NCBI RefSeq assembly: GCF_002159975.1
Contig: NZ_NFJR01000001.1
Location: forward strand, 558,001-622,000
Direction: 5' to 3'
Length of the DNA stretch: 64,000 nucleotides
Source: Barnesiella sp. An22
GTDB lineage: Bacteria; Bacteroidota; Bacteroidia; Bacteroidales; Barnesiellaceae
The notes under the pieces were generated by a model, which saw nothing but the letters and a program-made list of their open reading frames with translations, had not been told where the DNA came from and ran no database searches. Both the position numbers and the translations under genes were made by a program. Of this stretch, positions 1 to 64,000 are shown piece by piece (positions within the stretch are counted from its first letter, which is position 1; every line of letters begins with the position of its first letter).

Positions 1-1103
1 ATGAGGTTCTCGCCCACCGAGATATACTTGTTGAAGTCGTATCGCGAGTTGATACGGGCCGAGTAGCGCTCGTAGAAGGTCTCCCGGATGTTACCGTCCT
101 GGTTGATGTAGTTGAGCGAAAGCATCACCGAACTCTTGTCGGTATTGTTCGAGATAGAGGCGGTGAGGTTGTTGGTCCAGGCCGTGCGGTATACCTGGTC
201 CTGCCAGTCGGTATTGGTGGTAGGATAGTTGGTATTGCCGGCCACGTAGGGTTGCAGCACCGGAGTCTCGCCGTTGCCATAGAGCACATGCGAGGGGGCG
301 ATGTTCGAGTTTTTCGAAGCAGCCCAGTAGGCTATGCCCCATTGGTTGGCATCGAGCATTTCGTAGCGGTTGGCAATCGTCTGGATGTTGGTCGAGTAGT
401 TTACGTTGACCGTCATGCGGTCGCCCTTGCCCTGCTTGGTGGTGATGACTACCACGCCGTTGGCGGCACGCGAACCGTAGATCGAGGCCGATGCAGCATC
501 CTTCAGCACCTGCATGGACTCGATGTCGCTCGGGTTGATGCAGTTGATGTTGTCGGTAGGCACACCGTCGATGATGTAGAGGGGGTCGTTGCTCGAGTTG
601 GCCGTAGACATACCCCGGACACGAATCGTACCGGTACCGCCGGGAGCGGCATCGGGCACTACGTTCACACCCGGCAACCGGCCGGCCATGGAGCTCATGA
701 TGTTACCGGAGTTCTCGCTCAACGGCTCCTTCATGTCCATGACCGAGACCGCCCCGGTAAGGTCGGCTTTACGAACGATTTGATAGCCCACGACCACCAC
801 GTCGTCGAGCACTTCGGAATTTTCGCCCAGATGGATGGTCATCTCCGGCGTGGCTTTGGCCTCGGTCGGATTGAATCCAATGTACGAAAACTTCAAGGTT
901 GCACCTTCAGGGACGGAGATGGTAAAGTTCCCGTCAATGTCGGTAGAGGCTCCGGTTTGGGTCGACTCACAAAGCACGGAGGCTCCAATGAGAGGCTCTC
1001 CGCCGGACTTTGAAAGGACCTTCCCATGCACAGTGATATTCTGTGCCTGCGCCATGATTGCCATAATAAACAGCAATGTTGCACTGAGAATTGTTCTTTT
1101 CAT
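1..1103 (-). CDS. SusC-like TonB-dependent outer-membrane receptor, N-terminal part (C-terminus beyond left edge)
   Basis: Reading leftward from an ATG at 1103, about 367 codons stay open to the window edge. A signal peptide (MKRTILSATLLFIMAIMAQA) is followed by a carboxypeptidase-regulatory-like domain (about residues 22-95, with GASVLCEST and STDIDGNF), the SusC linker (DDVVVVGYQIVRKADLTGAV) and a TonB plug domain (IDGVPTDNINCINPSDIES, then SIYGSRAANGVVVITTK). There is no N-terminal STN domain, so it is not the ECF/anti-sigma-signalling type. In this family the receptor imports oligosaccharides across the outer membrane with a SusD partner, which should lie left of the window. The adjacent regulator, permease and fructokinase suggest fructan or fructose-containing glycans (inference). 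A -7 box lies 31 bases upstream of the start codon. Confidence 0.93.
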   Translation of the reverse strand, partial: MKRTILSATLLFIMAIMAQAQNITVHGKVLSKSGGEPLIGASVLCESTQTGASTDIDGNFTISVPEGATLKFSYIGFNPTEAKATPEMTIHLGENSEVLDDVVVVGYQIVRKADLTGAVSVMDMKEPLSENSGNIMSSMAGRLPGVNVVPDAAPGGTGTIRVRGMSTANSSNDPLYIIDGVPTDNINCINPSDIESMQVLKDAASASIYGSRAANGVVVITTKQGKGDRMTVNVNYSTNIQTIANRYEMLDANQWGIAYWAASKNSNIAPSHVLYGNGETPVLQPYVAGNTNYPTTNTDWQDQVYRTAWTNNLTASISNNTDKSSVMLSLNYINQDGNIRETFYERYSARINSRYDFNKYISVGENL

Positions 1104-1133
1104 ATTTATTTATTTTTATAAGAATTTCTACCG

Positions 1134-1141
1134 CAAAAATA
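1134..1141 (-). promoter_or_regulatory. -7 promoter box of the SusC-like gene
   Basis: On the minus strand this reads TATTTTTG, a match to the Bacteroidota -7 consensus TAnnTTTG, about 30 bases upstream of the SusC ATG. No good -33 TTTG was seen at the expected spacing, which fits an activator-dependent promoter. Confidence 0.45.
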
Positions 1142-1184
1142 GGTTACAAAAGCCCCCTGCCGTTATAAAAAATGTTGTACAAGT

Positions 1185-1217
1185 TATCAAAATTTAAGCG
1201 ATGCACGTTTTTTGATA
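1185..1217. promoter_or_regulatory. candidate regulator-binding site upstream of the SusC-like gene
   Basis: An imperfect palindrome with arms TATCAAAA and TTTTGATA around a TGCACG core lies about 45-75 bases upstream of the SusC -7 box. The same TGCACG core with T-rich flank and nearby TTTGATAA occurs at 4156-4187 upstream of the MFS permease. The sharing suggests the operator of the hybrid two-component regulator between them (inference). Confidence 0.35.
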
Positions 1218-1252
1218 GAAAATGCCCCAATTTTAATAGTCGACCAAACGAC

Positions 1253-1286
1253 AAAAAAACGCACCTCTACGGTTGTATAGAGGTGC
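1253..1286 (-). terminator. rho-independent terminator of the hybrid two-component gene
   Basis: GCACCTCTA (1261-1269) pairs with TAGAGGTGC (1278-1286). On the minus strand the hairpin is followed by a run of seven T (1253-1259). It lies about 45 bases downstream of the stop codon at 1328. Confidence 0.85.
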
Positions 1287-1327
1287 GCCACAACAGGATT
1301 AGTCGCAATGCCTATTGTTGTGCTCGA

Positions 1328-4069
1328 TTATTTCGTCAGCTTGTTTCGAACCTCGGTAGGGGTCTCGCCATAGGTATCGCGATAGCATTTTGTAAAATAG
1401 GCCGGGGTAGAAAAACCTATTTCGTAGGCAATCTCGCTTACCGTTTTGTCGGTCGTGGTCAAGAGCTCGCGGCCCCGTTGCAAACGCAACCGACGTATCA
1501 GCTCAACCGGAGCGTAGTTGGTGAGCGACTTGATTTTGCGATAGAACTGAGAGCGTTCAAGCCCCATCCTGGAAGCTATCGTATCGACATTCAAGCTGGC
1601 ATTGCCCATCTCTTCCTGGAATATATCCAGGAAACGGTTGTAAAATTCATTGTCGATATCGCCCGCAGGTGTGCTTTTGGCCGGCAAGGGTTTCCCCTCC
1701 TCCTTTCGATTGCCTTTCAGGACAGACGACGAGAGCCACAGCTCCTTTATCCGCTTACGATTGGCTATGAGACTGGCACATCGGGCTTTCAATACGGTAC
1801 TGTTGAACGGCTTTGAAAGATAGCCGTCGGCTCCGCTGTCATATCCCTGAGCCCGCTGCTCGTCCATGGAGCAGGCAGTCAGCATCAAGACCGGTATATG
1901 CGATGTCGAAATCTCGTTTTTGATGCGCCGGCAACATTCCAATCCGTCCATTACGGGCATCATCACATCGCAGATAACGAGATCGGGCACATACTTGACA
2001 GCCAACCGCACCCCCTCTTTACCGTTCGAGGCTGTAATTATGTTGTAGTCGGCCCCCATCAACTCACCGATAAGGAGCTGAATATCCCGGTTATCGTCGA
2101 CAATGAGGATAATGGGCTTGTCCTCATCGAAAGTAATGTGCGTATCGATTACTTCAAATTCGGCCTCGACATCTTGCTCATCGATTTCCTTACCGACATC
2201 GATTGTAGTTTCGGCCACATGCCTTACCGGCAAGGTCACCGTGAAAACCGAGCCTTTGTTCAACGTACTGTCTACGGTGATGCTCCCCCCATGCAACTCT
2301 ACAAATGCCTTGGCGAGCGACAATCCTATACCGGAACCCTTGGGATGGACACGATCGACCTGATAGAACCGATCGAATATGTTGCCGAGGTCTCGCTCGC
2401 TTATCCCTTCGCCGGTATCGGAGACCTTGAACGTGAGGTCCGTACCATCGCATTCGTACGAGACAGTAATCGAACCATTGTCGGGCGTGTATTTGAACGC
2501 ATTGGAGAGGAGATTGAAAAACACCCGCTCTATCTTTTCCAAGTCGATAGCCAGTGCCAGCCGCTCGTCGGCCGACGGGCCGACCAACGACAACTTTATA
2601 TCGCGCTTGCGGGCTATGGCATAGAACGACTCCAGCCAGTCCCGGATACATTGATTGAAATCGACCTCGGACAAGTGAATATCCAGTTTCCCGTTCTCAT
2701 ATTTACGGAAGTCGAGTATCTGGTTGATCAGCCGCTGGAGTATCCTGACGTTCTTATCGGCTATTTTCATGAGCGTATGTTGCTGCGGCGTGAGGTTCTC
2801 GGCAGCGGCCAGTTGGGCAACCGGTTCCGAAATAAGCGTCAGCGGCGTACGCAAATCGTGCGACACACTGGTGAAGAACACCAGTTTGGCCTGAGTGGCT
2901 TTTTCGAGCTGCTCATTCAGCAACTTTTGCTTATCACGCTCCTCCTCAAGAAGTTTATTCTGCGACAAGAGCTCTTTCTGGTGCCGACTGCGCTGCCAGT
3001 AGGCCCGCAGCAGAAGGAACCCGACACCACACAACAGAACGATAATGGCTACACTGGCATAGAAGAGCGAGGTCTGCGAGGAGTGCTGAGCCCAATAATC
3101 ATCGATTTGGACTTTCAACAACTCTATCTTATGAGTCTCCTCCTTCAACGTCTCGTTCTGCAACAGCAGAATATCGGCATTGCTCAAATCTACGGCCGAC
3201 GAAACAGGCAAAATAGTCTCCTTTTTGTAAGGTTCGTCCTTCAAGATGGCAAGAGCCGTTTGAATGAGTCGGTGCCCCTCGGTAGGATACAAAAAGGTTG
3301 CGTCGATAATACTATCGGCAACGGCCTGTATGCCTATATTGGGAGCGGCATCGATGCCGATTATCTTGATATGGTCGCGTAGACCGAGACGACTCGCCAC
3401 CTCCGACGCTCCGATGGCCATACGGTCGTTATGGGCATAGATGAGGTCTACATCGGGATAAATCCTCAATAAAGAGTCGGCAACGGGTATCGCATCTTCC
3501 TTGTTCCAGTTGCCGGAGACGCTGGCCAACAAGGTTCCACCCGACGCCACAAACTCCTTGACAAAGCCTTCGTGCCGGTCTTCGGCCGGAGTAGACCCCC
3601 TCAAGCCGAATATCTCGATGGCTTTTGCCCGGTTCCCGAGCAAGTGCTGCGCATAGTGGGCCGCCGACTGCCCAAGCCCCTTGTCGTCTACACCGATGCG
3701 GGCCGTATAAGAGTCGCTGTTTATATTCCGGTCAAAAATAACCACAGGAATCCCCCGCTTGTATACATCTTCTATAATAGGCGTAAGAGTCTCGGCTTCG
3801 TTGGGCGAGACGATGATGATGTCGAACCCGTTCTTGACAAAATAGTTTATATCGCTTATCTGTTTTTCACTACTGTCATCGGCCGACCGAATCTCCACGA
3901 CAGCTTCCTTGTGAAACATAATCTCGCGGTTTATCTCGTCGTTCATCTTCATGCGCCAGTCGTCCTGGCTGCACTGCGAAACACCTATCCTGTATACTTT
4001 GCTCTGGTTACAACCGAACAAGGCCATCAATACTGCCAGCCAAAAACCGTATGATAAGATTCTGTACAT
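1328..4069 (-). CDS. hybrid two-component system regulator with periplasmic sugar-binding sensor (BT1754-like)
   Basis: Single-polypeptide sensor and response regulator, 913 aa. An N-terminal signal/anchor ends at a Cys (LMALFGCNQ). Residues about 25-300 form a LacI/RbsB-type periplasmic binding domain, a transmembrane helix lies at about 336-357, and a HisKA domain (FFTSVSHDLRTPLTLI, His about 404), an HATPase (NLLSNAFKYTP; DTGEGIS; GSGIGLSLA), a receiver (ICDVMMPVMDG, Asp about 701) and a C-terminal AraC-type helix-turn-helix follow. In Bacteroides the version with a sugar-binding sensor responds directly to fructose and activates fructan loci. The neighbouring permease and fructokinase agree with that role. 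All catalytic residues I can check are present. Exact ligand is inferred, not seen. Confidence 0.93.
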   Translation of the reverse strand: MYRILSYGFWLAVLMALFGCNQSKVYRIGVSQCSQDDWRMKMNDEINREIMFHKEAVVEIRSADDSSEKQISDINYFVKNGFDIIIVSPNEAETLTPIIEDVYKRGIPVVIFDRNINSDSYTARIGVDDKGLGQSAAHYAQHLLGNRAKAIEIFGLRGSTPAEDRHEGFVKEFVASGGTLLASVSGNWNKEDAIPVADSLLRIYPDVDLIYAHNDRMAIGASEVASRLGLRDHIKIIGIDAAPNIGIQAVADSIIDATFLYPTEGHRLIQTALAILKDEPYKKETILPVSSAVDLSNADILLLQNETLKEETHKIELLKVQIDDYWAQHSSQTSLFYASVAIIVLLCGVGFLLLRAYWQRSRHQKELLSQNKLLEEERDKQKLLNEQLEKATQAKLVFFTSVSHDLRTPLTLISEPVAQLAAAENLTPQQHTLMKIADKNVRILQRLINQILDFRKYENGKLDIHLSEVDFNQCIRDWLESFYAIARKRDIKLSLVGPSADERLALAIDLEKIERVFFNLLSNAFKYTPDNGSITVSYECDGTDLTFKVSDTGEGISERDLGNIFDRFYQVDRVHPKGSGIGLSLAKAFVELHGGSITVDSTLNKGSVFTVTLPVRHVAETTIDVGKEIDEQDVEAEFEVIDTHITFDEDKPIILIVDDNRDIQLLIGELMGADYNIITASNGKEGVRLAVKYVPDLVICDVMMPVMDGLECCRRIKNEISTSHIPVLMLTACSMDEQRAQGYDSGADGYLSKPFNSTVLKARCASLIANRKRIKELWLSSSVLKGNRKEEGKPLPAKSTPAGDIDNEFYNRFLDIFQEEMGNASLNVDTIASRMGLERSQFYRKIKSLTNYAPVELIRRLRLQRGRELLTTTDKTVSEIAYEIGFSTPAYFTKCYRDTYGETPTEVRNKLTK

Positions 4070-4155
4070 CGTTATGTGTGCTTTGTATCCGCAAATTAAA
4101 CTATATTCTCATAAAAAAAAGCGTGTATAAGGTATTAAAAATCGGGCATAACAAC

Positions 4156-4187
4156 AAATTTGATAAACTGTGCACGATTTTTTATAG
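4156..4187. promoter_or_regulatory. candidate regulator-binding site upstream of the MFS permease
   Basis: Contains AAATTTGATAAA followed by GTGCACGATTTTTTATAG, similar to the element at 1185-1217, and ends about 20 bases before the -7 box at 4208. Probable operator of the divergent hybrid two-component protein (inference). Confidence 0.35.
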
Positions 4188-4207
4188 CCTCCTCAAAGGT
4201 TAGTCTT

Positions 4208-4215
4208 TAACTTTG
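4208..4215 (+). promoter_or_regulatory. -7 promoter box for the MFS permease-fructokinase operon
   Basis: TAACTTTG matches the Bacteroidota -7 consensus TAnnTTTG and lies in the 263-base divergent region, giving a leader of about 110 bases before the ATG at 4333. The -33 element is poor, consistent with activation by the hybrid regulator. Confidence 0.5.
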
Positions 4216-4332
4216 CATTACAAAACAACAGCAAGTATAACTCGATTTATCATAAATCTCGATAGAAAATAAAAAAATTGAAAATAGGCCCCACAAAAGG
4301 AGTTAATCATAAAAAATAAAACTATAATAATT

Positions 4333-5517
4333 ATGGCTATGACTCAATCGCTTGTCACCAATCGCAAATCGTTCCTGCTGCAGATCCTCCCGGTGATGCT
4401 CTGCTTCTTTGCCATGGGATTTGTCGACCTCGTAGGCACAGCATCGAACTATGTACAAAAAGATCTCGGCTTAACCGACTCGCAGGCCAACCTCTTCCCC
4501 TCGCTCGTATTCTTCTGGTTCCTCATCTTCTCGGTTCCTACCGGCATGTTGATGAACAAAATCGGTCGGAAAAATACAGTTCTCATCAGCCTCGTCGTGA
4601 CAGCTGCCTCATTGCTCATCCCGCCGTTCGGCGACAGCTACATAGTCATGCTGGTCTCCTTCTCACTGCTCGGTATCGGGAACGCCATCATGCAAACCTC
4701 GCTGAACCCGTTGGTAACCAACCTAATAAGCAGTGACAAGCTGGCTTCTACCCTCACCTTCGGCCAGTTTGTAAAAGCCATCGCCTCGTTCCTGGCCCCC
4801 ATACTGGCCGCCTGGGGAGCCACCACGATATTCCCCACCTTCGGCCTGGGCTGGAGAGCTCTGTTCGTAATCTATGCCGTCATCTGTTTCCTGGCCATCT
4901 CGCTGCTGGCAGCAACCCCTATCGACGAAGACAAGCCCGACAAGGCATCCAGCATAGGGAATTGCCTGAAACTGCTCGGCCGCCCCTTCATTCTGCTCTG
5001 CTTCATCGGCATCATGTGCCACGTGGGAATAGACGTAGGAACCAACACAACAGCCCCCAAAATCATTATCGAACGACTGGGACTCCCCCTCGAAGAGGCC
5101 GGATTCGCCACCAGCATCTACTTCATATTCCGTACGATAGGCTGTTTCCTCGGCGCATTCATCCTGCGCACCATCTCGCCGAAACTCTTTTTTGCCATAA
5201 GCGTACTGATGATGCTGGCCGGCATGTGCATCCTGTTTATCTGCAACACCCTCACACCGCTATACATCGGCATCGGCCTCATCGGGTTCGGCAACTCCAA
5301 CATATTCTCCATTGTATTCTCACAAGCACTCGTCTATGCACCACAAGAGAAAAACGAAGTGTCGGGCCTCATGATCATGGGCCTCTTCGGCGGTACGGTT
5401 TTCCCCCTGGCCATGGGTTATGCAGCCGATGCCATCGGCCAAATCGGAGCCGTGGCCGTGATGACGGTCGGAGTCGTCTATCTGCTCTACTATACGCTGA
5501 AAATTAAAAACATATAA
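4333..5517 (+). CDS. MFS inner-membrane sugar (probable fructose) permease
   Basis: 394 aa, hydrophobic throughout with about twelve membrane helices and the MFS loop signature GMLMNKIGRKNTVL between helices 2 and 3. It resembles the FucP-like sugar permeases of Bacteroides, in particular the permease paired with fructokinase in fructan loci. It would move monosaccharide released in the periplasm into the cytoplasm. The fructokinase gene begins 30 bases downstream on the same strand, so the pair is probably one transcript. Substrate is inferred from this partner and from the divergent sensor kinase. The start ATG is the first in frame after a long AT-rich leader. Confidence 0.88.
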   Translation: MAMTQSLVTNRKSFLLQILPVMLCFFAMGFVDLVGTASNYVQKDLGLTDSQANLFPSLVFFWFLIFSVPTGMLMNKIGRKNTVLISLVVTAASLLIPPFGDSYIVMLVSFSLLGIGNAIMQTSLNPLVTNLISSDKLASTLTFGQFVKAIASFLAPILAAWGATTIFPTFGLGWRALFVIYAVICFLAISLLAATPIDEDKPDKASSIGNCLKLLGRPFILLCFIGIMCHVGIDVGTNTTAPKIIIERLGLPLEEAGFATSIYFIFRTIGCFLGAFILRTISPKLFFAISVLMMLAGMCILFICNTLTPLYIGIGLIGFGNSNIFSIVFSQALVYAPQEKNEVSGLMIMGLFGGTVFPLAMGYAADAIGQIGAVAVMTVGVVYLLYYTLKIKNI

Positions 5518-5547
5518 TCACCGTTAACCCCAATCGCATCTAACCCC

Positions 5548-6426
5548 ATGAAAGACATAGTTGTAGGAATGGGCGAAGCCCTGTGGGACATGCTGCCCGA
5601 AGGCAAGAAAATAGGCGGAGCCCCGGCCAATTTTGCCTACCACGTATCCCAGTTCGGACTGTCGAGCTGCGTAGTAAGTGCCATAGGCGACGACTCGTTA
5701 GGCAAAGAAATCATAGAAAACTTCGCCTCCAAAGGGCTCAACCACCACATTGCCCAAGTACCCTATCCCACCGGCACCGTGCAGGTCGATATCGACCAAG
5801 CCGGCATCCCGCAATACGAAATCAAGGAAAACGTAGCGTGGGACAACATACCCTACACCGCCCACCTCGAAGCCTTGGCCGAAAACACAAAAGCCGTATG
5901 CTTCGGCTCCCTGGCCCAACGCAGTGTGGTATCGCGCAGCACCATCAACCGCTTTCTCGACGCCATGCCGCAAACCGACGATACCCTCATCGTCTTCGAC
6001 ATCAATCTGCGCCAGGGCTTCTACAACAAGGAGATTCTGTGCAACTCCATGAAGCGGTGCAACATACTGAAGATAAACGACGAAGAGCTCATTCTGGTCA
6101 GCCGCATGTTCGGCTACCCCGGCATAGACCTGCAAGACAAATGTTGGATACTCCTCGGGAAGTACAACCTGAAGATGCTCATACTCACTTGCGGCATCAA
6201 CGGCAGTTACGTATTCACCCCCGGCCACGTGTCGTTCCAACCCACCCCCCAGGTCGAGGTTGCCGATACCGTAGGGGCCGGCGACAGCTTCACTGCCGCC
6301 TTCATCGCCTCCCTCCTGAAAGGCAAGAGTGTAACCGAGGCACACCACCTCGCCGTACAAACCTCGGCCTACGTCTGCACCCAGAATGGCGCCATGCCTC
6401 TCCTACCCGCCCAACTGACGGCGTAA
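5548..6426 (+). CDS. PfkB-family carbohydrate kinase, probable fructokinase
   Basis: 292 aa, the usual length for the ribokinase/PfkB family. It begins with the substrate-binding segment (MGEALWDMLPEGKKIGGAPA) and carries the C-terminal signature DTVGAGDSFTAAFIASLL, whose GAGD supplies the catalytic Asp and anion hole. Family reaction: phosphorylation of fructose, giving fructose-6-phosphate, with ATP. It follows the MFS permease by 30 bases, so uptake and phosphorylation are coupled genetically. The LWDMLP...GGAPANFA pattern is typical of fructokinases rather than ribokinases or adenosine kinases. Confidence 0.92.
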   Translation: MKDIVVGMGEALWDMLPEGKKIGGAPANFAYHVSQFGLSSCVVSAIGDDSLGKEIIENFASKGLNHHIAQVPYPTGTVQVDIDQAGIPQYEIKENVAWDNIPYTAHLEALAENTKAVCFGSLAQRSVVSRSTINRFLDAMPQTDDTLIVFDINLRQGFYNKEILCNSMKRCNILKINDEELILVSRMFGYPGIDLQDKCWILLGKYNLKMLILTCGINGSYVFTPGHVSFQPTPQVEVADTVGAGDSFTAAFIASLLKGKSVTEAHHLAVQTSAYVCTQNGAMPLLPAQLTA

Positions 6427-6486
6427 CTACTTCATCCCTTCCCGCGGCTAATGACTACACATTTTCTCACAAAGCATGACCTTCGA

Positions 6487-6508
6487 TACGATTAAAATCG
6501 TAACTTTG
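6487..6508 (+). promoter_or_regulatory. -7 box with overlapping palindrome upstream of the AlkZ-related gene
   Basis: TAACTTTG (6501-6508) matches TAnnTTTG. A perfect inverted repeat TACGATT-AA-AATCGTA (6487-6502) overlaps its first bases, so a protein bound there would be expected to interfere with the polymerase. The next ATG on this strand is at 6613. Confidence 0.4.
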
Positions 6509-6612
6509 TTATTACTTATCGGCAAAGCGTTTATGGTGCTTGCGGCTGTGCACCCGGTGGCACAATCCCGAACACGGCGCGGGAAACGATAAGGGAGTTG
6601 GAGGTTTTGCGT

Positions 6613-7281
6613 ATGAAGGACGAGCGGTTACACAGTTGTGCCGAACTGATTGACTACATCAATCGAGTGGGCTTCTTGCCCTTGCTGCCCATGGGTATCG
6701 CGGGTTGGTCGGCCGAGGAGGTGACCGACGAAGAGTGCCAATATGCCCCCCTGCCCGATGGCGGATGGGAGTGGCCCCTCTGGCAGTGGAAAGGGACTAT
6801 CTTGCAGGAGAGCGGTTGCGCCTACGGCAAATTCTTCGACCGTAAGGCGGCATTCGTTAGCCGGACGTGGTGGCCCGACTTCTGCAACTACCGGCGCAGC
6901 CGATTCCCCTACCCGGCAGAGGGAACCATCGAAGAGGGGATACTCGATACCTTGCGGCGCGAAGGCAGCCTCATCACCCGCGAACTACGCGCGGCATGCG
7001 GATTCAACGGGCCCAAAATGCGCAGCCGGTTCGATGCCTACATCACCCGCCTCGAGATGGGGGGCTACATCGTCACCGAAGATTTTGTCTACCCCCGCGA
7101 CCGTCACGGGCGCGAATATGGGTGGGGCTGGTCGCTGCTCACCACTCCCGAGACGCTTTGGGGCAAAGTGTCGTGTCACCCCGAGCGCACGCCGCAAGAG
7201 TCGCGCGAGCGGATACTCGCCCAGCTGCGCCAGATACTACCATCCGTCCCCGAAAAAGTGTATGACGCTCTACTCAAATAA
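6613..7281 (+). CDS. AlkZ-related winged-helix protein, function unknown
   Basis: About 222 aa from the ATG at 6613 (an upstream TTG at 6598 in the same frame is less likely). The central and C-terminal part has a winged-helix look (RREGSLITRELRAACGF, then ITRLEMGGYIVTEDF and GREYGWGWSLLTTPE). This matches proteins annotated as AlkZ-related, the family of HTH_42 DNA glycosylases that unhook interstrand crosslinks, but it is shorter than full AlkZ/YcaQ (about 360-400 aa) and I do not see the glycosylase QxQ/QxD motif. It is rich in Trp. The AbiH gene follows after 42 bases on the same strand and may share its transcript. A DNA-binding or repair-like role is a guess from fold. Confidence 0.55.
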   Translation: MKDERLHSCAELIDYINRVGFLPLLPMGIAGWSAEEVTDEECQYAPLPDGGWEWPLWQWKGTILQESGCAYGKFFDRKAAFVSRTWWPDFCNYRRSRFPYPAEGTIEEGILDTLRREGSLITRELRAACGFNGPKMRSRFDAYITRLEMGGYIVTEDFVYPRDRHGREYGWGWSLLTTPETLWGKVSCHPERTPQESRERILAQLRQILPSVPEKVYDALLK

Positions 7282-7323
7282 GGGGTAGAGACAGAGAAAA
7301 CGACCTATATAAATACCAGTGAA

Positions 7324-8598
7324 ATGAGTGCAATCCATAGAATTATCCTCGTAGGTAATGGCTTTGATCTGGCACACGGCCTTGCGACCCGATACGAAAA
7401 TTTCATCGACTGGTATTGGGAGCAATACATCTCTAAATTAAAGGACTGTCTCATAAATACATATTCTGACACATTGTGCTCTTTCACATTAAAGGAAGCT
7501 ATGTATGGGGACCGATGGTACCAATTCTTATCACCATACAATAATAAATCATTCGAAAACAAGTCGGGACGAGAAATTTATGAAATACTGAAAGAGCAGA
7601 AGGAAACGGTTTCCATAGAACAAACGCCGTTCATGAATCGTATCTGCCAATCTATCGAATCGAAAGGCTGGGTCGATATTGAAAACGAATATTACCAGGC
7701 TTTGAATCACGAATACTTCGAATGCCCGGAAAAGCTCAACAAAGAGTTTGAAATCGTGAAGTCGAAATTGGTCAAATACCTCACCCTCGTTCAATCGTCG
7801 AATATCGACGAGTCGATTGTAAAGCCAGCGTTGAAAGAAAAAATATTGGCCCCTATCCGCATCGACGAGATTGCCATCGGTGCCCGCTCGCAACTGGTCG
7901 ACTTCATTCGTTCGCGGTATTTCGGAGAGGCCGACGGGTCATATATTTCCATTGGCGAACAGCTCGGTTGGGACAAAAGAGCAGAAAACATCGAGGCCAT
8001 GAATCGATTCTCTCGGAAGTGGGGCGACAAAATCGAGGAGTTCGGTATCGAATCTGCAATCGACAGCCAGGACATTCCCGAAACCCTGTTATCGCCCATT
8101 CGGCTGATGTTGCTGAACTTCAACTACACCCGCACGGCCGACCTCTATCTGCCCCAAGACAAGAAGCTCGCATATTGGTTTCCCATCGACCACATTCACG
8201 GTCAGCTAAACGACCCGCAAAGCATCATCTTCGGCTATGGCGACGAGCTCGACGACAACTACCGAAATATCGTCAAACTCAACAACAACGAGCATTTGCG
8301 GAATATCAAATCGATACGATACCTCGAGACCCAGAACTATCGCAACATGCTGGCCTTTATCGAGTCGGCACCCTACCAGGTCTACATCATGGGGCATTCG
8401 TGCGGAAACTCCGACAGGACTCTCTTGAACACCCTGTTCGAGCACAAGAACTGTATCTCGATAAAGCCTTTTTATCACCGGCAGGAAGATGGCAGTGACA
8501 ACTATCTGGAGATTGTTCAGAATATAAGCCGGAACTTTACCGATATGAAACTGATGCGAGACAGAGTGGTAAACAAAACCCTCTGCGAAACCCTTTAG
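7324..8598 (+). CDS. AbiH-family abortive-infection protein
   Basis: 424 aa. The N-terminus IILVGNGFDLAHGLATRYENF carries the GNGFD hallmark of the AbiH family (PF14253). The C-terminal half has further family features (LLNFNYTRTADLY; IDHIHGQLN; IIFGYGDELDD; YIMGHSCGNSDRTLL). AbiH proteins block phage growth through infected-cell death or dormancy; the biochemical activity is not established, though the Gly-rich N-terminus and the GHS motif suggest nucleotide binding or hydrolysis. Codon usage is more AT-rich in the first 400 bases than in its neighbours. With the type I restriction system about 12 kb away it forms part of the phage-defence content of this window. Confidence 0.88.
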   Translation: MSAIHRIILVGNGFDLAHGLATRYENFIDWYWEQYISKLKDCLINTYSDTLCSFTLKEAMYGDRWYQFLSPYNNKSFENKSGREIYEILKEQKETVSIEQTPFMNRICQSIESKGWVDIENEYYQALNHEYFECPEKLNKEFEIVKSKLVKYLTLVQSSNIDESIVKPALKEKILAPIRIDEIAIGARSQLVDFIRSRYFGEADGSYISIGEQLGWDKRAENIEAMNRFSRKWGDKIEEFGIESAIDSQDIPETLLSPIRLMLLNFNYTRTADLYLPQDKKLAYWFPIDHIHGQLNDPQSIIFGYGDELDDNYRNIVKLNNNEHLRNIKSIRYLETQNYRNMLAFIESAPYQVYIMGHSCGNSDRTLLNTLFEHKNCISIKPFYHRQEDGSDNYLEIVQNISRNFTDMKLMRDRVVNKTLCETL

Positions 8599-8639
8599 AA
8601 CCGTACGACCATCGCACCTCACCCACAGTAGAAACGATA

Positions 8640-8664
8640 GTGTATGGCTTTCAACCCCATACAC
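8640..8664. repeat. inverted repeat after abiH-like gene
   Basis: GTGTATGG pairs with CCATACAC around a 9-base loop, about 40 bases downstream of the AbiH stop codon. It may end the AbiH transcript but lacks a clear T run. Confidence 0.4.
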
Positions 8665-8720
8665 ACCCTCTCATCCCGATTTTACCTTTCGACAATTTCT
8701 AAAATGCCCATAACATGCAA

Positions 8721-8758
8721 GAGGCTGTACCGATGCTTTCGCCCCGATACAGCCCCTC
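8721..8758 (-). terminator. probable terminator of the SusC-SusD-NAGPA-BACON operon
   Basis: GAGGCTGTACCGATGC and GCCCCGATACAGCC form an imperfect hairpin with a TTTC loop, about 20 bases downstream of the stop codon at 8780. Convergent genes (AbiH and the BACON protein) meet here, so it could serve both. Confidence 0.55.
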
Positions 8759-8779
8759 GCTCTCAGAAGGATATAATCA

Positions 8780-10648
8780 TTATTTACCTATGTATTCATA
8801 AGCGCCTATATCTATATGACCGTTCCAACTTCTATCGTGACCCAGGATGTCGAAATAGAGATTAAAGTCGGTCCATTCGGCACCCTTGTCAATCAAAGGC
8901 GAGGTAACATGGAGTGAATAATCGCCATTCTCGGGCGATACAAAGTTGGGGCCGTCGGCTGCCATATTCTCCGAACCGAGGATAATGGAGCCATCGGTGC
9001 TCGACGGAGCATTATTGAAGGAGAGTGATCCTTCTATCGCACAGTTCTTGAAGGAGCAAGAGCCCTGAGCATCGAGATAACCATTGTTATTCTCGCCATT
9101 GGTGTGCTTGTTGTTCCATATCACCGTATTATATACTTCGGTTCCGGCTCCGGCTCTCAAACCGCTACTGCTACCGCCGCTCGTATTGTTGACAATGGTC
9201 GTGTTGTATATCTTCGAACCCTGCGAGTTTACGGTCGACGAGTTATTGATAGTACTGTTTCCATAAATCAAGCAGTTGTACAACTTACATTTGCTAAAGT
9301 ATCCACCGGCATCTCGCGTAGTATTGTTACCGGTGATAATGCAGTTGCGGAATACCCAGTTGTCATAGGCTTCGATAGTACCCAAACCTTGTGAGCTCAC
9401 CGAACCGGTAAATACAAAGCCATCTACATAGCACTCGTCGGTTTGGTCATAGGCATAAATCGACGACCACGTATTTGCCGGAGCTGCTTTCAACACCGAC
9501 TTTTTACTCATATCGCGGTCTTTCAACTTGGTTTCATTGCCGGCAAAACCGCCATAAACATTGATGCCTCTCTTCAAGGTCAGATAGTCTTTCAGCACAT
9601 ATTCACCTTCGGCAATCCACAAATCCATGTCGCCATAATTACTACATGCGGCTACACCATCTTCTACGGTTCCAAAGGCTCGTTCCCAACTGGTACCGTC
9701 GCCACCAGAGACTCCAGCTTTCACATAGACACGTTGACTACGAGCTTTTTGCGAAATAAACAAAGTATCGGTAGCCGTTTCGTCGGAGCTCTTGACGCAC
9801 ACGTAACCCCATCGCTCTTCTATCCCTGCATTCTGAGATACCGAAACCTTGATATTGATGTCCTGAACAATATCACCCTCAAAAGTCGGAGCCTCAAGAA
9901 TGCTAATCCAGTCGTTAGATGCCGTACATTGATAGTTGACATTGAGCGAAACGGGAATTACCAGCTCTTCGCCAGCCTTTTCGAGCAGCACATCTTTATC
10001 CTCGGCATTCAACGGTATCGACAAAATGTTCTCTACATTGGCCTGAACGATGGTCAATCGCGACTCGGTGGTACCGTCGGCACTGCGAACAATCAACTCT
10101 CTCGTGATTTCATTACCGGTATTATTGGGCGAAACCGCCACCTTCAACTGGCTCTCGCTGAGTTTGGTTGCAGTGACACCCTCCAGGCCCTCGGTAACCG
10201 GCTCCCACTCTACTTTCGTGGCCACATCAATAACAGCCTCACCTCCGTTTTTATTGAATATGATTTTCTCTTTCGAGAGGGTTATCAAACTGCCCCGACC
10301 GTTTTGGATAACATGCACCTTGGTCGACATCTGGTCCATCAACCGTACTTCGATCCAGCCTTCACGCAAATCCATATTCGGATTTTCCTGAACCTCCATG
10401 ACAATGGAATCGGGTTTCAGATACTGCCCTCTGTAACGAACCATCTTTATCCACGACACCGAAGACTCGGCATACCACGGATAGGTAGACTTCAGCATGA
10501 TTACATTTCGCGACGCCGTAGGACCAACGACCAACTCGTCGGTTATCTCTATGCCCGGATCCAATTTTTGCTCAATGTTATCATCATCGCACGACAGCAA
10601 CATGGTTGCTAAAAGAATAAATGCGCTTAATCTAAAAATCAGTTTCAT
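8780..10648 (-). CDS. surface lipoprotein with BACON-like domains and a beta-helix repeat region
   Basis: 622 aa. The signal peptide ends in a lipobox (LLATMLLSCDDD), so the protein is probably lipidated and exported. Residues about 30-330 contain about three BACON-type beta-sandwich modules (motifs WIKMVRYRGQYLKPD, WISILEAP, VCVKSSDETATDTLFISQ). The remainder begins with YVKAGVSGGDGTSWERAFGT, the entry to DUF1565/right-handed beta-helix proteins, followed by many short N/G/S-rich turns (NNTTRDAGGYFSKCKLYNC). BACON domains are glycan- or mucin-binding modules common in Bacteroidetes glycan loci. It is the last gene of the operon and occupies the position of a SusE/F-type accessory glycan-binding protein. 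A polysaccharide-lyase-like activity of the helix is possible but no catalytic site is identifiable. Confidence 0.8.
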   Translation of the reverse strand: MKLIFRLSAFILLATMLLSCDDDNIEQKLDPGIEITDELVVGPTASRNVIMLKSTYPWYAESSVSWIKMVRYRGQYLKPDSIVMEVQENPNMDLREGWIEVRLMDQMSTKVHVIQNGRGSLITLSKEKIIFNKNGGEAVIDVATKVEWEPVTEGLEGVTATKLSESQLKVAVSPNNTGNEITRELIVRSADGTTESRLTIVQANVENILSIPLNAEDKDVLLEKAGEELVIPVSLNVNYQCTASNDWISILEAPTFEGDIVQDINIKVSVSQNAGIEERWGYVCVKSSDETATDTLFISQKARSQRVYVKAGVSGGDGTSWERAFGTVEDGVAACSNYGDMDLWIAEGEYVLKDYLTLKRGINVYGGFAGNETKLKDRDMSKKSVLKAAPANTWSSIYAYDQTDECYVDGFVFTGSVSSQGLGTIEAYDNWVFRNCIITGNNTTRDAGGYFSKCKLYNCLIYGNSTINNSSTVNSQGSKIYNTTIVNNTSGGSSSGLRAGAGTEVYNTVIWNNKHTNGENNNGYLDAQGSCSFKNCAIEGSLSFNNAPSSTDGSIILGSENMAADGPNFVSPENGDYSLHVTSPLIDKGAEWTDFNLYFDILGHDRSWNGHIDIGAYEYIGK

Positions 10649-10654
10649 AGTCCC

Positions 10655-11614
10655 TTATTTTTTTATTACAACTAATCCATTCAATACTTCTCTCACCGGA
10701 TTATCCGAAGGGGTATTCATCAACTCAAACGAGACTTGCCCTCCCATCTCGGTTCTCTTGACCATTGTGGTCGAGCCTCCTCCATCGAGATTCAAGGCTT
10801 GATAACAGCCGGCACCCTGGCACAAGAGAATCATATCCTCCAATCTCATTCCATTGGAATAATTGGGCTGACGGCCATCCAGCACAAACAGCTGAACCTT
10901 CAGATTATCTTTCGATACACCCACGAATGTTCTCGGGTGAAAATCCATGGCATTGTCATTCACACTGAATTTCTTGACCGGTTCTCCATCAATCATCATC
11001 CGTTGCCAACCCGACAGGGCACTCATCACGTTGGCCTCGTTCTCCTTAAACTCTTCGATGGTCGAAATATGAGCGGTCCCGTCTTTCAAGATATAGAAGG
11101 CATGGTCGGCTTCATATCCCGGAGTCGTCCACAGGGCCTTCCCGTCCTTATAGACCAATCCGCCCGGAATCCAGGTGCCGGCCGCAGTCGTAGACTCCGA
11201 AAAATAGTCGCCGTTTGTCGCCAGATAGACATGCTTCCCAGCCTTCTCGGCACACATGGCTTGCTCGGCTACGGTCTGCAACTTCGAGCCTACCTCATCC
11301 AAATTATCCGGTGTAGATACACTGATTGTCACATCTTTGGTAAGGTCGATTTCGGCTATAAGCATTCTGGTCGGTTTGCGGCAGTATGTAAAGGTGACAT
11401 CTACGATATGGATGCCATCGACCAACTGGTAGGACTCTTCCTTATCGACCGACTGTATGTAGGGAACATTGTCGGCGATACTTTGCATAACAGGTAGCTT
11501 AGCTCCCTTGTGAGGATTCTCTACCTCGTTCTCGGCACAACTGCAAAGAGCAAACAGGCCGATAAAATTCAATACAAAGAATATAGTGCTTGTCTTCAAA
11601 TAATGGGTATTCAT
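10655..11614 (-). CDS. NAGPA-type phosphodiester glycosidase lipoprotein
   Basis: 319 aa with a lipobox signal (FIGLFALCSCAEN). The body matches the phosphodiester glycosidase / NAGPA family: LATNGDYF, FHPRTFVGV, LFVLDGRQPNYSNGM and the C-terminal hallmark NLDGGGSTTMV. Family members remove alpha-GlcNAc from GlcNAc-1-phosphodiesters (the mammalian uncovering enzyme) or act on similar phosphodiester-linked sugars. Six bases separate it from the BACON gene and 12 from the SusD gene, so it is in the operon. This points to a glycan with phosphodiester-linked sugars such as teichoic-acid-like or phosphoglycan material (inference). No conventional glycoside hydrolase is present in this locus. Confidence 0.88.
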   Translation of the reverse strand: MNTHYLKTSTIFFVLNFIGLFALCSCAENEVENPHKGAKLPVMQSIADNVPYIQSVDKEESYQLVDGIHIVDVTFTYCRKPTRMLIAEIDLTKDVTISVSTPDNLDEVGSKLQTVAEQAMCAEKAGKHVYLATNGDYFSESTTAAGTWIPGGLVYKDGKALWTTPGYEADHAFYILKDGTAHISTIEEFKENEANVMSALSGWQRMMIDGEPVKKFSVNDNAMDFHPRTFVGVSKDNLKVQLFVLDGRQPNYSNGMRLEDMILLCQGAGCYQALNLDGGGSTTMVKRTEMGGQVSFELMNTPSDNPVREVLNGLVVIKK

Positions 11615-11626
11615 ATCTGTTCTGTT

Positions 11627-13381
11627 TTATTCCCAGCCCGGGTTATTAGGTAATAAATTTGGATTCAACGAGATTTCATCGAGCGGAACATTGTACAAAT
11701 AGTTTTTCTCCGTGAAATTCATGCTGTAAGTAGCCCGCTTGGCATACGGTGTGATAAAACCGTCCTGATCGAAACCTACCAAATCGCTAATGGTATTTAT
11801 CTCATCCTGCGTGTACAGCGTCGGGTCCATTTTGGCACCTCGTCTCACTTTGTTGTAAACGATGGTACCCACATTCCAGCGGCACACATCGTCCCAACGA
11901 TACCCTTCGGCAAAGAGTTCGATGCGGCGCTCGCGTCTAATCTCCCGAATCAGATTCTTGTTGGGCCCTTTAATATCGGGATACTCCTTAACCAGATTGG
12001 GGTCTTCGACCGGATTCTCGGTCAGCGGGAACGGGAAACCGACCCGGGCTCTCAACTTGTTGATTGTCTTGTCGAGTTCAGGATCCTTACCCAACTCGGC
12101 ACCGGCCTCGGCTCTGATAAGCAATACCTCGGCATACCTCATCACCGGGGCATCGGTCCCGCCCTTGAAGTTTCCAATCAAATGCTCTTCCTTCTTATAG
12201 AATTTTGCCATGGCATAACCGGTGCTCGATGCCCCGTAAAACGTGCGAGTCTCCGACGAGGGTAATATCGAGAATATATTGGGAGCTCCGCCCAAACCAT
12301 CCTTAAACAAATACCGGGCATTGGGATTTCCCTCTTCGGGGATACAGAGGGTCTGCAACAGGCGGCCGTCGCGATTTTTCATCTCTGCGATATATCCCAT
12401 ATCGGGGTTGTGACACCCACAGATAGAAATAGGCAGACCGGTGTTGGCACACAGATACTCCTCGAAGCAATCCCGGCTCATGCCCAACTCGCCATAGGGT
12501 ATCGAGTTGGTAACCTGGTGTCCCATGTTTATCGAAGGGTCGTACTCTCTCGAGAGTATGATTTCGCTGTTGGCATTGTAATCGTCCTGTATGAACAACT
12601 CGAAGTAGCTGTTCTCGGGGCCGGCGGCATCGTACAACGAATAGCCATACTCCATCAACTCACCGGCGGCTGCATAGGCCTCTTCCAGGAATCGAACATC
12701 GTCGTCGATATTTCTGTATCGACGATAGGTACCTTCGTACAGACAGATTCGGGCCTTAAGCAACAACGCGGCGTCGCGACTCACCCGATAGACAGCCGTC
12801 TTTCGCGGCAAAAACTCGATAGCCCGGTTGATGGTACTCAGTATGGAATCCATCACGAGTATTCTGGAATCGCGTCCTTTATACAACTCGGGCGACTCGG
12901 CCGTCAGCACCCCATCGTACCAAGGCACATCGCCAAACAGCTTCACTTTATTGAAATAGTCGAATGCCTTGAAAAAGAGCATCTCTCCTGCATATCTTCG
13001 TTTATCGCTTATCGATGCCGGCGACTTTTCATAATTGGTCAAGAACTCGTTACAGCCACGAACCACCGACCAGCTCCAGTCGCTATTGCTGGTCAACGCC
13101 GTGTTCTGACCAAATGTGATTATGCTCGGAGCCGAGCCCAGCAGATTGTCCGACTGGTATTCCGAGTTAATCATATCGCCTATTGTCCAACTCTGCGGAT
13201 CGCCATGACCTTTGATCAGTTTGGGATAATATAAATTGCAATACTGCTCCAAAGCGGCAGCATTGGCAGTACTCCAAAAGGTATTATTGTCAATCGCATC
13301 GCCTGGAATAGTATCCAAATAGTCGCAACTATTCATCGCTGCTGCTATAATCAAAATCAATAATGAACAATTCTTTTTCAT
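11627..13381 (-). CDS. SusD-like outer-membrane glycan-binding lipoprotein
   Basis: 584 aa. The signal peptide has a lipobox (IIAAAMNSCDYLDTIPGD) followed by the N-terminal SusD signature (NNTFWSTANAAALEQYCNLYYP). The middle has helical TPR-like segments and the C-terminus the RagB/SusD domain (RRERRIELFAEGYRWDDVCRWN and PLDEISLNPNLLPNNPGW). SusD proteins form the lid over the SusC barrel and capture oligosaccharides. It lies 40 bases downstream of its SusC partner. Length and motifs are normal for the family; substrate is unknown. Confidence 0.96.
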   Translation of the reverse strand: MKKNCSLLILIIAAAMNSCDYLDTIPGDAIDNNTFWSTANAAALEQYCNLYYPKLIKGHGDPQSWTIGDMINSEYQSDNLLGSAPSIITFGQNTALTSNSDWSWSVVRGCNEFLTNYEKSPASISDKRRYAGEMLFFKAFDYFNKVKLFGDVPWYDGVLTAESPELYKGRDSRILVMDSILSTINRAIEFLPRKTAVYRVSRDAALLLKARICLYEGTYRRYRNIDDDVRFLEEAYAAAGELMEYGYSLYDAAGPENSYFELFIQDDYNANSEIILSREYDPSINMGHQVTNSIPYGELGMSRDCFEEYLCANTGLPISICGCHNPDMGYIAEMKNRDGRLLQTLCIPEEGNPNARYLFKDGLGGAPNIFSILPSSETRTFYGASSTGYAMAKFYKKEEHLIGNFKGGTDAPVMRYAEVLLIRAEAGAELGKDPELDKTINKLRARVGFPFPLTENPVEDPNLVKEYPDIKGPNKNLIREIRRERRIELFAEGYRWDDVCRWNVGTIVYNKVRRGAKMDPTLYTQDEINTISDLVGFDQDGFITPYAKRATYSMNFTEKNYLYNVPLDEISLNPNLLPNNPGWE

Positions 13382-13421
13382 ATGTATGATTCTTATCTTT
13401 ATCGATTCTACTCACTATACT

Positions 13422-16400
13422 CTAAAACGTAATATTTATGCCAAACGAATAGCTTCTCATAAAGGCATACTCTTTTCCAGCATTCTCACTCTGCAGACTC
13501 TTGTCGACTGTTATCTGATCGACAATATCGGGAGTCATGAAGGGAGGCAGATGTGTCTTCTCCCACAAGTTCAAGCCACTTAAATAGATATTTATATTTT
13601 CGGCTTTTATACGGCTCACCCACTTCTTGGGCAAATTATAGGCAATCGTCAAATCTTTCAACCTGATGTACGAAGCATCTTGCAGATACTTGGTCTGAAC
13701 CTGCTTGCTGCGTTTATTGCCATTGGCATTCAACCGCGGATAATAGGCGGTAGGATTCTCGTACGTCCAGGTATTGTCTATGTGATACTGAGTCACGTTC
13801 GAGTTGTATATTCCTCTGGAGAATCCCCAGAACTGGTCGCTGCCCGTCCACATGTCTCTTTTTCCTATTCCTTCGAACAAGACTCTGACACTGAATCCAT
13901 GCCACTCGATACCACCTTGAATATTGTAGCGGTAACGGGGAGTGGAATTACCGATAATTGTCTTGTCGCCCGGGTTGCTCAAGGTCACATTGCCGTTATC
14001 GATTACACCATCGCCGTTCAGGTCCTTGTACTTGATATCGCCAGGATACCACTTCGTCGAGATAAATTTCTGTACATAGTTCATCTTGTCGGCCTCGAAG
14101 TCGTCGATAATATACCCATCGGTCACATACCCCCAGATTTCGCCCAACTTCTGACCCTTGTAGTACATGCCGTCGGCCAGAGAGCCGCTGGGGTTGTCGT
14201 ATTTGGTTATCTCGGCCTGATAGTCCGATAATCCCAAAGTCACGTGATAACTGATAGGACTGTTCAGGACAGCACCCGTCTTATCATGCCAGGTCAGTTC
14301 CAGTTCCCAACCGGTGGTTCTCATGTCGGCCAGATTCTTTTTACCACCGCTTGTTCCCAATACGGCCGGCAATGTAATCTCCCTGACCATACCTTTCGTA
14401 TCTCGTATGTAATAGTCGAACGAGCCCGACAACCGATTCTTAAACAGCGTGAAATCCAAACCCAGGTTCTTCGACTCCACCTTTTCCCAGGAGACGAGGC
14501 TCGGCAGCGAGGGAATATTCAAGGCATTGATTATCGAACCGTTCATCATGTAATTGTCCATCGACACCCCCGTCAGTATAGACATGTAGGAGTGGTTGCT
14601 GTCGGTCACCTGGTTGCCCAGCGAACCGATTGAAAATCTGAATTTCAAGTTATCTACGACCTTCGTCAACGGCTTGAAGAAGGGTTCCTCCGAAAGTCTC
14701 CATCCCACCGATGCCGAGGGGAAGAAGGCCCATCGGTCATCCTTGGCATACTTCGACGAACCGTCGTAACGGCCGTTCAACTCCAGCAAGTATCTCGACT
14801 TGTAATTGTAGTTCAGTCTGAAAAACATACCTTGTATTCTCCATATATCGATTACCTCGCTATTGGTCTTGTAGTTGATGGCCAGATCGGACACCGGCAG
14901 ATCGTTCAGATAGAGGTTGGTCATTGTATACGACGTGGACGAATAGGTCTTCTCCTCCTGGTTATAACCCACCATAATGTTAAAATCGTGTGCATCGTCA
15001 AAGACCTTCTTGTACTCGGCCCACACGTTGAACGCACTGTATATATTGTTCGAATTGCTGTTTGTCACATAGTTGGGGGTCTCTACCAAATAGGGAGTCC
15101 GGCCTTCGGGGAAAGTCTGCGTCATCTCTTTGCGATGTATCTTATTTCCAATCGAATATCGGTTCCACGAATAGTCTCCCTTGATAGAGAGTCCCTTCAA
15201 CGGGTGTATGTCGAAGCGCCCCGTATACCACTGGTCCCAGGTATCCTCGACATTCCTGCCGGCCAAAGCCATGCGCCCGGCCACGTTGTAGTTACCGCTA
15301 TTCAGATACAAACCGGCAAAATCGCCGTTCGGCAGATAGATCGACAACGTGGGGAACATGCGGTACACCTCGTAAAACCAGGTCACCTGGTCCGACCCCT
15401 GATTGTCCATGTAGGGCTCGTCGCTTTCGATATAGTTCATGCGGGTAGAGACTCCCAGGTCTAACCACTTGAAGACCTTGGTATCGAAATTGAACGACAG
15501 ATTGAACCGCTTGTACTTGTCGTTGCCGAAACGGAATATACCCGACTGGTCCTTGTAGCCGACCGAGGCATAATACCTATTTCTCTCGGTCCCGCCCGAG
15601 ATGCTTACATTGTGCTGTTGCATAAAAGCCGCCTTTTTATAGAAGGCATCGAGCCAATCGGTATTCCCTACATAGGCCCAACCGGGATTGTCGGGGGTGT
15701 AGATGGCATTCTGAATACCCTCGGTATCGACCAATATCGGCGGATTGTTGGCCGGGTCGGCTATATGGGCTCTAAGGGCATCCATAAACTTCTCGTTGAA
15801 ATAGTACGTACCGGGGTTGTCATAGTCGTAGGCCTTGTTCCACATTTCGGCCCAGACATCGGCTCGAGGCATCTCGGGCAGCCGAGCCGGCGTGCTCCAG
15901 GAGAAGTTGTTCGAATACGATATTCTGGCTTTCTGCTTGGCACTCCCCTTCTTGGTCGTTATCAACATCACACCAAAAGCGGCTCGAGCTCCATATATTG
16001 CCGCCGACGAAGCATCCTTCAATATCGAAATGCTTTCCACATCTTGAGGATTGATCAACGACAGGTCGGAGATTTCGACCCCATCGACCAGTATCAAGGC
16101 TTCACCTCCGTTCAACGACGTATTACCGCGGATGTTAATCTTCGCCTCCTCATTCGGCTGACCGCTGTTAAACGTAATGTTCAGGTTGGGGACAAGGCCC
16201 TGCAATCCCTGGGCGATATTACCGATAGGTCTGTTCTCCAGCAGGTCCTTCGATGCGGTAGAGACGGCGCCGGTCAAGTTCACCTTCTTCTGGGTGCCAT
16301 AGCCCACGACCACCACCTCATCGAGCAACTGCCGGTCTTCCTGCATCACGACCTTCAGGTTGGTCGGCTTGTTTATCGCAAAATATTGTGTCTTGAAACC

Positions 16401-16874
16401 TATCGAAGCAACCTTCAAAGAAGAACCTGCCGGCACCGAAATCGAAAAATTACCATCGACATCGGTCGAGGTCCCTATCGAAGAGCCCTCGACAGCGACA
16501 GTCGCACCTGGCATAGACTCGCCATTCTCGTCCAGCACCCGACCTTTTACCTCTACCTTTTTATTTTCCGTTTTGGGAACAACCTTCAAAACAATCTGGT
16601 TTCCCGTAATCGAGTATTGAACATTCGTACCTTCAAATATCTTTTTCAGTACCTCGTTTATGTTCTCATTGTTGACCGATATGGATACCTTTCTATTGAT
16701 ATCGACCAGATTTTCATTGTAGGAAAATCGATAATCGGTTTGGCTCTCCATCCGCTGCAAAACATTCTCTACCTTCACATTCTTCAGATTCAGAGTCAGC
16801 TTTGCATTCTGGCCGAATAGGGGTATCGTCAAAAAAGCACTAAGCAAACATGATATTAAATATTTTTTATTCAT
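13422..16874 (-). CDS. SusC-like TonB-dependent transducer with N-terminal STN domain
   Basis: 1150 aa. Signal peptide, then an STN (secretin/TonB short N-terminal) domain at about residues 25-105 (LTLNLKNVKVENVLQRMESQ), a carboxypeptidase-regulatory-like domain (EVKGRVLDENGESMPGATV), the SusC linker (LDEVVVVGYGTQKKVNLTGA), a TonB plug and a long beta-barrel ending in SFGINITF. The STN domain is what couples receptors of this class to a FecR-type anti-sigma factor in the inner membrane, and a FecR gene and its ECF sigma gene are divergent just upstream. The protein therefore both imports a glycan with SusD and signals its presence. The start ATG is followed by a good signal sequence. Confidence 0.96.
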   Translation of the reverse strand: MNKKYLISCLLSAFLTIPLFGQNAKLTLNLKNVKVENVLQRMESQTDYRFSYNENLVDINRKVSISVNNENINEVLKKIFEGTNVQYSITGNQIVLKVVPKTENKKVEVKGRVLDENGESMPGATVAVEGSSIGTSTDVDGNFSISVPAGSSLKVASIGFKTQYFAINKPTNLKVVMQEDRQLLDEVVVVGYGTQKKVNLTGAVSTASKDLLENRPIGNIAQGLQGLVPNLNITFNSGQPNEEAKINIRGNTSLNGGEALILVDGVEISDLSLINPQDVESISILKDASSAAIYGARAAFGVMLITTKKGSAKQKARISYSNNFSWSTPARLPEMPRADVWAEMWNKAYDYDNPGTYYFNEKFMDALRAHIADPANNPPILVDTEGIQNAIYTPDNPGWAYVGNTDWLDAFYKKAAFMQQHNVSISGGTERNRYYASVGYKDQSGIFRFGNDKYKRFNLSFNFDTKVFKWLDLGVSTRMNYIESDEPYMDNQGSDQVTWFYEVYRMFPTLSIYLPNGDFAGLYLNSGNYNVAGRMALAGRNVEDTWDQWYTGRFDIHPLKGLSIKGDYSWNRYSIGNKIHRKEMTQTFPEGRTPYLVETPNYVTNSNSNNIYSAFNVWAEYKKVFDDAHDFNIMVGYNQEEKTYSSTSYTMTNLYLNDLPVSDLAINYKTNSEVIDIWRIQGMFFRLNYNYKSRYLLELNGRYDGSSKYAKDDRWAFFPSASVGWRLSEEPFFKPLTKVVDNLKFRFSIGSLGNQVTDSNHSYMSILTGVSMDNYMMNGSIINALNIPSLPSLVSWEKVESKNLGLDFTLFKNRLSGSFDYYIRDTKGMVREITLPAVLGTSGGKKNLADMRTTGWELELTWHDKTGAVLNSPISYHVTLGLSDYQAEITKYDNPSGSLADGMYYKGQKLGEIWGYVTDGYIIDDFEADKMNYVQKFISTKWYPGDIKYKDLNGDGVIDNGNVTLSNPGDKTIIGNSTPRYRYNIQGGIEWHGFSVRVLFEGIGKRDMWTGSDQFWGFSRGIYNSNVTQYHIDNTWTYENPTAYYPRLNANGNKRSKQVQTKYLQDASYIRLKDLTIAYNLPKKWVSRIKAENINIYLSGLNLWEKTHLPPFMTPDIVDQITVDKSLQSENAGKEYAFMRSYSFGINITF

Positions 16875-17197
16875 ATAGATTAAGACATAGAGTTAAACAC
16901 TATTTACACTAAAAACATTTTACTCTTTCCTCAAAAACTCAAACAGACTTGGTTCCAAGTATTAGATTCAAAATTCAAACTATTTTCTTCATACACATAA
17001 CTATATTTTTATTAGACATAAAAGGTTTTTCCATTGCAATGTATAAATAGGACGATTAACGGCCCGGCAACCACAACAACGAGGCTTCAAAAATAACATC
17101 GTTTTTTGTTCCGAGCCAATGCGTTTTTTTCGGAACCACATTTAAACAGCTATTATTCAAAAGAATATAATTTTTATCAAACAATTAAAATATAAAT
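16875..17197. other. divergent intergenic region between SusC and ECF sigma genes
   Basis: An AT-rich region holding the outward promoters of the SusC operon (left) and the sigma gene (right). No ORF is convincing. Around 17096-17140 two similar elements, ATCGTTTTTTGTTCCGAGCC and ATGCGTTTTTTTCGGAAC, are spaced about 30 bases apart; they could be an ECF-type promoter or operator pair, but I cannot assign them. Confidence 0.4.
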
Positions 17198-17198
17198 A

Positions 17199-17229
17199 TT
17201 GATAAATAAATCTCTCCGCTTTATATTTG
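17199..17229 (+). promoter_or_regulatory. promoter of the ECF sigma gene
   Basis: -7 box TATATTTG (17222-17229) preceded after 20 bases by a TTG element (17199-17201), matching the Bacteroidota TTTG-N19-21-TAnnTTTG pattern. Transcription should begin near 17236, downstream of the earliest possible start codon of the ORF, which supports the ATG at 17266 as the true start. Confidence 0.6.
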
Positions 17230-17265
17230 CAACAATCAAAAAAAGGCGGTATCCACAAACGATAT

Positions 17266-17844
17266 ATGAAGAGGATAATACAATACGATAACGAATTCGA
17301 GTTGATCGTCGCGCTCAAAAAAGGGGAACACGACGCATACTCTTATTTATTTTCAAAGTATTACAACGACCTTGTTCTATACGGTGGAACAATCATACAA
17401 AACCAGGAAGTCTGCGAAGACATCGTTCAGAATATATTCCTTTACATCTGGGACAACCGGGAGAGTATCCAAATCAAATCGCTCAAATCCTACCTCCTGC
17501 GAGCGGTCCGGAACAGTTGCTTCGACGAAATAAAGCACTACAAGATAGTAAACGAGCATACCGATTTTGTCACCAGACAAAATACCCTGGAAATCAACGA
17601 TACCGAAGAATACATCCTGTTTTCCGAACTTAATGCCAAACTGCAAGAGGCGATAGAGATGCTGCCCGAAGAAGAAAAAACCACATTCAAGATGAGTAGA
17701 ATACACGAAATGAAATATCAACAGATAGCCGAGGAGTTACAGGTTTCGGTACGGACCGTCGAAGTCCGAATCGCCAAATCCATAAAACACCTCAAAGTGT
17801 TGTTAAATGATTTTTTTCCTTTCTTATTATTTATTCTCATTTGA
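17266..17844 (+). CDS. ECF RNA polymerase sigma factor (FecI-like)
   Basis: 192 aa from the ATG at 17266 (MKRIIQYDNEFE); a longer frame from 17227 would begin inside the promoter. Region 2 is present (AYSYLFSKYYNDLVLYGGTI; VCEDIVQNIFLYIWDNRESI, contacts core and -10) and region 4 has a C-terminal helix-turn-helix (MKYQQIAEELQVSVRTVEVRIAKSIKHL). This is the Bacteroidetes FecI-like type that switches on glycan-uptake SusC/SusD operons, here almost certainly the divergent one. The FecR-type anti-sigma gene follows after 146 bases on the same strand. Confidence 0.94.
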   Translation: MKRIIQYDNEFELIVALKKGEHDAYSYLFSKYYNDLVLYGGTIIQNQEVCEDIVQNIFLYIWDNRESIQIKSLKSYLLRAVRNSCFDEIKHYKIVNEHTDFVTRQNTLEINDTEEYILFSELNAKLQEAIEMLPEEEKTTFKMSRIHEMKYQQIAEELQVSVRTVEVRIAKSIKHLKVLLNDFFPFLLFILI

Positions 17845-17990
17845 TAATTGTGGATGAACCCTACTCAATCGTCATACTTAAACAAATGGTACATAATCGA
17901 TGAATCTCAAACGACGACTTTTCAAAATCGCACATACGATTTTCACGATAGGTTTAGGTATTTCAGTGTCAACTAAAAGCAGAAGGTAAA

Positions 17991-19022
17991 ATGAAAAACG
18001 AAGATATAATAACCAGAATCCTCTCGGGAAACGCCGACCCGGCCGATGTAAAGGCCTTTACGGCATGGCTGAACGAGTGTGAAGAAAACAAGACCGAGTT
18101 CCGCCGGTTAAAGAACATTTGGGATGCAACCCATCCGGCTTTCAATCCGGCTCAAATCGACACGCGCAAAGCCGAAAGCCGATTCTTCGAAAAAATCGGC
18201 AAAGAGCAATGCTCGAGCCGAATCGCTGCCTTTACAAACTTCATGTACCGGGCGGCCGCCATACTCTTCATTCCCCTGCTCATCGCCACCCTCTATCTAT
18301 ACAACCAGAACGCACATCGGTCCTCTGCCGGCCGCCCGACAGCCATGCAGACCATCTCGGTCCCCTACGGAATTACCTCTTCGGTCGAGCTGCCCGACGG
18401 CTCTACCGTCTGGCTCAACTCAGGGACCTCCTTCAAATATCCCGTTCAGTTCGACAGCAACGTCCGGCAGGTCGAGCTCATTCAGGGCGAAGCCTTCTTC
18501 GAGGTCAATGCCGACCCGCAACACCCCTTCATCGTCAACACCAACCACATCAGTGTCACGGCCACCGGCACTCGATTCAACGTCAACGCCTATCCCAACG
18601 AGAGCAGCCTCTATGTCTCGCTCGACAAAGGCCGGGTAAACATAACCGACCACATCACCCAAAAGCTCATTGCCATGAGCCCCGGCGAAATACTGAACTA
18701 CAACAAGGCCGACAACTCCTACTCCCTCCGCCCGGGTAATGTCTATAACAACTACGCCTGGATCGACGGCATCACCATCTTCCGGGATGTCACCCTCAAA
18801 GAGGTATTCAACAAACTGGAACAGAAGTATAACGTAAAATTCATGATCCAGGACCCCGAAATCAACAGCTACCCCTACCATGCCACCTTCGAGAACGAAT
18901 CGCTCAGCGAAATTCTGGACCTCCTGGAAGAGGGTAACGCCATCTCGTGCAAAGACATAAGCAAGCAACACAACGAGGTCAAGGGCAAGAAGGTATACCA
19001 AGTCTCCAAAATCAGGAAATAG
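17991..19022 (+). CDS. FecR-family anti-sigma factor
   Basis: 343 aa. A cytoplasmic N-terminus of about 80 residues (sigma-binding) precedes one membrane helix (AAAILFIPLLIATLYLYN, about 84-102), a periplasmic FecR domain (SVELPDGSTVWLNSGTSFKYP; VELIQGEAFFEV; VTATGTRFNVNAYP) and the C-terminal DUF4974/STN-like domain (FRDVTLKEVFNKLEQKYNVKF). In this family the protein holds the ECF sigma inactive until the STN domain of the cognate SusC reports substrate. Its sigma lies upstream and its SusC is divergent, a complete three-part trans-envelope switch. Confidence 0.94.
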   Translation: MKNEDIITRILSGNADPADVKAFTAWLNECEENKTEFRRLKNIWDATHPAFNPAQIDTRKAESRFFEKIGKEQCSSRIAAFTNFMYRAAAILFIPLLIATLYLYNQNAHRSSAGRPTAMQTISVPYGITSSVELPDGSTVWLNSGTSFKYPVQFDSNVRQVELIQGEAFFEVNADPQHPFIVNTNHISVTATGTRFNVNAYPNESSLYVSLDKGRVNITDHITQKLIAMSPGEILNYNKADNSYSLRPGNVYNNYAWIDGITIFRDVTLKEVFNKLEQKYNVKFMIQDPEINSYPYHATFENESLSEILDLLEEGNAISCKDISKQHNEVKGKKVYQVSKIRK

Positions 19023-19089
19023 GCCCCGATTGAGCCGATGAACAAAACAATTTGAACTGCTGAACAAACCGGATTTCTCATACAGGCAC

Positions 19090-19097
19090 TATCTTTG
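19090..19097 (+). promoter_or_regulatory. -7 box for flavodoxin-like gene
   Basis: TATCTTTG matches TAnnTTTG, 68 bases before the ATG at 19166. No TTTG at ideal -33 spacing. Confidence 0.45.
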
Positions 19098-19165
19098 CCC
19101 TCGAGGGTGAGAGACCGACGACCGGTCGCCCCACCCGATGATGTAACCTAAAATTGTACCGACGT

Positions 19166-19864
19166 ATGAAGAAACTCGTTTATCTTTTTCTGGCAATGAC
19201 TTTGGCCTGGGGCGCCCTGGCCTGCAAGGGCGACGAACCGGCCTCGAACGGTGAACAACCCGAGAATACGGGCAGCGGCTCTGGTTCCGACGACCCCGAC
19301 GTCGTCCCCTCCGACTCGACCGACAACCCCGGCGACACCAACTCCGTCCTGGGGCATACCCTCATTGTCTATTACAGCTACACCAACCACACCCACACGA
19401 TTGTGACCGAGCTGCAAAAGCTCGTCAATGCCGACCTGCTGCGGGTGGAACCGGCCCAAAAGGGTCTCGACTATGAGGCCAACAACTACGCCATCGGCAG
19501 CGAGCAGATTGCCGCCATCCGCGAGAACCCCGACGATGCCGCCTCCTACCCGGCCATCGACCCCGTCGAGGTCGATTTCAGCAGCTACAACACCATTGTC
19601 GTGGGGGCTCCCCTCTGGTGGAGCAACATGGCGGCCCCGCTGCAGACCTTCCTGTTCAACTACGGTTCCCGGATGGCCGGCAAACAGATAGGGCTGATTG
19701 TGTCGAGCGCCAGCAGCGGAATCAGCGGAGTCGAGGCCGACGCCCGGCGCCTGATTCCCGACGGCCGGTTCCTGTCGCCCAGCCTCTGGATTCGCTCGTC
19801 GCAGACCTCAGACTGTCACGCCATGCTCACCGATTGGCTGGACGAAGTCGGCCTGCCCAAATAG
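19166..19864 (+). CDS. flavodoxin-like lipoprotein
   Basis: 232 aa from ATG 19166 (MKKLVYLFLAM). A lipoprotein signal (LAWGALACKGDE) is followed by a low-complexity linker rich in Gly, Ser, Asp and Pro (about residues 25-60) and a flavodoxin domain: the FMN phosphate loop is YYSYTNHTHTI and the second loop VVGAPLWWSNMAAPLQTFL. The family carries out low-potential electron transfer with FMN or acts as an NADPH-dependent quinone reductase. An exported, lipid-anchored form suggests a periplasmic or surface redox role. GC-rich like its downstream neighbours. Substrate unknown. Confidence 0.85.
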   Translation: MKKLVYLFLAMTLAWGALACKGDEPASNGEQPENTGSGSGSDDPDVVPSDSTDNPGDTNSVLGHTLIVYYSYTNHTHTIVTELQKLVNADLLRVEPAQKGLDYEANNYAIGSEQIAAIRENPDDAASYPAIDPVEVDFSSYNTIVVGAPLWWSNMAAPLQTFLFNYGSRMAGKQIGLIVSSASSGISGVEADARRLIPDGRFLSPSLWIRSSQTSDCHAMLTDWLDEVGLPK

Positions 19865-20020
19865 GAACTACTATCGCCCCCAACTACTTCCCTCCCGCGT
19901 ATCGTTTTCCCCCCTCCCACGGTACACGGGCGGTCCCTCGGCTCGGGATGCCCCGCAACTCCCGGGCCGAACTTTTTTTTTACCCCTTTTCCCCCACGAA
20001 GAAGAGGTGCCGCCACAGAA

Positions 20021-20060
20021 AAAAAGTCGGGCAAGGCGTCCATTCGGCTCCCGACTTTTT
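20021..20060 (+). terminator. rho-independent terminator after the flavodoxin gene
   Basis: AAAAAGTCGGG (20021-20031) pairs with CCCGACTTTTT (20050-20060), ending in a T run. The symmetric A and T runs would allow termination in either direction. Confidence 0.75.
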
Positions 20061-20061
20061 G

Positions 20062-20069
20062 TACATTTG
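20062..20069 (+). promoter_or_regulatory. -7 box for glutaredoxin-like gene
   Basis: TACATTTG matches TAnnTTTG immediately after the terminator and 29 bases before the ATG at 20098. Confidence 0.5.
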
Positions 20070-20097
20070 TCCCACGAAACCTATCGGAATAACCGTT

Positions 20098-20397
20098 ATG
20101 ATCAAGATATATGGCATGAGCACCTGCCCCGACTGCACCTACGTCGAGGAGCAGGTCAAAGGCAACAGCCGCTACGAAGTGATCGACATCGGGCGGCACG
20201 TGAGAGACCTCAAAGCCTTTCTGCGGCTGCGCGACACCCACCCGGCATTCGACGGCGCCAAGCGCGCAGGAGCGGTGGGCATACCCTGTTTCGTACTCGA
20301 CGACGGCACCGTCACCCTCGTGGCCGAAGAGGCCGGCCTGCACGCCCGCCCCGTGGCCGACGGCTCGGCCTGCAACCTCGACGGCAGCGGCTGCTGA
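20098..20397 (+). CDS. glutaredoxin-like thioredoxin-fold protein
   Basis: 99 aa from ATG 20098, nested in a longer open frame that begins within the flavodoxin gene. The N-terminus MIKIYGMSTCPDCTYVEEQV carries a CPDC redox motif in the usual glutaredoxin place, and AGAVGIPCFVLDDG holds the cis-proline loop. It is cytoplasmic and expected to reduce disulfides or mixed thiols. The C-terminus is unusual in having extra cysteines (SACNLDGSGC). The esterase gene begins 25 bases downstream. Confidence 0.85.
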   Translation: MIKIYGMSTCPDCTYVEEQVKGNSRYEVIDIGRHVRDLKAFLRLRDTHPAFDGAKRAGAVGIPCFVLDDGTVTLVAEEAGLHARPVADGSACNLDGSGC

Positions 20398-20421
20398 CCC
20401 CGCCACACACACCTCTGCCCT

Positions 20422-21033
20422 ATGGAAACGGCCATGCCTCTCGTTCTCTTCCTCCACGGTTTCTTTGCCGCAGGAGCCTGTGCGCCTGCCCAAGCCTTGA
20501 CTCAAGGTCTCGCGGGGCAAGCCCGGGTAGTTGCGCCCGACCTGCCGCTGCACCCCGGCGAGGCGCTCGACCTCGTCCATCGGCTATGCCTGCAACTCCA
20601 CCCCGCCGCGATTGTGGGCAACAGCAACGGCGCATTCTTGGCCCAGATGGTGGCCTCGCGCCTGGGGCTGCCCGCGCTGCTGGGTAACCCCCACCTCGAG
20701 ATGACCCGCTTCCTCACCCCGCGCCTCGGGCCCCACGAATACAAAGCCCCGCGTGCCGACGGCCGCCAGCACTTCGTCATCGACCAGCCCCTCATCGACG
20801 AGTTTGCCCGGCTGCAACAGCACCAGTGGGACTACGACTCCCCCGCCAACCGCGACCGCATCTGGGGCCTCTTCGGCACGAGCGACACGCTGGCCCACTA
20901 CGAACCCCTCTTCCTCGAGCACTACACCCACGCCTTCCACTTCCCCGGGGCCCACACCCCTACCCCCGACGAGGTGCTGCGCTACTACGTGCCGCTGGTC
21001 GTGCAGCTCATCGACCGCTACGCCACCCGGTAG
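20422..21033 (+). CDS. YqiA/YcfP-like alpha/beta-hydrolase esterase
   Basis: 203 aa. LVLFLHGFF is the oxyanion strand-loop, and AAIVGNSNGAFLAQMVA has the nucleophile elbow GNSNGA (Ser about 74). A late His (GAH) is available for the triad. It resembles YqiA-type small esterases that hydrolyse short acyl esters. Very GC-rich, matching the upstream glutaredoxin-like gene with which it is probably co-transcribed. Confidence 0.78.
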   Translation: METAMPLVLFLHGFFAAGACAPAQALTQGLAGQARVVAPDLPLHPGEALDLVHRLCLQLHPAAIVGNSNGAFLAQMVASRLGLPALLGNPHLEMTRFLTPRLGPHEYKAPRADGRQHFVIDQPLIDEFARLQQHQWDYDSPANRDRIWGLFGTSDTLAHYEPLFLEHYTHAFHFPGAHTPTPDEVLRYYVPLVVQLIDRYATR

Positions 21034-21078
21034 CCGCCGGCTCTCCATCCTCCCGCTTGCGAAAACCATCCGTTTTCA

Positions 21079-21110
21079 TTTGCCACACCACAACTCTTTT
21101 TGTATCTTTG
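21079..21110 (+). promoter_or_regulatory. promoter of the type I restriction-modification operon
   Basis: TTTG (21079-21082), a 20-base spacer, then TATCTTTG (21103-21110): a complete match to the Bacteroidota -33/-7 consensus, 58 bases before the hsdM ATG. Confidence 0.75.
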
Positions 21111-21168
21111 TTTAAATTTACAAACGATAACAAGGAAATAGAGCGATACTCGCATAAACAACCTCCCT

Positions 21169-23172
21169 ATGAGCGAAGAAGAATTGCAGAAACAGACCTC
21201 TGTCAACATACAAGAAAAGGCGAACCTCATCTGGTCTATCGCCGATAAACTGGTGGGTCTATACAAGCCTCACGAGTATGGCCGGGTAATACTGCCCATG
21301 TGTGTCATCAAGCGGTTCGAAGATACCCTGGCCCCCACCAAAGAGGCCGTGATAAAGACCAACCAAGAGCTCGATGCCAAAGGTATCGTGGTTAAGAAGG
21401 GATTTCTCGAAGCGGCTGCCCAACAACACTTCTACAACACCAGCCGATTCACCTTCGACATTCTGCTGGCCGATGCCGACAACATCAAAGACAACTTCGA
21501 GAACTACCTGAGCCACTTCTCCGAGAATGTAATCGACATCATCAACTGCATGGAGTTCCACAACGAAATCAAGAAGCTGGCCGACAACAACCGCCTCTAC
21601 CTGGTCATCAAGGAGTTCTGCTCGGCAAAAGCCTATCTGGGGGCCGATATGGTATCGTCGGTAGATATGGGCTACATTTTCGAAGAGCTGGTGCGCAAAT
21701 TCTCCGAGTCGTACAACGACCAGGCGGGAGCCCACTTTACGGCCCGCGACATCATCTACCTGATGAGCGAATTGCTGGTAGGCGACCGGGAAGCTCAAAT
21801 GAAAGAGCAAGGCATTGTCGCCTCTATCTACGACATGGCCATGGGCACCAGCCAGATGTTGGCCTGCCTCGACGAGCGCTTCCGGCAGATCGACCCCGAG
21901 GCCGAAATCACCTGTTTCGGGCAGGAGCTGAACCCGCAAACCTACGGTATTGCCAAGGCCGACATGCTCATCAAAGGTGGCAATACCGACAACATGCGGT
22001 TGGGCGATACCCTGGGCAACGACCAGTTCAAGGAGTATCACTTCGACTACATCATCTCCAATCCTCCCTTCGGTATCGATTGGGAAGCCTCCGAAAAGAG
22101 GGTCGTGGCCGAGCACGAATTAGGCGAGGCCGGCCGCTTTGCTCCAGGTTTGCCGGCCAAGGGCGACGGGCAGATGCTCTTCATGCTCAACGGTGTAGCC
22201 AAGCTCAAAGACGACGGCCGCATGGCCATCATCCAAAACGGGTCGCCGCTGTTCAAGGGCGACGCCGGCAGCGGCGAGAGCGCCATACGCGGCTATCTGC
22301 TCGAACACGACTGGCTCGAAGCCATCATACAGTTGCCCAACGACCTATTCTACAACACCGGCATTGCCACCTATATTTGGGTGGTGTGCAAAAACAAGAC
22401 CGAAGAGCGTACCGGCAAAGTACAGCTTATCGACGCGAGCAAATGTTTCGAAAAACTGCGCAAGCCGCTCGGCAACAAGCGGGTAGAGATTTCTACCGCC
22501 TGCCGCAACCTCATCATGCAGGCCTATCGGGGTTTCACCGATTGGGAGTATACCGACGAACAGAACCCGCAACTCAAGGTAGAAAGCAAGATAAAAGAGG
22601 TGGAGGACTTCAAGTTTACAAAACTGATTATAAACCGGCCCCTCCGTCTGGAATACAAAGACATCCACTTCGACGAGGCTACGGCCACCGGCTATAAGGA
22701 GGCCGACAGAGCCCTGCTGAAAGAGGTGGCCACATACTGGGAAAACAACCTCCCCAGCCATGAAGGATGCCCCGATATTACATTCTTCCTCGCCCTGAAG
22801 AGGGCCAAGATAAAGGTGCCGCAAGGGAAAGTCGCCCTTCTGAGAAACTATTTTGGCAAACGCAACGCCGATATGGCAGAGGCCTACGTAAAGCCTACCG
22901 ACCCGGAAAGCGGATTTGCCCCCGACCCGGAACTGAAAGACAGCGAGATTATTCCGTGGAAAGAGGACCTTGCGGAATACCTCGACAAGAATGTGCGCCC
23001 GTATGCCCCCGACTTCTGGTACAACGAAGCCGAAAGCAAAATCGGCTACGAAATACCTTTTACCCGCGAATTTTACAAATACACTCCGCTCGCACCCAGC
23101 GCTGTCATTTTCGATGAACTGAAACAGTTGGAAGAGAGAGAGTCGGAACTGATGTCCAGGCTATTGAGGTAA
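21169..23172 (+). CDS. hsdM: type I restriction-modification methyltransferase subunit
   Basis: 667 aa. An N-terminal HsdM helical domain (about 10-150) is followed by an N6-adenine methyltransferase: SAM motif I region YDMAMGTSQMLACLD (a variant of the usual DPACGSGGxL) and catalytic motif IV ISNPPFGIDW (NPPF at 298-301). A C-terminal extension beyond about residue 500 includes a coiled region that would contact HsdS. M2S1 complexes modify the host recognition site. The hsdS ATG overlaps the last base of the stop codon, so the two genes are translationally coupled. Confidence 0.95.
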   Translation: MSEEELQKQTSVNIQEKANLIWSIADKLVGLYKPHEYGRVILPMCVIKRFEDTLAPTKEAVIKTNQELDAKGIVVKKGFLEAAAQQHFYNTSRFTFDILLADADNIKDNFENYLSHFSENVIDIINCMEFHNEIKKLADNNRLYLVIKEFCSAKAYLGADMVSSVDMGYIFEELVRKFSESYNDQAGAHFTARDIIYLMSELLVGDREAQMKEQGIVASIYDMAMGTSQMLACLDERFRQIDPEAEITCFGQELNPQTYGIAKADMLIKGGNTDNMRLGDTLGNDQFKEYHFDYIISNPPFGIDWEASEKRVVAEHELGEAGRFAPGLPAKGDGQMLFMLNGVAKLKDDGRMAIIQNGSPLFKGDAGSGESAIRGYLLEHDWLEAIIQLPNDLFYNTGIATYIWVVCKNKTEERTGKVQLIDASKCFEKLRKPLGNKRVEISTACRNLIMQAYRGFTDWEYTDEQNPQLKVESKIKEVEDFKFTKLIINRPLRLEYKDIHFDEATATGYKEADRALLKEVATYWENNLPSHEGCPDITFFLALKRAKIKVPQGKVALLRNYFGKRNADMAEAYVKPTDPESGFAPDPELKDSEIIPWKEDLAEYLDKNVRPYAPDFWYNEAESKIGYEIPFTREFYKYTPLAPSAVIFDELKQLEERESELMSRLLR

Positions 23173-24524
23173 TGACGAACGGCAAAGAAATCTTTACGAA
23201 CGAGATTGATTTCTCTGACTATGACAAACAGAAGGACTTGACGGTTATGGAAAACAGATACGATAAATATAAAGACAGTGGCATCGCTTGGATTGGGGAG
23301 ATTCCAGAGCATTGGGAGGTAAGAAAAGGGAAAAATATTTTTAAATTAAGGAATTCAAAAGGGAATAGTAATGCAATTCTACTTGCTGCTACTCAAAAAT
23401 ATGGGATGATTCCTCAATCTCAAATAGAAGGAGTAGTTCAGGTAAAACAAAATACAAACCTTAATACATTTAAGACTGTACATAAACATGATTATGTAAT
23501 TAGTTTACGGAGTTTTCAAGGAGGATTTGAAATATCTGAATATGAAGGAGTTTGTTCCCCTGCATATCAAGTATTTTACAGTACAATACCATGTTGTAAT
23601 TATTTTTTCAAATATCTATTTAAAAGTTATGGTTTTATATCACAAATAAATGCTTTCACTCTTGGTATAAGAGAAGGGAAAAATATTCAATATGAAGACT
23701 TCTCTTTAATGAAGTTACCATTTCCAGTATTGCACGAGCAACAGGCCATAGCCGACTACCTCGACCGGCGGTGCAGCGAGATAGACGAACTGATAGCTTT
23801 GCAAGAGGAGATGATAACCAAACTGCAGAGCTACAAGCAATCGGTCATTACCGAAGCGGTTACCCGGGGTCTCGATAAGAATGTACCTTTGAAAGACAGC
23901 GATATCGATTGGATTGGGAAAATTCCGGAGCATTGGAGCAGAAATAAAATTGTAAGATTATTTAGTATAATTGGTAGTGGAACGACACCCAAATCCAATA
24001 AAGAAGACAATTATATAGGTTCTATAAATTGGATTCAGTCAGGCGACATAAATGGAGGCTATATAGAAAACTGTAAGAATACAATTTCCAAAACTGTACT
24101 TAAAGAATACTCTGCATTAAAAATATACAAAGCTCCTTTTATTATTGTAGCCATGTACGGAGCATCGGTTGGAAATATTTCTATTTCAAAAATAGATGGT
24201 TGTGTAAATCAGGCATGCTGTGTCATGAATGATACAGAACAGAATTTTAGGTATTTATTTTATTCTATTATCTCTGTAAAGAATTATCTGATATACAAAG
24301 CAGAAGGAGGAGGACAACCCAACATTAGTCAAGATAAGATAAAAAATACATGGTTGCCTATTCCCCCTCTCGCCGAGCAACAGGCCATAGCCGACTACCT
24401 CGACCAGCGGTGCAGCGAGATAGACGAACTCATCGCCCTCAAGCAACAGAAAATCGAGAAGTTGAAGGAGTACAAAAAATCATTGATATTCGAGTGCGTA
24501 ACCGGAAAAAGGAAAGTGAGTTGA
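23172..24524 (+). CDS. hsdS: type I restriction specificity subunit
   Basis: 450 aa with the two-part layout of HsdS: TRD1 after KDSGIAWIGEIPEHWE, a first conserved helix (EQQAIADYLDRRCSEIDELI), TRD2 after KDSDIDWIGKIPEHWS and a second copy of the helix. Each TRD reads one half of the bipartite target. The TRD segments (about 23330-23730 and 23945-24360) are strikingly AT-rich compared with the GC-rich conserved helices, the pattern of TRDs replaced by recombination. No second hsdS or invertase lies beside it. The start at 23172 gives a 26-residue leader before MENRYDKYKDSG, which is an alternative start. Confidence 0.95.
   Translation: MTNGKEIFTNEIDFSDYDKQKDLTVMENRYDKYKDSGIAWIGEIPEHWEVRKGKNIFKLRNSKGNSNAILLAATQKYGMIPQSQIEGVVQVKQNTNLNTFKTVHKHDYVISLRSFQGGFEISEYEGVCSPAYQVFYSTIPCCNYFFKYLFKSYGFISQINAFTLGIREGKNIQYEDFSLMKLPFPVLHEQQAIADYLDRRCSEIDELIALQEEMITKLQSYKQSVITEAVTRGLDKNVPLKDSDIDWIGKIPEHWSRNKIVRLFSIIGSGTTPKSNKEDNYIGSINWIQSGDINGGYIENCKNTISKTVLKEYSALKIYKAPFIIVAMYGASVGNISISKIDGCVNQACCVMNDTEQNFRYLFYSIISVKNYLIYKAEGGGQPNISQDKIKNTWLPIPPLAEQQAIADYLDQRCSEIDELIALKQQKIEKLKEYKKSLIFECVTGKRKVS
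23736..23791 (+). repeat. direct repeat copy 1 within hsdS
   Basis: 56 bases beginning GAGCAACAGGCCATAGCC, identical to 24375-24430 except for one base (ccggcgg against ccagcgg). It encodes the conserved helix after TRD1 and could support recombination that swaps or deletes TRD2. Confidence 0.85.
24375..24430 (+). repeat. direct repeat copy 2 within hsdS
   Basis: Second copy of the 56-base element at 23736-23791, encoding the helix after TRD2. One mismatch between copies indicates selection or gene conversion, since flanking TRDs are unrelated. Confidence 0.85.
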
Positions 24525-24595
24525 CAGGAAAAACACCAAGAGCCACCAATAGCACATTGTGGCTGACAGACAACTAAAAAAAAGGGAGATTGATT

Positions 24596-27500
24596 ATGGA
24601 TACCACAGGATTGAAAGAGAAGAATTTCGAAGCCGACATCGAGCACTATCTGCTCACCGAGGGCGGCTACACGCCGGGCAATCAAGCGACCTACGACAAA
24701 GAGCGTGCCATAGATATGCCGGTATTGGTCTCTTTTATCGAGAAGACTCAGCCCAAAGCCTGGAAACGCTACACGACCAAATATGGCGACAAGGCCGAGA
24801 ACCGGCTCTACCGCCTGTTTCAAGAAAACGTGACACGCTACGGCCTCATCCATGTACTGCGCAAAGGCATCACCGATGCCGGCATACCCATCCGATTCTG
24901 CTACTTTGCTCCGGCCTCGTGGCTAAATGATGAACTGGTGGCCAACTACCGGGCCAACATTCTCACGGTCACCCGGCAGTTTGCCTACTCGGTACACAAC
25001 CGCAACACCATAGATATGGTACTGTCGCTCAACGGTATCCCGGTAGTGGCTCTCGAACTGAAAAACCAGTTTACCGGGCAGAATATCGAAAACTCGAAAC
25101 GCCAGTGGCGCGAAGACCGCGACCCGCAGGAACCGCTGTTCCGGTTCGACAACCGCATATTGGCCTACTTCGGGGTAGACCTGTATGAAGTGGCCCTGAC
25201 TACCGAACTGAAAAGGGAGAAGACCTTTTTTATCCCCTTCAACCAAGGGTCGAACGGTGCAGGCCAAGTGGGTGGTGCAGGCAATCCCGAGCGCCAGGAC
25301 GGGGGCTATGTAACCTCGTATCTGTGGGAACACATCTTGAACCGGGAGATGCTGCTGGCCATCCTGCAACGCTACATATCCCGGCAGCAAGAGGAGAAAC
25401 TGAAAATCGTCGTCGACAAGCATGGCCAGGAAAAAGAGGTGACCGAAACCTCGGTAAAGATCATATTCCCGCGCTACCACCAACTCGATGTGGTGGAGAA
25501 GCTGGTAGCCGATACGTACCGGAACCACACCCAAGAGGCCGACAACGAAGACAGAGAAACGACCGGCTACAGCCTGGCGGCCGAACCGCTGGGACCCTAT
25601 CTGGCTCACTGCCCCACCCCCAGACGCCACACCGGTAACAACTTCCTGATTCAACACTCGGCCGGCTCGGGCAAATCGAACTCGATAGCCTGGCTCACCT
25701 ACCGGCTGGCCTCGCTGCAAAATGCCCGCCAGCAAAACATGTTTAACAGCGTGTTTGTGATTACCGACCGACGGGTATTGAACAAACAGTTACAAAGCAC
25801 CATCCTGGGGTTCGACCACATCGAGGGGCAGATAGAGACCATCACCGACAACGACAACTCGGAGAAACTGGCCCAGATAATCAACAACGACAACTCCCGC
25901 ATCGTCATCACCACGCTGCACCGGTTCCCCATCATCTACAAAGAGCTGAGCAGCCGCAGCGGCAAACGCTATGCCATAGTCATAGACGAGGCTCACTCGT
26001 CGCAATCGGGGAAGAGTGCCGAGAAACTGAAGGCGGCCCTGGCCGATACTGACGAGGCCTTGCGGGAATATGCCGAACAGGAGGAACTCGAAGTGGAGGC
26101 TCTGGAGAAGAAACGCGACGCGCTGCTCGAAGACCTGCTGGCCCAGGGACAACACCACAACCTCTACTTCTATGCCTTCACGGCCACCCCTAAGCCCAAG
26201 ACTTTGCAAACCTTCGGCGAACTGGTAGAAAAGGGCGAGACACCCGAAAAAGACCGGTATGCCGCTTACCATACCTACTCGATGCTGCAGGCCATCGAAG
26301 AGGGGTTTATCATGGATGTACTCAAATACTATACCACCTACGAGACCACCTACGAAATAACCAAAAGCATCGAAAACGACCCCTCGTACGAAGAGACCCC
26401 GGCCACCCGTGCCATCAAAGCCTATCACGACAATCACCAGCATGTGATTGAACAGAAAACGGCCATCGTGGTCGAGAAATTCAGAGAGGTGACCCTGAAC
26501 GCCATGCAGGGCAAGGCCAAGGCCATGCTGGTGTGCCCGTCGCGCGCCCATGCCGTAAGGTATTTCCTGCAAATCAAGCGATACTGCGCCGAGCACCATA
26601 TCGACGACGTGAAACCCATGGTCGCCTTTTCGGGGGTCGTATCGTATGAAGGCATCGAGTATACCGAACCCAAGCTGAATTCGGCCGACGGGCGCAACAT
26701 ATCGGAGAGCCGCCTGCCCCTCTATTTTGCCTCGGACCTGTACAACTTGCTGGTCGTAGCCGACAAATATCAGACCGGGTTTGACGAACCACGCCTGCAC
26801 ACGATGTTTGTAGACAAGAAACTGAAAAACGTGAAGGCCGTGCAGACCCTGTCGCGCCTGAACCGGTGGCACAAGGATAAAAAAGACACGTATGTACTCG
26901 ACTTCTGCAACACGCCCGAAGAGATAAAGAAATCGTTTGAGCCTTTCTACAAAGGCACAGAACTGATAAAACCGGTAGATGTAAACTACGTGTACACCTT
27001 CCGCCAGGATATACAGATGTACCACCTGTGGAGCGAGGCGGACGAGCAACGGTTCTACGACCTGCTAAGCGGAATTGAGAAGCAGAAGGACCGGCTGGGA
27101 GCTCTGTCGAATGCCTTCAAGAGCACGATTGCCCGCTACGAAGCACTGGACGAGGAGAAGCGTTTTGCCGTGCGGTCGAAGATAAAGAATTTCATACGGT
27201 TCTATGCCTACATGGCCCAAATAGAACGCACCTACGACAAGAGTCTTTACAAGGCTTATGTCTATGCCGACTACCTGTACCGCCTGTTGCCGAAGAACGC
27301 CAAGACCAGAGTAGACCTGAACAAGCAAATCATGCTGCTCTACTCGAAAATAACCGAGGGCGAAACGGTCTCTATCACACTGGACTCGCACGTAAAACCG
27401 CTTGAGGGAGAAAAGCCCAAGGGAAGCAAACCGCAAACCGCCAAAAAGGACCTGTTGAGCCAGATTATCGACAAGGTGAACCTCATGTATCAAGGGAACT

Positions 27501-27772
27501 TCTCGGAAAGCGACCGGGTGATTGTGGAGACAATCTACGACAGAATGGTAGCTACCGAAAAGAAAAAGTTGACCAAACAGGCCAACAATACCGATGCCAA
27601 ACAGTTCGAAGAGAGCATCTTCCCGCATATATTCGACGAGGTGGCCCGAACCTGCTATGTGGAGCAGATGGATTCGTTTGGCAAGCTGTTTGAAAATCCC
27701 GACTTCTACAAAAACGTGATGACCCAGATGGCTCAAATCATCTACGAAAGTTATAAAGGGAAACGGTATTGA
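24596..27772 (+). CDS. hsdR: type I restriction endonuclease/translocase subunit
   Basis: 1058 aa from the ATG at 24596, which has a good ribosome site (AGGGAG) 7 bases upstream; a TTG at 24590 is less likely. The N-terminal nuclease has the PD-(D/E)xK end motif in VVALELKNQFTG (about residue 152). SF2 motor motifs follow: Walker A HSAGSGKSNSI (about 354), DEAH box (VIDEAHSSQSG, about 463), FTATPKPKTL, and QTLSRLNRW for motif VI. It cleaves unmodified DNA after ATP-driven translocation. Located 71 bases downstream of hsdS, so the operon is complete and all motifs look intact. Confidence 0.95.
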   Translation: MDTTGLKEKNFEADIEHYLLTEGGYTPGNQATYDKERAIDMPVLVSFIEKTQPKAWKRYTTKYGDKAENRLYRLFQENVTRYGLIHVLRKGITDAGIPIRFCYFAPASWLNDELVANYRANILTVTRQFAYSVHNRNTIDMVLSLNGIPVVALELKNQFTGQNIENSKRQWREDRDPQEPLFRFDNRILAYFGVDLYEVALTTELKREKTFFIPFNQGSNGAGQVGGAGNPERQDGGYVTSYLWEHILNREMLLAILQRYISRQQEEKLKIVVDKHGQEKEVTETSVKIIFPRYHQLDVVEKLVADTYRNHTQEADNEDRETTGYSLAAEPLGPYLAHCPTPRRHTGNNFLIQHSAGSGKSNSIAWLTYRLASLQNARQQNMFNSVFVITDRRVLNKQLQSTILGFDHIEGQIETITDNDNSEKLAQIINNDNSRIVITTLHRFPIIYKELSSRSGKRYAIVIDEAHSSQSGKSAEKLKAALADTDEALREYAEQEELEVEALEKKRDALLEDLLAQGQHHNLYFYAFTATPKPKTLQTFGELVEKGETPEKDRYAAYHTYSMLQAIEEGFIMDVLKYYTTYETTYEITKSIENDPSYEETPATRAIKAYHDNHQHVIEQKTAIVVEKFREVTLNAMQGKAKAMLVCPSRAHAVRYFLQIKRYCAEHHIDDVKPMVAFSGVVSYEGIEYTEPKLNSADGRNISESRLPLYFASDLYNLLVVADKYQTGFDEPRLHTMFVDKKLKNVKAVQTLSRLNRWHKDKKDTYVLDFCNTPEEIKKSFEPFYKGTELIKPVDVNYVYTFRQDIQMYHLWSEADEQRFYDLLSGIEKQKDRLGALSNAFKSTIARYEALDEEKRFAVRSKIKNFIRFYAYMAQIERTYDKSLYKAYVYADYLYRLLPKNAKTRVDLNKQIMLLYSKITEGETVSITLDSHVKPLEGEKPKGSKPQTAKKDLLSQIIDKVNLMYQGNFSESDRVIVETIYDRMVATEKKKLTKQANNTDAKQFEESIFPHIFDEVARTCYVEQMDSFGKLFENPDFYKNVMTQMAQIIYESYKGKRY

Positions 27773-27804
27773 ACCCCACCCCATCCGCAGAGATAGACAA
27801 AAAC

Positions 27805-27847
27805 AAGCGTTGGCCCAAGGAGTTACCTCCTTGTGGCCAACGCTTTT
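27805..27847. terminator. bidirectional terminator between hsdR and the T6SS operon
   Basis: AAGCGTTGGCC (27805-27815) pairs with GGCCAACGCTT (27835-27845), with an inner AAGGAG/CTCCTT stem. TTTT follows on the plus strand and GTTTTTG on the minus strand, so it can end both the hsd operon and the convergent T6SS operon. Confidence 0.9.
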
Positions 27848-27913
27848 CTCGAGGAGAATGTACTTCTATTGGGACCTCTGAAACAAACTGTACCCTCGAG
27901 AGTTGGTGCAATA

Positions 27914-28705
27914 CTATGGTCGATATTTCCGTTTGAGCCACCCGAACAGAGAGCCTTCGGACAGACGGGAACCGTTTTGAGACATCAGCGTAATAACGGT
28001 AATGTCATCGTCACTCCCCTGAGCCAATGCCAGATTCAACAAAGCGACCGGCAGTTGCCCTTTGTCTGCAGTATCCTCTATCTGCACTTCGATAGCCCGA
28101 TCTCTGCAATACCCCGAAAGACCGTCGCTGCAGGCGACAACAATATCCCGCGGATTCAGACAATAGACTGTAAAGTCGGGGATACAGGTATCGGGACCTC
28201 CGCCGACAAACCGGGTAATCAAATTGCTGTCGGGATGAGTATAGGACTCGTCGACCGTAATGCGGCCCGCATCGACAAGATCTTGAACGTAGGAATGGTC
28301 TTTGGTGAGGCTGTGTATTCCTCGCTTGGGATTATACACGTAACAGCGGCTATCGCCACACCAGGCTATATATAGGTTCTGCTTTTGACGGATTAAAATC
28401 ACAATGGTTGTACCCATCCCCGCCGCAGAAGGTTCGTCGGCAACATGGGACATGATACAGTCGTCGGCTTTATGTATGGCATCAAAGGCCAACCGTTGCA
28501 GTTCGTCGGCGGCCATATCGTCGGAGAGACCGTTTTTCAAAATCGACGACACGGTATCGACTGCCAATTTAGAGGCTACTTCACCATCGGATTCTCCCCC
28601 CATTCCATCGGCCAACACGATGAAACGGTCGTTACAGAGATAACAGTCTTCATTCTCTCTATGGCCTCGGCCTTTCGAGGTTGCGGCACGAACGACATAT
28701 TCCAT
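27914..28705 (-). CDS. PP2C-family Ser/Thr phosphatase (PppA-like)
   Basis: 263 aa, a soluble single-domain PPM phosphatase. Metal and phosphate residues are present: GRGHRENED (Arg and Asp about 16-20), LADGMGG (33-37), CSDGL and the terminal GSDDDITVITL. It is the last gene of the operon and is separated from the WG-type gene by only a few bases. A kinase is encoded two genes upstream in the same operon, mirroring the PpkA/PppA pair that turns proteobacterial T6SS on and off post-translationally. Substrates here are unknown; candidates are the kinase itself, the FHA-like/RING protein and cytoplasmic TssK or ClpV. Confidence 0.92.
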   Translation of the reverse strand: MEYVVRAATSKGRGHRENEDCYLCNDRFIVLADGMGGESDGEVASKLAVDTVSSILKNGLSDDMAADELQRLAFDAIHKADDCIMSHVADEPSAAGMGTTIVILIRQKQNLYIAWCGDSRCYVYNPKRGIHSLTKDHSYVQDLVDAGRITVDESYTHPDSNLITRFVGGGPDTCIPDFTVYCLNPRDIVVACSDGLSGYCRDRAIEVQIEDTADKGQLPVALLNLALAQGSDDDITVITLMSQNGSRLSEGSLFGWLKRKYRP

Positions 28706-28709
28706 GGCT

Positions 28710-30482
28710 CTATATCTCCAATCTGGGGGTCGACGATTCTTTTTTCGCCTCAGCCGACTTCTTACGAATCACAACCTTCTCTTTCTCTTTCTTCTTGGGA
28801 ACAGGTTTGGTGTAGGTAATCTCGAAGGGGAATATCGATGAGGGGCATCCTTTTTCGGTAACAAATATATTCAAGCTGTTGTCCCCCTCTTGCAGATTAT
28901 AGACGGTACATTTATAGCGGGTCTCCGATATTTTTTCGTAATCGACCGTAATGGAGTCGGCCTCGATTCTTACTTCAAACGGATAGTCACCCTCACCCAC
29001 ATTACGCTGGGCGTTGATATTGATGGTAAATGAAGCGACACCGTTGTCGACGGTTGTCTCAGAATCGATGGGGTCGACATTATAGTATTTCAAATGCCAG
29101 GCTCGTACCCGTATAGGACTGTCGAACATCGATATGCCATCGTACGAGACAACCATGGGAGAGTAGGTAATCTCGGTAATCGTATCGGGTAACGAACGCG
29201 GAATATTGAGCGAACAATTATACACGACAAAGTTTCCGCTTTCGGTATCTTTGGTTTCACGAGACGTCTTGTCGATGATACAACCTGTCGATTCCGGAAT
29301 ATCGATGCGAGCCTCTTTGGCCGAAATTTCGGCCGGTAAGTCCAAGCGAACCTGAGTCTCGAATTTTTGATGTCTAAAGGCAATATCTTCACCCTTGTTG
29401 ACACTTATCTGGTAGGTCAAATCGGGCAAGATTTCAAGGATACCCCATCTCCCTTGTTTCTTTACAAACGCTCTGTTTCCATACATAAGAGACACCTCGT
29501 CGAACTGTTGGGGTAAAATAGGCTTTGAGTTCATGGACAAGCCTTTCTGTCCTTTGCCATACGAAGAGAGCGAGGTTTCATACTTGACAGGGGTCGAGAC
29601 GGAAGTCTCGAACAGAAGATCTTCGTCGTCAAACGTAAATCGTGCAGGCACCAGCTCGTTATCGAACCGAAGAACGGCTTTTTGCTTCCGTCCATATTTG
29701 GCACGTATAACCACACTGTCGGAAGGCAGACTCAAGAAATATTGTCTATAATCGCCCTCGAGGGTCAGATGCCGTCGTTTTTCCGATTCTTCGTCTCCCC
29801 AGAGCAAGGGCTCAAACATCCCCGTAGAGGCACTGAACCAATACAGTTTATTCTTGATTACGGCTACCCCTTTCCCATTGGGACCGATGCCAGACAAGAA
29901 ACTGATTTCGTCGGGTTCAAAATCCTTTACTTTTTCACCGTTATATATCCTGTAATATATCAAACGATTACCCGAAGTATGATAGCCATAATAAGGGTCT
30001 TTCCGCTTATCCATCTGTGCGAATGTCAAGTAAGGTGCATATCCCGAGTGAAAAGGATAGGACTTTACACTCTCGGCCATATAGGCCACATTACCATCCC
30101 GCATGCAATAGCCATAACTGTCGCCATCCTTGAAACAGAGATAGCCGTCGTGAAAATAGGGATCGTCATAGGCAATCTCCATATCAGGAAGAGCCGTAAA
30201 GGTTCCCGACATATCGATGAATCCAATAATCGACCTCGTATTCTTTTCTACAATGGTAGCTACACCTTCGTTAAAAGCCTGAATTTCATGCTCTGTCTCA
30301 AATATCCGTTTCCCGTCAAAGGTCCATAACGAAGTCCATCCGGCAGAATCTGTCGCCAAGATACGATTATCGACTTTTACCGACAATGAATTGAACACGG
30401 GGTGTATGACCCACTTCGCCAGTTGCGCCTCGACGGAAACACATCCTATCAAGCCAATGAATAACAGCAGTATTTTTCTCAT
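28710..30482 (-). CDS. exported WG-repeat-like protein with C-terminal Ig-like region
   Basis: 590 aa with a clear signal peptide (MRKILLLFIGLIGCVSVEAQ). The first 370 residues look like degenerate WG beta-repeats (SLWTFDGKRIFE; FVKKQGRWGILEI). Residues about 400-560 look like one or two Ig/FN3-type beta-sandwiches (FVVYNCSLNIPRSLPDTITE; SLNIFVTEKGC), and the tail is very basic (KKKEKEKVVIRKKSAEAKK). It would sit in the periplasm. Encoded between the kinase and phosphatase genes, it may contact the kinase's periplasmic domain or the secretion conduit. I do not recognise a specific family, and the function is unknown. Confidence 0.7.
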   Translation of the reverse strand: MRKILLLFIGLIGCVSVEAQLAKWVIHPVFNSLSVKVDNRILATDSAGWTSLWTFDGKRIFETEHEIQAFNEGVATIVEKNTRSIIGFIDMSGTFTALPDMEIAYDDPYFHDGYLCFKDGDSYGYCMRDGNVAYMAESVKSYPFHSGYAPYLTFAQMDKRKDPYYGYHTSGNRLIYYRIYNGEKVKDFEPDEISFLSGIGPNGKGVAVIKNKLYWFSASTGMFEPLLWGDEESEKRRHLTLEGDYRQYFLSLPSDSVVIRAKYGRKQKAVLRFDNELVPARFTFDDEDLLFETSVSTPVKYETSLSSYGKGQKGLSMNSKPILPQQFDEVSLMYGNRAFVKKQGRWGILEILPDLTYQISVNKGEDIAFRHQKFETQVRLDLPAEISAKEARIDIPESTGCIIDKTSRETKDTESGNFVVYNCSLNIPRSLPDTITEITYSPMVVSYDGISMFDSPIRVRAWHLKYYNVDPIDSETTVDNGVASFTININAQRNVGEGDYPFEVRIEADSITVDYEKISETRYKCTVYNLQEGDNSLNIFVTEKGCPSSIFPFEITYTKPVPKKKEKEKVVIRKKSAEAKKESSTPRLEI

Positions 30483-30488
30483 AAATAT

Positions 30489-31985
30489 TTATTTTTTTGA
30501 TATTTTACTTTTATTTTCTTCCAACATGTTAAGGCCTCTTTCTATCCGATTTATCAAAAGTGTATCGTTGCACTGCTCGGCCCATATCTTTGCCTGCAGT
30601 AACAGGTATTCGGCTCGATCTACATCTTTCACAAAAACCTTATTGGGGTTGACATAATAGCAGGCCAACCGATACAAGGCATTGGCATTGATACTGGGAT
30701 AAGCCGGATTGTTAAACTCTTCTATCCTCGTAAACAGTCCAATCGCCTTATTATTGATCTGATGCGATTGGGGCAGAAACTCTTCATCTGTACCTCGTGG
30801 ATACAACTCGATATGAAGCAACTGTTTTCGTGCCACCGAAGCACTGTCGGAATACCAGCCATAGGTAAATGCCTGTTCATACAAAGCCGGTATATACCCC
30901 AAAGATCCAAGGCTATCCATCAGGTTCAATCCTTCGGACAAAGAGGCGACATCGTCAGTATTCACCAACGCCAGAGCTTTTGCAAAAACCTCTTCATTGG
31001 TCAAATGCTCGGGAGCCCGCCTGGAAACAAACAGAAAAGCAACAATCCCCAAAATGATAACAAGACCGACCAAACCGCCTATCATATATTTCCCGACAGA
31101 ACGCACCGGATAACGCTCCAATTGAGCGGCTCGGCAAATCTCCTTCGCCGAAGGCCGCTTGGCCGGGTCCAACGCAAGACAATCTGAAATGAGTTTCTTA
31201 ATATCGCCGGGTATCGGTTGTGTTATAGGCGGTAATGAAAGTTGTTTGTCCAACTGCTCTTTTCCCCCTAATTCTCCAAAAGGTACCTTACCGGTTATCA
31301 ACTCATACAACGTGGCTCCAAAAGACCAAATATCGCTCTCCGGAGTAGCCTCATATTCTTCGGTAAAGCGTTCGGGAGCCATATAGGCCATAGTTCCGCT
31401 TTGCGTATCCTTATCCTCTCGATTCAATCCGCCTCGATGCGAACTGATGCCAAAATCGGTAATCGCGTAATTGTTGTTATCGTCAATCAAGATATTGGCC
31501 GGTTTTATATCTTGATGTACAATCGTTGGATTAAAGGCATGCAGATAGGCCAATCCAGCCGAAACATCGGCAATATATCGCCACAGTTCTCTCTTATCGG
31601 TAATTTTTCCCTGCAGCTGTTCCGATGAACCATTCTGACAAAAAGGCAAGACCAGATAAGGAATGCCATCTACAATAGAAAAATTTATAGGTTGTACCAA
31701 ATTGGAATGATGACAATTAAAGACAATCTTAAATTCATCTCTAAATCGCTGTTCTCCAAGATCCAAGGCATTTTTAGGCCTGTAGATTTTTATCGCGACC
31801 TTTATTCCAGACTCTTCTTGAGATATTATAGTATCGTCATCATCGTTATATATTTCGTCTATCGTATTCGTATCCAATGCAAGCCACACATCGGCAGTAC
31901 CACCATCGGAACTCAAGGTGCGAAGCAACTTATAACGACCATCAAATAAAATGCCACGTTCGGCAATCGAATTCATATTTTCCAT
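30489..31985 (-). CDS. transmembrane Ser/Thr protein kinase (PpkA-like role)
   Basis: 498 aa from ATG 31985 (MENMNSIAERG); the GTG at 31994 is a less likely start. Kinase domain at about residues 15-290: ATP Lys in VAIKIYRP (Lys66), catalytic loop IVHQDIKPANILI (HQD at 157-159, so a non-RD kinase), ITDFGIS (177-179), MAPERF (203-205). A single membrane helix lies at about 301-321, then a periplasmic helical domain of about 175 residues resembling Sel1/TPR repeats (ACYYVNPNKVFVKDVDRAEYLL). The topology fits a receptor that senses the envelope and phosphorylates cytoplasmic T6SS proteins. Encoded with a PP2C phosphatase and an FHA-like protein. Confidence 0.92.
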   Translation of the reverse strand: MENMNSIAERGILFDGRYKLLRTLSSDGGTADVWLALDTNTIDEIYNDDDDTIISQEESGIKVAIKIYRPKNALDLGEQRFRDEFKIVFNCHHSNLVQPINFSIVDGIPYLVLPFCQNGSSEQLQGKITDKRELWRYIADVSAGLAYLHAFNPTIVHQDIKPANILIDDNNNYAITDFGISSHRGGLNREDKDTQSGTMAYMAPERFTEEYEATPESDIWSFGATLYELITGKVPFGELGGKEQLDKQLSLPPITQPIPGDIKKLISDCLALDPAKRPSAKEICRAAQLERYPVRSVGKYMIGGLVGLVIILGIVAFLFVSRRAPEHLTNEEVFAKALALVNTDDVASLSEGLNLMDSLGSLGYIPALYEQAFTYGWYSDSASVARKQLLHIELYPRGTDEEFLPQSHQINNKAIGLFTRIEEFNNPAYPSINANALYRLACYYVNPNKVFVKDVDRAEYLLLQAKIWAEQCNDTLLINRIERGLNMLEENKSKISKK

Positions 31986-32117
31986 TTTATACACAAAAAA
32001 TGCAGGGACCTTCTACACACTGAGGGTAGACTATGTTCTCAATACTCGCTCGGGGATTACACATTTCCGACTTCTGATTCTTCATACTTCATAATTCTTA
32101 CTGCGAAGAGCTTCATA

Positions 32118-33101
32118 TTACTTCAACCGTATTCGAGTGCCCTCTTTAAGTCTTACATAGTCATTCAAATCGTTCATCTTCGCCAATCGATGCAACTGTA
32201 TTCCAAATTTTTGAGATACCTCGTACAGAGTCTCTCCACCAGTTGCCCAATAGACATCCTGTGCACCGTCGTATTTTTTCTTCTTTTTATTCAGGAATAT
32301 AATATCACCAGCCTTCACTTGATATTCCGACTCCAACTCATTATACTTCAACAAATCTATGGGCGATATATCGTGTTTGCGAGAGACCGAAGCCAGCGTT
32401 TCCCCAGGTTGGACTACGGTACAATGAATGTTGTTGATTTCAACCGCATATCGCTGCATGGCCTCAACAATGATACGTTGCTCGTCGGTCTCCTCATCTT
32501 CGGGAATCACACAAGTTTCATCAAATACGGGTTTTTCCTGTTCGATATATTTTGTAATAATAACCGTCTTCCCGGGCCTAAGCTTTACACCTCCATTGAT
32601 TGCATACAATTTGTACTGATCAATTATTCCTATCAAGGCTTGAGCATAATTAGGAGCAGTCGCATATCCAGCCTTTTTCAAACCATATGCCCAGCTTCGA
32701 TAATCATAAACGCTAAAACTGAATAGATTCCGATAATACTTACTGGTACTCAATAATTGGGCGTAATCCCGGAACGAAGATTCGGCCGAATCATAACACC
32801 GAAATCGACTTTTAGTCTTTTCATCGTCCCATGCCAAGTAGACACGGCCGGTCCAACTTATTCCGGCCTTAATACAAAAATGATTGTTAGAAGCTCTTGT
32901 AAGGCTACTTGTTCCGGCTCCTGATTCAAGAATACTTTGTGCCAAAGTGATTGAAGCCGGAATGCCATACTCTTTTTCGAACTGTAAAGCTAAGGACTTG
33001 TATTGGGATATATAACCTCGAACCGTTTCTGCTCGCTGAGCTAAAGCACTCGATACAGACAGTAAAACAAGCAACAAGACAGATACAGAAAGAGGCCTCA
33101 T
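32118..33101 (-). CDS. secreted glucosaminidase (GH73-like) with two LysM domains
   Basis: 327 aa. The signal peptide (VLLLVLLSVSSALAQ) precedes a mannosyl-glycoprotein endo-beta-N-acetylglucosaminidase domain (ITLAQSILESGAGTSSL, catalytic Glu about 59; NHFCIKAG; FRDYAQLLSTSKYY; GYATAPNYA). Two LysM repeats follow (VVQPGETLASVSRKHDISPIDLLKYN; ATGGETLYEVSQKFGI), which bind peptidoglycan. It should cut or remodel the cell wall in the periplasm. Its place in the operon, two bases after the PG-binding protein gene, suggests clearing a path for the secretion conduit, as dedicated PG hydrolases do in other T6SS. A housekeeping autolysin role is possible. Confidence 0.88.
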   Translation of the reverse strand: MRPLSVSVLLLVLLSVSSALAQRAETVRGYISQYKSLALQFEKEYGIPASITLAQSILESGAGTSSLTRASNNHFCIKAGISWTGRVYLAWDDEKTKSRFRCYDSAESSFRDYAQLLSTSKYYRNLFSFSVYDYRSWAYGLKKAGYATAPNYAQALIGIIDQYKLYAINGGVKLRPGKTVIITKYIEQEKPVFDETCVIPEDEETDEQRIIVEAMQRYAVEINNIHCTVVQPGETLASVSRKHDISPIDLLKYNELESEYQVKAGDIIFLNKKKKKYDGAQDVYWATGGETLYEVSQKFGIQLHRLAKMNDLNDYVRLKEGTRIRLK

Positions 33102-33102
33102 A

Positions 33103-34248
33103 TCAAAAAATTCGCACTATGCTTTTATAGCCTTCAAGTGCAGTTTCCGAAAACGACACTTCGGCCTCGTCCATAAAATATGTTATCAGAGCAGCTATAA
33201 GTATGGCAACAATAGCGACAATAACCGCAATCCACCCGGCCGATATAGATGCACCCACTACAGCCCCGACAATCAGCTGTGCAAGTACAAACGAAGCAAA
33301 TCCGACTACTATATCATCCAGAAACTCAAAAAAATGTTTGACGATTTTTGCCTTCCATGCCTCTGTACCCCATTCATCTACCTGACATAAATCATAAATG
33401 AGGTCCTTCAGATTCAACAGCACCAAGAGTCCTCCACCTTTAATCGTAATACCAGGCTTACTCTTTAAAGCACTTAACTCTATTCGCCCGGTTATTCCCT
33501 TACTGGCCAAAAATTTTTCTATTTTACTTAATACGTCAAACTTCTTCAGCTCGCCGATTAAATCCAAACTGGCCCTTTGGGCTTGACGGGTATTTATGCG
33601 AATCGCCTGCTTCGACTTAGAAACAGCTCGCTGAGCTGCACGAATATTCAACTCCGCTACCGAGCTCTTCGCACCAAAACCGGGCTGTTTGGCTAACGCC
33701 ATGTTTTTTGCAATCGTATCATTGGCTACCGTATTCTTTCCCAATAATTGCTTTAACTCTTTCATCTTCGGATCAAATCTTGTTGCAAAAGCTACATACC
33801 GATTTTTTAGAGCACCCGCATCTAACCGGCCCAAACTATTCACATATCGTATTTCGCCCTTGACAAAATCGTTGGTATTACTCAAAAACGCGCCTATGGC
33901 ATCGATAGCCTTTACAAGAAAAGATTTATCGGCCAATCCCTGCGTATCGTAATAGGGTTTTAAGGAACTTGATTGAGCTGTAATTATAGGTATTCGCTTA
34001 TATGAATCGGCAATATAATCTATGGTCGTAGGGCCTAAGACTCCAGATGCAGGGGTTATACCCCGATAAATTTGATATGCTTTGACGGCCTGAGCTGTTT
34101 TAGGACCGTAAATGCCATCCTCCGACAAGTATTCCCAATTCAGATGATACTGCGTGCGAATACGATTAAGCATCGCCTGAATTTCCCGAACCGTTGAATC
34201 TGCTTTCGATTTAGTAGAAGGGCTATAATTATAATACTGTGCTGCCAT
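33103..34248 (-). CDS. PG_binding_1-domain protein with C-terminal membrane helices; candidate effector or wall anchor
   Basis: 381 aa. It has no signal peptide, yet residues about 20-75 form a PG_binding_1 domain (VREIQAMLNRIRTQYHLNWE; YGPKTAQAVKAYQIYRGI). The middle (about 130-260) is Lys/Ala-rich and helical (RAAQRAVSKSKQAIRINTRQ). Near the C-terminus is a hydrophobic Gly/Ala/Ile stretch sufficient for two membrane helices (about 315-360), ending in DEAEVSFSE. A peptidoglycan-binding domain without a Sec signal, plus putative pore-type helices, would fit a cargo delivered by the T6SS itself. Alternatively it may tether the apparatus. No adjacent immunity gene is apparent. Family not recognised beyond the PG-binding domain. 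Confidence 0.65.
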   Translation of the reverse strand: MAAQYYNYSPSTKSKADSTVREIQAMLNRIRTQYHLNWEYLSEDGIYGPKTAQAVKAYQIYRGITPASGVLGPTTIDYIADSYKRIPIITAQSSSLKPYYDTQGLADKSFLVKAIDAIGAFLSNTNDFVKGEIRYVNSLGRLDAGALKNRYVAFATRFDPKMKELKQLLGKNTVANDTIAKNMALAKQPGFGAKSSVAELNIRAAQRAVSKSKQAIRINTRQAQRASLDLIGELKKFDVLSKIEKFLASKGITGRIELSALKSKPGITIKGGGLLVLLNLKDLIYDLCQVDEWGTEAWKAKIVKHFFEFLDDIVVGFASFVLAQLIVGAVVGASISAGWIAVIVAIVAILIAALITYFMDEAEVSFSETALEGYKSIVRIF

Positions 34249-34254
34249 ACTTAA

Positions 34255-36030
34255 CTATCCCATATCAATTAAGGTCACAATAATCGGCATCGATATACAA
34301 GATTTCTCTGTAATCTTTTGCCGCAGATTGTAATCTAAAGCCATTGACTCCGCCTTTTGATAATTTTTACTATCCTTGAATAAAATGTCTATGTATAGAC
34401 CTCTCTTTAACCGAGGTCCGCCTCCGGCTCCTTGTACCTGAATACTATATTTGATACGATCCATCTCGTCTTTTCCAAACTCCTTCAACAGTTGCATCCG
34501 CAAAAATGCGTCTATGTCCATTTTGGTATACAACCGATCCGACGTGAGCGTATAGTATCTTAACAACTCATATCTTTGATCGGCATCCGGCTTATCCTCA
34601 CCCCCCATTCCCGACGTTATCACAGAGACCTCCTTTTCAACTGCAGCATCTTTTTTATTCTCCATCAACTCTCCTGACTTGGGGGCATTACCAATTCGGC
34701 CCCAAGTCGTAAGATACGATACTTTTACAACGGAAGACAACTGAGCCTGATTTACATTGCGCATCGCATAAACCCCTTCGTCGAATTGATTTCGGGAATC
34801 GCCCCCAGAGACAACACTCTTTCCGATACGATTGATAATATTCCGCAACGATTTTATCAATTCGCCATCTTTCAATCCATGATAATCGACAAACGCATAA
34901 TAGTCATCGATAAATCGATTATACAGATTGCGTACATCTCTATACAATAAATCTTTATTATAACAAGAGGCATTGAAATCTCGAATCACAACATCATCTT
35001 CGATTTGGCTAAAGCCCTGTTTTTGCGAAGTAGAACTCGTCTCTATCAAGTGAAAGAAATAGGCTCCATCACTTTTTGTTAATTGGGCTATCGGAGAGGA
35101 TTGCGTCAAAGAGACACTATTGAAGCCCACATTCACTACGGGTACCACATTGGGCAAGATTTCAATCGTATCGGGAACCTCATATTGATTACCAAAATCG
35201 AAAAGTATCCATAGTGTATTATTCCCAAACGTATCTAAATCACTACTTTCCAAAGATTTCTGAAAAGACTTTGGATACGCTTTACCTTTGAATACATCCC
35301 GATCGACCAGCGCATCGGTAATATAAATCAGACGTCCATCATCATTCTGACTCGACAAGACTTGTTTCCAACAAGACAAGGCTTCAAAAAAAGAATGGTG
35401 TGCCTGTTGTGAATCAAACGGCTCGATAATAGCGATTCGTTCCATCTGCTCTGCCGAAGCAAAAGCCAACTCTACCGGTCCATTACCTGCATACACTTTC
35501 TGTGGAAGCAAACCATTCGTCCCCCTTATAAAAAACGAGACATGGGTTAGGGTCTCGATTTCTGTATCCATCTCCATGCCCAACCATACTTGTCCTTTTT
35601 GACCAGACATCACTTGCGTAATCGAGGCGCCGGTTTTAAGGACTCGTGGAGTCAACACATGCAATCGAGTGTACGGAACAATCAAGTTCGCGAAAAGCGG
35701 ATAATACGACAATATCTGTTTCGCACTCAGTTTATAAGTGAAATATGTACCGTTGGCTAAACTATGGGGTACAATATCTTTTTTCTGCTTCAACGCGATT
35801 TGAACCAGACAAAGAGCTGGTATCGCATCGACCTTATTGCCCGGAATGAAATAGGAGCATAATCTATCGACTACACGACTGGGGATACTCTCGATTTCGT
35901 CTCTAATCTTTTGAGTTTGATAAATCAATGTCGTAACCATCAATTTCGAAACCGGATCATTCATATTCTGCCCCGCCTTTTTCAGCTCTACGATTAGCTC
36001 ATCTATCTGTTTTTGGATTATGCTATCCAT
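34255..36030 (-). CDS. tssF: T6SS baseplate protein TssF
   Basis: 591 aa, close to the family length. The N-terminal region shows the TssF/VasA layout, RDEIESIPSRVVDRLCSYFIPG then AIPALCLVQIALKQKKDIVP, where proteobacterial TssF have the helix plus 'P..M.I.Q' segment. The remainder is long beta-rich wedge structure. TssF2-TssG forms the wedge around VgrG. It lies after TssG, TssK and TssE, a complete baseplate block. Four bases separate it from the TssE stop. Identification rests on length, context and weak motif similarity, as Bacteroidota TssF are divergent. Confidence 0.82.
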   Translation of the reverse strand: MDSIIQKQIDELIVELKKAGQNMNDPVSKLMVTTLIYQTQKIRDEIESIPSRVVDRLCSYFIPGNKVDAIPALCLVQIALKQKKDIVPHSLANGTYFTYKLSAKQILSYYPLFANLIVPYTRLHVLTPRVLKTGASITQVMSGQKGQVWLGMEMDTEIETLTHVSFFIRGTNGLLPQKVYAGNGPVELAFASAEQMERIAIIEPFDSQQAHHSFFEALSCWKQVLSSQNDDGRLIYITDALVDRDVFKGKAYPKSFQKSLESSDLDTFGNNTLWILFDFGNQYEVPDTIEILPNVVPVVNVGFNSVSLTQSSPIAQLTKSDGAYFFHLIETSSTSQKQGFSQIEDDVVIRDFNASCYNKDLLYRDVRNLYNRFIDDYYAFVDYHGLKDGELIKSLRNIINRIGKSVVSGGDSRNQFDEGVYAMRNVNQAQLSSVVKVSYLTTWGRIGNAPKSGELMENKKDAAVEKEVSVITSGMGGEDKPDADQRYELLRYYTLTSDRLYTKMDIDAFLRMQLLKEFGKDEMDRIKYSIQVQGAGGGPRLKRGLYIDILFKDSKNYQKAESMALDYNLRQKITEKSCISMPIIVTLIDMG

Positions 36031-36034
36031 ATTT

Positions 36035-36535
36035 TTAAATACTTATCTTACATACAATCGGCTCGACCATAAAAGAGACTCTCTTTTCATACTGGCGACT
36101 AATCCCCAAACCTATATCGATAGCCCCGGTAATCACAACGTGCATTTCATACTTGGGCCGTTTATTCCCTACTTGATATTTCGAGGTACTCTCTTCAAGC
36201 TCAACTTTAACCTCGGGCTGTTGCAACCGTGGCTCATACGTCAGAATACTTTCCCGAATGCTCTCCTCACACTGTTTTCGAGAAATATTATCTCCTTTTG
36301 ATACTCCAGACATCAAGCCCAAATAATTGTTATTAAATTCCCGAACATTGATATTCGAAAACTCATGGTTCCAATATTCAAAGCCAAACTCAGGATCAGC
36401 GTCGAAAGAACCTTTAGGCGTAAATATTATCAAGTCCAATATGTTATCAATACTCATTTCAATATCTCCACCTTCTCGCTCAATTACGGGAGACTTATCA
36501 AATGCAATAGATAACGGGATATTGATAAAATTCAT
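36035..36535 (-). CDS. tssE: T6SS baseplate gp25-like protein TssE
   Basis: 166 aa, GPW/gp25 family. The pattern DNILDLIIFTPKGSFDADPEFGFEYWN is characteristic (split motif: LIIFTPKGSF, DADPEFGFE), as is CEESIRESILTYEPRL, which matches the conserved E-P-R strand of the gp25 fold. It joins the sheath to the baseplate wedges. Encoded between TssK and TssF. Confidence 0.9.
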   Translation of the reverse strand: MNFINIPLSIAFDKSPVIEREGGDIEMSIDNILDLIIFTPKGSFDADPEFGFEYWNHEFSNINVREFNNNYLGLMSGVSKGDNISRKQCEESIRESILTYEPRLQQPEVKVELEESTSKYQVGNKRPKYEMHVVITGAIDIGLGISRQYEKRVSFMVEPIVCKISI

Positions 36536-36550
36536 CTTCTCGTATCGTGT

Positions 36551-37531
36551 TTAAATTTCCTTCCTGTTTTTTCTCGGCTTCGGTAATTCCGGCTCCTTTA
36601 CGACTTTTTTTTCTTCAACAACGACAGGTACCTCTTCGACCATTTTAAAAACGGTCTCCATTTTTTGCGCTATCATACACAGCAACTCACACCCCTGCTC
36701 AATATCTTTATATACATTTCGCAAATCATACGGCTTCTGCATATACTGCAAAAATGGCTCCTGGTTCTCGAGATTGATGTGACAATCCAACCTGCAACCG
36801 AGTACAAATGCACTGACAAAATTCTGTACTTCGGCATATAACTGATTCGGAGTAAGTGTATCTCGCTCCTTATCCAGCCTTATTGCAACCCGACTTATTG
36901 CCAAACAAACCTCAGACAAGAGTATGCGGGCCTCACACCTATCCGCTTGAATACATTTGACCCAAATATCTTTGGCCAAGGATTGTATTCGTCCCAACTG
37001 ATTCATATACATCGGATGCGCCGAAAGATATAAACAAGGAGGAACAAAATCTATTTCATTCAATCTCCACCCATACTGATTTACGATACAACCAATCGGC
37101 AATGAATCGTCATCAATCTTACTGTTCACACCAAGGAGCTCAAATGTATATTTAGACTCGGAATACATCTCGTCGACTTCTCTCCACTCCCGTGCATACA
37201 TTTTTACAACAAGAAGATATGCGTCGGATTCATGATGTGCAGGAATCGCAATTCGAGTATCAAACGTATTTGAATAATTAGAATCAAACTCTATATCTAC
37301 AATTTTTCCACTACGTGTAACACCATGACAAGACAACGATGTTACCTCGAGAGTATTATTGTTGATATTGACCGATAACTCAAAAGGCTTAGATGTTGTA
37401 AAGAGCCCCAACCGACCGGCCGAGGTCAACAATGCAGCCATATGCAACGTGTCTTCATAGGCATTATCGGCGGCAATAAAGACCTCAGGACTAAGCCGCA
37501 TGCCTTTTTTCCAGGTTATTTTCCGAGACAT
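36551..37531 (-). CDS. tssK: T6SS baseplate-to-membrane adaptor TssK
   Basis: 326 aa. The N-terminus (ITWKKGMRLSPEVFIAADNAY) matches the TssK shoulder motif W-x-x-G-x-x-L-x-P-Q-H-F. A middle domain (GVTRSGKIVDIEF) and a C-terminal helical portion follow, and the last 25 residues are Lys/Pro-rich (EEKKVVKEPELPKPRKNRKE). It is shorter than proteobacterial TssK (about 440), consistent with the Bacteroidota subtype. TssK links the baseplate to the envelope complex; here that complex is non-standard, so its C-terminus should contact one of the membrane proteins described upstream. Confidence 0.84.
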   Translation of the reverse strand: MSRKITWKKGMRLSPEVFIAADNAYEDTLHMAALLTSAGRLGLFTTSKPFELSVNINNNTLEVTSLSCHGVTRSGKIVDIEFDSNYSNTFDTRIAIPAHHESDAYLLVVKMYAREWREVDEMYSESKYTFELLGVNSKIDDDSLPIGCIVNQYGWRLNEIDFVPPCLYLSAHPMYMNQLGRIQSLAKDIWVKCIQADRCEARILLSEVCLAISRVAIRLDKERDTLTPNQLYAEVQNFVSAFVLGCRLDCHINLENQEPFLQYMQKPYDLRNVYKDIEQGCELLCMIAQKMETVFKMVEEVPVVVEEKKVVKEPELPKPRKNRKEI

Positions 37532-37537
37532 TGATTT

Positions 37538-38410
37538 TTATATATTTGTATTATAACTCAAGTAATTATAGCACATATCGTCCGATAATCTAACCGGCAA
37601 CGTATCGGTTGAAATATCGAACTTTATTTTCGATTCGATTCCGACAAAATAATCATTCAAAAAACGCTCAAATACACCGACCTCTTCGACAAAATCGAGA
37701 AAAGTCGAATCGCACATACTATCGTTCCAATAATGAATCTTATAGGTCGTTATCTCCTCGGGGAATTCATTACCCAAATAAACTTCGTCCTCACCATTCA
37801 AATAACAACTATAACGCGGCTGTCGATCGCATACAATCTCGTTGTTTTTCTGTAATTCCAATTGCAACCCTTCTTCATTAAAGATTTTCCGACACATCAA
37901 AGACAACAAGGTTTTATCGCCTCTTATCCTACTGCATTCCGGTATAAACGATTTGGCTTTAGTTACGAATCGGTTATGGCGGTATTCATCAGGCATATCA
38001 TCACAAAGGATATCGACTAAAACCTTATTGTCGGAATAGTCCCGGCACTCCATGTCCAGAACCTTACAGCTGAGGTCCAACAAAAACTCATCGAAAGGTC
38101 TAAAAAAAAGTCGGGCATTATCCTCTTCGGCCTGCTGCTCTTCACAAGCCTCATGGAATCGCTTCTCTCGCTCATTGGTCGGTATATTCTCAAATCTATC
38201 AATCGAATGAAACAGCCCCTCTGGAAGAATATCATACAAGCCATTACGACTTATCGAAATATCATAGCCTCCTTGCTCCTCAAAAATCAACTCCAAAACA
38301 TCACGATATGCCGTTCGCTTATGAGTACCACACAGCTTTATCTGTCGTTTCTCTTGGGAGAGATAATTCAATAAAATTTCTGCTTTTAAATCAGAAGGAA
38401 TATACATCAT
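37538..38410 (-). CDS. tssG: T6SS baseplate protein TssG (probable)
   Basis: 290 aa from the ATG at 38410, 1 base after the E1-like stop codon; the frame extends to 38458 but would overlap the previous gene. Length and operon position, next to TssK-TssE-TssF, indicate TssG. The sequence has RQIKLCGTHKRTAYRDVLELIFEE and a beta-rich C-terminus. I see no strong signature, since TssG is poorly conserved across phyla. Together with TssF it would form the baseplate wedge. Confidence 0.7.
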   Translation of the reverse strand: MMYIPSDLKAEILLNYLSQEKRQIKLCGTHKRTAYRDVLELIFEEQGGYDISISRNGLYDILPEGLFHSIDRFENIPTNEREKRFHEACEEQQAEEDNARLFFRPFDEFLLDLSCKVLDMECRDYSDNKVLVDILCDDMPDEYRHNRFVTKAKSFIPECSRIRGDKTLLSLMCRKIFNEEGLQLELQKNNEIVCDRQPRYSCYLNGEDEVYLGNEFPEEITTYKIHYWNDSMCDSTFLDFVEEVGVFERFLNDYFVGIESKIKFDISTDTLPVRLSDDMCYNYLSYNTNI

Positions 38411-38411
38411 A

Positions 38412-39620
38412 CTACTCAAACAACTTCTTGTCGGCCGACAACTCCACAAAAAACTCACCTTTTTCTGTCGAGACTTTGAGGATATCGTAATGAGGGATAC
38501 CTATCTGTTTCAAAGTCAAATCGAGATATGGAAATGAGACATCGATATTTTCAAAGAATTTTTTATGGAAAATAGTTCTATAACTCAACATACGCATCTC
38601 TGTATTTCCGGCAATCACCTCGTCGAGTTTAGACTCTGGTATCCTCACTTCAAATTCCTTTTCGGGAGAGTCTGATATGATTGTTTCTATAAACTTATTA
38701 TTCATCAAGTTTATTTCTACCGTTCTACAATCACATATTTCCTTCAGTTCTATTATCGCCTCTTTGACCGACATATCGGCCGACAGATTTTCATCTGTAA
38801 CAACAGGGCCCCATTTCTCATGTGAAGGACAATTTTTTTTCCAAGAGGCAAGACGATATACATGAGTCGAATTTGTCAAGCCTTCATAATGAAACATTTT
38901 ACCTTGCAATGTAGTAAAAGGCAAATGCTCCGAATCGTAAGAGTCCAGATGGATCATCTTCATTGCCTCCTGCGACTGTATTGCCCCCACAATCGATGCA
39001 CTTATCGGGGTAGTTGCAACTCGTCCTTGTGAAGCCTGGGTTCTAACGACATCGGCACACCCGGTACGAAGCATGATAATATTGAACTCTTCCCGAGACA
39101 GACCACACTCATAACAATTTATTCCAGGCGTAAAAACCTTTACGACACCGGTCAGATTCTCTATACTGCCATCAATCCAAGTTTTACCAGCTCGCATGGC
39201 CATACGATTAAGCTGATAACGAGCCAACCTGCTATCCAAGCATCCAATAATAACATCGACCGACCGATACAAAGCCAATCCCACGTCCGAAAAGAGATTG
39301 CCTACGATAGGCACTACCTTGATTTGCGGATTGATCTCCATCGCCCGTTTAGCCACGACATCAGCTTTGAATCTATGCTCAAAGGCGTCTTCCTCCCTAA
39401 AGAGAACCGATCGGGTAAGGTTACTGATCTCTATACGGTCAAAATCGACAACAAAAATATGACCTACTCCAAACAGTGTTAAATCTTTAACGACTTCATT
39501 TCCCAATGCGCCGGCTCCTACGACCAGGACTCGAGCATCGCGTACTCGTTCTTTTTTAAACCAGGAGAGCAATGTGAATACACCCTCTCCCCACTCGTAT
39601 GTGTTCGATCTTGTAGTCAC
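38412..39620 (-). CDS. E1-like ubiquitin-activating enzyme (ThiF/UBA family) with C-terminal extension
   Basis: 402 aa. Rossmann adenylation domain: VLVVGAGALGNEVVKDL (GxGxxG about 35-40), VVDFDRIEISNLTRSVLF (Asp and N-L-x-R, 58-75), and a catalytic Asp in IIGCLDSRLARYQLN (about 129). CYEC (169-172) begins the zinc site, probably completed by C264/H267 (NCPSHE). The candidate thiolating Cys is C188 in LRTGCADVV, just before ATTPISASIVGAIQSQEAMK, where eukaryotic UBA3-type E1s place theirs. The last 130 residues are an extra domain of unknown fold. Expected reaction: adenylate the ubiquitin-like C-terminus, form an E1 thioester and pass it to the E2 encoded in the same operon. Not a stand-alone MoeB/ThiF: no molybdopterin or thiamine genes are nearby. 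Confidence 0.9.
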   Translation of the reverse strand: MTTRSNTYEWGEGVFTLLSWFKKERVRDARVLVVGAGALGNEVVKDLTLFGVGHIFVVDFDRIEISNLTRSVLFREEDAFEHRFKADVVAKRAMEINPQIKVVPIVGNLFSDVGLALYRSVDVIIGCLDSRLARYQLNRMAMRAGKTWIDGSIENLTGVVKVFTPGINCYECGLSREEFNIIMLRTGCADVVRTQASQGRVATTPISASIVGAIQSQEAMKMIHLDSYDSEHLPFTTLQGKMFHYEGLTNSTHVYRLASWKKNCPSHEKWGPVVTDENLSADMSVKEAIIELKEICDCRTVEINLMNNKFIETIISDSPEKEFEVRIPESKLDEVIAGNTEMRMLSYRTIFHKKFFENIDVSFPYLDLTLKQIGIPHYDILKVSTEKGEFFVELSADKKLFE

Positions 39621-39628
39621 GACTCTGT

Positions 39629-40357
39629 TTATTTAAGTACAAAGCCTACTTTCGCACCGATAAAAGCTCGTCCTGCGGCCATTTTATACACATCGCATCC
39701 GCCCGGTGTACAGTTGACTTTATATCGTCCATAAAAACCGATACGCATAATCATTGCCCCGACGGGTATATTCCCTCCCACTTCTACAACAGGAGCTATT
39801 AAAAAACCCGACTTTTTCACACCGTCGGCTCGACTTGCATCTATCGTGCTCCATTTCTCGGCATTGACCGTTGTATAAACCGTGGGTACCAACCCAACCG
39901 AACCATACAACGATGCATACTGATGGTTCAACTTTCCCAGTTCTATCTGCAATGGAACACCTATCTCCAACATGTTTCGCTTTAGCAAGTAGCCATAGTC
40001 GGTATGGGTAAGATCCAGCGAAAGACCGCCATTAAAATAGACATTCCCAATCAAATTTTTTTTCCAAACACCTTCGATTCCAAACTCTTTCGGGCGGTCT
40101 GGATTAAATCCAATCTGAGCCGATAACTGTATTGTACTCTCTACCGGAACCTCTTTATGGATTGAAATAATCGTAGTATCTCTTTGAAGTTCAAAAAAAT
40201 CGTACAAATCGACATTATCGCGCAACCTATATTTTACGTCTCCTTGTCCATGATAGTCAACAACATACGGACCCACATAAAAATGATCGATAGGAGTTTG
40301 TGCCATGCTTGCCATACCCCCGATGACAAGGGCTCCCAATAACAATACTTTTCTCAT
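39629..40357 (-). CDS. exported outer-membrane beta-barrel-like protein
   Basis: 242 aa from the ATG at 40357, which starts a signal peptide (MRKVLLLGALVIGGMASMAQ); an earlier start at 40402 would overlap the RING-protein gene and bury the signal. The mature part alternates polar and hydrophobic strands (GNVYFNGGLSLDLTHTDYGY; VPLQIELGKLNHQYASLYGS; AIFIGAKVGFVLK-like C-terminus), the look of an 8-10 strand barrel. It could be the outer-membrane component of this secretion system, taking the place of a lipoprotein in other T6SS. No specific family recognised. Confidence 0.68.
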   Translation of the reverse strand: MRKVLLLGALVIGGMASMAQTPIDHFYVGPYVVDYHGQGDVKYRLRDNVDLYDFFELQRDTTIISIHKEVPVESTIQLSAQIGFNPDRPKEFGIEGVWKKNLIGNVYFNGGLSLDLTHTDYGYLLKRNMLEIGVPLQIELGKLNHQYASLYGSVGLVPTVYTTVNAEKWSTIDASRADGVKKSGFLIAPVVEVGGNIPVGAMIMRIGFYGRYKVNCTPGGCDVYKMAAGRAFIGAKVGFVLK

Positions 40358-40388
40358 GTATTCTATAAATTTTAAATGATTATTCTGA

Positions 40389-42785
40389 TTAAACTTCTTC
40401 ATATTTAAAGATGGTATCGCCTATCTTGAAGGTGTCGCCGTTACTTAAAACAGCCGTTCGATTGATTGGCAACTCGACTCTTGTATTGTATAAAACACCT
40501 GTTGCCAATGGCTTAATCACTGGGAAACCTTTCTCATGATCGATATAAAGTTGTGCATGTTCTTTTGCCACTTTATTGCTTTTTTCCCAGTTCATTTGTA
40601 TTTCACACTCTCCTGTCATACCGATTGAGACTTTATTCCCACCGCCAGTTGCATTCATCCATTTATGGATAGGAATTCTCAACCCCGATTTCACGCCGTT
40701 TTGAATCACTAAGAAATACCGTTCGGCAATCATTCGCACCGTAATGAGCGAAGCTCCTAAACCGCCTCCATAGATAATAAAATCCAACAGCATGTTTATC
40801 CATTCGTAGCTACTGCTTGTAAACTTCGTAAAATAGAGGACCAAAAATCCTATTACGGCCGAGCATAGCCCTCCGATAAGAGCACTTCGAATCGGTATTG
40901 ACGATTTTATTGTCAATGCCAAAGAGACACTTATTGAAAATAATATATAGGCTGGCAGCGAACAATACCAGGGTATATAGGTCTTTCCCGTCCATGATAA
41001 TATCAGGCAAAACAAATCGGCTCCAATAGCAAATGCTATCATACCGATAAAAGCCGTAAGGACAGAAAGCCCTACAATCTTAAGCCATATTTGCCAATTC
41101 TTATTACGAATATCATCCTTGTACCTAAAGACCAACGAAATAAAGAATCCTAACAGGAGTCCTATCATCAAAAAAGAAGAGGTGCGCGTAACACAATCAT
41201 TGATAAGGAATGTTTGAGCATTGGTTTCATCAAAAACAAATCCAACAATCAACCGAGACAGCTCCGGGAATCCCCCCCGGCCACATGCTTCATAGATAAC
41301 CCAACTAATCAACCCGGCCAAAATCCCGGCTATAGTCTGTGAGCAATCTTTCAACGTACTCCATCTAAACAGATCGGCCCATTCTACATGGTTCTGAATT
41401 CCCGTTTTGCAGTTTTGTCCAAACTCAGCACACTTATATCCGTTCTCCTCCCAGCAATGCTTATGCATCCAGTGATTACATTTCGTTACAATAATTTGTC
41501 CCGGCCTCAATTCTTGTTTGCAGTAATGACAAATACGTCTTTGAACATTTTCTTCTGGCTCGTATCTCTTATAATACTTCGACTTGAATGTCATAAACCG
41601 GATATAGGGTACAATGACTTTCATAATGATGAAGAAAAATGCAAAAGCAAGTACCGCTACCAATATCGCTACCAGAAACTCGACCAATATACTTGTCGAA
41701 CTTTGTTCTCGCTCGGGCCACGGCCGCTCTGCCGATCCTATGGTAAACGTAGCGTCACCTACCATATTACGTCCCCACTTCGCACTATAATTGACATTGC
41801 CAGAATATATCTTATTCGGGTTAGCAATATAAGTCAACTCGTAGTCGTATGTAGCGTCTTCTATTACTTGCTCAAACGAAGAGAGTACATTCTCCATACT
41901 TGCCGACGGCAAGTATCGGCCCCGCAAGGAAGGAATAATGCGATTAGTACTATCCTTAGGCTGTGTAATACCGTCAAGCGTAATGTCTATGCTCGTATCT
42001 TCTCCATCGGCTGTATAGTAAAAAGCATATACGCGAGGCATTTCATCGGCATACTTAGACTGATAATCGGATACTTTTATATAATCCAACTCTTCATCAT
42101 CGGGCCGGCGGCTGCCTTCGGCAAAAATCATCAGAATATTCTTACCCGGATTCGTTGCCGCCCGAGAACAAATTAATGGATTTGGGGTATAATCTACCGA
42201 TTTCACCTCATCCATATACTCTGCTTGAGCCGGAGAAAACTCCGCTAACTTGGAATAGACACCACTATAAAAAGCCTTACCGGTAATCGTATCCAAGAAA
42301 GCCGATTCGATACGGTCGAAATTCTCGGTCGTTGCCTGTACACTATTGGTTACCCCATCGCCATAAAAAGAGATAAATACACTGGTATCTGCAGCAACTT
42401 CAATAAATTGTCTTATTGTATTCAATATTTGTTGCTTTCCATCTCTCGGAATACTCTGATCTAAGAGAATCGAAAATGTATATTCCTTGGGAATTCGCAC
42501 GCCAGTTCTGATTTGACGCACCTTCCTATCTTGAACTTCCTGGCCATCTTCATAAAAATAGAACATCTCATCGATTCTATCCGACGATACATTGGGTTGT
42601 CTTTTCCCATCATCCCCCAGTATATTAAAATAAATCTTTATCGAATCATTCCCCAGCCCATAATTATAGCTCCGATCACAAAACTGAATGCTTGAAACCA
42701 TAACTTCTTGGGCAAACATAGGAAAGCCCAATAGCACAACTCCTAACAACAGGAGCAATTTACTTATCTTTTTCTTCGTGTCCAT
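40389..42785 (-). CDS. multi-pass membrane protein with VWA-like, RING-H2-like and FHA-like domains; candidate E3 ligase
   Basis: 798 aa. Signal peptide 1-25; periplasmic VWA-like domain (about 95-330; YTFSILLDQSIP, with a degenerate MIDAS); membrane helix 366-392; cytoplasmic Cys/His finger at 419-459 with ligands C419, C422, C436, H438, H441, C444, C452, C459, i.e. the C-x2-C ... C-x-H-x2-H-x2-C ... C ... C order of RING-H2; then about six membrane helices (485-690); and an FHA-like domain (718-798; EHAQLYID, LSNGDTFKIGDTIFKY). The FHA lacks the usual GR Arg (Met723) and Ser (Ala740), so phosphothreonine binding is doubtful. In operon with a ubiquitin-like protein, E1, E2 and JAMM protease, a role as E3 is the simplest reading. 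The ATG overlaps the JAMM gene by 22 bases. Confidence 0.85.
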   Translation of the reverse strand: MDTKKKISKLLLLLGVVLLGFPMFAQEVMVSSIQFCDRSYNYGLGNDSIKIYFNILGDDGKRQPNVSSDRIDEMFYFYEDGQEVQDRKVRQIRTGVRIPKEYTFSILLDQSIPRDGKQQILNTIRQFIEVAADTSVFISFYGDGVTNSVQATTENFDRIESAFLDTITGKAFYSGVYSKLAEFSPAQAEYMDEVKSVDYTPNPLICSRAATNPGKNILMIFAEGSRRPDDEELDYIKVSDYQSKYADEMPRVYAFYYTADGEDTSIDITLDGITQPKDSTNRIIPSLRGRYLPSASMENVLSSFEQVIEDATYDYELTYIANPNKIYSGNVNYSAKWGRNMVGDATFTIGSAERPWPEREQSSTSILVEFLVAILVAVLAFAFFFIIMKVIVPYIRFMTFKSKYYKRYEPEENVQRRICHYCKQELRPGQIIVTKCNHWMHKHCWEENGYKCAEFGQNCKTGIQNHVEWADLFRWSTLKDCSQTIAGILAGLISWVIYEACGRGGFPELSRLIVGFVFDETNAQTFLINDCVTRTSSFLMIGLLLGFFISLVFRYKDDIRNKNWQIWLKIVGLSVLTAFIGMIAFAIGADLFCLILSWTGKTYIPWYCSLPAYILFSISVSLALTIKSSIPIRSALIGGLCSAVIGFLVLYFTKFTSSSYEWINMLLDFIIYGGGLGASLITVRMIAERYFLVIQNGVKSGLRIPIHKWMNATGGGNKVSIGMTGECEIQMNWEKSNKVAKEHAQLYIDHEKGFPVIKPLATGVLYNTRVELPINRTAVLSNGDTFKIGDTIFKYEEV

Positions 42786-44860
42786 ATTTTTAATTCATCA
42801 ATATTTACATCCCCGTAAAAACGCTCATCCATGACAACGTCGCCGTTAACAACAGGTATTGAAGTCAATGTCATTAACTTGGAAGAGTACACTAATACAA
42901 AATCTATATCCGCACAGATAGGAATAATCAGCCGTTGGATTGTCGGTAAACTCATATGCGTAATACTCACAAGACACCCTACAACTCCAGTAGCGGGTCT
43001 ATCATGAACTCTGACCAGACTCGACACTATATACTCTTTCCCATTTTCCGTATCAACCGGAAATCCGACAGCCCAACCGACCAGTCCCGTATTAGGCTCT
43101 ATGGTAATCTGTGTCAAGTCAATAATCGCATTGTTATTCACCTCGATCCCAAAGCATGAAGCTGCCCGTGCGTTGGCTGTTTTCAATATATTATAGAAAT
43201 TATCAGGAATAAAGGATTTACGCTCACTGCCCAATGCCCATTTGTACATCTCTTCCAAAGAGTACATCTTTAATAAATCGCCTTTCGAATTGATTGTTCC
43301 ATCTCCTCTAAATGTAAATATACCTAACTCCTGATTCGACGTCAAAATATCCACGACAAAAGCGACTAAGAAATTGGGATGTTGCGAATGTTTTAACTGC
43401 ATCTGCACATTACTATCCGAGTTACTGAAAAAGACCCCAAGCCCCGGATGGGAATGAATCCAACATGTCAGATCATATTGCAAATTGGTATCTTTTCTCA
43501 ATTTCCGAAGTTTTTCGGCAATGCGCAATTTTATTTTCCCCCCGAAATTCAACTCATACTCCTTAAATACAGCATCATCTCCAGGAAACACAACATACTC
43601 TAATGAAACATCGTAGGTATGCGTAGCCTCATCTTGTACCCAACGTCCCAACACCATACAGCCATCTTCTTTAGGGTTGTCGGCATTACGCAAATCTTCG
43701 GCATATAAATTGTACACATCTTTGATACATGTATTCTTTATATAGATGCGACGAACAGCCGAATCATTCGAAAAATCAGCCGAATCAATCATCAAATAAT
43801 CCGGGTTATTGACAACATCATCGAGACTCTGTTTTTTCAAAACAGATGTGGTCTTTCTACGGACAACAATCGCAGCATTCGCCTCTTCTTGCGTTTGATG
43901 TTCGGGAACTGACTTCCCCGAATTCTTACTTACTCGCTTCCCCTTTTTCCGCTTGTTTACGGCTATAATTATCCATATGACCAAAATCAATACAATTCCA
44001 CCGACAAGGCCATAATTAAGCAAATCATGCTTATTAAGGAAACTCTGTGAATCGGCATTATACACATCGGTCACCAAATCATTCAACTGGTTATAGGCAT
44101 CTTCACGATTTCGCAACCGATTATTCAATGTCTCAACGACATAGTTGATTAAAGTTTCCTGACCCGAAATCGTCGTGGTTTTCGAAATAGCAACAATTTC
44201 CTGTGCTACAATAGGAATTTCAATGCGCTTCTGATTAATCTCGGCTATCGAATTTTTCAGAAATTCATCTAAATCGTAATCTATTACAAATTGTTTCTTG
44301 TCTTGCGAAGCTAAAAGAGCCTGTGAAAAACGATCTACCTGATCAATATAGGCTTGAACAGATTCAATTCCAAAAAATTCATCCCTATTCATTCGATCCA
44401 GATAGCTCTCCGAAACTACCCCCTCTTGCTTTGACGGCTGACGTTCTTGTTTTTTGTTAACCCTCGCTTGCGATATGCGTGGCAACGACTCGGTTACCGT
44501 ATCGACACTCTCCTTCTCGATTTCTGACGAACTGACAGCTTCGACTTTAGGCGCAACATACCTCCACAGTAAGGCACCACTACTTCTCGGATAGTCAAAC
44601 CGGACAGACTGTCGGGCAATCTGATTAACCTGTGCACTCGACTCTCGATTAATTGTTTTCGATTCTTTATTATCAATATATAATATAACTCGTTTCGAAG
44701 ATTTATTCCAAATATTCAACACTTTGATGCTACTGTCAGCCTGAATCTCATAAGATATGGTAACATCGTTCTTTGAAACCTGCTTTCCCCAAACGGTCTC
44801 CGAACAAATACTAACCCATAGCAATAGTAGGATTAGTGCATATAACTGTTTACATTTCAT
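42764..44860 (-). CDS. membrane-anchored JAMM/MPN+ metalloprotease, candidate deubiquitinase
   Basis: 698 aa. Signal peptide (1-25), a small beta domain (about 30-105), a helical periplasmic region (about 150-280), membrane helix 284-302, a basic cytoplasmic linker and a JAB/MPN domain at about 365-545. The JAMM zinc motif is complete: KEDGCMVLG (Glu398) and WIHSHPGLGVFFSNSD (His469, His471, Ser479, Asp482). The remaining 150 residues form another domain of unknown kind. The family cleaves isopeptide bonds to ubiquitin-like modifiers or trims their C-termini. It should act at the inner face of the membrane on conjugates made by the E1/E2 of this operon. Being fused to a periplasmic domain, it is probably part of the secretion apparatus rather than a free enzyme. 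Confidence 0.9.
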   Translation of the reverse strand: MKCKQLYALILLLLWVSICSETVWGKQVSKNDVTISYEIQADSSIKVLNIWNKSSKRVILYIDNKESKTINRESSAQVNQIARQSVRFDYPRSSGALLWRYVAPKVEAVSSSEIEKESVDTVTESLPRISQARVNKKQERQPSKQEGVVSESYLDRMNRDEFFGIESVQAYIDQVDRFSQALLASQDKKQFVIDYDLDEFLKNSIAEINQKRIEIPIVAQEIVAISKTTTISGQETLINYVVETLNNRLRNREDAYNQLNDLVTDVYNADSQSFLNKHDLLNYGLVGGIVLILVIWIIIAVNKRKKGKRVSKNSGKSVPEHQTQEEANAAIVVRRKTTSVLKKQSLDDVVNNPDYLMIDSADFSNDSAVRRIYIKNTCIKDVYNLYAEDLRNADNPKEDGCMVLGRWVQDEATHTYDVSLEYVVFPGDDAVFKEYELNFGGKIKLRIAEKLRKLRKDTNLQYDLTCWIHSHPGLGVFFSNSDSNVQMQLKHSQHPNFLVAFVVDILTSNQELGIFTFRGDGTINSKGDLLKMYSLEEMYKWALGSERKSFIPDNFYNILKTANARAASCFGIEVNNNAIIDLTQITIEPNTGLVGWAVGFPVDTENGKEYIVSSLVRVHDRPATGVVGCLVSITHMSLPTIQRLIIPICADIDFVLVYSSKLMTLTSIPVVNGDVVMDERFYGDVNIDELKIWTRRKR

Positions 44861-46066
44861 CTATATAGATTTTCTATTTGATTTATTCTGCTTTTGAGAG
44901 ATATCCCGTATCTCTTTATATAATTTACTCTTCCCTGTATCAGTCATTCGATGTGTTTGATTACGCACACCTTCGCGTACTCTTCTGTTCGCTTCATTTT
45001 CGGCTTGCTTGGCCAAGGACTGTTGCATCTCCAGAATACTCCGTTGATTCTTCAAATCCCGAATATGTTTAAGTACCATATTCCCCCCAAAATATAAAGC
45101 TATCAGAATCACTCCACCTATAATCATCCAGACGGTTCGCTTTTGCTGTTTTGCTTCTTCGATTCTGGTCTCTTCTTCTTGTTTCTGTTGCCTGGCCTCT
45201 TCCTCTTGCTTCTGCTGGGCCAACCAGGCCTGCTCCTCGGCCTTAGCCGCCATATTATCGGCCTCTTGCTGCTCCTTCAACTCTTTTTCCTTAGCGGTAT
45301 ATTCAAGCAATACATCATTGATTTTCTCGATAACTTCCTGATTATCTATCCTGTTTTTCAACATCCGTAAGTTATAGACTTCCATTTGAAGTGTTTGAGA
45401 AAAGGGTAATTCATTTGCTGTAGCCAACAACTGACGAATCATATCCATACTACTTAATGCGTTTATAATATCACCATTATTCTCTTCCAATTCACTTGAC
45501 GAATGAATAGCAATATGTTCCACATGAGTACTCTTTTCGGGTGGTGTCCGATGACCTTTCGTCGTCTCGGCGATCTGAACCTTTAATGCTACAGTTCCTC
45601 GCCCTACAATTTTGTAAGTTTTTTTCTTTTCGTATACTGCTATAAAAACAGGAAATTCGACAGTCGAGTTCTTACTGCTCTTCTTACCAAACACAATAGG
45701 AGCCGATTGGCCCAAAATGTAAAAGCCCTCTTTATTTTTTTTGTAACTCAGATTGGCCGGCACCATAAATGTCGTGGGATTTAATCCACCCCATTCGACA
45801 TCGCCAAAGTCGCCCACTCGGTCGAAGATAACGACCTTTAGCCTATCCAAATCGCCCTTGCATAAGCGACGTAGATACTCCGAGGGAATAATGCGAGGAG
45901 ATTCCAATATCTTAAATGCCACATTACCATCCTCTTCAAAAACGCCGTAATTCAGTATTATCTTATCTTTTCGACTGGTATACAAAGTATCGGTAACCGA
46001 GGTCGCAAACAATACAGTCGAAGAGATAGCCCACAAAAAAAATACTACAAATACAGGGAAACGCAT
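44861..46066 (-). CDS. signal-peptide-bearing single-pass coiled-coil membrane protein
   Basis: 401 aa. Signal peptide (VVFFLWAISSTVLFATS), a beta-rich periplasmic domain of about 150 residues (IILNYGVFEEDGNVAF), a Glu/Gln/Lys-rich coiled coil (about 240-305; QKQEEEARQQKQEEETRIEE), a membrane helix (WMIIGGVILIALYFGG, about 308-325) and a basic cytoplasmic tail that may also coil. Shares its overall plan (signal peptide, beta domain, helices, late membrane span) with the adjacent JAMM protein. Likely a structural subunit of the envelope complex. No family recognised. Confidence 0.7.
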   Translation of the reverse strand: MRFPVFVVFFLWAISSTVLFATSVTDTLYTSRKDKIILNYGVFEEDGNVAFKILESPRIIPSEYLRRLCKGDLDRLKVVIFDRVGDFGDVEWGGLNPTTFMVPANLSYKKNKEGFYILGQSAPIVFGKKSSKNSTVEFPVFIAVYEKKKTYKIVGRGTVALKVQIAETTKGHRTPPEKSTHVEHIAIHSSSELEENNGDIINALSSMDMIRQLLATANELPFSQTLQMEVYNLRMLKNRIDNQEVIEKINDVLLEYTAKEKELKEQQEADNMAAKAEEQAWLAQQKQEEEARQQKQEEETRIEEAKQQKRTVWMIIGGVILIALYFGGNMVLKHIRDLKNQRSILEMQQSLAKQAENEANRRVREGVRNQTHRMTDTGKSKLYKEIRDISQKQNKSNRKSI

Positions 46067-46076
46067 AACTTCAATT

Positions 46077-47120
46077 TTAGAAATTGATTATTCGCTCATA
46101 ATAATCGTTGATTTTTCCACTATAAAAACTATCGCGTCCCCGTCTCCGATTCTGGTGATAACAATTATGCAACGCTCGAGCAGTCTTAACAGCTTCGTCT
46201 TTAGTGATACGCCCGGTATGCAATCGCTGATACGTATCGTCAAGTCTATGGTATATTTGCTCTGTACTCAAAGAGCAATAGCCACACCGGTGTACCCGTT
46301 TATGCTTGCCACAATCTGATACATACTCGTCAAGATTTACAGATTCGATTTCTTGCTTCAAACGTGTATATGCCTGATGCGGTAAATCTTGAGACATCCA
46401 CGGATTACTCTTGAAAATGCTGTCTATGACCAATATCATGCTATCCTTAATGGCCTGGTATGGTCTTTGCTGGTCAACTAATGAAGGCTTGTGCATTTTG
46501 TTTCCACAAAATTTCACATTTTTCAAACGTGCCTTAAAATCCGATATAGTCCGCTTCACACCCACATAGGTAGGGTCCAGTTCGCTCCAACCGTCTATTT
46601 CCAAAATGAATTTTATGTTATCTTCCCTCAATATTCGATATTTTGCCGAGCGTAAAAATCCCCTAGGAACATATTTCGCAATATAAAACGGAATAAGTAA
46701 CTCGGAAGGTTCCGACACCGAGCCTTCGAAAACAAACAGTTCCCGAGTTTCAGCCGGTTCTATTCGTTCAAAAATATTCTTTACATTCCGGCATCCCGAA
46801 ACAAACCGATGCCCTTTCTCGCCACCATAAGTTTTTTCAAACAGGACCTTAGGCTTACGTTTTTTAAGCATCTTCTCGTCTTGGGTACTATTAAAAAGCA
46901 AGACCGTCTGTGATGGCGTCAGGTTCTCTACCGAAACTTCCACTTGGGCCTGGTTATTATAAACGGTAGTAAAATGGAAGGTTACTGCCGCATATCCCAA
47001 ATCTACAGTCTGCGTTTCATGCCCCTGCCTGTCGAGTTTAACAAGAACCTCCTGATCGGCCCATGCAACTGATCCGGTGAATAGGACACAACATAGCAAC
47101 AATATAAACTTCCTTATCAT
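46077..47120 (-). CDS. periplasmic Cys-containing protein of unknown function
   Basis: 347 aa. Signal peptide (FILLLCCVLFTGSVAWA), a beta-sandwich-like N-terminal half (YAAVTFHFTTVYNNQAQVEV; VSVENLTPSQTVLLF) and a helical C-terminal half holding CGKHKRVHRCGYC (C270, C279, C282 with His between), which could bind a metal or form disulfides. No membrane helix after the signal, so periplasmic. Its ATG overlaps the stop codon of the E2 gene by 4 bases, so it is tightly coupled to the conjugation genes although on the other side of the membrane. Possibly an envelope component. Family unknown. Confidence 0.65.
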   Translation of the reverse strand: MIRKFILLLCCVLFTGSVAWADQEVLVKLDRQGHETQTVDLGYAAVTFHFTTVYNNQAQVEVSVENLTPSQTVLLFNSTQDEKMLKKRKPKVLFEKTYGGEKGHRFVSGCRNVKNIFERIEPAETRELFVFEGSVSEPSELLIPFYIAKYVPRGFLRSAKYRILREDNIKFILEIDGWSELDPTYVGVKRTISDFKARLKNVKFCGNKMHKPSLVDQQRPYQAIKDSMILVIDSIFKSNPWMSQDLPHQAYTRLKQEIESVNLDEYVSDCGKHKRVHRCGYCSLSTEQIYHRLDDTYQRLHTGRITKDEAVKTARALHNCYHQNRRRGRDSFYSGKINDYYERIINF

Positions 47121-47788
47121 ATATTTTTGGCAATAATTTTAGAACTTGTTTTCGTAATGCGCTCCTCTGGTTTTTCTCTCAAATTGCCTTTCTCGGACTC
47201 TCCTTCATCCGACATGCTTTGTCCAAAGCGTACCCATCCGTTCGGTTCACCTTCTTCTCGTACCCATTCGGCTACATTCTGGTCCTCGGGATAAGGATAA
47301 GTATTTTGTGCATGATACAGCTGATACTTCAAATACTGTTCAACACGAAGTACTAAATCTTTCAAGGAAGAAAGGACTCCCATCTCCTTAATAGTCAAGC
47401 ACACATGGCCTTTAAAACTACCCGAATAGCGAATATTTGGATGCCAAATATCGGTACGGAACGTAAATATGGGATTTCCATCGGCCGAAGGATAGTTATT
47501 GGGAAGCACAATACTCATTTTATGCAGATACCCGAAAACAGGCTCTCTCGGTATCGTGTTGCCCTTAACACCAACAATCGACTTCACTCTATACCAAATC
47601 TCATATTCGGTAGGCAATCCCATTACATTCTTACGCCTGATAATATACGAGATGGAAGGCTGACGTGGATTGTCGGCTGCTGCCTTCCGTTTTGCGCACA
47701 ACGAATCAAGTTCTTTCCACTCTTTCCAAAGGCGGGCATCTCGACCAGAAAGTTCTTTCTGATTAAACTTATTTATCGCTTCGTTCAT
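47117..47788 (-). CDS. E2-like ubiquitin-conjugating enzyme
   Basis: 223 aa, cytoplasmic (no signal). The UBC core spans about 18-165 and shows the family order: a helix (RLWKEWKELDSLC), strands (FGYLHKMSIVLPNNYP; PIFTFRTDIWHPNI with the conserved H-P-N at 116-118) and the active-site segment GHVCLTIKEMG with Cys130 at the E2 thioester position, followed by the crossing helices. YP-x(n)-P-x-F and HPNI...CL match eukaryotic E2s closely. A polar C-terminal extension of about 50 residues is added. Immediately downstream of the ubiquitin-like gene and 4 bases overlapped with the next gene. Expected to receive the modifier from the E1-like protein and transfer it to targets, with the RING protein as adaptor. 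Confidence 0.87.
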   Translation of the reverse strand: MNEAINKFNQKELSGRDARLWKEWKELDSLCAKRKAAADNPRQPSISYIIRRKNVMGLPTEYEIWYRVKSIVGVKGNTIPREPVFGYLHKMSIVLPNNYPSADGNPIFTFRTDIWHPNIRYSGSFKGHVCLTIKEMGVLSSLKDLVLRVEQYLKYQLYHAQNTYPYPEDQNVAEWVREEGEPNGWVRFGQSMSDEGESEKGNLREKPEERITKTSSKIIAKNI

Positions 47789-47809
47789 AATAAAATCGTT
47801 TATATTTTA

Positions 47810-48133
47810 TTACCCGGCAATAGGAACTGAAATAAGATGTAAATGATCTCCAGGTTGGATGTTGTAATCGATGAGAGCTTGCTCACGACCATCTACATCT
47901 TCAAACTCAAGAATCTTATCCTCTCCGTCATCCATAAATTGACCCAATAAATACTGAATCGGATTACCCCCATTATCCAATTTAGGCAATTCGAATACGG
48001 CAACAATACTCGCAATCTGATCGCGTATTGTTTTTTGAGGGTCTGTTACTTTCACCTCCACTTCTTCGTAAGGAGAACCATCGATAGTCAAATTGACGAT
48101 GAATTCATCGTCGTAGTCTTGCTTGTTTTCCAT
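47810..48133 (-). CDS. ubiquitin-like beta-grasp modifier protein
   Basis: 107 aa from ATG 48133 (MENKQDYDDEF); the frame starts with a GTG at 48139. A compact beta-grasp look: FIVNLTIDGSPYEEVEVKV, a helix (TIRDQIASIVAVFELP) and the ubiquitin-type ending ALIDYNIQPGDHLHLISV. The chain stops at VPIAG, so a C-terminal Gly is exposed without processing, as needed for E1 adenylation. An insert between helix and final strands (GQFMDDGEDKILEFEDVDGRE) makes it longer than ubiquitin. Directly followed by the E2 gene. Alternatively a YukD/EsaB-type secretion factor, but the company of E1, E2, RING and JAMM genes argues for a conjugated modifier. Confidence 0.82.
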   Translation of the reverse strand: MENKQDYDDEFIVNLTIDGSPYEEVEVKVTDPQKTIRDQIASIVAVFELPKLDNGGNPIQYLLGQFMDDGEDKILEFEDVDGREQALIDYNIQPGDHLHLISVPIAG

Positions 48134-48172
48134 AATCACTTATTATTTATTTTGATATATTTTTTTATCGGT

Positions 48173-49183
48173 TCACCATATCCAGGCCCCGTGAGGCTGG
48201 TCATAATTTTCTGAACGATAATCTTCAAACTTATTCTTAAAAACAATCATTTGATATGCCGTTGCGGGTATTACCTGAGGGACCTTAAGTCCATAGCGGA
48301 ATAAAGCCAATTCATACTTCTTTGCCTCGCCATCGATACGAATGATAAAATCGCTCTTCGTATCCCGATGAATTCCATAAAACCGATCGAAGATTTCGCA
48401 AATCTTCACCTCATCAAACCAAAAGTATGCACTATATTCACACTTGCCTACATGCCATTTAACAGCCAATCGTTTAGGCTTACCTGCCTCGTGATAATTC
48501 ATCAGCCTACCATCGTGAAGTTTATCGTAAGTCCCGTCATAAAGCGACTCCTCGCACCAATCAAGTTGAGGTCTTAACGGGTCCTCTTCTTTATATGGCT
48601 CCCATTTATCTCCATCCCATTTCTCCAACATCGGGAAGTATCGGTAGACAAACTGCTGCATATATTTTACAAACAAACTCTTCGGAGGGAGCCCCCCATG
48701 AAGTATATTTTGCTTAACATCATCAAATTTTTCAATACACTCTTCACAATAGTCGTTCAACGAGACTCCTTCGATCGATGGAGCAAATTGATCCATACCG
48801 ACATTTATCTCTTCCCCTATATAAGAATCTATATATTTACTTTTCAATGGGCCACAAACCCAGACAACAACCAATCCATATGGAGCCATCCCTATCACAA
48901 TATGTGTTACAGGATACTCCGAGATACATTCTCGTAAATACGAATCTCTCAACCGTTCTTCAACTGAATAAAACTTTTTTTCAACAACAGACAGATACAC
49001 TACATCAAGGATTTGGGGAACCGTGTCGTCTTCATCCTCCAAAATATGAGTAGAGAGTATTCTACCCCATTCTCCCTTAAACGGATATCTGTGAGGTATC
49101 TCTCTTACTTTATCCTTTGTATACAACAACCCAAAAAAGGTATCAACCGGATATAGAGTATGTGCCGACCCTGATATTTTCAT
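48173..49183 (-). CDS. probable immunity protein to the DUF2235 effector (DUF2931-like)
   Basis: 336 aa, no clear signal peptide. The segment VTHIVIGMAPYGLVVVWVCG resembles the DUF2931 family, which includes immunity-type proteins beside T6SS lipases. Trp/Tyr-rich, with a second domain (KWHVGKCEYSAYFWFDEVKI) after residue 230. Its ATG overlaps the effector stop codon by 4 bases, the usual arrangement for an effector-immunity pair. Assignment to DUF2931 is tentative, and the absence of a signal would be odd for protection against a periplasmic lipase, unless the effector acts from the cytoplasmic side. Confidence 0.55.
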   Translation of the reverse strand: MKISGSAHTLYPVDTFFGLLYTKDKVREIPHRYPFKGEWGRILSTHILEDEDDTVPQILDVVYLSVVEKKFYSVEERLRDSYLRECISEYPVTHIVIGMAPYGLVVVWVCGPLKSKYIDSYIGEEINVGMDQFAPSIEGVSLNDYCEECIEKFDDVKQNILHGGLPPKSLFVKYMQQFVYRYFPMLEKWDGDKWEPYKEEDPLRPQLDWCEESLYDGTYDKLHDGRLMNYHEAGKPKRLAVKWHVGKCEYSAYFWFDEVKICEIFDRFYGIHRDTKSDFIIRIDGEAKKYELALFRYGLKVPQVIPATAYQMIVFKNKFEDYRSENYDQPHGAWIW

Positions 49184-50877
49184 AATAAATCTATTAGAGT
49201 TGTTACAACCGGCTGTTCCGAAAATATTCCTTGATAAACCAATCGAGTAAGAATTGATTGCTCGTCCTGATCTTCTGAATTATATACATAAGGAGCATTT
49301 ACAAGCCATTGGTTCGATGAGAGTGTTGCCAAACGCTCATTGGCCGAATAATGTAAATATTTTCTTCTCAAATGAGCATAATCCGATGGAGATATTGCAA
49401 TACGGCCGCTCCTGCCACTCTGCATCTGAGTTTTTGCCTTATTATATACCTCCTCGACAATATTATCTGTCGGTATTGGGAACAGTTCGGTTCTAAAATT
49501 GAACATGTCACACCGTTCCTTTACGGCATCCTCAACCATCAATGCTAAAGAGACATTGCTATAACCATATTGCACATGTCGAAACATGCTGATATTAAAA
49601 GTCCCTTCGGTATAGTAATTTCCCAAATTTCCCGCAAGAGATTCATTGAACTCATCAACCTGTTTATCTTCGTCAATCCACCCCATTTCTATCAATGTAT
49701 CAACCGTTACGGGTTGTTGTGTGTCTGGATTTGCCGGATCTACGCAGATAAAGCGAAGATTTTGCCGTGTATTATCCTCATTTTCTCTTAAAAAGAAATT
49801 CATAGGAGTCAGCATCGTATTCTTCACTTTTTGCGAAACTATTTTTACCCCGGCAAAATCCACTTTATTGATAATTGCAGGTTCATCTCTTCCCATAGAT
49901 ATACCTCCTCCAATATCGGTATGACAACCCGGGAGAAACAATTCCAAACCATTAGAATGGACTGAACTCTCTATATCGATAATTGCGAAATTTTTTCTCA
50001 ATTCGTCCATCCCGCACAAGTGCACTACTCGCCGGCACATATCTGTCGCCCAAAGTCCATATTGGGCCACATTATCACTATGTACGACTCCAACGGATCC
50101 TACCGTATCAAAAATTCCCAGATATTCTACCTCTTTCGATTCTATATCTTTCTCGGGTTGCAATTTCTTGACAAACGAGTCACTATTTTTCTTAAGTTCC
50201 TCATTCCCGGATTTTTGAGCTATTTTATCACTATAAACGATATAATTAAATATTCTCGCAGCCGTTGCACCTCGACTAAAACCAAAGACATCGAAATGCA
50301 ACCTATATTTCTGACCATTTGGTTTCGATGACAAGATAAAATTAGATATAAAATCCAAAGCTTTACCTACTTTTGCCACAACGCCATTATCTCCTGCACC
50401 TAAAGCCAATCCTATGAAATCAGCTCCGGTACTGTCAAAATCCATATCACTCCCCGACCCTTCTACATACAACGAATAATGAGTCGCATCCGTCTTATAA
50501 AAAGACTCAAGTATGGCTACATTAGTATACGATACATTTTGAGAATTGCTATTTCTATACTTCCCATACACTTCGTCCGAAACCTTATCGTCCAATATTT
50601 CAGCAACCTCTCTATTCTCGGCTTCATCTTTCGATTTTGACGAAATTGCATATCTTTTCCTATCGTCTTGGAGTAGCTGCTCTTGACTCTGCTGATCCAC
50701 ATAGGCAAAGCCTTTGGCATTAACTTTACTTTCTTGGCGAAATCTCCTCCCTATGGCAGCCTGTACCTTATTGTTATTTGTTCCATCAAAGAAAATACCG
50801 ATATAAATATCTACAACAGTCATCTCCTGCAGCATCGACTCCTTCTCTATATCTTTTCCTCCAATGGTAGCACTCAT
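49180..50877 (-). CDS. DUF2235-type alpha/beta-hydrolase, T6SS lipase effector (Tle-like)
   Basis: 565 aa from ATG 50877; an in-frame TTG at 50883 is less likely. N-terminal DIYIGIFFDGTNNNK is the DUF2235 start motif; the nucleophile elbow is FDVFGFSRGATAARIF (GxSxG, Ser about 201), and an acid/His segment (LFLPGCHTDIGGGI) follows near residue 312. The family includes Tle1-type phospholipases delivered by T6SS to attack membranes of rival cells. It lies 8 bases after the PAAR-like gene and upstream of a putative immunity gene, in the VgrG cargo position. It has no signal peptide, as expected for T6SS cargo. Confidence 0.87.
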   Translation of the reverse strand: MSATIGGKDIEKESMLQEMTVVDIYIGIFFDGTNNNKVQAAIGRRFRQESKVNAKGFAYVDQQSQEQLLQDDRKRYAISSKSKDEAENREVAEILDDKVSDEVYGKYRNSNSQNVSYTNVAILESFYKTDATHYSLYVEGSGSDMDFDSTGADFIGLALGAGDNGVVAKVGKALDFISNFILSSKPNGQKYRLHFDVFGFSRGATAARIFNYIVYSDKIAQKSGNEELKKNSDSFVKKLQPEKDIESKEVEYLGIFDTVGSVGVVHSDNVAQYGLWATDMCRRVVHLCGMDELRKNFAIIDIESSVHSNGLELFLPGCHTDIGGGISMGRDEPAIINKVDFAGVKIVSQKVKNTMLTPMNFFLRENEDNTRQNLRFICVDPANPDTQQPVTVDTLIEMGWIDEDKQVDEFNESLAGNLGNYYTEGTFNISMFRHVQYGYSNVSLALMVEDAVKERCDMFNFRTELFPIPTDNIVEEVYNKAKTQMQSGRSGRIAISPSDYAHLRRKYLHYSANERLATLSSNQWLVNAPYVYNSEDQDEQSILTRLVYQGIFSEQPVVTTLIDLL

Positions 50878-50885
50878 CTCCAATC

Positions 50886-51263
50886 CTATTTCTGCCCATC
50901 AAATGTGATGGTAATCGTCCCTCCATATATGCACTTGAGAGTAGAGCTTTTCAATAAAGCAGGCTGTCCTTTCAAAATCACATCATTTTTTCCACCCATC
51001 CAGGGAAAAGGTGTGTTCGGCACACAAGGCATCGGGGTCAATTTGCCATGAGCCGCTGCGGTTGCTGCTCCAGTAGGCGGATAGGCCGTTGTATGACACC
51101 GACCAAACGGAGCTATATTTTTCAAAGACGTATGATCGCTGATATTGGCCTGTGGCTGCCCCGTCAACCAGACCGTTCTATCGGGAAATACAGTCAAGGT
51201 AGAGATTTTGTCTCCACAAGAACATTGTATCCGGGCCGTCGAACAAACATACGAATCGTCCAT
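50886..51263 (-). CDS. PAAR-like (DUF4280) spike-tip protein
   Basis: 125 aa. The CSCGDKISTLTVFPDR start, NIAPFGRCHTTAYPP and the repeated short strands (KNDVILKGQPALLKSSTLKC; GGTITITFDGQ) are typical of DUF4280 PAAR-like proteins. It forms the sharp tip on VgrG and recruits cargo, here the DUF2235 protein encoded next. Cys and His residues (C13, C15, H, C) could coordinate the zinc that stabilises the tip. Confidence 0.88.
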   Translation of the reverse strand: MDDSYVCSTARIQCSCGDKISTLTVFPDRTVWLTGQPQANISDHTSLKNIAPFGRCHTTAYPPTGAATAAAHGKLTPMPCVPNTPFPWMGGKNDVILKGQPALLKSSTLKCIYGGTITITFDGQK

Positions 51264-51271
51264 ATCAACAC

Positions 51272-51580
51272 TTATACTTTATACAATCCCGACTTTACTT
51301 CAATACCGCACGAAGTATTCATCTGCTCGAGATTCCGAATATAATACCCCTTATCAGACATTCCATTCAAGTCACCAGCCATCATTACCTGAAGATGAAA
51401 AACAATCTGTTTATTTCCTTGAGACGACAACTCATCTATCAAGTGTCTAATTTTGTCCATACAAAATCCTCGTGGACCTTCAAACAGGGGCTTTGCTTTG
51501 TAAGCTACAATCGTATGTCCTCCACGATGAATCATGATATTCACATGGATTGCCGAATCGGAAGAAAAAATAGTATCCAT
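51272..51580 (-). CDS. small conserved-position protein between VgrG and PAAR, unknown
   Basis: 102 aa, no signal or membrane helix. Predicted alpha/beta (AIHVNIMIHRGGHTIVAYK; CMDKIRHLIDELSSQGNK; KQIVFHLQVMMAG). Encoded between VgrG (7 bases upstream) and the PAAR-like gene (8 bases downstream), the place used by T6SS adaptor or chaperone proteins that load effectors on the spike. No family recognised, so the role is inferred only from position. Confidence 0.6.
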   Translation of the reverse strand: MDTIFSSDSAIHVNIMIHRGGHTIVAYKAKPLFEGPRGFCMDKIRHLIDELSSQGNKQIVFHLQVMMAGDLNGMSDKGYYIRNLEQMNTSCGIEVKSGLYKV

Positions 51581-51587
51581 TATATTG

Positions 51588-53612
51588 TCAATTAATTTTT
51601 ACCATAGCTGATTTTACATCGATGCGATTGGTCGCATTGATAGCAGTTTCGTCTGATGCTTTCTGGTGATGAATCTTAGAGTATTCCAATAACTTATCTG
51701 TGGCCTCAACTCGAATATTCTCGCCTGTTACCTGAAGTTGATGAACAACTTGCTCGTCTTTATTGTTGTTCACTCGGATAAGCTGATTTTGATGCACGGT
51801 TAATGAGTCGTTCTTATCGATAGTCGAAGTCCTGTCATTTCCCGCGTGCTCCCGTATATCGTTATCGGCCGTACGCTGCATATCATGTGAAGCATCAATG
51901 AAAACATCATTGTCGGCCGAGGCTTTGATATCGTGTCCAGCTCTCAGAATAATATCATTTGCGGCACACAATTCAATATTCCCCGTAGATTCCAATTTGA
52001 TAAGTTTCTTGTCTGTCGAAAAAGTAAGAATGTAATTCTCTTTTCCGTGATCGTATATGCGTATATATCCGTCCTCCCCCTCATCATGAATCTCTATGGT
52101 GTGTCCGTTTCGTGTACGAATAGACTTTACTTGATTGGAACTGTTGTCGTTATCGATCCAAGTCCTATCAGGCATACCTTTTCCGTTGTACAAGGTTCCC
52201 TTCACATAGGGTCGCTCGGCATTTCCGCCCTCAAAATCGACCATCACCTCTTCGTCAATCTCGGGAATAAAACTAAAACCTTTTCCGCCACCGGCATAAG
52301 GTTGGGAGATACGAAGCCAAGGAGACATCATAGATTCACTTTGCTGGGCCTGCCAATCAAATTGCACCCGAACTCGTCCCAAATAATTAGGGTCTTCATT
52401 ATCTTTTACCCGAGCCCTACACGATGAAGCAACCGGATACACATCGCTATTGACATAGGGAGGATAATCACAGGCAGAAGGTATCCCTACAAAATGATTG
52501 CAATAAGTCTCATCGGACGAGAAGGTATGAACCAACTCCGTAATCAATATTTCGTCTTGCTCTACGTTGCTCTCGCGGCCTACAAGGTCGTCGGTCAAAA
52601 AATTATCTTGAATGATAAGTATGCTGCCGATACGAAGCTGTGAACAATAGGTCATCCCCGAATAGGTCAACATACCGGCTTTCTCGCCACGAGCCTGCGT
52701 CTTGGTCGATATATTCAGGACCGTAGACCGGCTATCACTATCGGCAAAGCCGCCGGAATGCAAATTTTGTAATGTAGCCTTGGTCATGACGCTCTTTGTT
52801 GCTGCAAAAACAAGCTCGGCCAAACTATTATACTCCAACTCCATCTCTTCCAAGCCTTCCTTTTGTTCTGCGTCGTACGAGTTATACGACGATGCGACGT
52901 GGCTAAATGCGACATGCTGCATCTTCAAATCTACATGATAGGCCGAAATATCTTTATTGGGATATCCCAATACGACAGGATCTCCCTGCGGCAGCTTCCC
53001 AAACACCAGATGTTCCCCATCGTTATACATCCACTCTCCAAATCGTTGGGCAAGTCGAAGCAAAAACTGATAATCCGTCTCGTTGTATTGTACGGTATAG
53101 GGTAAAACTTCGGTAAAGCGCGGATTGATTTCAGCCGCAATCTTATCGGAATAGTCATCGACGACATCCTCGACAATTTCGCTCAAGTTTTTTTTCTCAA
53201 AAGATTTGCAATTAGGATTATCAATCAAGAGGGCATCATAGCTTCTTGCTTCGACCTCTATACTATACTCCGTCCGGGAACGTGATCCCGAAGCCGAAAC
53301 GATAGCCCCTCTAAATCTGATTTCCCGGGTTTTCGCATCTTCCGATTTCAACGATACCTTCTCTATATTCTCTGTTTCGAGAACCAGAGAAACATCTTTC
53401 CCGATAATATATCCACAAGCCCTAAACTGCGGCTCATCATCTCCTTCTTTAGGCCCTTTCCTTAATCTAAAAGTTAATATATTAGGCTGCAAAAGGCACT
53501 GTGACAACGTAAAATCGTCCATTGCGAAGAGAACTCCGGCTATTTCAATCAAGAAATTTTCGGAACGTGCATCACCGATGGTAAGCGTAAGTTTAGATAC
53601 CGTTGTTGACAT
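51588..53612 (-). CDS. tssI: T6SS spike protein VgrG
   Basis: 674 aa. N-terminal gp27-like part (about 1-380: YTVQYNETDYQFLLRLAQRF, GEWMYNDGEHLVFG), OB-fold gp5-like part (about 400-470: DPNYLGRVRVQFDWQ; MSPWLRISQPYAGGGKG; DEEVMVDFEGGNAERPYV) and a C-terminal beta-prism with repeating hydrophobic/charged strands (AANDIILRAGHDIKASADND). It trimerises to make the spike, capped by the PAAR-like protein encoded downstream. No added effector domain at the C-terminus. Confidence 0.95.
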   Translation of the reverse strand: MSTTVSKLTLTIGDARSENFLIEIAGVLFAMDDFTLSQCLLQPNILTFRLRKGPKEGDDEPQFRACGYIIGKDVSLVLETENIEKVSLKSEDAKTREIRFRGAIVSASGSRSRTEYSIEVEARSYDALLIDNPNCKSFEKKNLSEIVEDVVDDYSDKIAAEINPRFTEVLPYTVQYNETDYQFLLRLAQRFGEWMYNDGEHLVFGKLPQGDPVVLGYPNKDISAYHVDLKMQHVAFSHVASSYNSYDAEQKEGLEEMELEYNSLAELVFAATKSVMTKATLQNLHSGGFADSDSRSTVLNISTKTQARGEKAGMLTYSGMTYCSQLRIGSILIIQDNFLTDDLVGRESNVEQDEILITELVHTFSSDETYCNHFVGIPSACDYPPYVNSDVYPVASSCRARVKDNEDPNYLGRVRVQFDWQAQQSESMMSPWLRISQPYAGGGKGFSFIPEIDEEVMVDFEGGNAERPYVKGTLYNGKGMPDRTWIDNDNSSNQVKSIRTRNGHTIEIHDEGEDGYIRIYDHGKENYILTFSTDKKLIKLESTGNIELCAANDIILRAGHDIKASADNDVFIDASHDMQRTADNDIREHAGNDRTSTIDKNDSLTVHQNQLIRVNNNKDEQVVHQLQVTGENIRVEATDKLLEYSKIHHQKASDETAINATNRIDVKSAMVKIN

Positions 53613-53619
53613 AATACTG

Positions 53620-54105
53620 TTAGAAAGGCTTTATATTCTCGGCTATAGTACCCCGAATAAAATCTTCCAAATTGGACGACAACATTTCGACCGAATCATT
53701 CGTCCACGTATTCATGAACACCGCTGCATTCATGGTTCCTATTCGAATAATCTGTGCCGATATTTTAATAGTCGTATACATCAGTTTGCCGTCCTGATCA
53801 TTGAAGTAATCTTTCAATGTGGTACAATAGGCATTGGCAAAACTGACTGTTTTGTAGCTAGGCTTGTTGTCATTGGTATATATGCAGAATCGTAATATAC
53901 CTGCCTTAACCTCCGACTTATGAAACATCCAATTATAAAAGAACATATCGTCGTCATTTGTCGAAGGCATGGTAATCCAGATTTCACCCCCTTGAGGTCG
54001 CGATGACGGTTTACCTGTTTCATCGATCATTTGAGAGAATTCATAATGGCACTCCACCACACCATACGTTCTCCCTCCAATCTTTAGACTTCCATGTAAT
54101 GCCAT
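53620..54105 (-). CDS. second TssD/Hcp-family protein
   Basis: 161 aa. Shares the Hcp fold pattern with the preceding protein (GVVECHYEFSQMIDETGKPS; GGEIWITMPSTNDDDMFFYN; KTVSFANAYCTTLKDYF) but is longer by about 30 C-terminal residues (MLSSNLEDFIRGTIAENIKPF). Distinct from the main tube subunit; it could be a specialised tube ring next to VgrG or an effector-carrying Hcp. Preceded by a strong hairpin at 54119-54159 that may set its level against the major Hcp. Confidence 0.84.
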   Translation of the reverse strand: MALHGSLKIGGRTYGVVECHYEFSQMIDETGKPSSRPQGGEIWITMPSTNDDDMFFYNWMFHKSEVKAGILRFCIYTNDNKPSYKTVSFANAYCTTLKDYFNDQDGKLMYTTIKISAQIIRIGTMNAAVFMNTWTNDSVEMLSSNLEDFIRGTIAENIKPF

Positions 54106-54118
54106 AGTCTTGAGAATA

Positions 54119-54159
54119 TCTCATAAGGGGATATTCTGCGAGAAAAGCCCCTTATGAGA
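54119..54159 (-). promoter_or_regulatory. intercistronic hairpin between the two hcp genes
   Basis: TCTCATAAGGGG and CCCCTTATGAGA form a perfect 12-bp stem with a 17-base loop, beginning about 10 bases after the first hcp stop codon. On the transcribed strand there is no T run after it, so it is more likely a 3'-end stabiliser or processing site, letting the major Hcp be made in excess, than a full terminator. Confidence 0.65.
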
Positions 54160-54168
54160 AAAATTAAA

Positions 54169-54573
54169 TTAGTTGTCGATAGTCCAACGATTGTTATGAC
54201 GAGCATTGCCAATCTGAATCTCTTTAGCCGAGATTGTAAACTCTTCATATTGCAGAAGGCTATTGGTCGAATCGTAAGTTTCGGCATATTCTACCACATA
54301 CCCTTCTTTGAATGAGAGATGCTTCATCTCTCCACCTTGGCGGTTGGGAAAAGAGATTGTTCCCGACTTGCTCATATAGGTATCAATCATCCACTCGAGA
54401 ATATCGGTATTCCCATCGTCATTTGATTTTACCTTAACATAAATTTTGCCTCCCCGTGTTGTCCCCGTAGGCTGACCTTCGACATCGGTCTGCTGATTGA
54501 GTTCATACCGAACAAACAGAACTTCGCGCTCCTGAATACCATCAGCCGAAATAGTTGCGGTTCTCGTTGCCAT
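54169..54573 (-). CDS. tssD: T6SS tube protein TssD (Hcp)
   Basis: 134 aa, the usual length in Bacteroidota. Motifs: VRYELNQQTDVEGQPTG, RGGKIYVKVKSNDDGNTDIL, EYAETYDSTNSLLQYEEFTI, KEIQIGNARHNNRW. It forms the inner tube of stacked hexamers pushed out by sheath contraction. Located 50 bases after tssC. Confidence 0.93.
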   Translation of the reverse strand: MATRTATISADGIQEREVLFVRYELNQQTDVEGQPTGTTRGGKIYVKVKSNDDGNTDILEWMIDTYMSKSGTISFPNRQGGEMKHLSFKEGYVVEYAETYDSTNSLLQYEEFTISAKEIQIGNARHNNRWTIDN

Positions 54574-54623
54574 AATTTTCGAATTAAATAGTTAAACAAT
54601 TAAATATATGTTACTTACAAATA

Positions 54624-56009
54624 TTACTGTACATTTTGTTCCCAATCGACCCCTGCTGTACCATTATGACCGGTAAGTTCTATCAGGAAGTTTTTTGCGG
54701 CAAAGAATGGTTTAAGTTCTACCTGAATCGATATATCCTTGGTCTCTGGATCCTGATTGATACCCTTCAAGTTATAATTCTCGATCAACTTACCCGGGCC
54801 TTTGTATTCACTCAAGAAATCATGAACAGCCTGTTGTAACTCTGCCTTTACCGAAGAGTTCCAGTTAATGAAGGCTTCATCATTAAAGAAATTCTGGAAT
54901 ACCTTTCCAATCCAATCGAACACTCGTACAATGGGATACTCCTGTAACCCCATTGTTGCCCCGTTATACAGCGAACGATTTGAGAATGCCATCACTCGAC
55001 CATCTTCCTCTACAATAGGTACCACGCCGTGGTCAATAACCGACGCTATTTCCGATTTACGCATCTCCATACGAGCGCCTTTAACATTCGAAAGCGTACC
55101 ATACTTTTTCCCAGCTATACCTTGTGCAATAACCACCTCATCGGTATTTGTCATTCGCCCGGCCAATGCTCCCGAGGCCGGAATATAGACATCTTCATAT
55201 TCGTCTGCCAGTTCCGATTTTTTACGTCCCAATATATAATTACAGGTCATCACTACGTTGGCAAGCTGTACATCCTGACCCTGCAGATTCGCATCATCCA
55301 GTTCTTCTTGCAACATACTGAAATTGAGACTGTCTTTAAAATCGGTAATCAACAATATTTTATTCCGATATGCCGTCGAAGCCCACATTCTTACCACATC
55401 GCTATCACCCAAATAACCGGGTATAACCATTAGGCTGTAATTGTTTTTAAGGCTAAGGCGATCGTAGTATTTCTCTAACTCGTCTCGGACAGCAACAGTA
55501 TCTTCTGAATCATGTGTCCCAAGTTCGGCTTTATCGACATTCATCAAGGTAATGCAGTTGACTTGCGACTGACCTGCATTGGCAAAAAATGAATCGAGGG
55601 TTCGATACGTTATTTCCAGATCCTTGATCTCTTCATGAATTCGCAAAAGATTTGACTGAAGATTTTCTTCGGCTCGTGCACTTTGCTCCTTGCACATATC
55701 CACGATTTGAGTCCGTTCCAAGCCTCCTTTCTCGAGAACATCAATCCACATAGCCAGCTCGTTTTTCAGCCGTTTTCGAGTGTCCTCATACGTTGCATCT
55801 TGCAAAAAGATATTCTTTACAGCCTTACGACGAGGATCCATATTGGCGGCATCTTTAATAAGACCTTTTATCAACTGAAATCCGCCAAATTTATCAAGCT
55901 CTTTTAATTGTGCAGGCAGGAGCTCCTCTGCCTTCAATGAACTGTTAGTGCCTTGAAACTGCAATTGTTCATTATCTGTCTGATTCGATAATTGTTCTTG
56001 TGTTGCCAT
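54624..56009 (-). CDS. tssC: T6SS sheath large subunit TssC
   Basis: 461 aa from ATG 56009 (MATQEQLSNQ); an upstream frame extension overlaps tssB. EDTVAVRDELEKYYDRLSL, LMVIPGYLGDSDVVRMW, NYILGRKKSEL and the C-terminal IQVELKPFFAAKNFLIEL match Bacteroidota TssC (VipB). With TssB it forms the contractile sheath. It follows TssB directly and precedes Hcp, the conserved order. Confidence 0.92.
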   Translation of the reverse strand: MATQEQLSNQTDNEQLQFQGTNSSLKAEELLPAQLKELDKFGGFQLIKGLIKDAANMDPRRKAVKNIFLQDATYEDTRKRLKNELAMWIDVLEKGGLERTQIVDMCKEQSARAEENLQSNLLRIHEEIKDLEITYRTLDSFFANAGQSQVNCITLMNVDKAELGTHDSEDTVAVRDELEKYYDRLSLKNNYSLMVIPGYLGDSDVVRMWASTAYRNKILLITDFKDSLNFSMLQEELDDANLQGQDVQLANVVMTCNYILGRKKSELADEYEDVYIPASGALAGRMTNTDEVVIAQGIAGKKYGTLSNVKGARMEMRKSEIASVIDHGVVPIVEEDGRVMAFSNRSLYNGATMGLQEYPIVRVFDWIGKVFQNFFNDEAFINWNSSVKAELQQAVHDFLSEYKGPGKLIENYNLKGINQDPETKDISIQVELKPFFAAKNFLIELTGHNGTAGVDWEQNVQ

Positions 56010-56019
56010 AGACTTTGAA

Positions 56020-56475
56020 TTAATCTGCATTTTCTATCTCTGCCAACAGAGACTTAAGTACATTTACTAAACTCTCTCGTGAATTGGCCTCTTTAAGTAC
56101 ACTTCTCAAAGACTTATTCTTCTCCAACTGAAAGATGATAGCTTGATACGCGTCTATTTTTGCCTTTTTATCGGAGAGTAAAGCACTCTGTTCAATCAAT
56201 CTATCGTCTTCAAAATCCTTAATTTGTCTGAACTCGAAATCTTCATAAACGACTCCACCTTCTTCCGTATTCAGATCGATACCCTCTTTCGTAGGTCTAT
56301 AATGTTCAAAGACCTCTTTCATACTTCTGGGTTTAAAACCTTCACGCTCCTCATCCGTATTCGGAGCATTATCGGTAAACTGATCGACATAGAGCGTTCT
56401 ATTCTGAGGAAACTCTATAACACCATCTCGAGCCTCTGTATCCAAGACTTTGGTGATAACAGTCTTCTTTGCCAT
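56020..56475 (-). CDS. tssB: T6SS sheath small subunit TssB
   Basis: 151 aa from ATG 56475 (MAKKTVITKV), the usual length of TssB (VipA). The frame is open further up to 56589, adding a 38-residue basic leader (WFGKLIESVSRFFRKPND) and overlapping clpV by 26 bases; I prefer the shorter form. Motifs: TLYVDQFTDNAP, FKPRSMKEVFEHYRPTKEGID, and the C-terminal SLRSVLKEANSRESLVNVL. Its helix feeds into TssC and contains the recognition site for ClpV. Confidence 0.88.
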   Translation of the reverse strand: MAKKTVITKVLDTEARDGVIEFPQNRTLYVDQFTDNAPNTDEEREGFKPRSMKEVFEHYRPTKEGIDLNTEEGGVVYEDFEFRQIKDFEDDRLIEQSALLSDKKAKIDAYQAIIFQLEKNKSLRSVLKEANSRESLVNVLKSLLAEIENAD

Positions 56476-56563
56476 AACTTGTTGTTTTATCGTGTTAATA
56501 TTGATTTTTGGCTGATTTTTCTGAACTGTATCATTCGGCTTTCGAAAAAACCGCGATACGCTT

Positions 56564-58807
56564 TCAATCAATTTCCCAAACCATTTCATTTTTTTCCATA
56601 TCGTGTTTCATTATGACAGTATCGCCAGGTACCACATCGCCAGCGATAATCATCTTAGATAAAGGTCTACGTATCTCTTTCCGAATAATCCCCAATACAG
56701 GCCTTGCTCCATAATGAGTATTGAATCCCACTTTGGTTATGTATTGTTTTGCCGTATCATCAATTTCGAGCTTAATATCCTGCTCATGCAACGACTTCAT
56801 CAGATTCTTAATATGAATATCAAAAATCTTGTATATCATCGATTCTGTGATAGGTGAGAAAGGAATAATTTCGGTAAGACGAGCTAGGAATTCAGGTCTG
56901 AACTGTCCCTGCATAACCTCTAGCATCTGGTCGTGTGTAGGTATACGATTAGCTTCGAACGACTGGAAAATATAATCACTACCAATATTGGAAGTAAAAA
57001 TAATTAAAGCATTGGAGAAGTCGCCGACACGACCGAGCCGATCGTGCAGTTTCCCTTCATCCAATATTTGCAAAAACAAATCAAAGACCGAACGGTGTGC
57101 CTTTTCTATTTCATCAAAAAGCACGACCGAGTAGGGATGCCGACGTATTTGATTGACAAGCAAACCGCCCTCTTCATATCCCACATATCCCGGAGGAGCA
57201 CCATAAAGCAACGATACGGAATGCTCCTCTTTATATTCCGACATATCGAATCGAAGAATCGAAGTTTCATCATCGAACAAAAATTCGGCCAACGCCTTAG
57301 CCAACTCTGTTTTTCCCGTTCCCGTAGGTCCCAAAAAGAAAAACGATCCGATAGGTTGACCCTTTTTGTTTAATCCCGACCGAGATTCATAAATTGCATC
57401 GAGTATACTTTTCACGGCATGATTTTGACCAACCACTCGTCGATGCAATATCTCCTCGGCATTAGACAATTTGATTCGCTCCTCCGATTGCACATTGCCC
57501 ATAGGTATCCCGGTCATGGTAGAAACCACATCTTTTACATAGTCTTTATTCAGAACCGATATTGTTGATGCAGATTCACTTAACTCCAATTTTATTTTTA
57601 CCGAAGCCATTGATCTATCCAACAAGTCAATAGCCGATGAAGGTAAACTATACTCGGGTATGTATCGTTTGGAGAGTCGCACAATTTCTTCTGCCACCCC
57701 CTCTTCTACCTCGACCTTATGAAACTCGACATAAGTAGGTATTTTACTTTTCAAAATCCTTATCGAATCACTCTCCGAAGGTTCTTCTACACTGATTTTC
57801 TCGAAAAAAGAGAGAAGTTCCTTATCTTTTTCTATATCTTTTGTAAAACCTTCGACAGTCGATGTACATATCAATTGAAGCTTACCTTTCGATATCTCTT
57901 TCTTTATTATCGGGACTATACTATTCAACAAAGATTGTTTGTCTTCTATCCGATGAAAATTTTCAACGACCAATACCGGTTGCGAATGTCGACTTATCTC
58001 GTTTACCAATTTCTTAAACCGATCTTCAATCTCACCTTTATAGCTTACACCTTGTGTAATAGCTATCAGATCGAGCTCAACCGGATAGAGATTCTTTAAC
58101 GATGCTGGAAGCGAACCGTCATTTATTCTCTGCAATAATCCATATATCAAACTGCTCTTCCCGACGCCCGGTTCTCCAACAATAATCACATTGGCCTTGT
58201 CTTTACGAGATAAGACTTCGACCATAGAACGTATCTTATCGTCAAGTCCCAATATTGGCAAATGTGGTAACTCTTCTACCAATTCCGTATAATAACGATC
58301 TTCTTTACGCTCATCAGATGTTGTGGTAAAGGACTCTCTCTCCCGACTCGAAATTTTATTCTTTGGTTCATCACCCGAAATAGCCTGTATCACACATTCA
58401 CTCGTAAGAGGCAGTGTTTTCAGTTGATCGGCCGTGAAACCGACTCCCGGAGAAACGATTGCAGCAAGTAGACAATATGTGCTCAAGCAATCCGGGCCTA
58501 ACTTATCGGATAGTTTTTTTGCTTCCCTTATAACACTTTTAGCCTCATCGGAATAACAAATCTCTTTCATCGGATATGCCGATTTCAAAGTCTGCCGCAA
58601 TCTCATATCGGCCCAGTCGAGCAGATAGTAATAATCCGAATCCAATCGATTTTCAATCAAATCAATCAGACCAACATTCTTGTGTAACAACGCTCTAAAG
58701 ATGTGGGCTGGCTCAATTCTTGATGAATTGTTATCCACAACAAATGACTTTACAATATGAAGAAAGTCATCAGGAATTTGAGTGAGGAACTCTGTATATT
58801 TGTCCAT
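56564..58807 (-). CDS. tssH: T6SS sheath-recycling AAA+ ATPase ClpV (TssH), compact form
   Basis: 747 aa, about 100 shorter than usual ClpV. An N-domain (1-145) and two AAA+ modules are present. D1 has Walker A GEPGVGKS (211-218) and pore loop GVSYKGEIEDRFK, but the Walker B end reads VLVVENFHRI with Glu282-Asn283 in place of the usual Asp-Glu, so D1 probably binds but does not hydrolyse ATP. D2 has intact Walker A GPTGTGKTEL (493-502) and Walker B VVLFDEIEKAH. The M-domain coiled coil between D1 and D2 appears missing (about 405-445). It disassembles contracted TssBC sheaths for reuse. First T6SS gene after the antiterminator. Confidence 0.92.
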   Translation of the reverse strand: MDKYTEFLTQIPDDFLHIVKSFVVDNNSSRIEPAHIFRALLHKNVGLIDLIENRLDSDYYYLLDWADMRLRQTLKSAYPMKEICYSDEAKSVIREAKKLSDKLGPDCLSTYCLLAAIVSPGVGFTADQLKTLPLTSECVIQAISGDEPKNKISSRERESFTTTSDERKEDRYYTELVEELPHLPILGLDDKIRSMVEVLSRKDKANVIIVGEPGVGKSSLIYGLLQRINDGSLPASLKNLYPVELDLIAITQGVSYKGEIEDRFKKLVNEISRHSQPVLVVENFHRIEDKQSLLNSIVPIIKKEISKGKLQLICTSTVEGFTKDIEKDKELLSFFEKISVEEPSESDSIRILKSKIPTYVEFHKVEVEEGVAEEIVRLSKRYIPEYSLPSSAIDLLDRSMASVKIKLELSESASTISVLNKDYVKDVVSTMTGIPMGNVQSEERIKLSNAEEILHRRVVGQNHAVKSILDAIYESRSGLNKKGQPIGSFFFLGPTGTGKTELAKALAEFLFDDETSILRFDMSEYKEEHSVSLLYGAPPGYVGYEEGGLLVNQIRRHPYSVVLFDEIEKAHRSVFDLFLQILDEGKLHDRLGRVGDFSNALIIFTSNIGSDYIFQSFEANRIPTHDQMLEVMQGQFRPEFLARLTEIIPFSPITESMIYKIFDIHIKNLMKSLHEQDIKLEIDDTAKQYITKVGFNTHYGARPVLGIIRKEIRRPLSKMIIAGDVVPGDTVIMKHDMEKNEMVWEID

Positions 58808-58822
58808 ATTATTAGAGAATAT

Positions 58823-59398
58823 CTATTCCTTAACAAGTACCAGATCCGTTTTATCTATTTTTATACTTGCACACCCTATATAGTCAATAACTATCGAAAC
58901 TTTTGATTTCGAATCGCTTATACCTGTAATAAATCCTTCCAGTCCTTTGAGATTTCCTCTAACGATTCTTACCCGATCGCCTTTTTTTATTTCTAACGAC
59001 TCCAATGTGATTTCAGAATCACAATTCCCCAGCATGAACTTAAATTGGTCCATCTGCTCACACGGAATTTTTGCTGGCTTACAGTCTCCAGGAGCACGCA
59101 ATAGCCGATAAACAAACGATAATTTTTCTATTTCTTTAACTGTTTCCTCATCGGAGCGTACAAAAACTACGAGTGGTATAACTATTTTCTCTACTTTTTT
59201 CCGCCTATCGGACCATTGATGAATTTCAGATTGAACAGGGACAAAAGTTTCATATCCAAGAGCACTTAACTTTTGAGCTGTTTTTTTCTCACATTTCATT
59301 TGAACTTGAGCTACATACCAATTTTTTGGATACGCTTCGCGAACGATAGCCCCATTAACTATCGTTTCAACGCCCCTTTTTTCGTTGCTCGCATTCAT
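58823..59398 (-). CDS. UpxY-like NusG-paralogue transcription antiterminator
   Basis: 191 aa. NGN domain at about 26-105 (NWYVAQVQMKCEKKTAQKL; ETFVPVQSEIHQWSDRRKKV; IPLVVFV) and a KOW motif at about 137-165 (IKKGDRVRIVRGNLKGLEGF). In Bacteroides, UpxY proteins head capsule operons and prevent premature termination over long distances. Here it is the first gene of the T6SS operon, 15 bases before clpV, so the parallel is that it enables transcription of about 31 kb. It lies directly downstream of an invertible promoter segment, also as in capsule loci. A hairpin in its first 25 codons (59342-59366) may serve for loading. Confidence 0.9.
   Translation of the reverse strand: MNASNEKRGVETIVNGAIVREAYPKNWYVAQVQMKCEKKTAQKLSALGYETFVPVQSEIHQWSDRRKKVEKIVIPLVVFVRSDEETVKEIEKLSFVYRLLRAPGDCKPAKIPCEQMDQFKFMLGNCDSEITLESLEIKKGDRVRIVRGNLKGLEGFITGISDSKSKVSIVIDYIGCASIKIDKTDLVLVKE
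59342..59366 (-). promoter_or_regulatory. hairpin in the 5' end of the antiterminator coding region
   Basis: AACGATAG and CTATCGTT form a perfect 8-bp stem around a 9-base loop within codons 11-19. Specialised NusG paralogues such as LoaP use an RNA hairpin near the 5' end of their target, so this may be a self-loading element. Chance cannot be excluded. Confidence 0.35.
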
Positions 59399-59431
59399 TT
59401 TTGCGTAATTTTACAGAAAGCAAAATGCACG

Positions 59432-59449
59432 TCTCTATCTGAGAGAGCA
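59432..59449 (+). repeat. left inverted repeat (IRL) of the invertible promoter segment
   Basis: TCTCTATCTGAGAGAGCA. It is the exact reverse complement of 59647-59664. Each copy is itself partly palindromic (TCTCT...AGAGA), the structure expected of a tyrosine-recombinase crossover site. Confidence 0.9.
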
Positions 59450-59627
59450 TCCTTTTTAAGAAAGAATTATCATAGAACTATTTAGAATAATAGTCTATAA
59501 AAGATACAAGAAACAAATCCCCTAAAAAGATATTGAGAATTTGAAGTCTAACTTATATGATTTATATTTTTTTTATTGAAAACGATAAAAAAAACTCAAT
59601 CCCCCTTAATATTAATATTTTTTTTAG

Positions 59628-59635
59628 TACTTTTG
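59628..59635 (+). promoter_or_regulatory. -7 box inside the invertible segment
   Basis: TACTTTTG fits TAnnTTTG exactly. The -33 position (near 59604) has TTAA rather than TTTG. In the present orientation it would transcribe toward the 3' end of the recombinase gene, antisense to it. Confidence 0.6.
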
Positions 59636-59646
59636 ATACCTGTAAT

Positions 59647-59664
59647 TGCTCTCTCAGATAGAGA
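59647..59664 (+). repeat. right inverted repeat (IRR) of the invertible promoter segment
   Basis: TGCTCTCTCAGATAGAGA, the exact reverse complement of IRL, with the match ending on both sides at 18 bases. Confidence 0.9.
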
Positions 59665-59714
59665 GATACATGTTGCCCCTTTATAAGATCAGTACTTAAC
59701 TTATCCCAAATAAC

Positions 59715-59744
59715 TCGACAAAATAGGTATAAACAATTTGTCGA
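59715..59744. repeat. inverted repeat between the switch and the recombinase gene
   Basis: TCGACAAA (59715-59722) and TTTGTCGA (59737-59744) are perfect 8-bp arms with 14 bases between. It could be a recombinase accessory site, an operator, or a weak hairpin ending the recombinase mRNA; no T run follows on the minus strand. Confidence 0.45.
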
Positions 59745-59782
59745 ACTCTATTTCAAATTTTATTTACATCTTTTTAAAACCA

Positions 59783-60982
59783 CTACAAATCACTCAAAAT
59801 CAATCTATTTGCCTTATCAATTTTTGAATTTTGAAGAGAATCAAGATAAATTTGAGTGGTTATTTCACTATCATGCCCAAGACCTTTACTAATGACAGAT
59901 AATGAAATACCCTTATCTCGTGCAATCGTTGCCCAAGCATGCCGAGCTACATATGTCGAAAGCGGTACCGATAGATTTATCATTTTACCTATTTTCTTCA
60001 AATTTCGATTTATCTTCATCATCTGATTTCTATATTGCTTGCGCTCTGTCCCATTCTCTACGAGAATCAATGGCAATAAATATTGTGTCTCATTATGATA
60101 TTTCGAAATAATATCGAGAATATCGGGTACCAACTCTACACTGAGTTGCTGACCGGTTTTTTTGCGATAATAAGTTATATACCCATTGGCTATATCTTTC
60201 TTTCGTAAATATGCCATGTCAACAAAACTCATACCTCGAGTATAAAAACTAAATAGTAATATATCCTTGGCAAAATCTAACGCAGGTCGATTACTCGTAT
60301 TCAAGTATTTTATTCTTCTTATATCATCGATTGTTATCGCCCGCTTTGTCGTTTTATCGACTCCGGTATATACTTTACAAAAAGGATGAACATCATTAGT
60401 TATACCTTCTTCTACGGCCGTTCTATATGCTGAACGAAAGTTTCTCATGTAAAACGAAGTCGTATTTCGACTTAAACCTCGATTTCGAAGGTATGCCTCG
60501 TATTGTTCGATAACATCTTTATCCAATTTTGTAAAACTTATATCTATTTCACCTCGAAATTTTCTAAAGCTATGCAATGTACTTTGCATAGCCTCACAGC
60601 TTCTTATCCGACCGAGACTTCTCAATCGCTCAATTTGTTTTCCCAAATATTCAAAAACTCCATTCTTCGACAACGGTTCATCTCGACAAAGAGACATGAG
60701 CTCATTTATCGAATAGTCTTTGTTTTCCATCTCTTCCACCAAGTTTTCAAATCGCTTGATCTCATATTGAATATCTCTTTTTATAGAACACAGATATTCA
60801 TACCTAGGACTATTGGAGTTGGAACAGAGAACTATTCCTATTCTCTCATCCCATTCGTCTTTATAAATATGATACCCGGTATTAAACCGCCTCACCCTAC
60901 GATTTTGAATTACTTGATAATAAATAGTTCCCTCCCTATCTTTCAATGCTGATGGCCGAAATTTAATTTTGATACTTGTCAT
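59783..60982 (-). CDS. tyrosine site-specific recombinase (Bacteroidota invertase type)
   Basis: 399 aa. An N-terminal arm-binding domain (about 1-110), a core-binding SAM-like domain (about 105-205) and a catalytic domain (about 215-390) are visible. Active-site residues: Arg249 (SFYTRGMSFVD), Lys about 274 (YYRKKTGQQ), the Y-x-x-R box (STYVARHAWAT, Arg347) in which Tyr replaces the classical His as is usual in this phylum, His370 (GLGHDSE) and the nucleophile Tyr379 (TTQIYLDSL). Bacteroidota enzymes of this size commonly invert adjacent promoters, and a pair of perfect inverted repeats lies beside the gene. Integration of a mobile element is the alternative role. Confidence 0.93.
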   Translation of the reverse strand: MTSIKIKFRPSALKDREGTIYYQVIQNRRVRRFNTGYHIYKDEWDERIGIVLCSNSNSPRYEYLCSIKRDIQYEIKRFENLVEEMENKDYSINELMSLCRDEPLSKNGVFEYLGKQIERLRSLGRIRSCEAMQSTLHSFRKFRGEIDISFTKLDKDVIEQYEAYLRNRGLSRNTTSFYMRNFRSAYRTAVEEGITNDVHPFCKVYTGVDKTTKRAITIDDIRRIKYLNTSNRPALDFAKDILLFSFYTRGMSFVDMAYLRKKDIANGYITYYRKKTGQQLSVELVPDILDIISKYHNETQYLLPLILVENGTERKQYRNQMMKINRNLKKIGKMINLSVPLSTYVARHAWATIARDKGISLSVISKGLGHDSEITTQIYLDSLQNSKIDKANRLILSDL

Positions 60983-61206
60983 ATTACTCTTTTATTAGGT
61001 TCATTTAATTATTCAATACGTTGCACTCTCTCAAAATACTTTTACGGACCATGATGTTTCATTGCGAACCACATTTGTTCAGATGAAAGTGATATTACGT
61101 TTTTCATATAGATTAAAAGGAAAAGATTACATAACAAGCGATTAGATCTATTGACAAATATACTTCTCCAATTTCAATATGCGTTCACTTCAACATTTAA
61201 ACCACC
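60983..61206. other. leader and promoter region of the recombinase gene
   Basis: No ORF is evident. A minus-strand -7 box TATATTTG lies at 61155-61162 (CAAATATA on the plus strand), which would give the recombinase mRNA a leader of about 165 bases. At 61022-61037 TTGCACTCTCTCAAAA loosely resembles the switch repeats but is too imperfect to call. Confidence 0.4.
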
Positions 61207-61238
61207 AAGGGGGATCCTCCTTTCGGAGAGTCCCCCTT
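61207..61238 (-). terminator. terminator downstream of the secreted-protein gene
   Basis: AAGGGGGATCCTCC (61207-61220) pairs with GGAGAGTCCCCCTT (61225-61238) across a TTTC loop with one internal mismatch region. About 50 bases after the stop at 61287. The AA/TT edges could make it work in both directions, insulating the recombinase region. Confidence 0.75.
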
Positions 61239-61286
61239 TACCTATCTACGACCTCGGTCGTAAAGTATCTTAATGCAGTTAAATTA

Positions 61287-62438
61287 TCAGTTTCTCAGGT
61301 AGACAATCTTGTCGGCCTTGCGAGAGCCGTCGGTATAGACAGTAACCTTGATGACCAAGCTACCCTCTTGCGGCTCGGCAAGTTTGCGACCATCGATGGC
61401 ATAGTAGTCGATGTGCGAAACCTCTTTTTCGACATTAGTCATGGAGGGAGCCTCGATAGCCGAGATGTCGGTCTTGGAGACGTCGTAAGTCACGTTTACC
61501 GTTTTGACAAACTCGTAGAACTGATTCTCATCGACCATGATGCCGCTCTCGCTATATTTGGCTACCCAAATAGCCATGGGGTCGATGGCGATTTCGCCTT
61601 TTTCGAGGTCGATCGAGGCACGCACCTTGCCATAGTTATTGGTTCCGGAATAGGCTACTTTGGTGGGCATATTGGTATCTTCGTCATACTCGCAGCCAGT
61701 GAGGATACGGTAATTCCCATCATTGGCCTGCCCGGTGAGGGTATAGCCAAACCACACTTTACCGGCTGTGCGATCGATGGTTCCGCTCAGGTGCACGCCA
61801 TAGCCATACTGGTCGGCCTGCAAAACGTTGTAAATATCGATGTTGTTGCCCGAGATGGTGACGTAGGAAGGACGTGATTCGATATACTCGTCCTGTTCAT
61901 CGGCTGTTCCTACATATGAGGTATTGTTGGTAGTCCCATTGCAACGAGCAATGCGCGAGCCGCTGGAGAAAACGGACATTTGCATTTCTTCTCCTTGTAT
62001 GGCCACGAGCATCAAATCGGAATTACACTCCCAAACGTTGTTGCCGATATATTTGTATTCGATGGGGCGCATGATTACCTCTTCGTCCTCGGTATTCCAG
62101 GGATAGAGATAAATCAAATAGGATCCAAAGTAATCGAACACAGGGGTCCCGGCGGGGATACTTATCTTGCCGGTCGTCTCGCTATACTCGGCTTTGAAAT
62201 CGAGGCAGTTTCTCATATAAAATCCGCTGAGTGTAATCGAGTCGTTGTCAGCCGGCTCGATGGTGAACGGCTTCATCGACGCGAGGCTTTTCACGCCATT
62301 ATAGGATTGTGAATTTAAAACGATGAAATCGCCTGTCATTTCACTCATCGAGGGGACTGTCGTTGTTTCTTGTGCGCAAACCGATGCGGCAGCGGCCACT
62401 GCGGTGACCAGCATAAACTGTTTAAACATTTTCTGCAT
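61287..62438 (-). CDS. secreted protein with Bacteroidota-type C-terminal tail, unknown
   Basis: 383 aa with a signal peptide (FMLVTAVAAAASVCAQ). The body is beta-rich (GDFIVLNSQSYNGVKSL; YKYIGNNVWECNSDLMLV; YRILTGCEYDEDTNMPTKVA), similar in feel to calycin-like or lipocalin-like exported proteins. The end (YYAIDGRKLAEPQEGSLVIK, then ADKIVYLRN) resembles the short sorting-tail-like endings common on Bacteroidales secreted proteins. It follows the S8 protease gene by 9 bases on the same strand, so it may be its inhibitor, substrate or partner. No family assigned. Confidence 0.65.
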   Translation of the reverse strand: MQKMFKQFMLVTAVAAAASVCAQETTTVPSMSEMTGDFIVLNSQSYNGVKSLASMKPFTIEPADNDSITLSGFYMRNCLDFKAEYSETTGKISIPAGTPVFDYFGSYLIYLYPWNTEDEEVIMRPIEYKYIGNNVWECNSDLMLVAIQGEEMQMSVFSSGSRIARCNGTTNNTSYVGTADEQDEYIESRPSYVTISGNNIDIYNVLQADQYGYGVHLSGTIDRTAGKVWFGYTLTGQANDGNYRILTGCEYDEDTNMPTKVAYSGTNNYGKVRASIDLEKGEIAIDPMAIWVAKYSESGIMVDENQFYEFVKTVNVTYDVSKTDISAIEAPSMTNVEKEVSHIDYYAIDGRKLAEPQEGSLVIKVTVYTDGSRKADKIVYLRN

Positions 62439-62447
62439 TTTATTAAT

Positions 62448-64000
62448 TTATTGAACAATTATCTTTTTTACCATTGATTTTGTATTTCCACCCATGATGC
62501 GCAGCATGTATATGCCTGCGGCAAAGTCATTGAGGTCGACTGTCACCTCTTCGCCGGCAGCAACCTTGCCAATGGCACGGGTAGCGACACAGGCGCCTTG
62601 CAGGTTATACAGTTGCAAGGCTACCTGACTGTCGTCATAACCGAAGAGCACCCGCACACAGTTGCCATCGTTGACTACCAGATGCGAGCGGTTGTCGGCC
62701 AGACTCGGCTCAATGCCGCTTTCGTAACGGATACACTCTTTGATACCTGCATAAGCATCGATTTTACCATAGCCCCAGAGGTTGGAGGGCAAGGTCTCGC
62801 CCGTGAAGGAGTCGTGGCGTGCGGTAGCCTGCATGATTTCGCGGGCATACTCGGGAGTCAGGCCGGGGAAGGCCTGCAACCAGGTAGCCATTACACCTGT
62901 CACAAAGGGCGAGGCCATCGAGGTACCCTGCATATAGCCGAACTCATATTTCTTGTCGTTCCATGTAACGGTGCTGTACTTGAGCTTGCTGCCCGAGTAG
63001 TAGCTCGAGAGCGACGAGATGATGTAGGTACCGGGGGCGGCAATGTCGGGTTTCACACGACCGTCGGCCGTGGGACCCTTGCTCGAGAAGGAGGCCAGGG
63101 CGTCTAACGTCTCGCCCGAATAGGAGGGTATGCCGTATTGCGTGCAGTGGTCGCGAGAGACATAAGCCCCTACCGAGATGATGCGTTTGCCGGTGCCGCC
63201 CAGCTCGTCCATGGACGACTGGTCGTTGCCGTCGAGGAATCCGGGACGGTCGTAGCTGCTGAGCGAAGTGGTGAACTCGTCGGTCCACAGGTGTATCGTG
63301 CCGGGATTGGACGAGATGATGTAGAAGCCGCGGTCGTAGCCCTCGGTGATGGAGTAAAAGTCGGGAGCGAGAATGAGGTGGGTTTTCCCGTTGACGGGAT
63401 TGATTTCACCCTCGACGCCCAGACTGCCCCACACGCCGTCGACATTGGTATCAAAGGTGTATATGGTGTTTTCACACACGGTGGAGTTGAATCGGGAGGG
63501 TTCGTATGTACGCTCTACCTTGTTTTCCTTGATGTTGTAAACGATGGGCACAAAGGAGACGTCCATGCCGGGGTCGCACCACACCTCGACGGTACCATAC
63601 TGCCCGTCGATATAGTTGAAGTCGAAGAATGTGGCCAGCGTGTCGGGCTCATTGCCTTCGAAGGTCTTGCTCACGTGGTATTTCGTACCGCCGCTGTTGC
63701 CGCTGGAACCTACCAGCAGGCGGCCCGGGCCTTGCAGCTCGTCGGCCAGGCGGTCGAAGGTAGAGGAGCCGTCGCGCGGTCCCCAGTAGGAACCCAGGCT
63801 CAGGTTCACCACGCAGGGTTTGCCTACCGACTGGGCATAGTCGAAGATGTATTTCACACCGTCGATGATGGCCGTGTTGTCGCCCGTGTACATATCCTTG
63901 CTGTTGTACGAAACCAATACGATGTCGGCATCGGTAGCTACACCGTAGAGACCTTTGTTGTCGGTATTGTCGGCACCGGCAGCGATACCCAGCACGTGGG
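62448..64000 (-). CDS. subtilisin-like (S8) secreted serine protease, N-terminus beyond right edge
   Basis: About 517 residues are in the window; the frame is open to the right edge, where it starts in HVLGIAAGADNTD, so the catalytic His of HGTHV lies at the border and the Asp beyond it. Visible features: the oxyanion Asn region (SSGNSGGTKYH), PDIAAPGTYIISS, and the catalytic Ser segment GTSMASPFVTGVMATWL. The C-terminal 80 residues (VALQLYNLQGACVATRAI; FAAGIYMLRIMGGNTKSM) form a Por-secretion-tail-like domain, suggesting T9SS-type or surface export. Degrades extracellular proteins. The secreted-protein gene follows in the same operon. Confidence 0.92.
   Translation of the reverse strand, partial: HVLGIAAGADNTDNKGLYGVATDADIVLVSYNSKDMYTGDNTAIIDGVKYIFDYAQSVGKPCVVNLSLGSYWGPRDGSSTFDRLADELQGPGRLLVGSSGNSGGTKYHVSKTFEGNEPDTLATFFDFNYIDGQYGTVEVWCDPGMDVSFVPIVYNIKENKVERTYEPSRFNSTVCENTIYTFDTNVDGVWGSLGVEGEINPVNGKTHLILAPDFYSITEGYDRGFYIISSNPGTIHLWTDEFTTSLSSYDRPGFLDGNDQSSMDELGGTGKRIISVGAYVSRDHCTQYGIPSYSGETLDALASFSSKGPTADGRVKPDIAAPGTYIISSLSSYYSGSKLKYSTVTWNDKKYEFGYMQGTSMASPFVTGVMATWLQAFPGLTPEYAREIMQATARHDSFTGETLPSNLWGYGKIDAYAGIKECIRYESGIEPSLADNRSHLVVNDGNCVRVLFGYDDSQVALQLYNLQGACVATRAIGKVAAGEEVTVDLNDFAAGIYMLRIMGGNTKSMVKKIIVQ

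Follow-up and report, generated by a model that had tools for sequence, protein, structure and literature searches.

Gene content of the locus

The window, i.e. the whole 64,000-nucleotide stretch of DNA analysed, carries on its minus strand (34255-58807) a type VI secretion system (T6SS) operon that also encodes a ubiquitin-like protein (Ubl), an E1, an E2, a membrane JAMM protease and a membrane protein combining vWA, RING and FHA domains, here collectively the module. An earlier note on this DNA had placed a Ubl conjugation set within a T6SS operon, and that observation is confirmed, the two sets of genes being interleaved. Read along the minus strand, the first block comprises ClpV (56564..58807, matching ClpB/ClpA/ClpV-type ATPases and given as ClpV from context), TssB (56020..56589, named from position and relatives), TssC (54624..56030; 1.1e-128), two Hcp/TssD genes (54169-54573, assigned by the likeness of its relatives, with no NCBIfam match, and 53620-54105, by family match), VgrG (51588..53612) and PAAR/DUF4280 (50886..51263), both by family match, and a Tle1-like phospholipase effector candidate (49180..50883; 1.8e-17). 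Between the effector and the Ubl is a DUF2931 protein (48173..49183) that recurs near that place in relatives. Beyond the module genes follow the baseplate genes TssG (37538..38410) and TssK (36551..37531; TIGR03353, 1.9e-13), the gp25-like TssE (36035..36535, family match) and the baseplate gene TssF (34255..36030), TssG and TssF being named from position and relatives. With its ATG start TssG begins one base after E1; a longer GTG open reading frame begins within E1. The T6SSiii core set of TssB, C, D, E, F, G, I, K and ClpV is thus present, with TssB, TssF and TssG recognized only by position and relatives. A kinase (30489-31994) and a PP2C phosphatase (27914-28705) lie downstream in the same cluster, and there is an integrase gene near the T6SS.

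Ubiquitin-like modifier, E1 and E2

The Ubl (47810..48133, minus strand, as are all genes below) has 107 amino acids, is recognized by fold prediction and its terminal Gly, and has the tail ...SVPIAG. Its predicted structure, modelled from an alignment of 43 sequences, has a beta-grasp fold and matches solved structures of the archaeal Caldiarchaeum Ub-Rpn11 system; the C-terminal residue is Gly in 73 of 74 Ubls. In the E2 (47117..47788), which has an E2 family match, the HPN at 116-118 and Cys130 are invariant at all 80 loci. The E1 (38412..39620) has a ThiF-type adenylation domain with the conserved candidate catalytic Cys188, together with the pairs Cys169/Cys172 and Cys264/His267, and Cys172, Cys188, Cys264 and His267 are invariant in 70/70. 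A C-terminal UFD was suspected in it by eye; a profile of 22 C-termini gave no significant PDB match (best 0.19). The Gly end, the HPN and Cys130, and the adenylation motifs with candidate Cys188 had all been pointed out in the earlier note. By sequence the E1, E2 and Ubl genes are an intact Ubl cascade, for which thioester transfer and conjugates are predicted.

Predicted membrane and envelope proteins

The E3 candidate (40389..42785) has a signal, a vWA domain (~94-313), a transmembrane segment (TM), a RING-H2-like region (419-459), six further predicted TMs and an FHA domain (688-798). The two-zinc Cys/His pattern of the RING, with its last pair spaced C-x6-C, is found in 67 of 72 ligase candidates and is missing in five, four of them in Saprospiria (the alignment holds 51 of the 72 sequences). 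Structure prediction bears out the folds of the Ubl, the vWA and the FHA domain, that of the FHA clearly; the RING matches RING structures only weakly (0.03-0.09). The protein shows features of an E3 and, from sequence and predicted structure, is a putative ligase, with its vWA domain probably in the periplasm. Entries of TFIIH, which we take to be p44/SSL1 (vWA plus RING-like), are alike in having a vWA and a zinc domain in one chain, and several of the matches span 98-100 to 457 (rmsd 22-27); the TFIIH protein, however, is nuclear and soluble, and the likeness is one of domain content only.

The JAMM protein (42764..44860) consists of a signal-like segment, an N-terminal part, a TM (277-305) and a JAB/MPN+ protease domain with E398, H469, H471, S479 and D482. 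The motif HxHPx6SxxD is present in 54 of 55 sequences, the remaining one being incomplete, and the metal-site E, H, H, S and D are invariant across 14 aligned domains, in keeping with the claim that all metal and acid residues are in place. The closest match of its profile is RPN11, a deubiquitinase, and solved Caldiarchaeum structures are matched as well; a scan with the JAMM protein gave no relatives on viral contigs. Ligase candidate and protease alike seem to cross the inner membrane.

Three less characteristic proteins accompany them. X (46077..47120), with a signal-like N-terminal segment, has relatives at the same place in gene orders A and B, and its groups match one another at 87 to 99.6% probability. 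Y (44861..46066), with a signal-like N-terminus and a C-terminal TM (310-333), recurs at its place across loci, and the Y of the window's group has no match over 30% to its counterparts in other groups. Within the window's group, X and Y match across only 43 columns, and the Y in order B has a match to part of the ligase at 95.9%; no inference is drawn from either (the A2 alignment sets in these X/Y comparisons include one mis-cut row, L072). Between ligase and E1 is a putative outer-membrane protein (39629..40402), judged such by eye, with no Pfam match and with profile matches at 29 of the 80 loci.

Distribution and association with the T6SS

Relatives of the module are uncommon, being present in 6 of 393 sampled Bacteroidales genomes. 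(A further candidate, G262, was excluded, its E2 match of 5.3e-4 being 30% over 96 residues with stops, and no other window gene being on the contig.) A GTDB scan with two peptide patterns and an E2 alignment found 83 relatives, of which 80 were kept, giving 79 loci; all are titled Bacteroidota, most are metagenome-assembled genomes (MAGs), two (L053 and L083) are from one MAG, and five are genomes already in the Bacteroidales sample (G392, G054, G185, G248 and G024). The carriers are some gut and environmental Bacteroidota. By record title they include Xylanibacter muris, Palleniella intestinalis, Caecibacteroides pullorum, Mediterranea massiliensis and Neolewinella xylanilytica, strains that can presumably be grown.

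The association with the T6SS is borne out across Bacteroidota: with the window included, 73 of 80 loci have T6SS core genes in the surrounding stretch examined, and 71 have two or more core families. In another locus, L111, TssK, TssB, TssC, Hcp, VgrG and TssE are just outside that stretch. Among the 393 Bacteroidales genomes TssC is in 5/6 of those with the E2, as against 13/387 of the others (p = 6.6e-7), and 18 of the 19 genomes with order B or C have it. The link has survived rearrangement, given that the combined loci show at least three gene orders; the interleaving is kept over Bacteroidales and Saprospiria, and in the Bacteroidales orders TssG, TssK, TssE and TssF stay adjacent to E1. 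The E1 tree (52 of 70 rows, without 18 from order A that were left out for size) and the TssG tree (65 module loci plus 5 controls) divide the loci into the same main groups. The union of Ubl genes and T6SS is conserved across distant Bacteroidota and is no local accident, and the interpretation given in the earlier note is to that extent supported in part.

The two can, however, occur apart. A T6SS locus keeping all other genes without the module, which the earlier note had named as counting against its claim, exists in G264: its T6SS, near that of the window (54% identity in TssC), keeps the order of the remaining genes, while E1, E2, Ubl, JAMM and ligase are absent. In the TssG tree it groups with 32 order-A loci, on a very long branch, and in the TssC tree (20 module loci plus 6 controls) its sister is the group that includes the window, a placement that suggests loss of the module rather than original absence. 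From the T6SS loci of the TssN kind in G108 and G313 the module is absent in the stretches examined. Conversely, L042 and G024 have the module and TssC was not found in their genomes; the genome of L057, whose contig is 6.7 kb long, gave none either. Since the E1 tree places L042 within a set of T6SS loci, T6SS loss or a MAG gap may be responsible in its case. Given G264 on the one side and L042 and G024 on the other, the module is a tightly associated partner of the T6SS and not an obligate part of it.

In one clade the JAMM was not found in any of 15 genomes searched, these being 15 of the 20 loci that lack it and have order B or are L092; the same search found it in 4/4 controls, two of which had contributed rows to the search alignment. 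In this clade the Ubl tail is Pro-Gly, as against Ala-Gly elsewhere. Over the 67 loci with Ubl and ligase, Ala-Gly occurs with JAMM in 47 and AGGR with JAMM in 1, and Pro-Gly occurs without JAMM in 18 and Ala-Gly without it in 1, though the pairing may represent just one or two events in the trees.

Proposed mechanism and alternatives

From sequence and structure models, a mature, Gly-ended Ubl, an E1, an HPN-type E2, a vWA-RING-FHA protein and a TM-anchored JAMM stay linked to T6SS genes in distantly related lineages. Our reading, reasonably probable even with the full mechanism included, is of a Bacteroidota T6SS subtype with its own Ubl conjugation pathway, whose envelope-anchored ligase and protease serve that T6SS. 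The E1 would activate the Ubl tail, and the cytoplasmic RING of the inner-membrane ligase would engage E2~Ubl, with the ligase vWA, X and Y facing the periplasm. The Ubl would then be attached to a T6SS component, most likely the baseplate TssG/K/E/F (their genes lie beside E1 in the Bacteroidales orders), and the membrane JAMM would take it off again. In this way the assembly of the contractile tail would be licensed, docked or halted at a membrane site. In the clade where no JAMM was found the mark would persist, which makes it seem that the T6SS needs the conjugated state and not its cycling. If conjugates do occur on T6SS parts, the pathway might explain how these T6SSs work without the known membrane complex, and clades with and without JAMM would be a natural test of the purpose of deconjugation.

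A different emphasis is that the module itself is the membrane anchor. In one form, which we regard as a tentative extension, the ligase, JAMM, X and Y would be an envelope platform replacing TssNQOPR, and covalent Ubl on the baseplate the docking step by which the tail is anchored, reversible except in the clade without JAMM, where it would last. In another, somewhat more doubtful still, the vWA-RING-FHA protein, JAMM, X, Y and the putative outer-membrane protein would replace TssNQOPR, with Ubl conjugation or binding assembling or gating the anchor. In 20 hand-chosen Bacteroidales genomes with module and T6SS, neither TssN nor TssR was found in 19, the exception (G399) carrying the two on a separate contig, next to genes with matches to TssK and TssG; G000 likewise gave no match to either. 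What that absence leaves out the module would supply, namely a multi-TM protein, an outer-side vWA and further envelope proteins, and there is a parallel with the vWA-like domain of TssR and with the ubiquitin-like domain of TssN, proposed to dock the baseplate (PMC10781749). Against this, the TssR model also missed the TssN-positive G108, so that absence of TssR is weak evidence, and in the Bacteroidales sample the TssN difference among TssC genomes (0/5 with E2, 7/13 others; p = 0.10) is not significant. Furthermore, a TssN-like protein occurs together with the module in three Lewinella-group genomes and one Saprospiraceae genome, the T6SS loci of G253, G336 and G264 have neither TssN nor the module, and in L042 and G024, which have the module, TssC was not found. 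In hhalign comparisons, a weak test in which the names TssP, TssO and TssQ were given by gene order next to TssR and TssN, X, Y, the JAMM N-terminus and the ligase gave nothing over 30% against single TssO, TssP, TssQ and TssR sequences. On these comparisons the ligase is not taken to be a homologue of TssN (1.2%) or of TssR (nothing over 30% with the single sequence).

Control by phosphorylation is improbable. The PpkA/PppA/Fha1 pathway is a phospho-control pathway in Pseudomonas, and the downstream kinase and PP2C phosphatase could in like manner control the ligase via its FHA domain, all three being in the window's cluster and the FHA fold being clear. However, the Arg after the conserved Gly and the Ser three before the His, presumably the phosphothreonine-binding residues of FHA domains, are mostly missing (5/51 and 2/51, respectively), and among 22 genomes with module and T6SS seven have no Pkinase match (G054, G399, G400, G402, G403, G407 and G416) and two more have only sub-threshold ones. 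It is very improbable that the module sits in the operon as a passenger or defence island, an antiphage Ubl set akin to Bil, Bub or CBASS. E1, E2, Ubl and JAMM parts known from such operons, the separate occurrences in G264, L042 and G024 and the nearby integrase gene speak for this reading, which is rejected as the main one in view of the interleaving kept in several gene orders across Bacteroidales and Saprospiria. PADLOC (2023), whose library may not include Bil/Bub models, matches only E1, weakly, to CBASS E1-E2 (1.9e-15) and none of 7 other proteins scanned.

Relation to known systems

Bub and CBASS Cap2/Cap3 are antiphage operons of the Ubl type, and to our knowledge the bacterial Ubl cascades known so far are for antiphage defence. 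Bil, Bub and Cap2/Cap3 resemble the module in E1, E2, JAMM protease and a tail that ends in Gly or is cut to Gly, and Bil and Bub share with it the Ubl as well; we know of no vWA-RING-FHA membrane ligase, TM on the protease or location in a T6SS among them. Here a Ubl cascade is linked to a syringe-like, contractile weapon akin to phage tails, in Bacteroidales as well as in Saprospiria, and this suggests that the Bacteroidota concerned control or build the weapon by protein tagging of a type familiar mainly from eukaryotes. If conjugates are formed on T6SS parts, this would be, to present knowledge, the first case of a bacterial secretion machine under ubiquitin-like control. Burroughs and colleagues reportedly predicted in 2011 prokaryotic ubiquitin systems having RING, HPN-type E2, JAB and YukD-like Ubl together; those RING-containing systems would share RING, HPN-type E2, JAB and Ubl with the module, components of which may have been sighted there already. 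A literature search, mostly outside subscription journals, found no publication tying an E1/E2 Ubl system to a T6SS.

The antiphage Bil system has an E2 with a CEHH motif in contrast to the HPN of the module (PMC11354881). The Caldiarchaeum Ub-Rpn11 system, whose structures are matched by the Ubl model and the JAMM profile, is archaeal (PMC6043591) and is not known to be tied to a T6SS. With the Bacteroidota T6SSiii (PMC10781749; GA1-3, PMC4714493) the window shares ClpV, TssB, TssC, Hcp, VgrG and TssE, F, G and K. There the T6SSiii has TssNQOPR (PMC10781749), whereas the module genomes, with TssN/TssR absent in 19/20 Bacteroidales, have the Ubl pathway.

Operon layout and identity of the encoded proteins

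A close-packed run of minus-strand genes (58807 to 34255) encodes ClpV, TssB, TssC, two Hcp, VgrG, a small protein, PAAR, a Tle1-like effector candidate and a DUF2931 protein, followed by the ubiquitin-like protein (Ubl), E2, the envelope-type proteins X (46077..47120) and Y (44861..46066), the JAMM protease, the vWA-RING-FHA protein (the candidate ligase), a putative outer-membrane protein and E1, and after E1 by TssG, TssK, TssE and TssF. From Ubl through TssG the intergenic distances are -22 to +21 bases, the E1-TssG spacing being 1 base provided TssG begins at its ATG. TssB, TssF and TssG, for which there was no curated-model match, are named from position and from the recurrence of their families in TssN-type type VI secretion system (T6SS) loci. 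Immediately ahead of ClpV is a gene of the NusG family (58823-59398), whose product may be a specialised antiterminator, and upstream of that gene lies one for a tyrosine integrase (59783-60982). Downstream of TssF (27914-34248) are genes for a peptidoglycan-binding and a glucosaminidase-LysM protein, a Ser/Thr kinase, a protein with WG repeats and a phosphatase of the PP2C family; the kinase gene and those of the LysM and peptidoglycan-binding types likewise come after TssF in a second genome, G392. A type I restriction enzyme R-like protein (24590-27772, plus strand) adjoins the cluster.

Among the proteins of the module (Ubl, E1, E2, JAMM, ligase, X and Y), single-sequence Pfam matches were strong for E1 alone. 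E2, JAMM, Ubl and the ligase were instead identified by family alignments, which led to UBE2K (3.6e-7), RPN11 (1.3e-11) and ubiquitin for the first three, and for the ligase to the FHA of DgcB and to integrin I domains (vWA), with a weak match to RING domains. E2 W115-H116-P117-N118, G127 and Cys130 are kept in 80/80 relatives, E1 Cys172, Cys188, Cys264 and His267 in 70/70, and the JAMM signature in 54 of 55, the remaining sequence being incomplete. The RING-like pattern is present in 67 of 72 ligases (four of the five misses are from Saprospiria). Profile-found Ubls end in Gly in 73 of 74 cases and in AG-GR in the other. By eye, the Ubl of L111 terminates in VAG, and those of Neolewinella (L108) and genome G024 have tails ...VAG-SRIDR and ...IIAG-YLVV; the latter two tails would have to be cleaved by a JAMM.

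Gene orders

At least three arrangements recur. Order A, that of the window, runs ClpV-B-C-Hcp-VgrG-PAAR-effector-Ubl-E2-X-Y-JAMM-ligase-(outer-membrane protein)-E1-TssG-K-E-F. Order B (Alistipes, Bacteroides mediterraneensis, Mediterranea, Parabacteroides, Prevotella and Muribaculaceae), without JAMM, is E1-TssG-K-E-F-Ubl-E2-X-Y-ligase. Order C, of the Lewinella group, is VgrG-TssE-F-G-TssN-like-TssK-one more-E1-Ubl-E2-one envelope protein-JAMM-ligase. One locus, L092, has the order A arrangement without JAMM. In profile comparison the X proteins of the two order-A groups and those of order B match mutually at 87 to 99.6%, which makes X, at the least, part of the module across Bacteroidales. 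Between the second order-A group and order B, Y matches at 98.8%; the same comparison gave no link from the window's Y group to either.

Linkage to type VI secretion

A search for E2 in 393 Bacteroidales genomes gave 7 matches, 6 counted as relatives; TssC is present in 18 of the 393 and accompanies E2 in 5 of the 6 (p = 6.6e-7). Two patterns derived from the E2 alignment were used to scan GTDB; of the 83 relatives detected, 80 were kept, giving 79 loci, all (79/79) with Bacteroidota titles. Ten profiles grown from window proteins were run on the fetched stretch of each of these loci and the window: at least one T6SS core profile is present in 73 of 80 and two or more core families in 71, none of the 73 being counted on VgrG or Hcp alone. 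Of the seven loci with no T6SS core in the stretch, L057 and L077 are contigs of 5-7 kb; for L111 the T6SS genes sit just beyond the stretch, L107 is apparently on the same contig as a TssR match (contig identity presumed), and a TssC is present elsewhere in the L073 and L077 genomes. TssC was not found in the genomes of L042, L057 and L079 (G024).

The earlier note had set a homologous T6SS keeping its other genes without those of the Ubl pathway as the case that would make the latter passengers. Such a locus was found in genome G264, where the other T6SS genes are in unchanged order and no module gene lies between PAAR/effector and TssG. It is sister of the window's group in the TssC tree (95/94) and groups with 32 order-A loci in the TssG tree, on the longest branch (3.07), which leaves that placement unsure. 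L113 (genome G054), whose T6SS core is placed nearer to TssN-type loci by both trees, nonetheless carries the module, and TssN was not found there. In the E1 tree L042 falls within order A. The module is separable from T6SS, yet nearly always accompanies it.

The module of L042 is close to the window's; ahead of it are, by eye, membrane proteins with FHA and a protein resembling WG-repeat proteins. That of G024 is beside proteins that by eye are SrfB-like and SrfC-like and a subtilase. Contig 685 of G024 (L012, L018) additionally encodes another JAMM as well as a protein that contains two more Ubl-like domains; AG and then a long extension come after the second of these.

Absence of JAMM and the Ubl tail

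A whole-genome search with an alignment of 14 JAMM domains detected no JAMM in any of the 15 genomes searched that have order B or L092; it did detect JAMM in 4/4 control genomes, two of which had contributed rows to that alignment. Among the 67 loci having both Ubl and ligase, tails are AG in 47 and AGGR in 1 of those with JAMM, and PG in 18 and AG in 1 of those without. This pairing ties protease to modifier, but may represent one or two evolutionary events. It further suggests that conjugation is retained rather than removal.

Topology and a possible mechanism

Hydropathy and an AlphaFold model give the ligase as signal, vWA, TM, RING, six TM and FHA. The JAMM protein has a predicted N-terminal part, one TM and then the protease, X and Y have predicted signal-like N-termini, and E1, E2 and Ubl have no predicted TM. 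From the signal we infer which side of these proteins would face the periplasm. With ligase and JAMM membrane-spanning and E1, E2 and Ubl without TM, Ubl chemistry would be placed on the cytoplasmic side of the inner membrane, which is where a T6SS baseplate docks. The vWA may sense the periplasm or interact with X, with Y or with a partner in the outer membrane, and we infer that the Ubl target would be a component of the baseplate or envelope. A switch operated by a kinase does not seem to be a general feature, since most residues expected for phosphothreonine binding are missing from the ligase FHA and a Pkinase match is absent in 7 of 22 genomes having module and T6SS.

Relation to the membrane complex and to known systems

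Models of TssN and TssR, proteins of the Bacteroidota T6SSiii membrane complex, were searched in 31 genomes. Neither is found in 19 of 20 Bacteroidales genomes bearing module and T6SS, the exception (G399) having both on a separate contig, next to genes that match TssG and TssK. In Saprospiria a TssN-like protein is alongside the module in four genomes and a fifth has TssR. Positive controls yielded TssN in 2/2 and TssR in 1/2. In Bacteroidales the module may substitute for the membrane complex; mutual exclusion of TssN and E2 in the Bacteroidales order sample is not significant (p = 0.10). The T6SS clusters of G253, G336 (L026-L029) and G264 (L024-L025) include kinases and proteins of FHA and PP2C type. 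Neither TssN nor the module is present in them, and they may be a third class of T6SS in Bacteroidales, one with no recognised membrane complex.

Work on prokaryotic RING fingers by Burroughs and colleagues in 2011 may already list these enzymes. The available parts of PMC10781749 deal with the T6SSiii membrane complex and mention a ubiquitin-like fold, as a TssN domain; those of PMC4714493 deal with GA1-3, and those of PMC1779556 with prokaryotic Ubls. The union of a Ubl pathway and T6SS is not described in these parts, or in those of PMC3482391 and PMC11354881. Both the T6SS subtype and the Ubl system are of known kinds, each here with a new partner.
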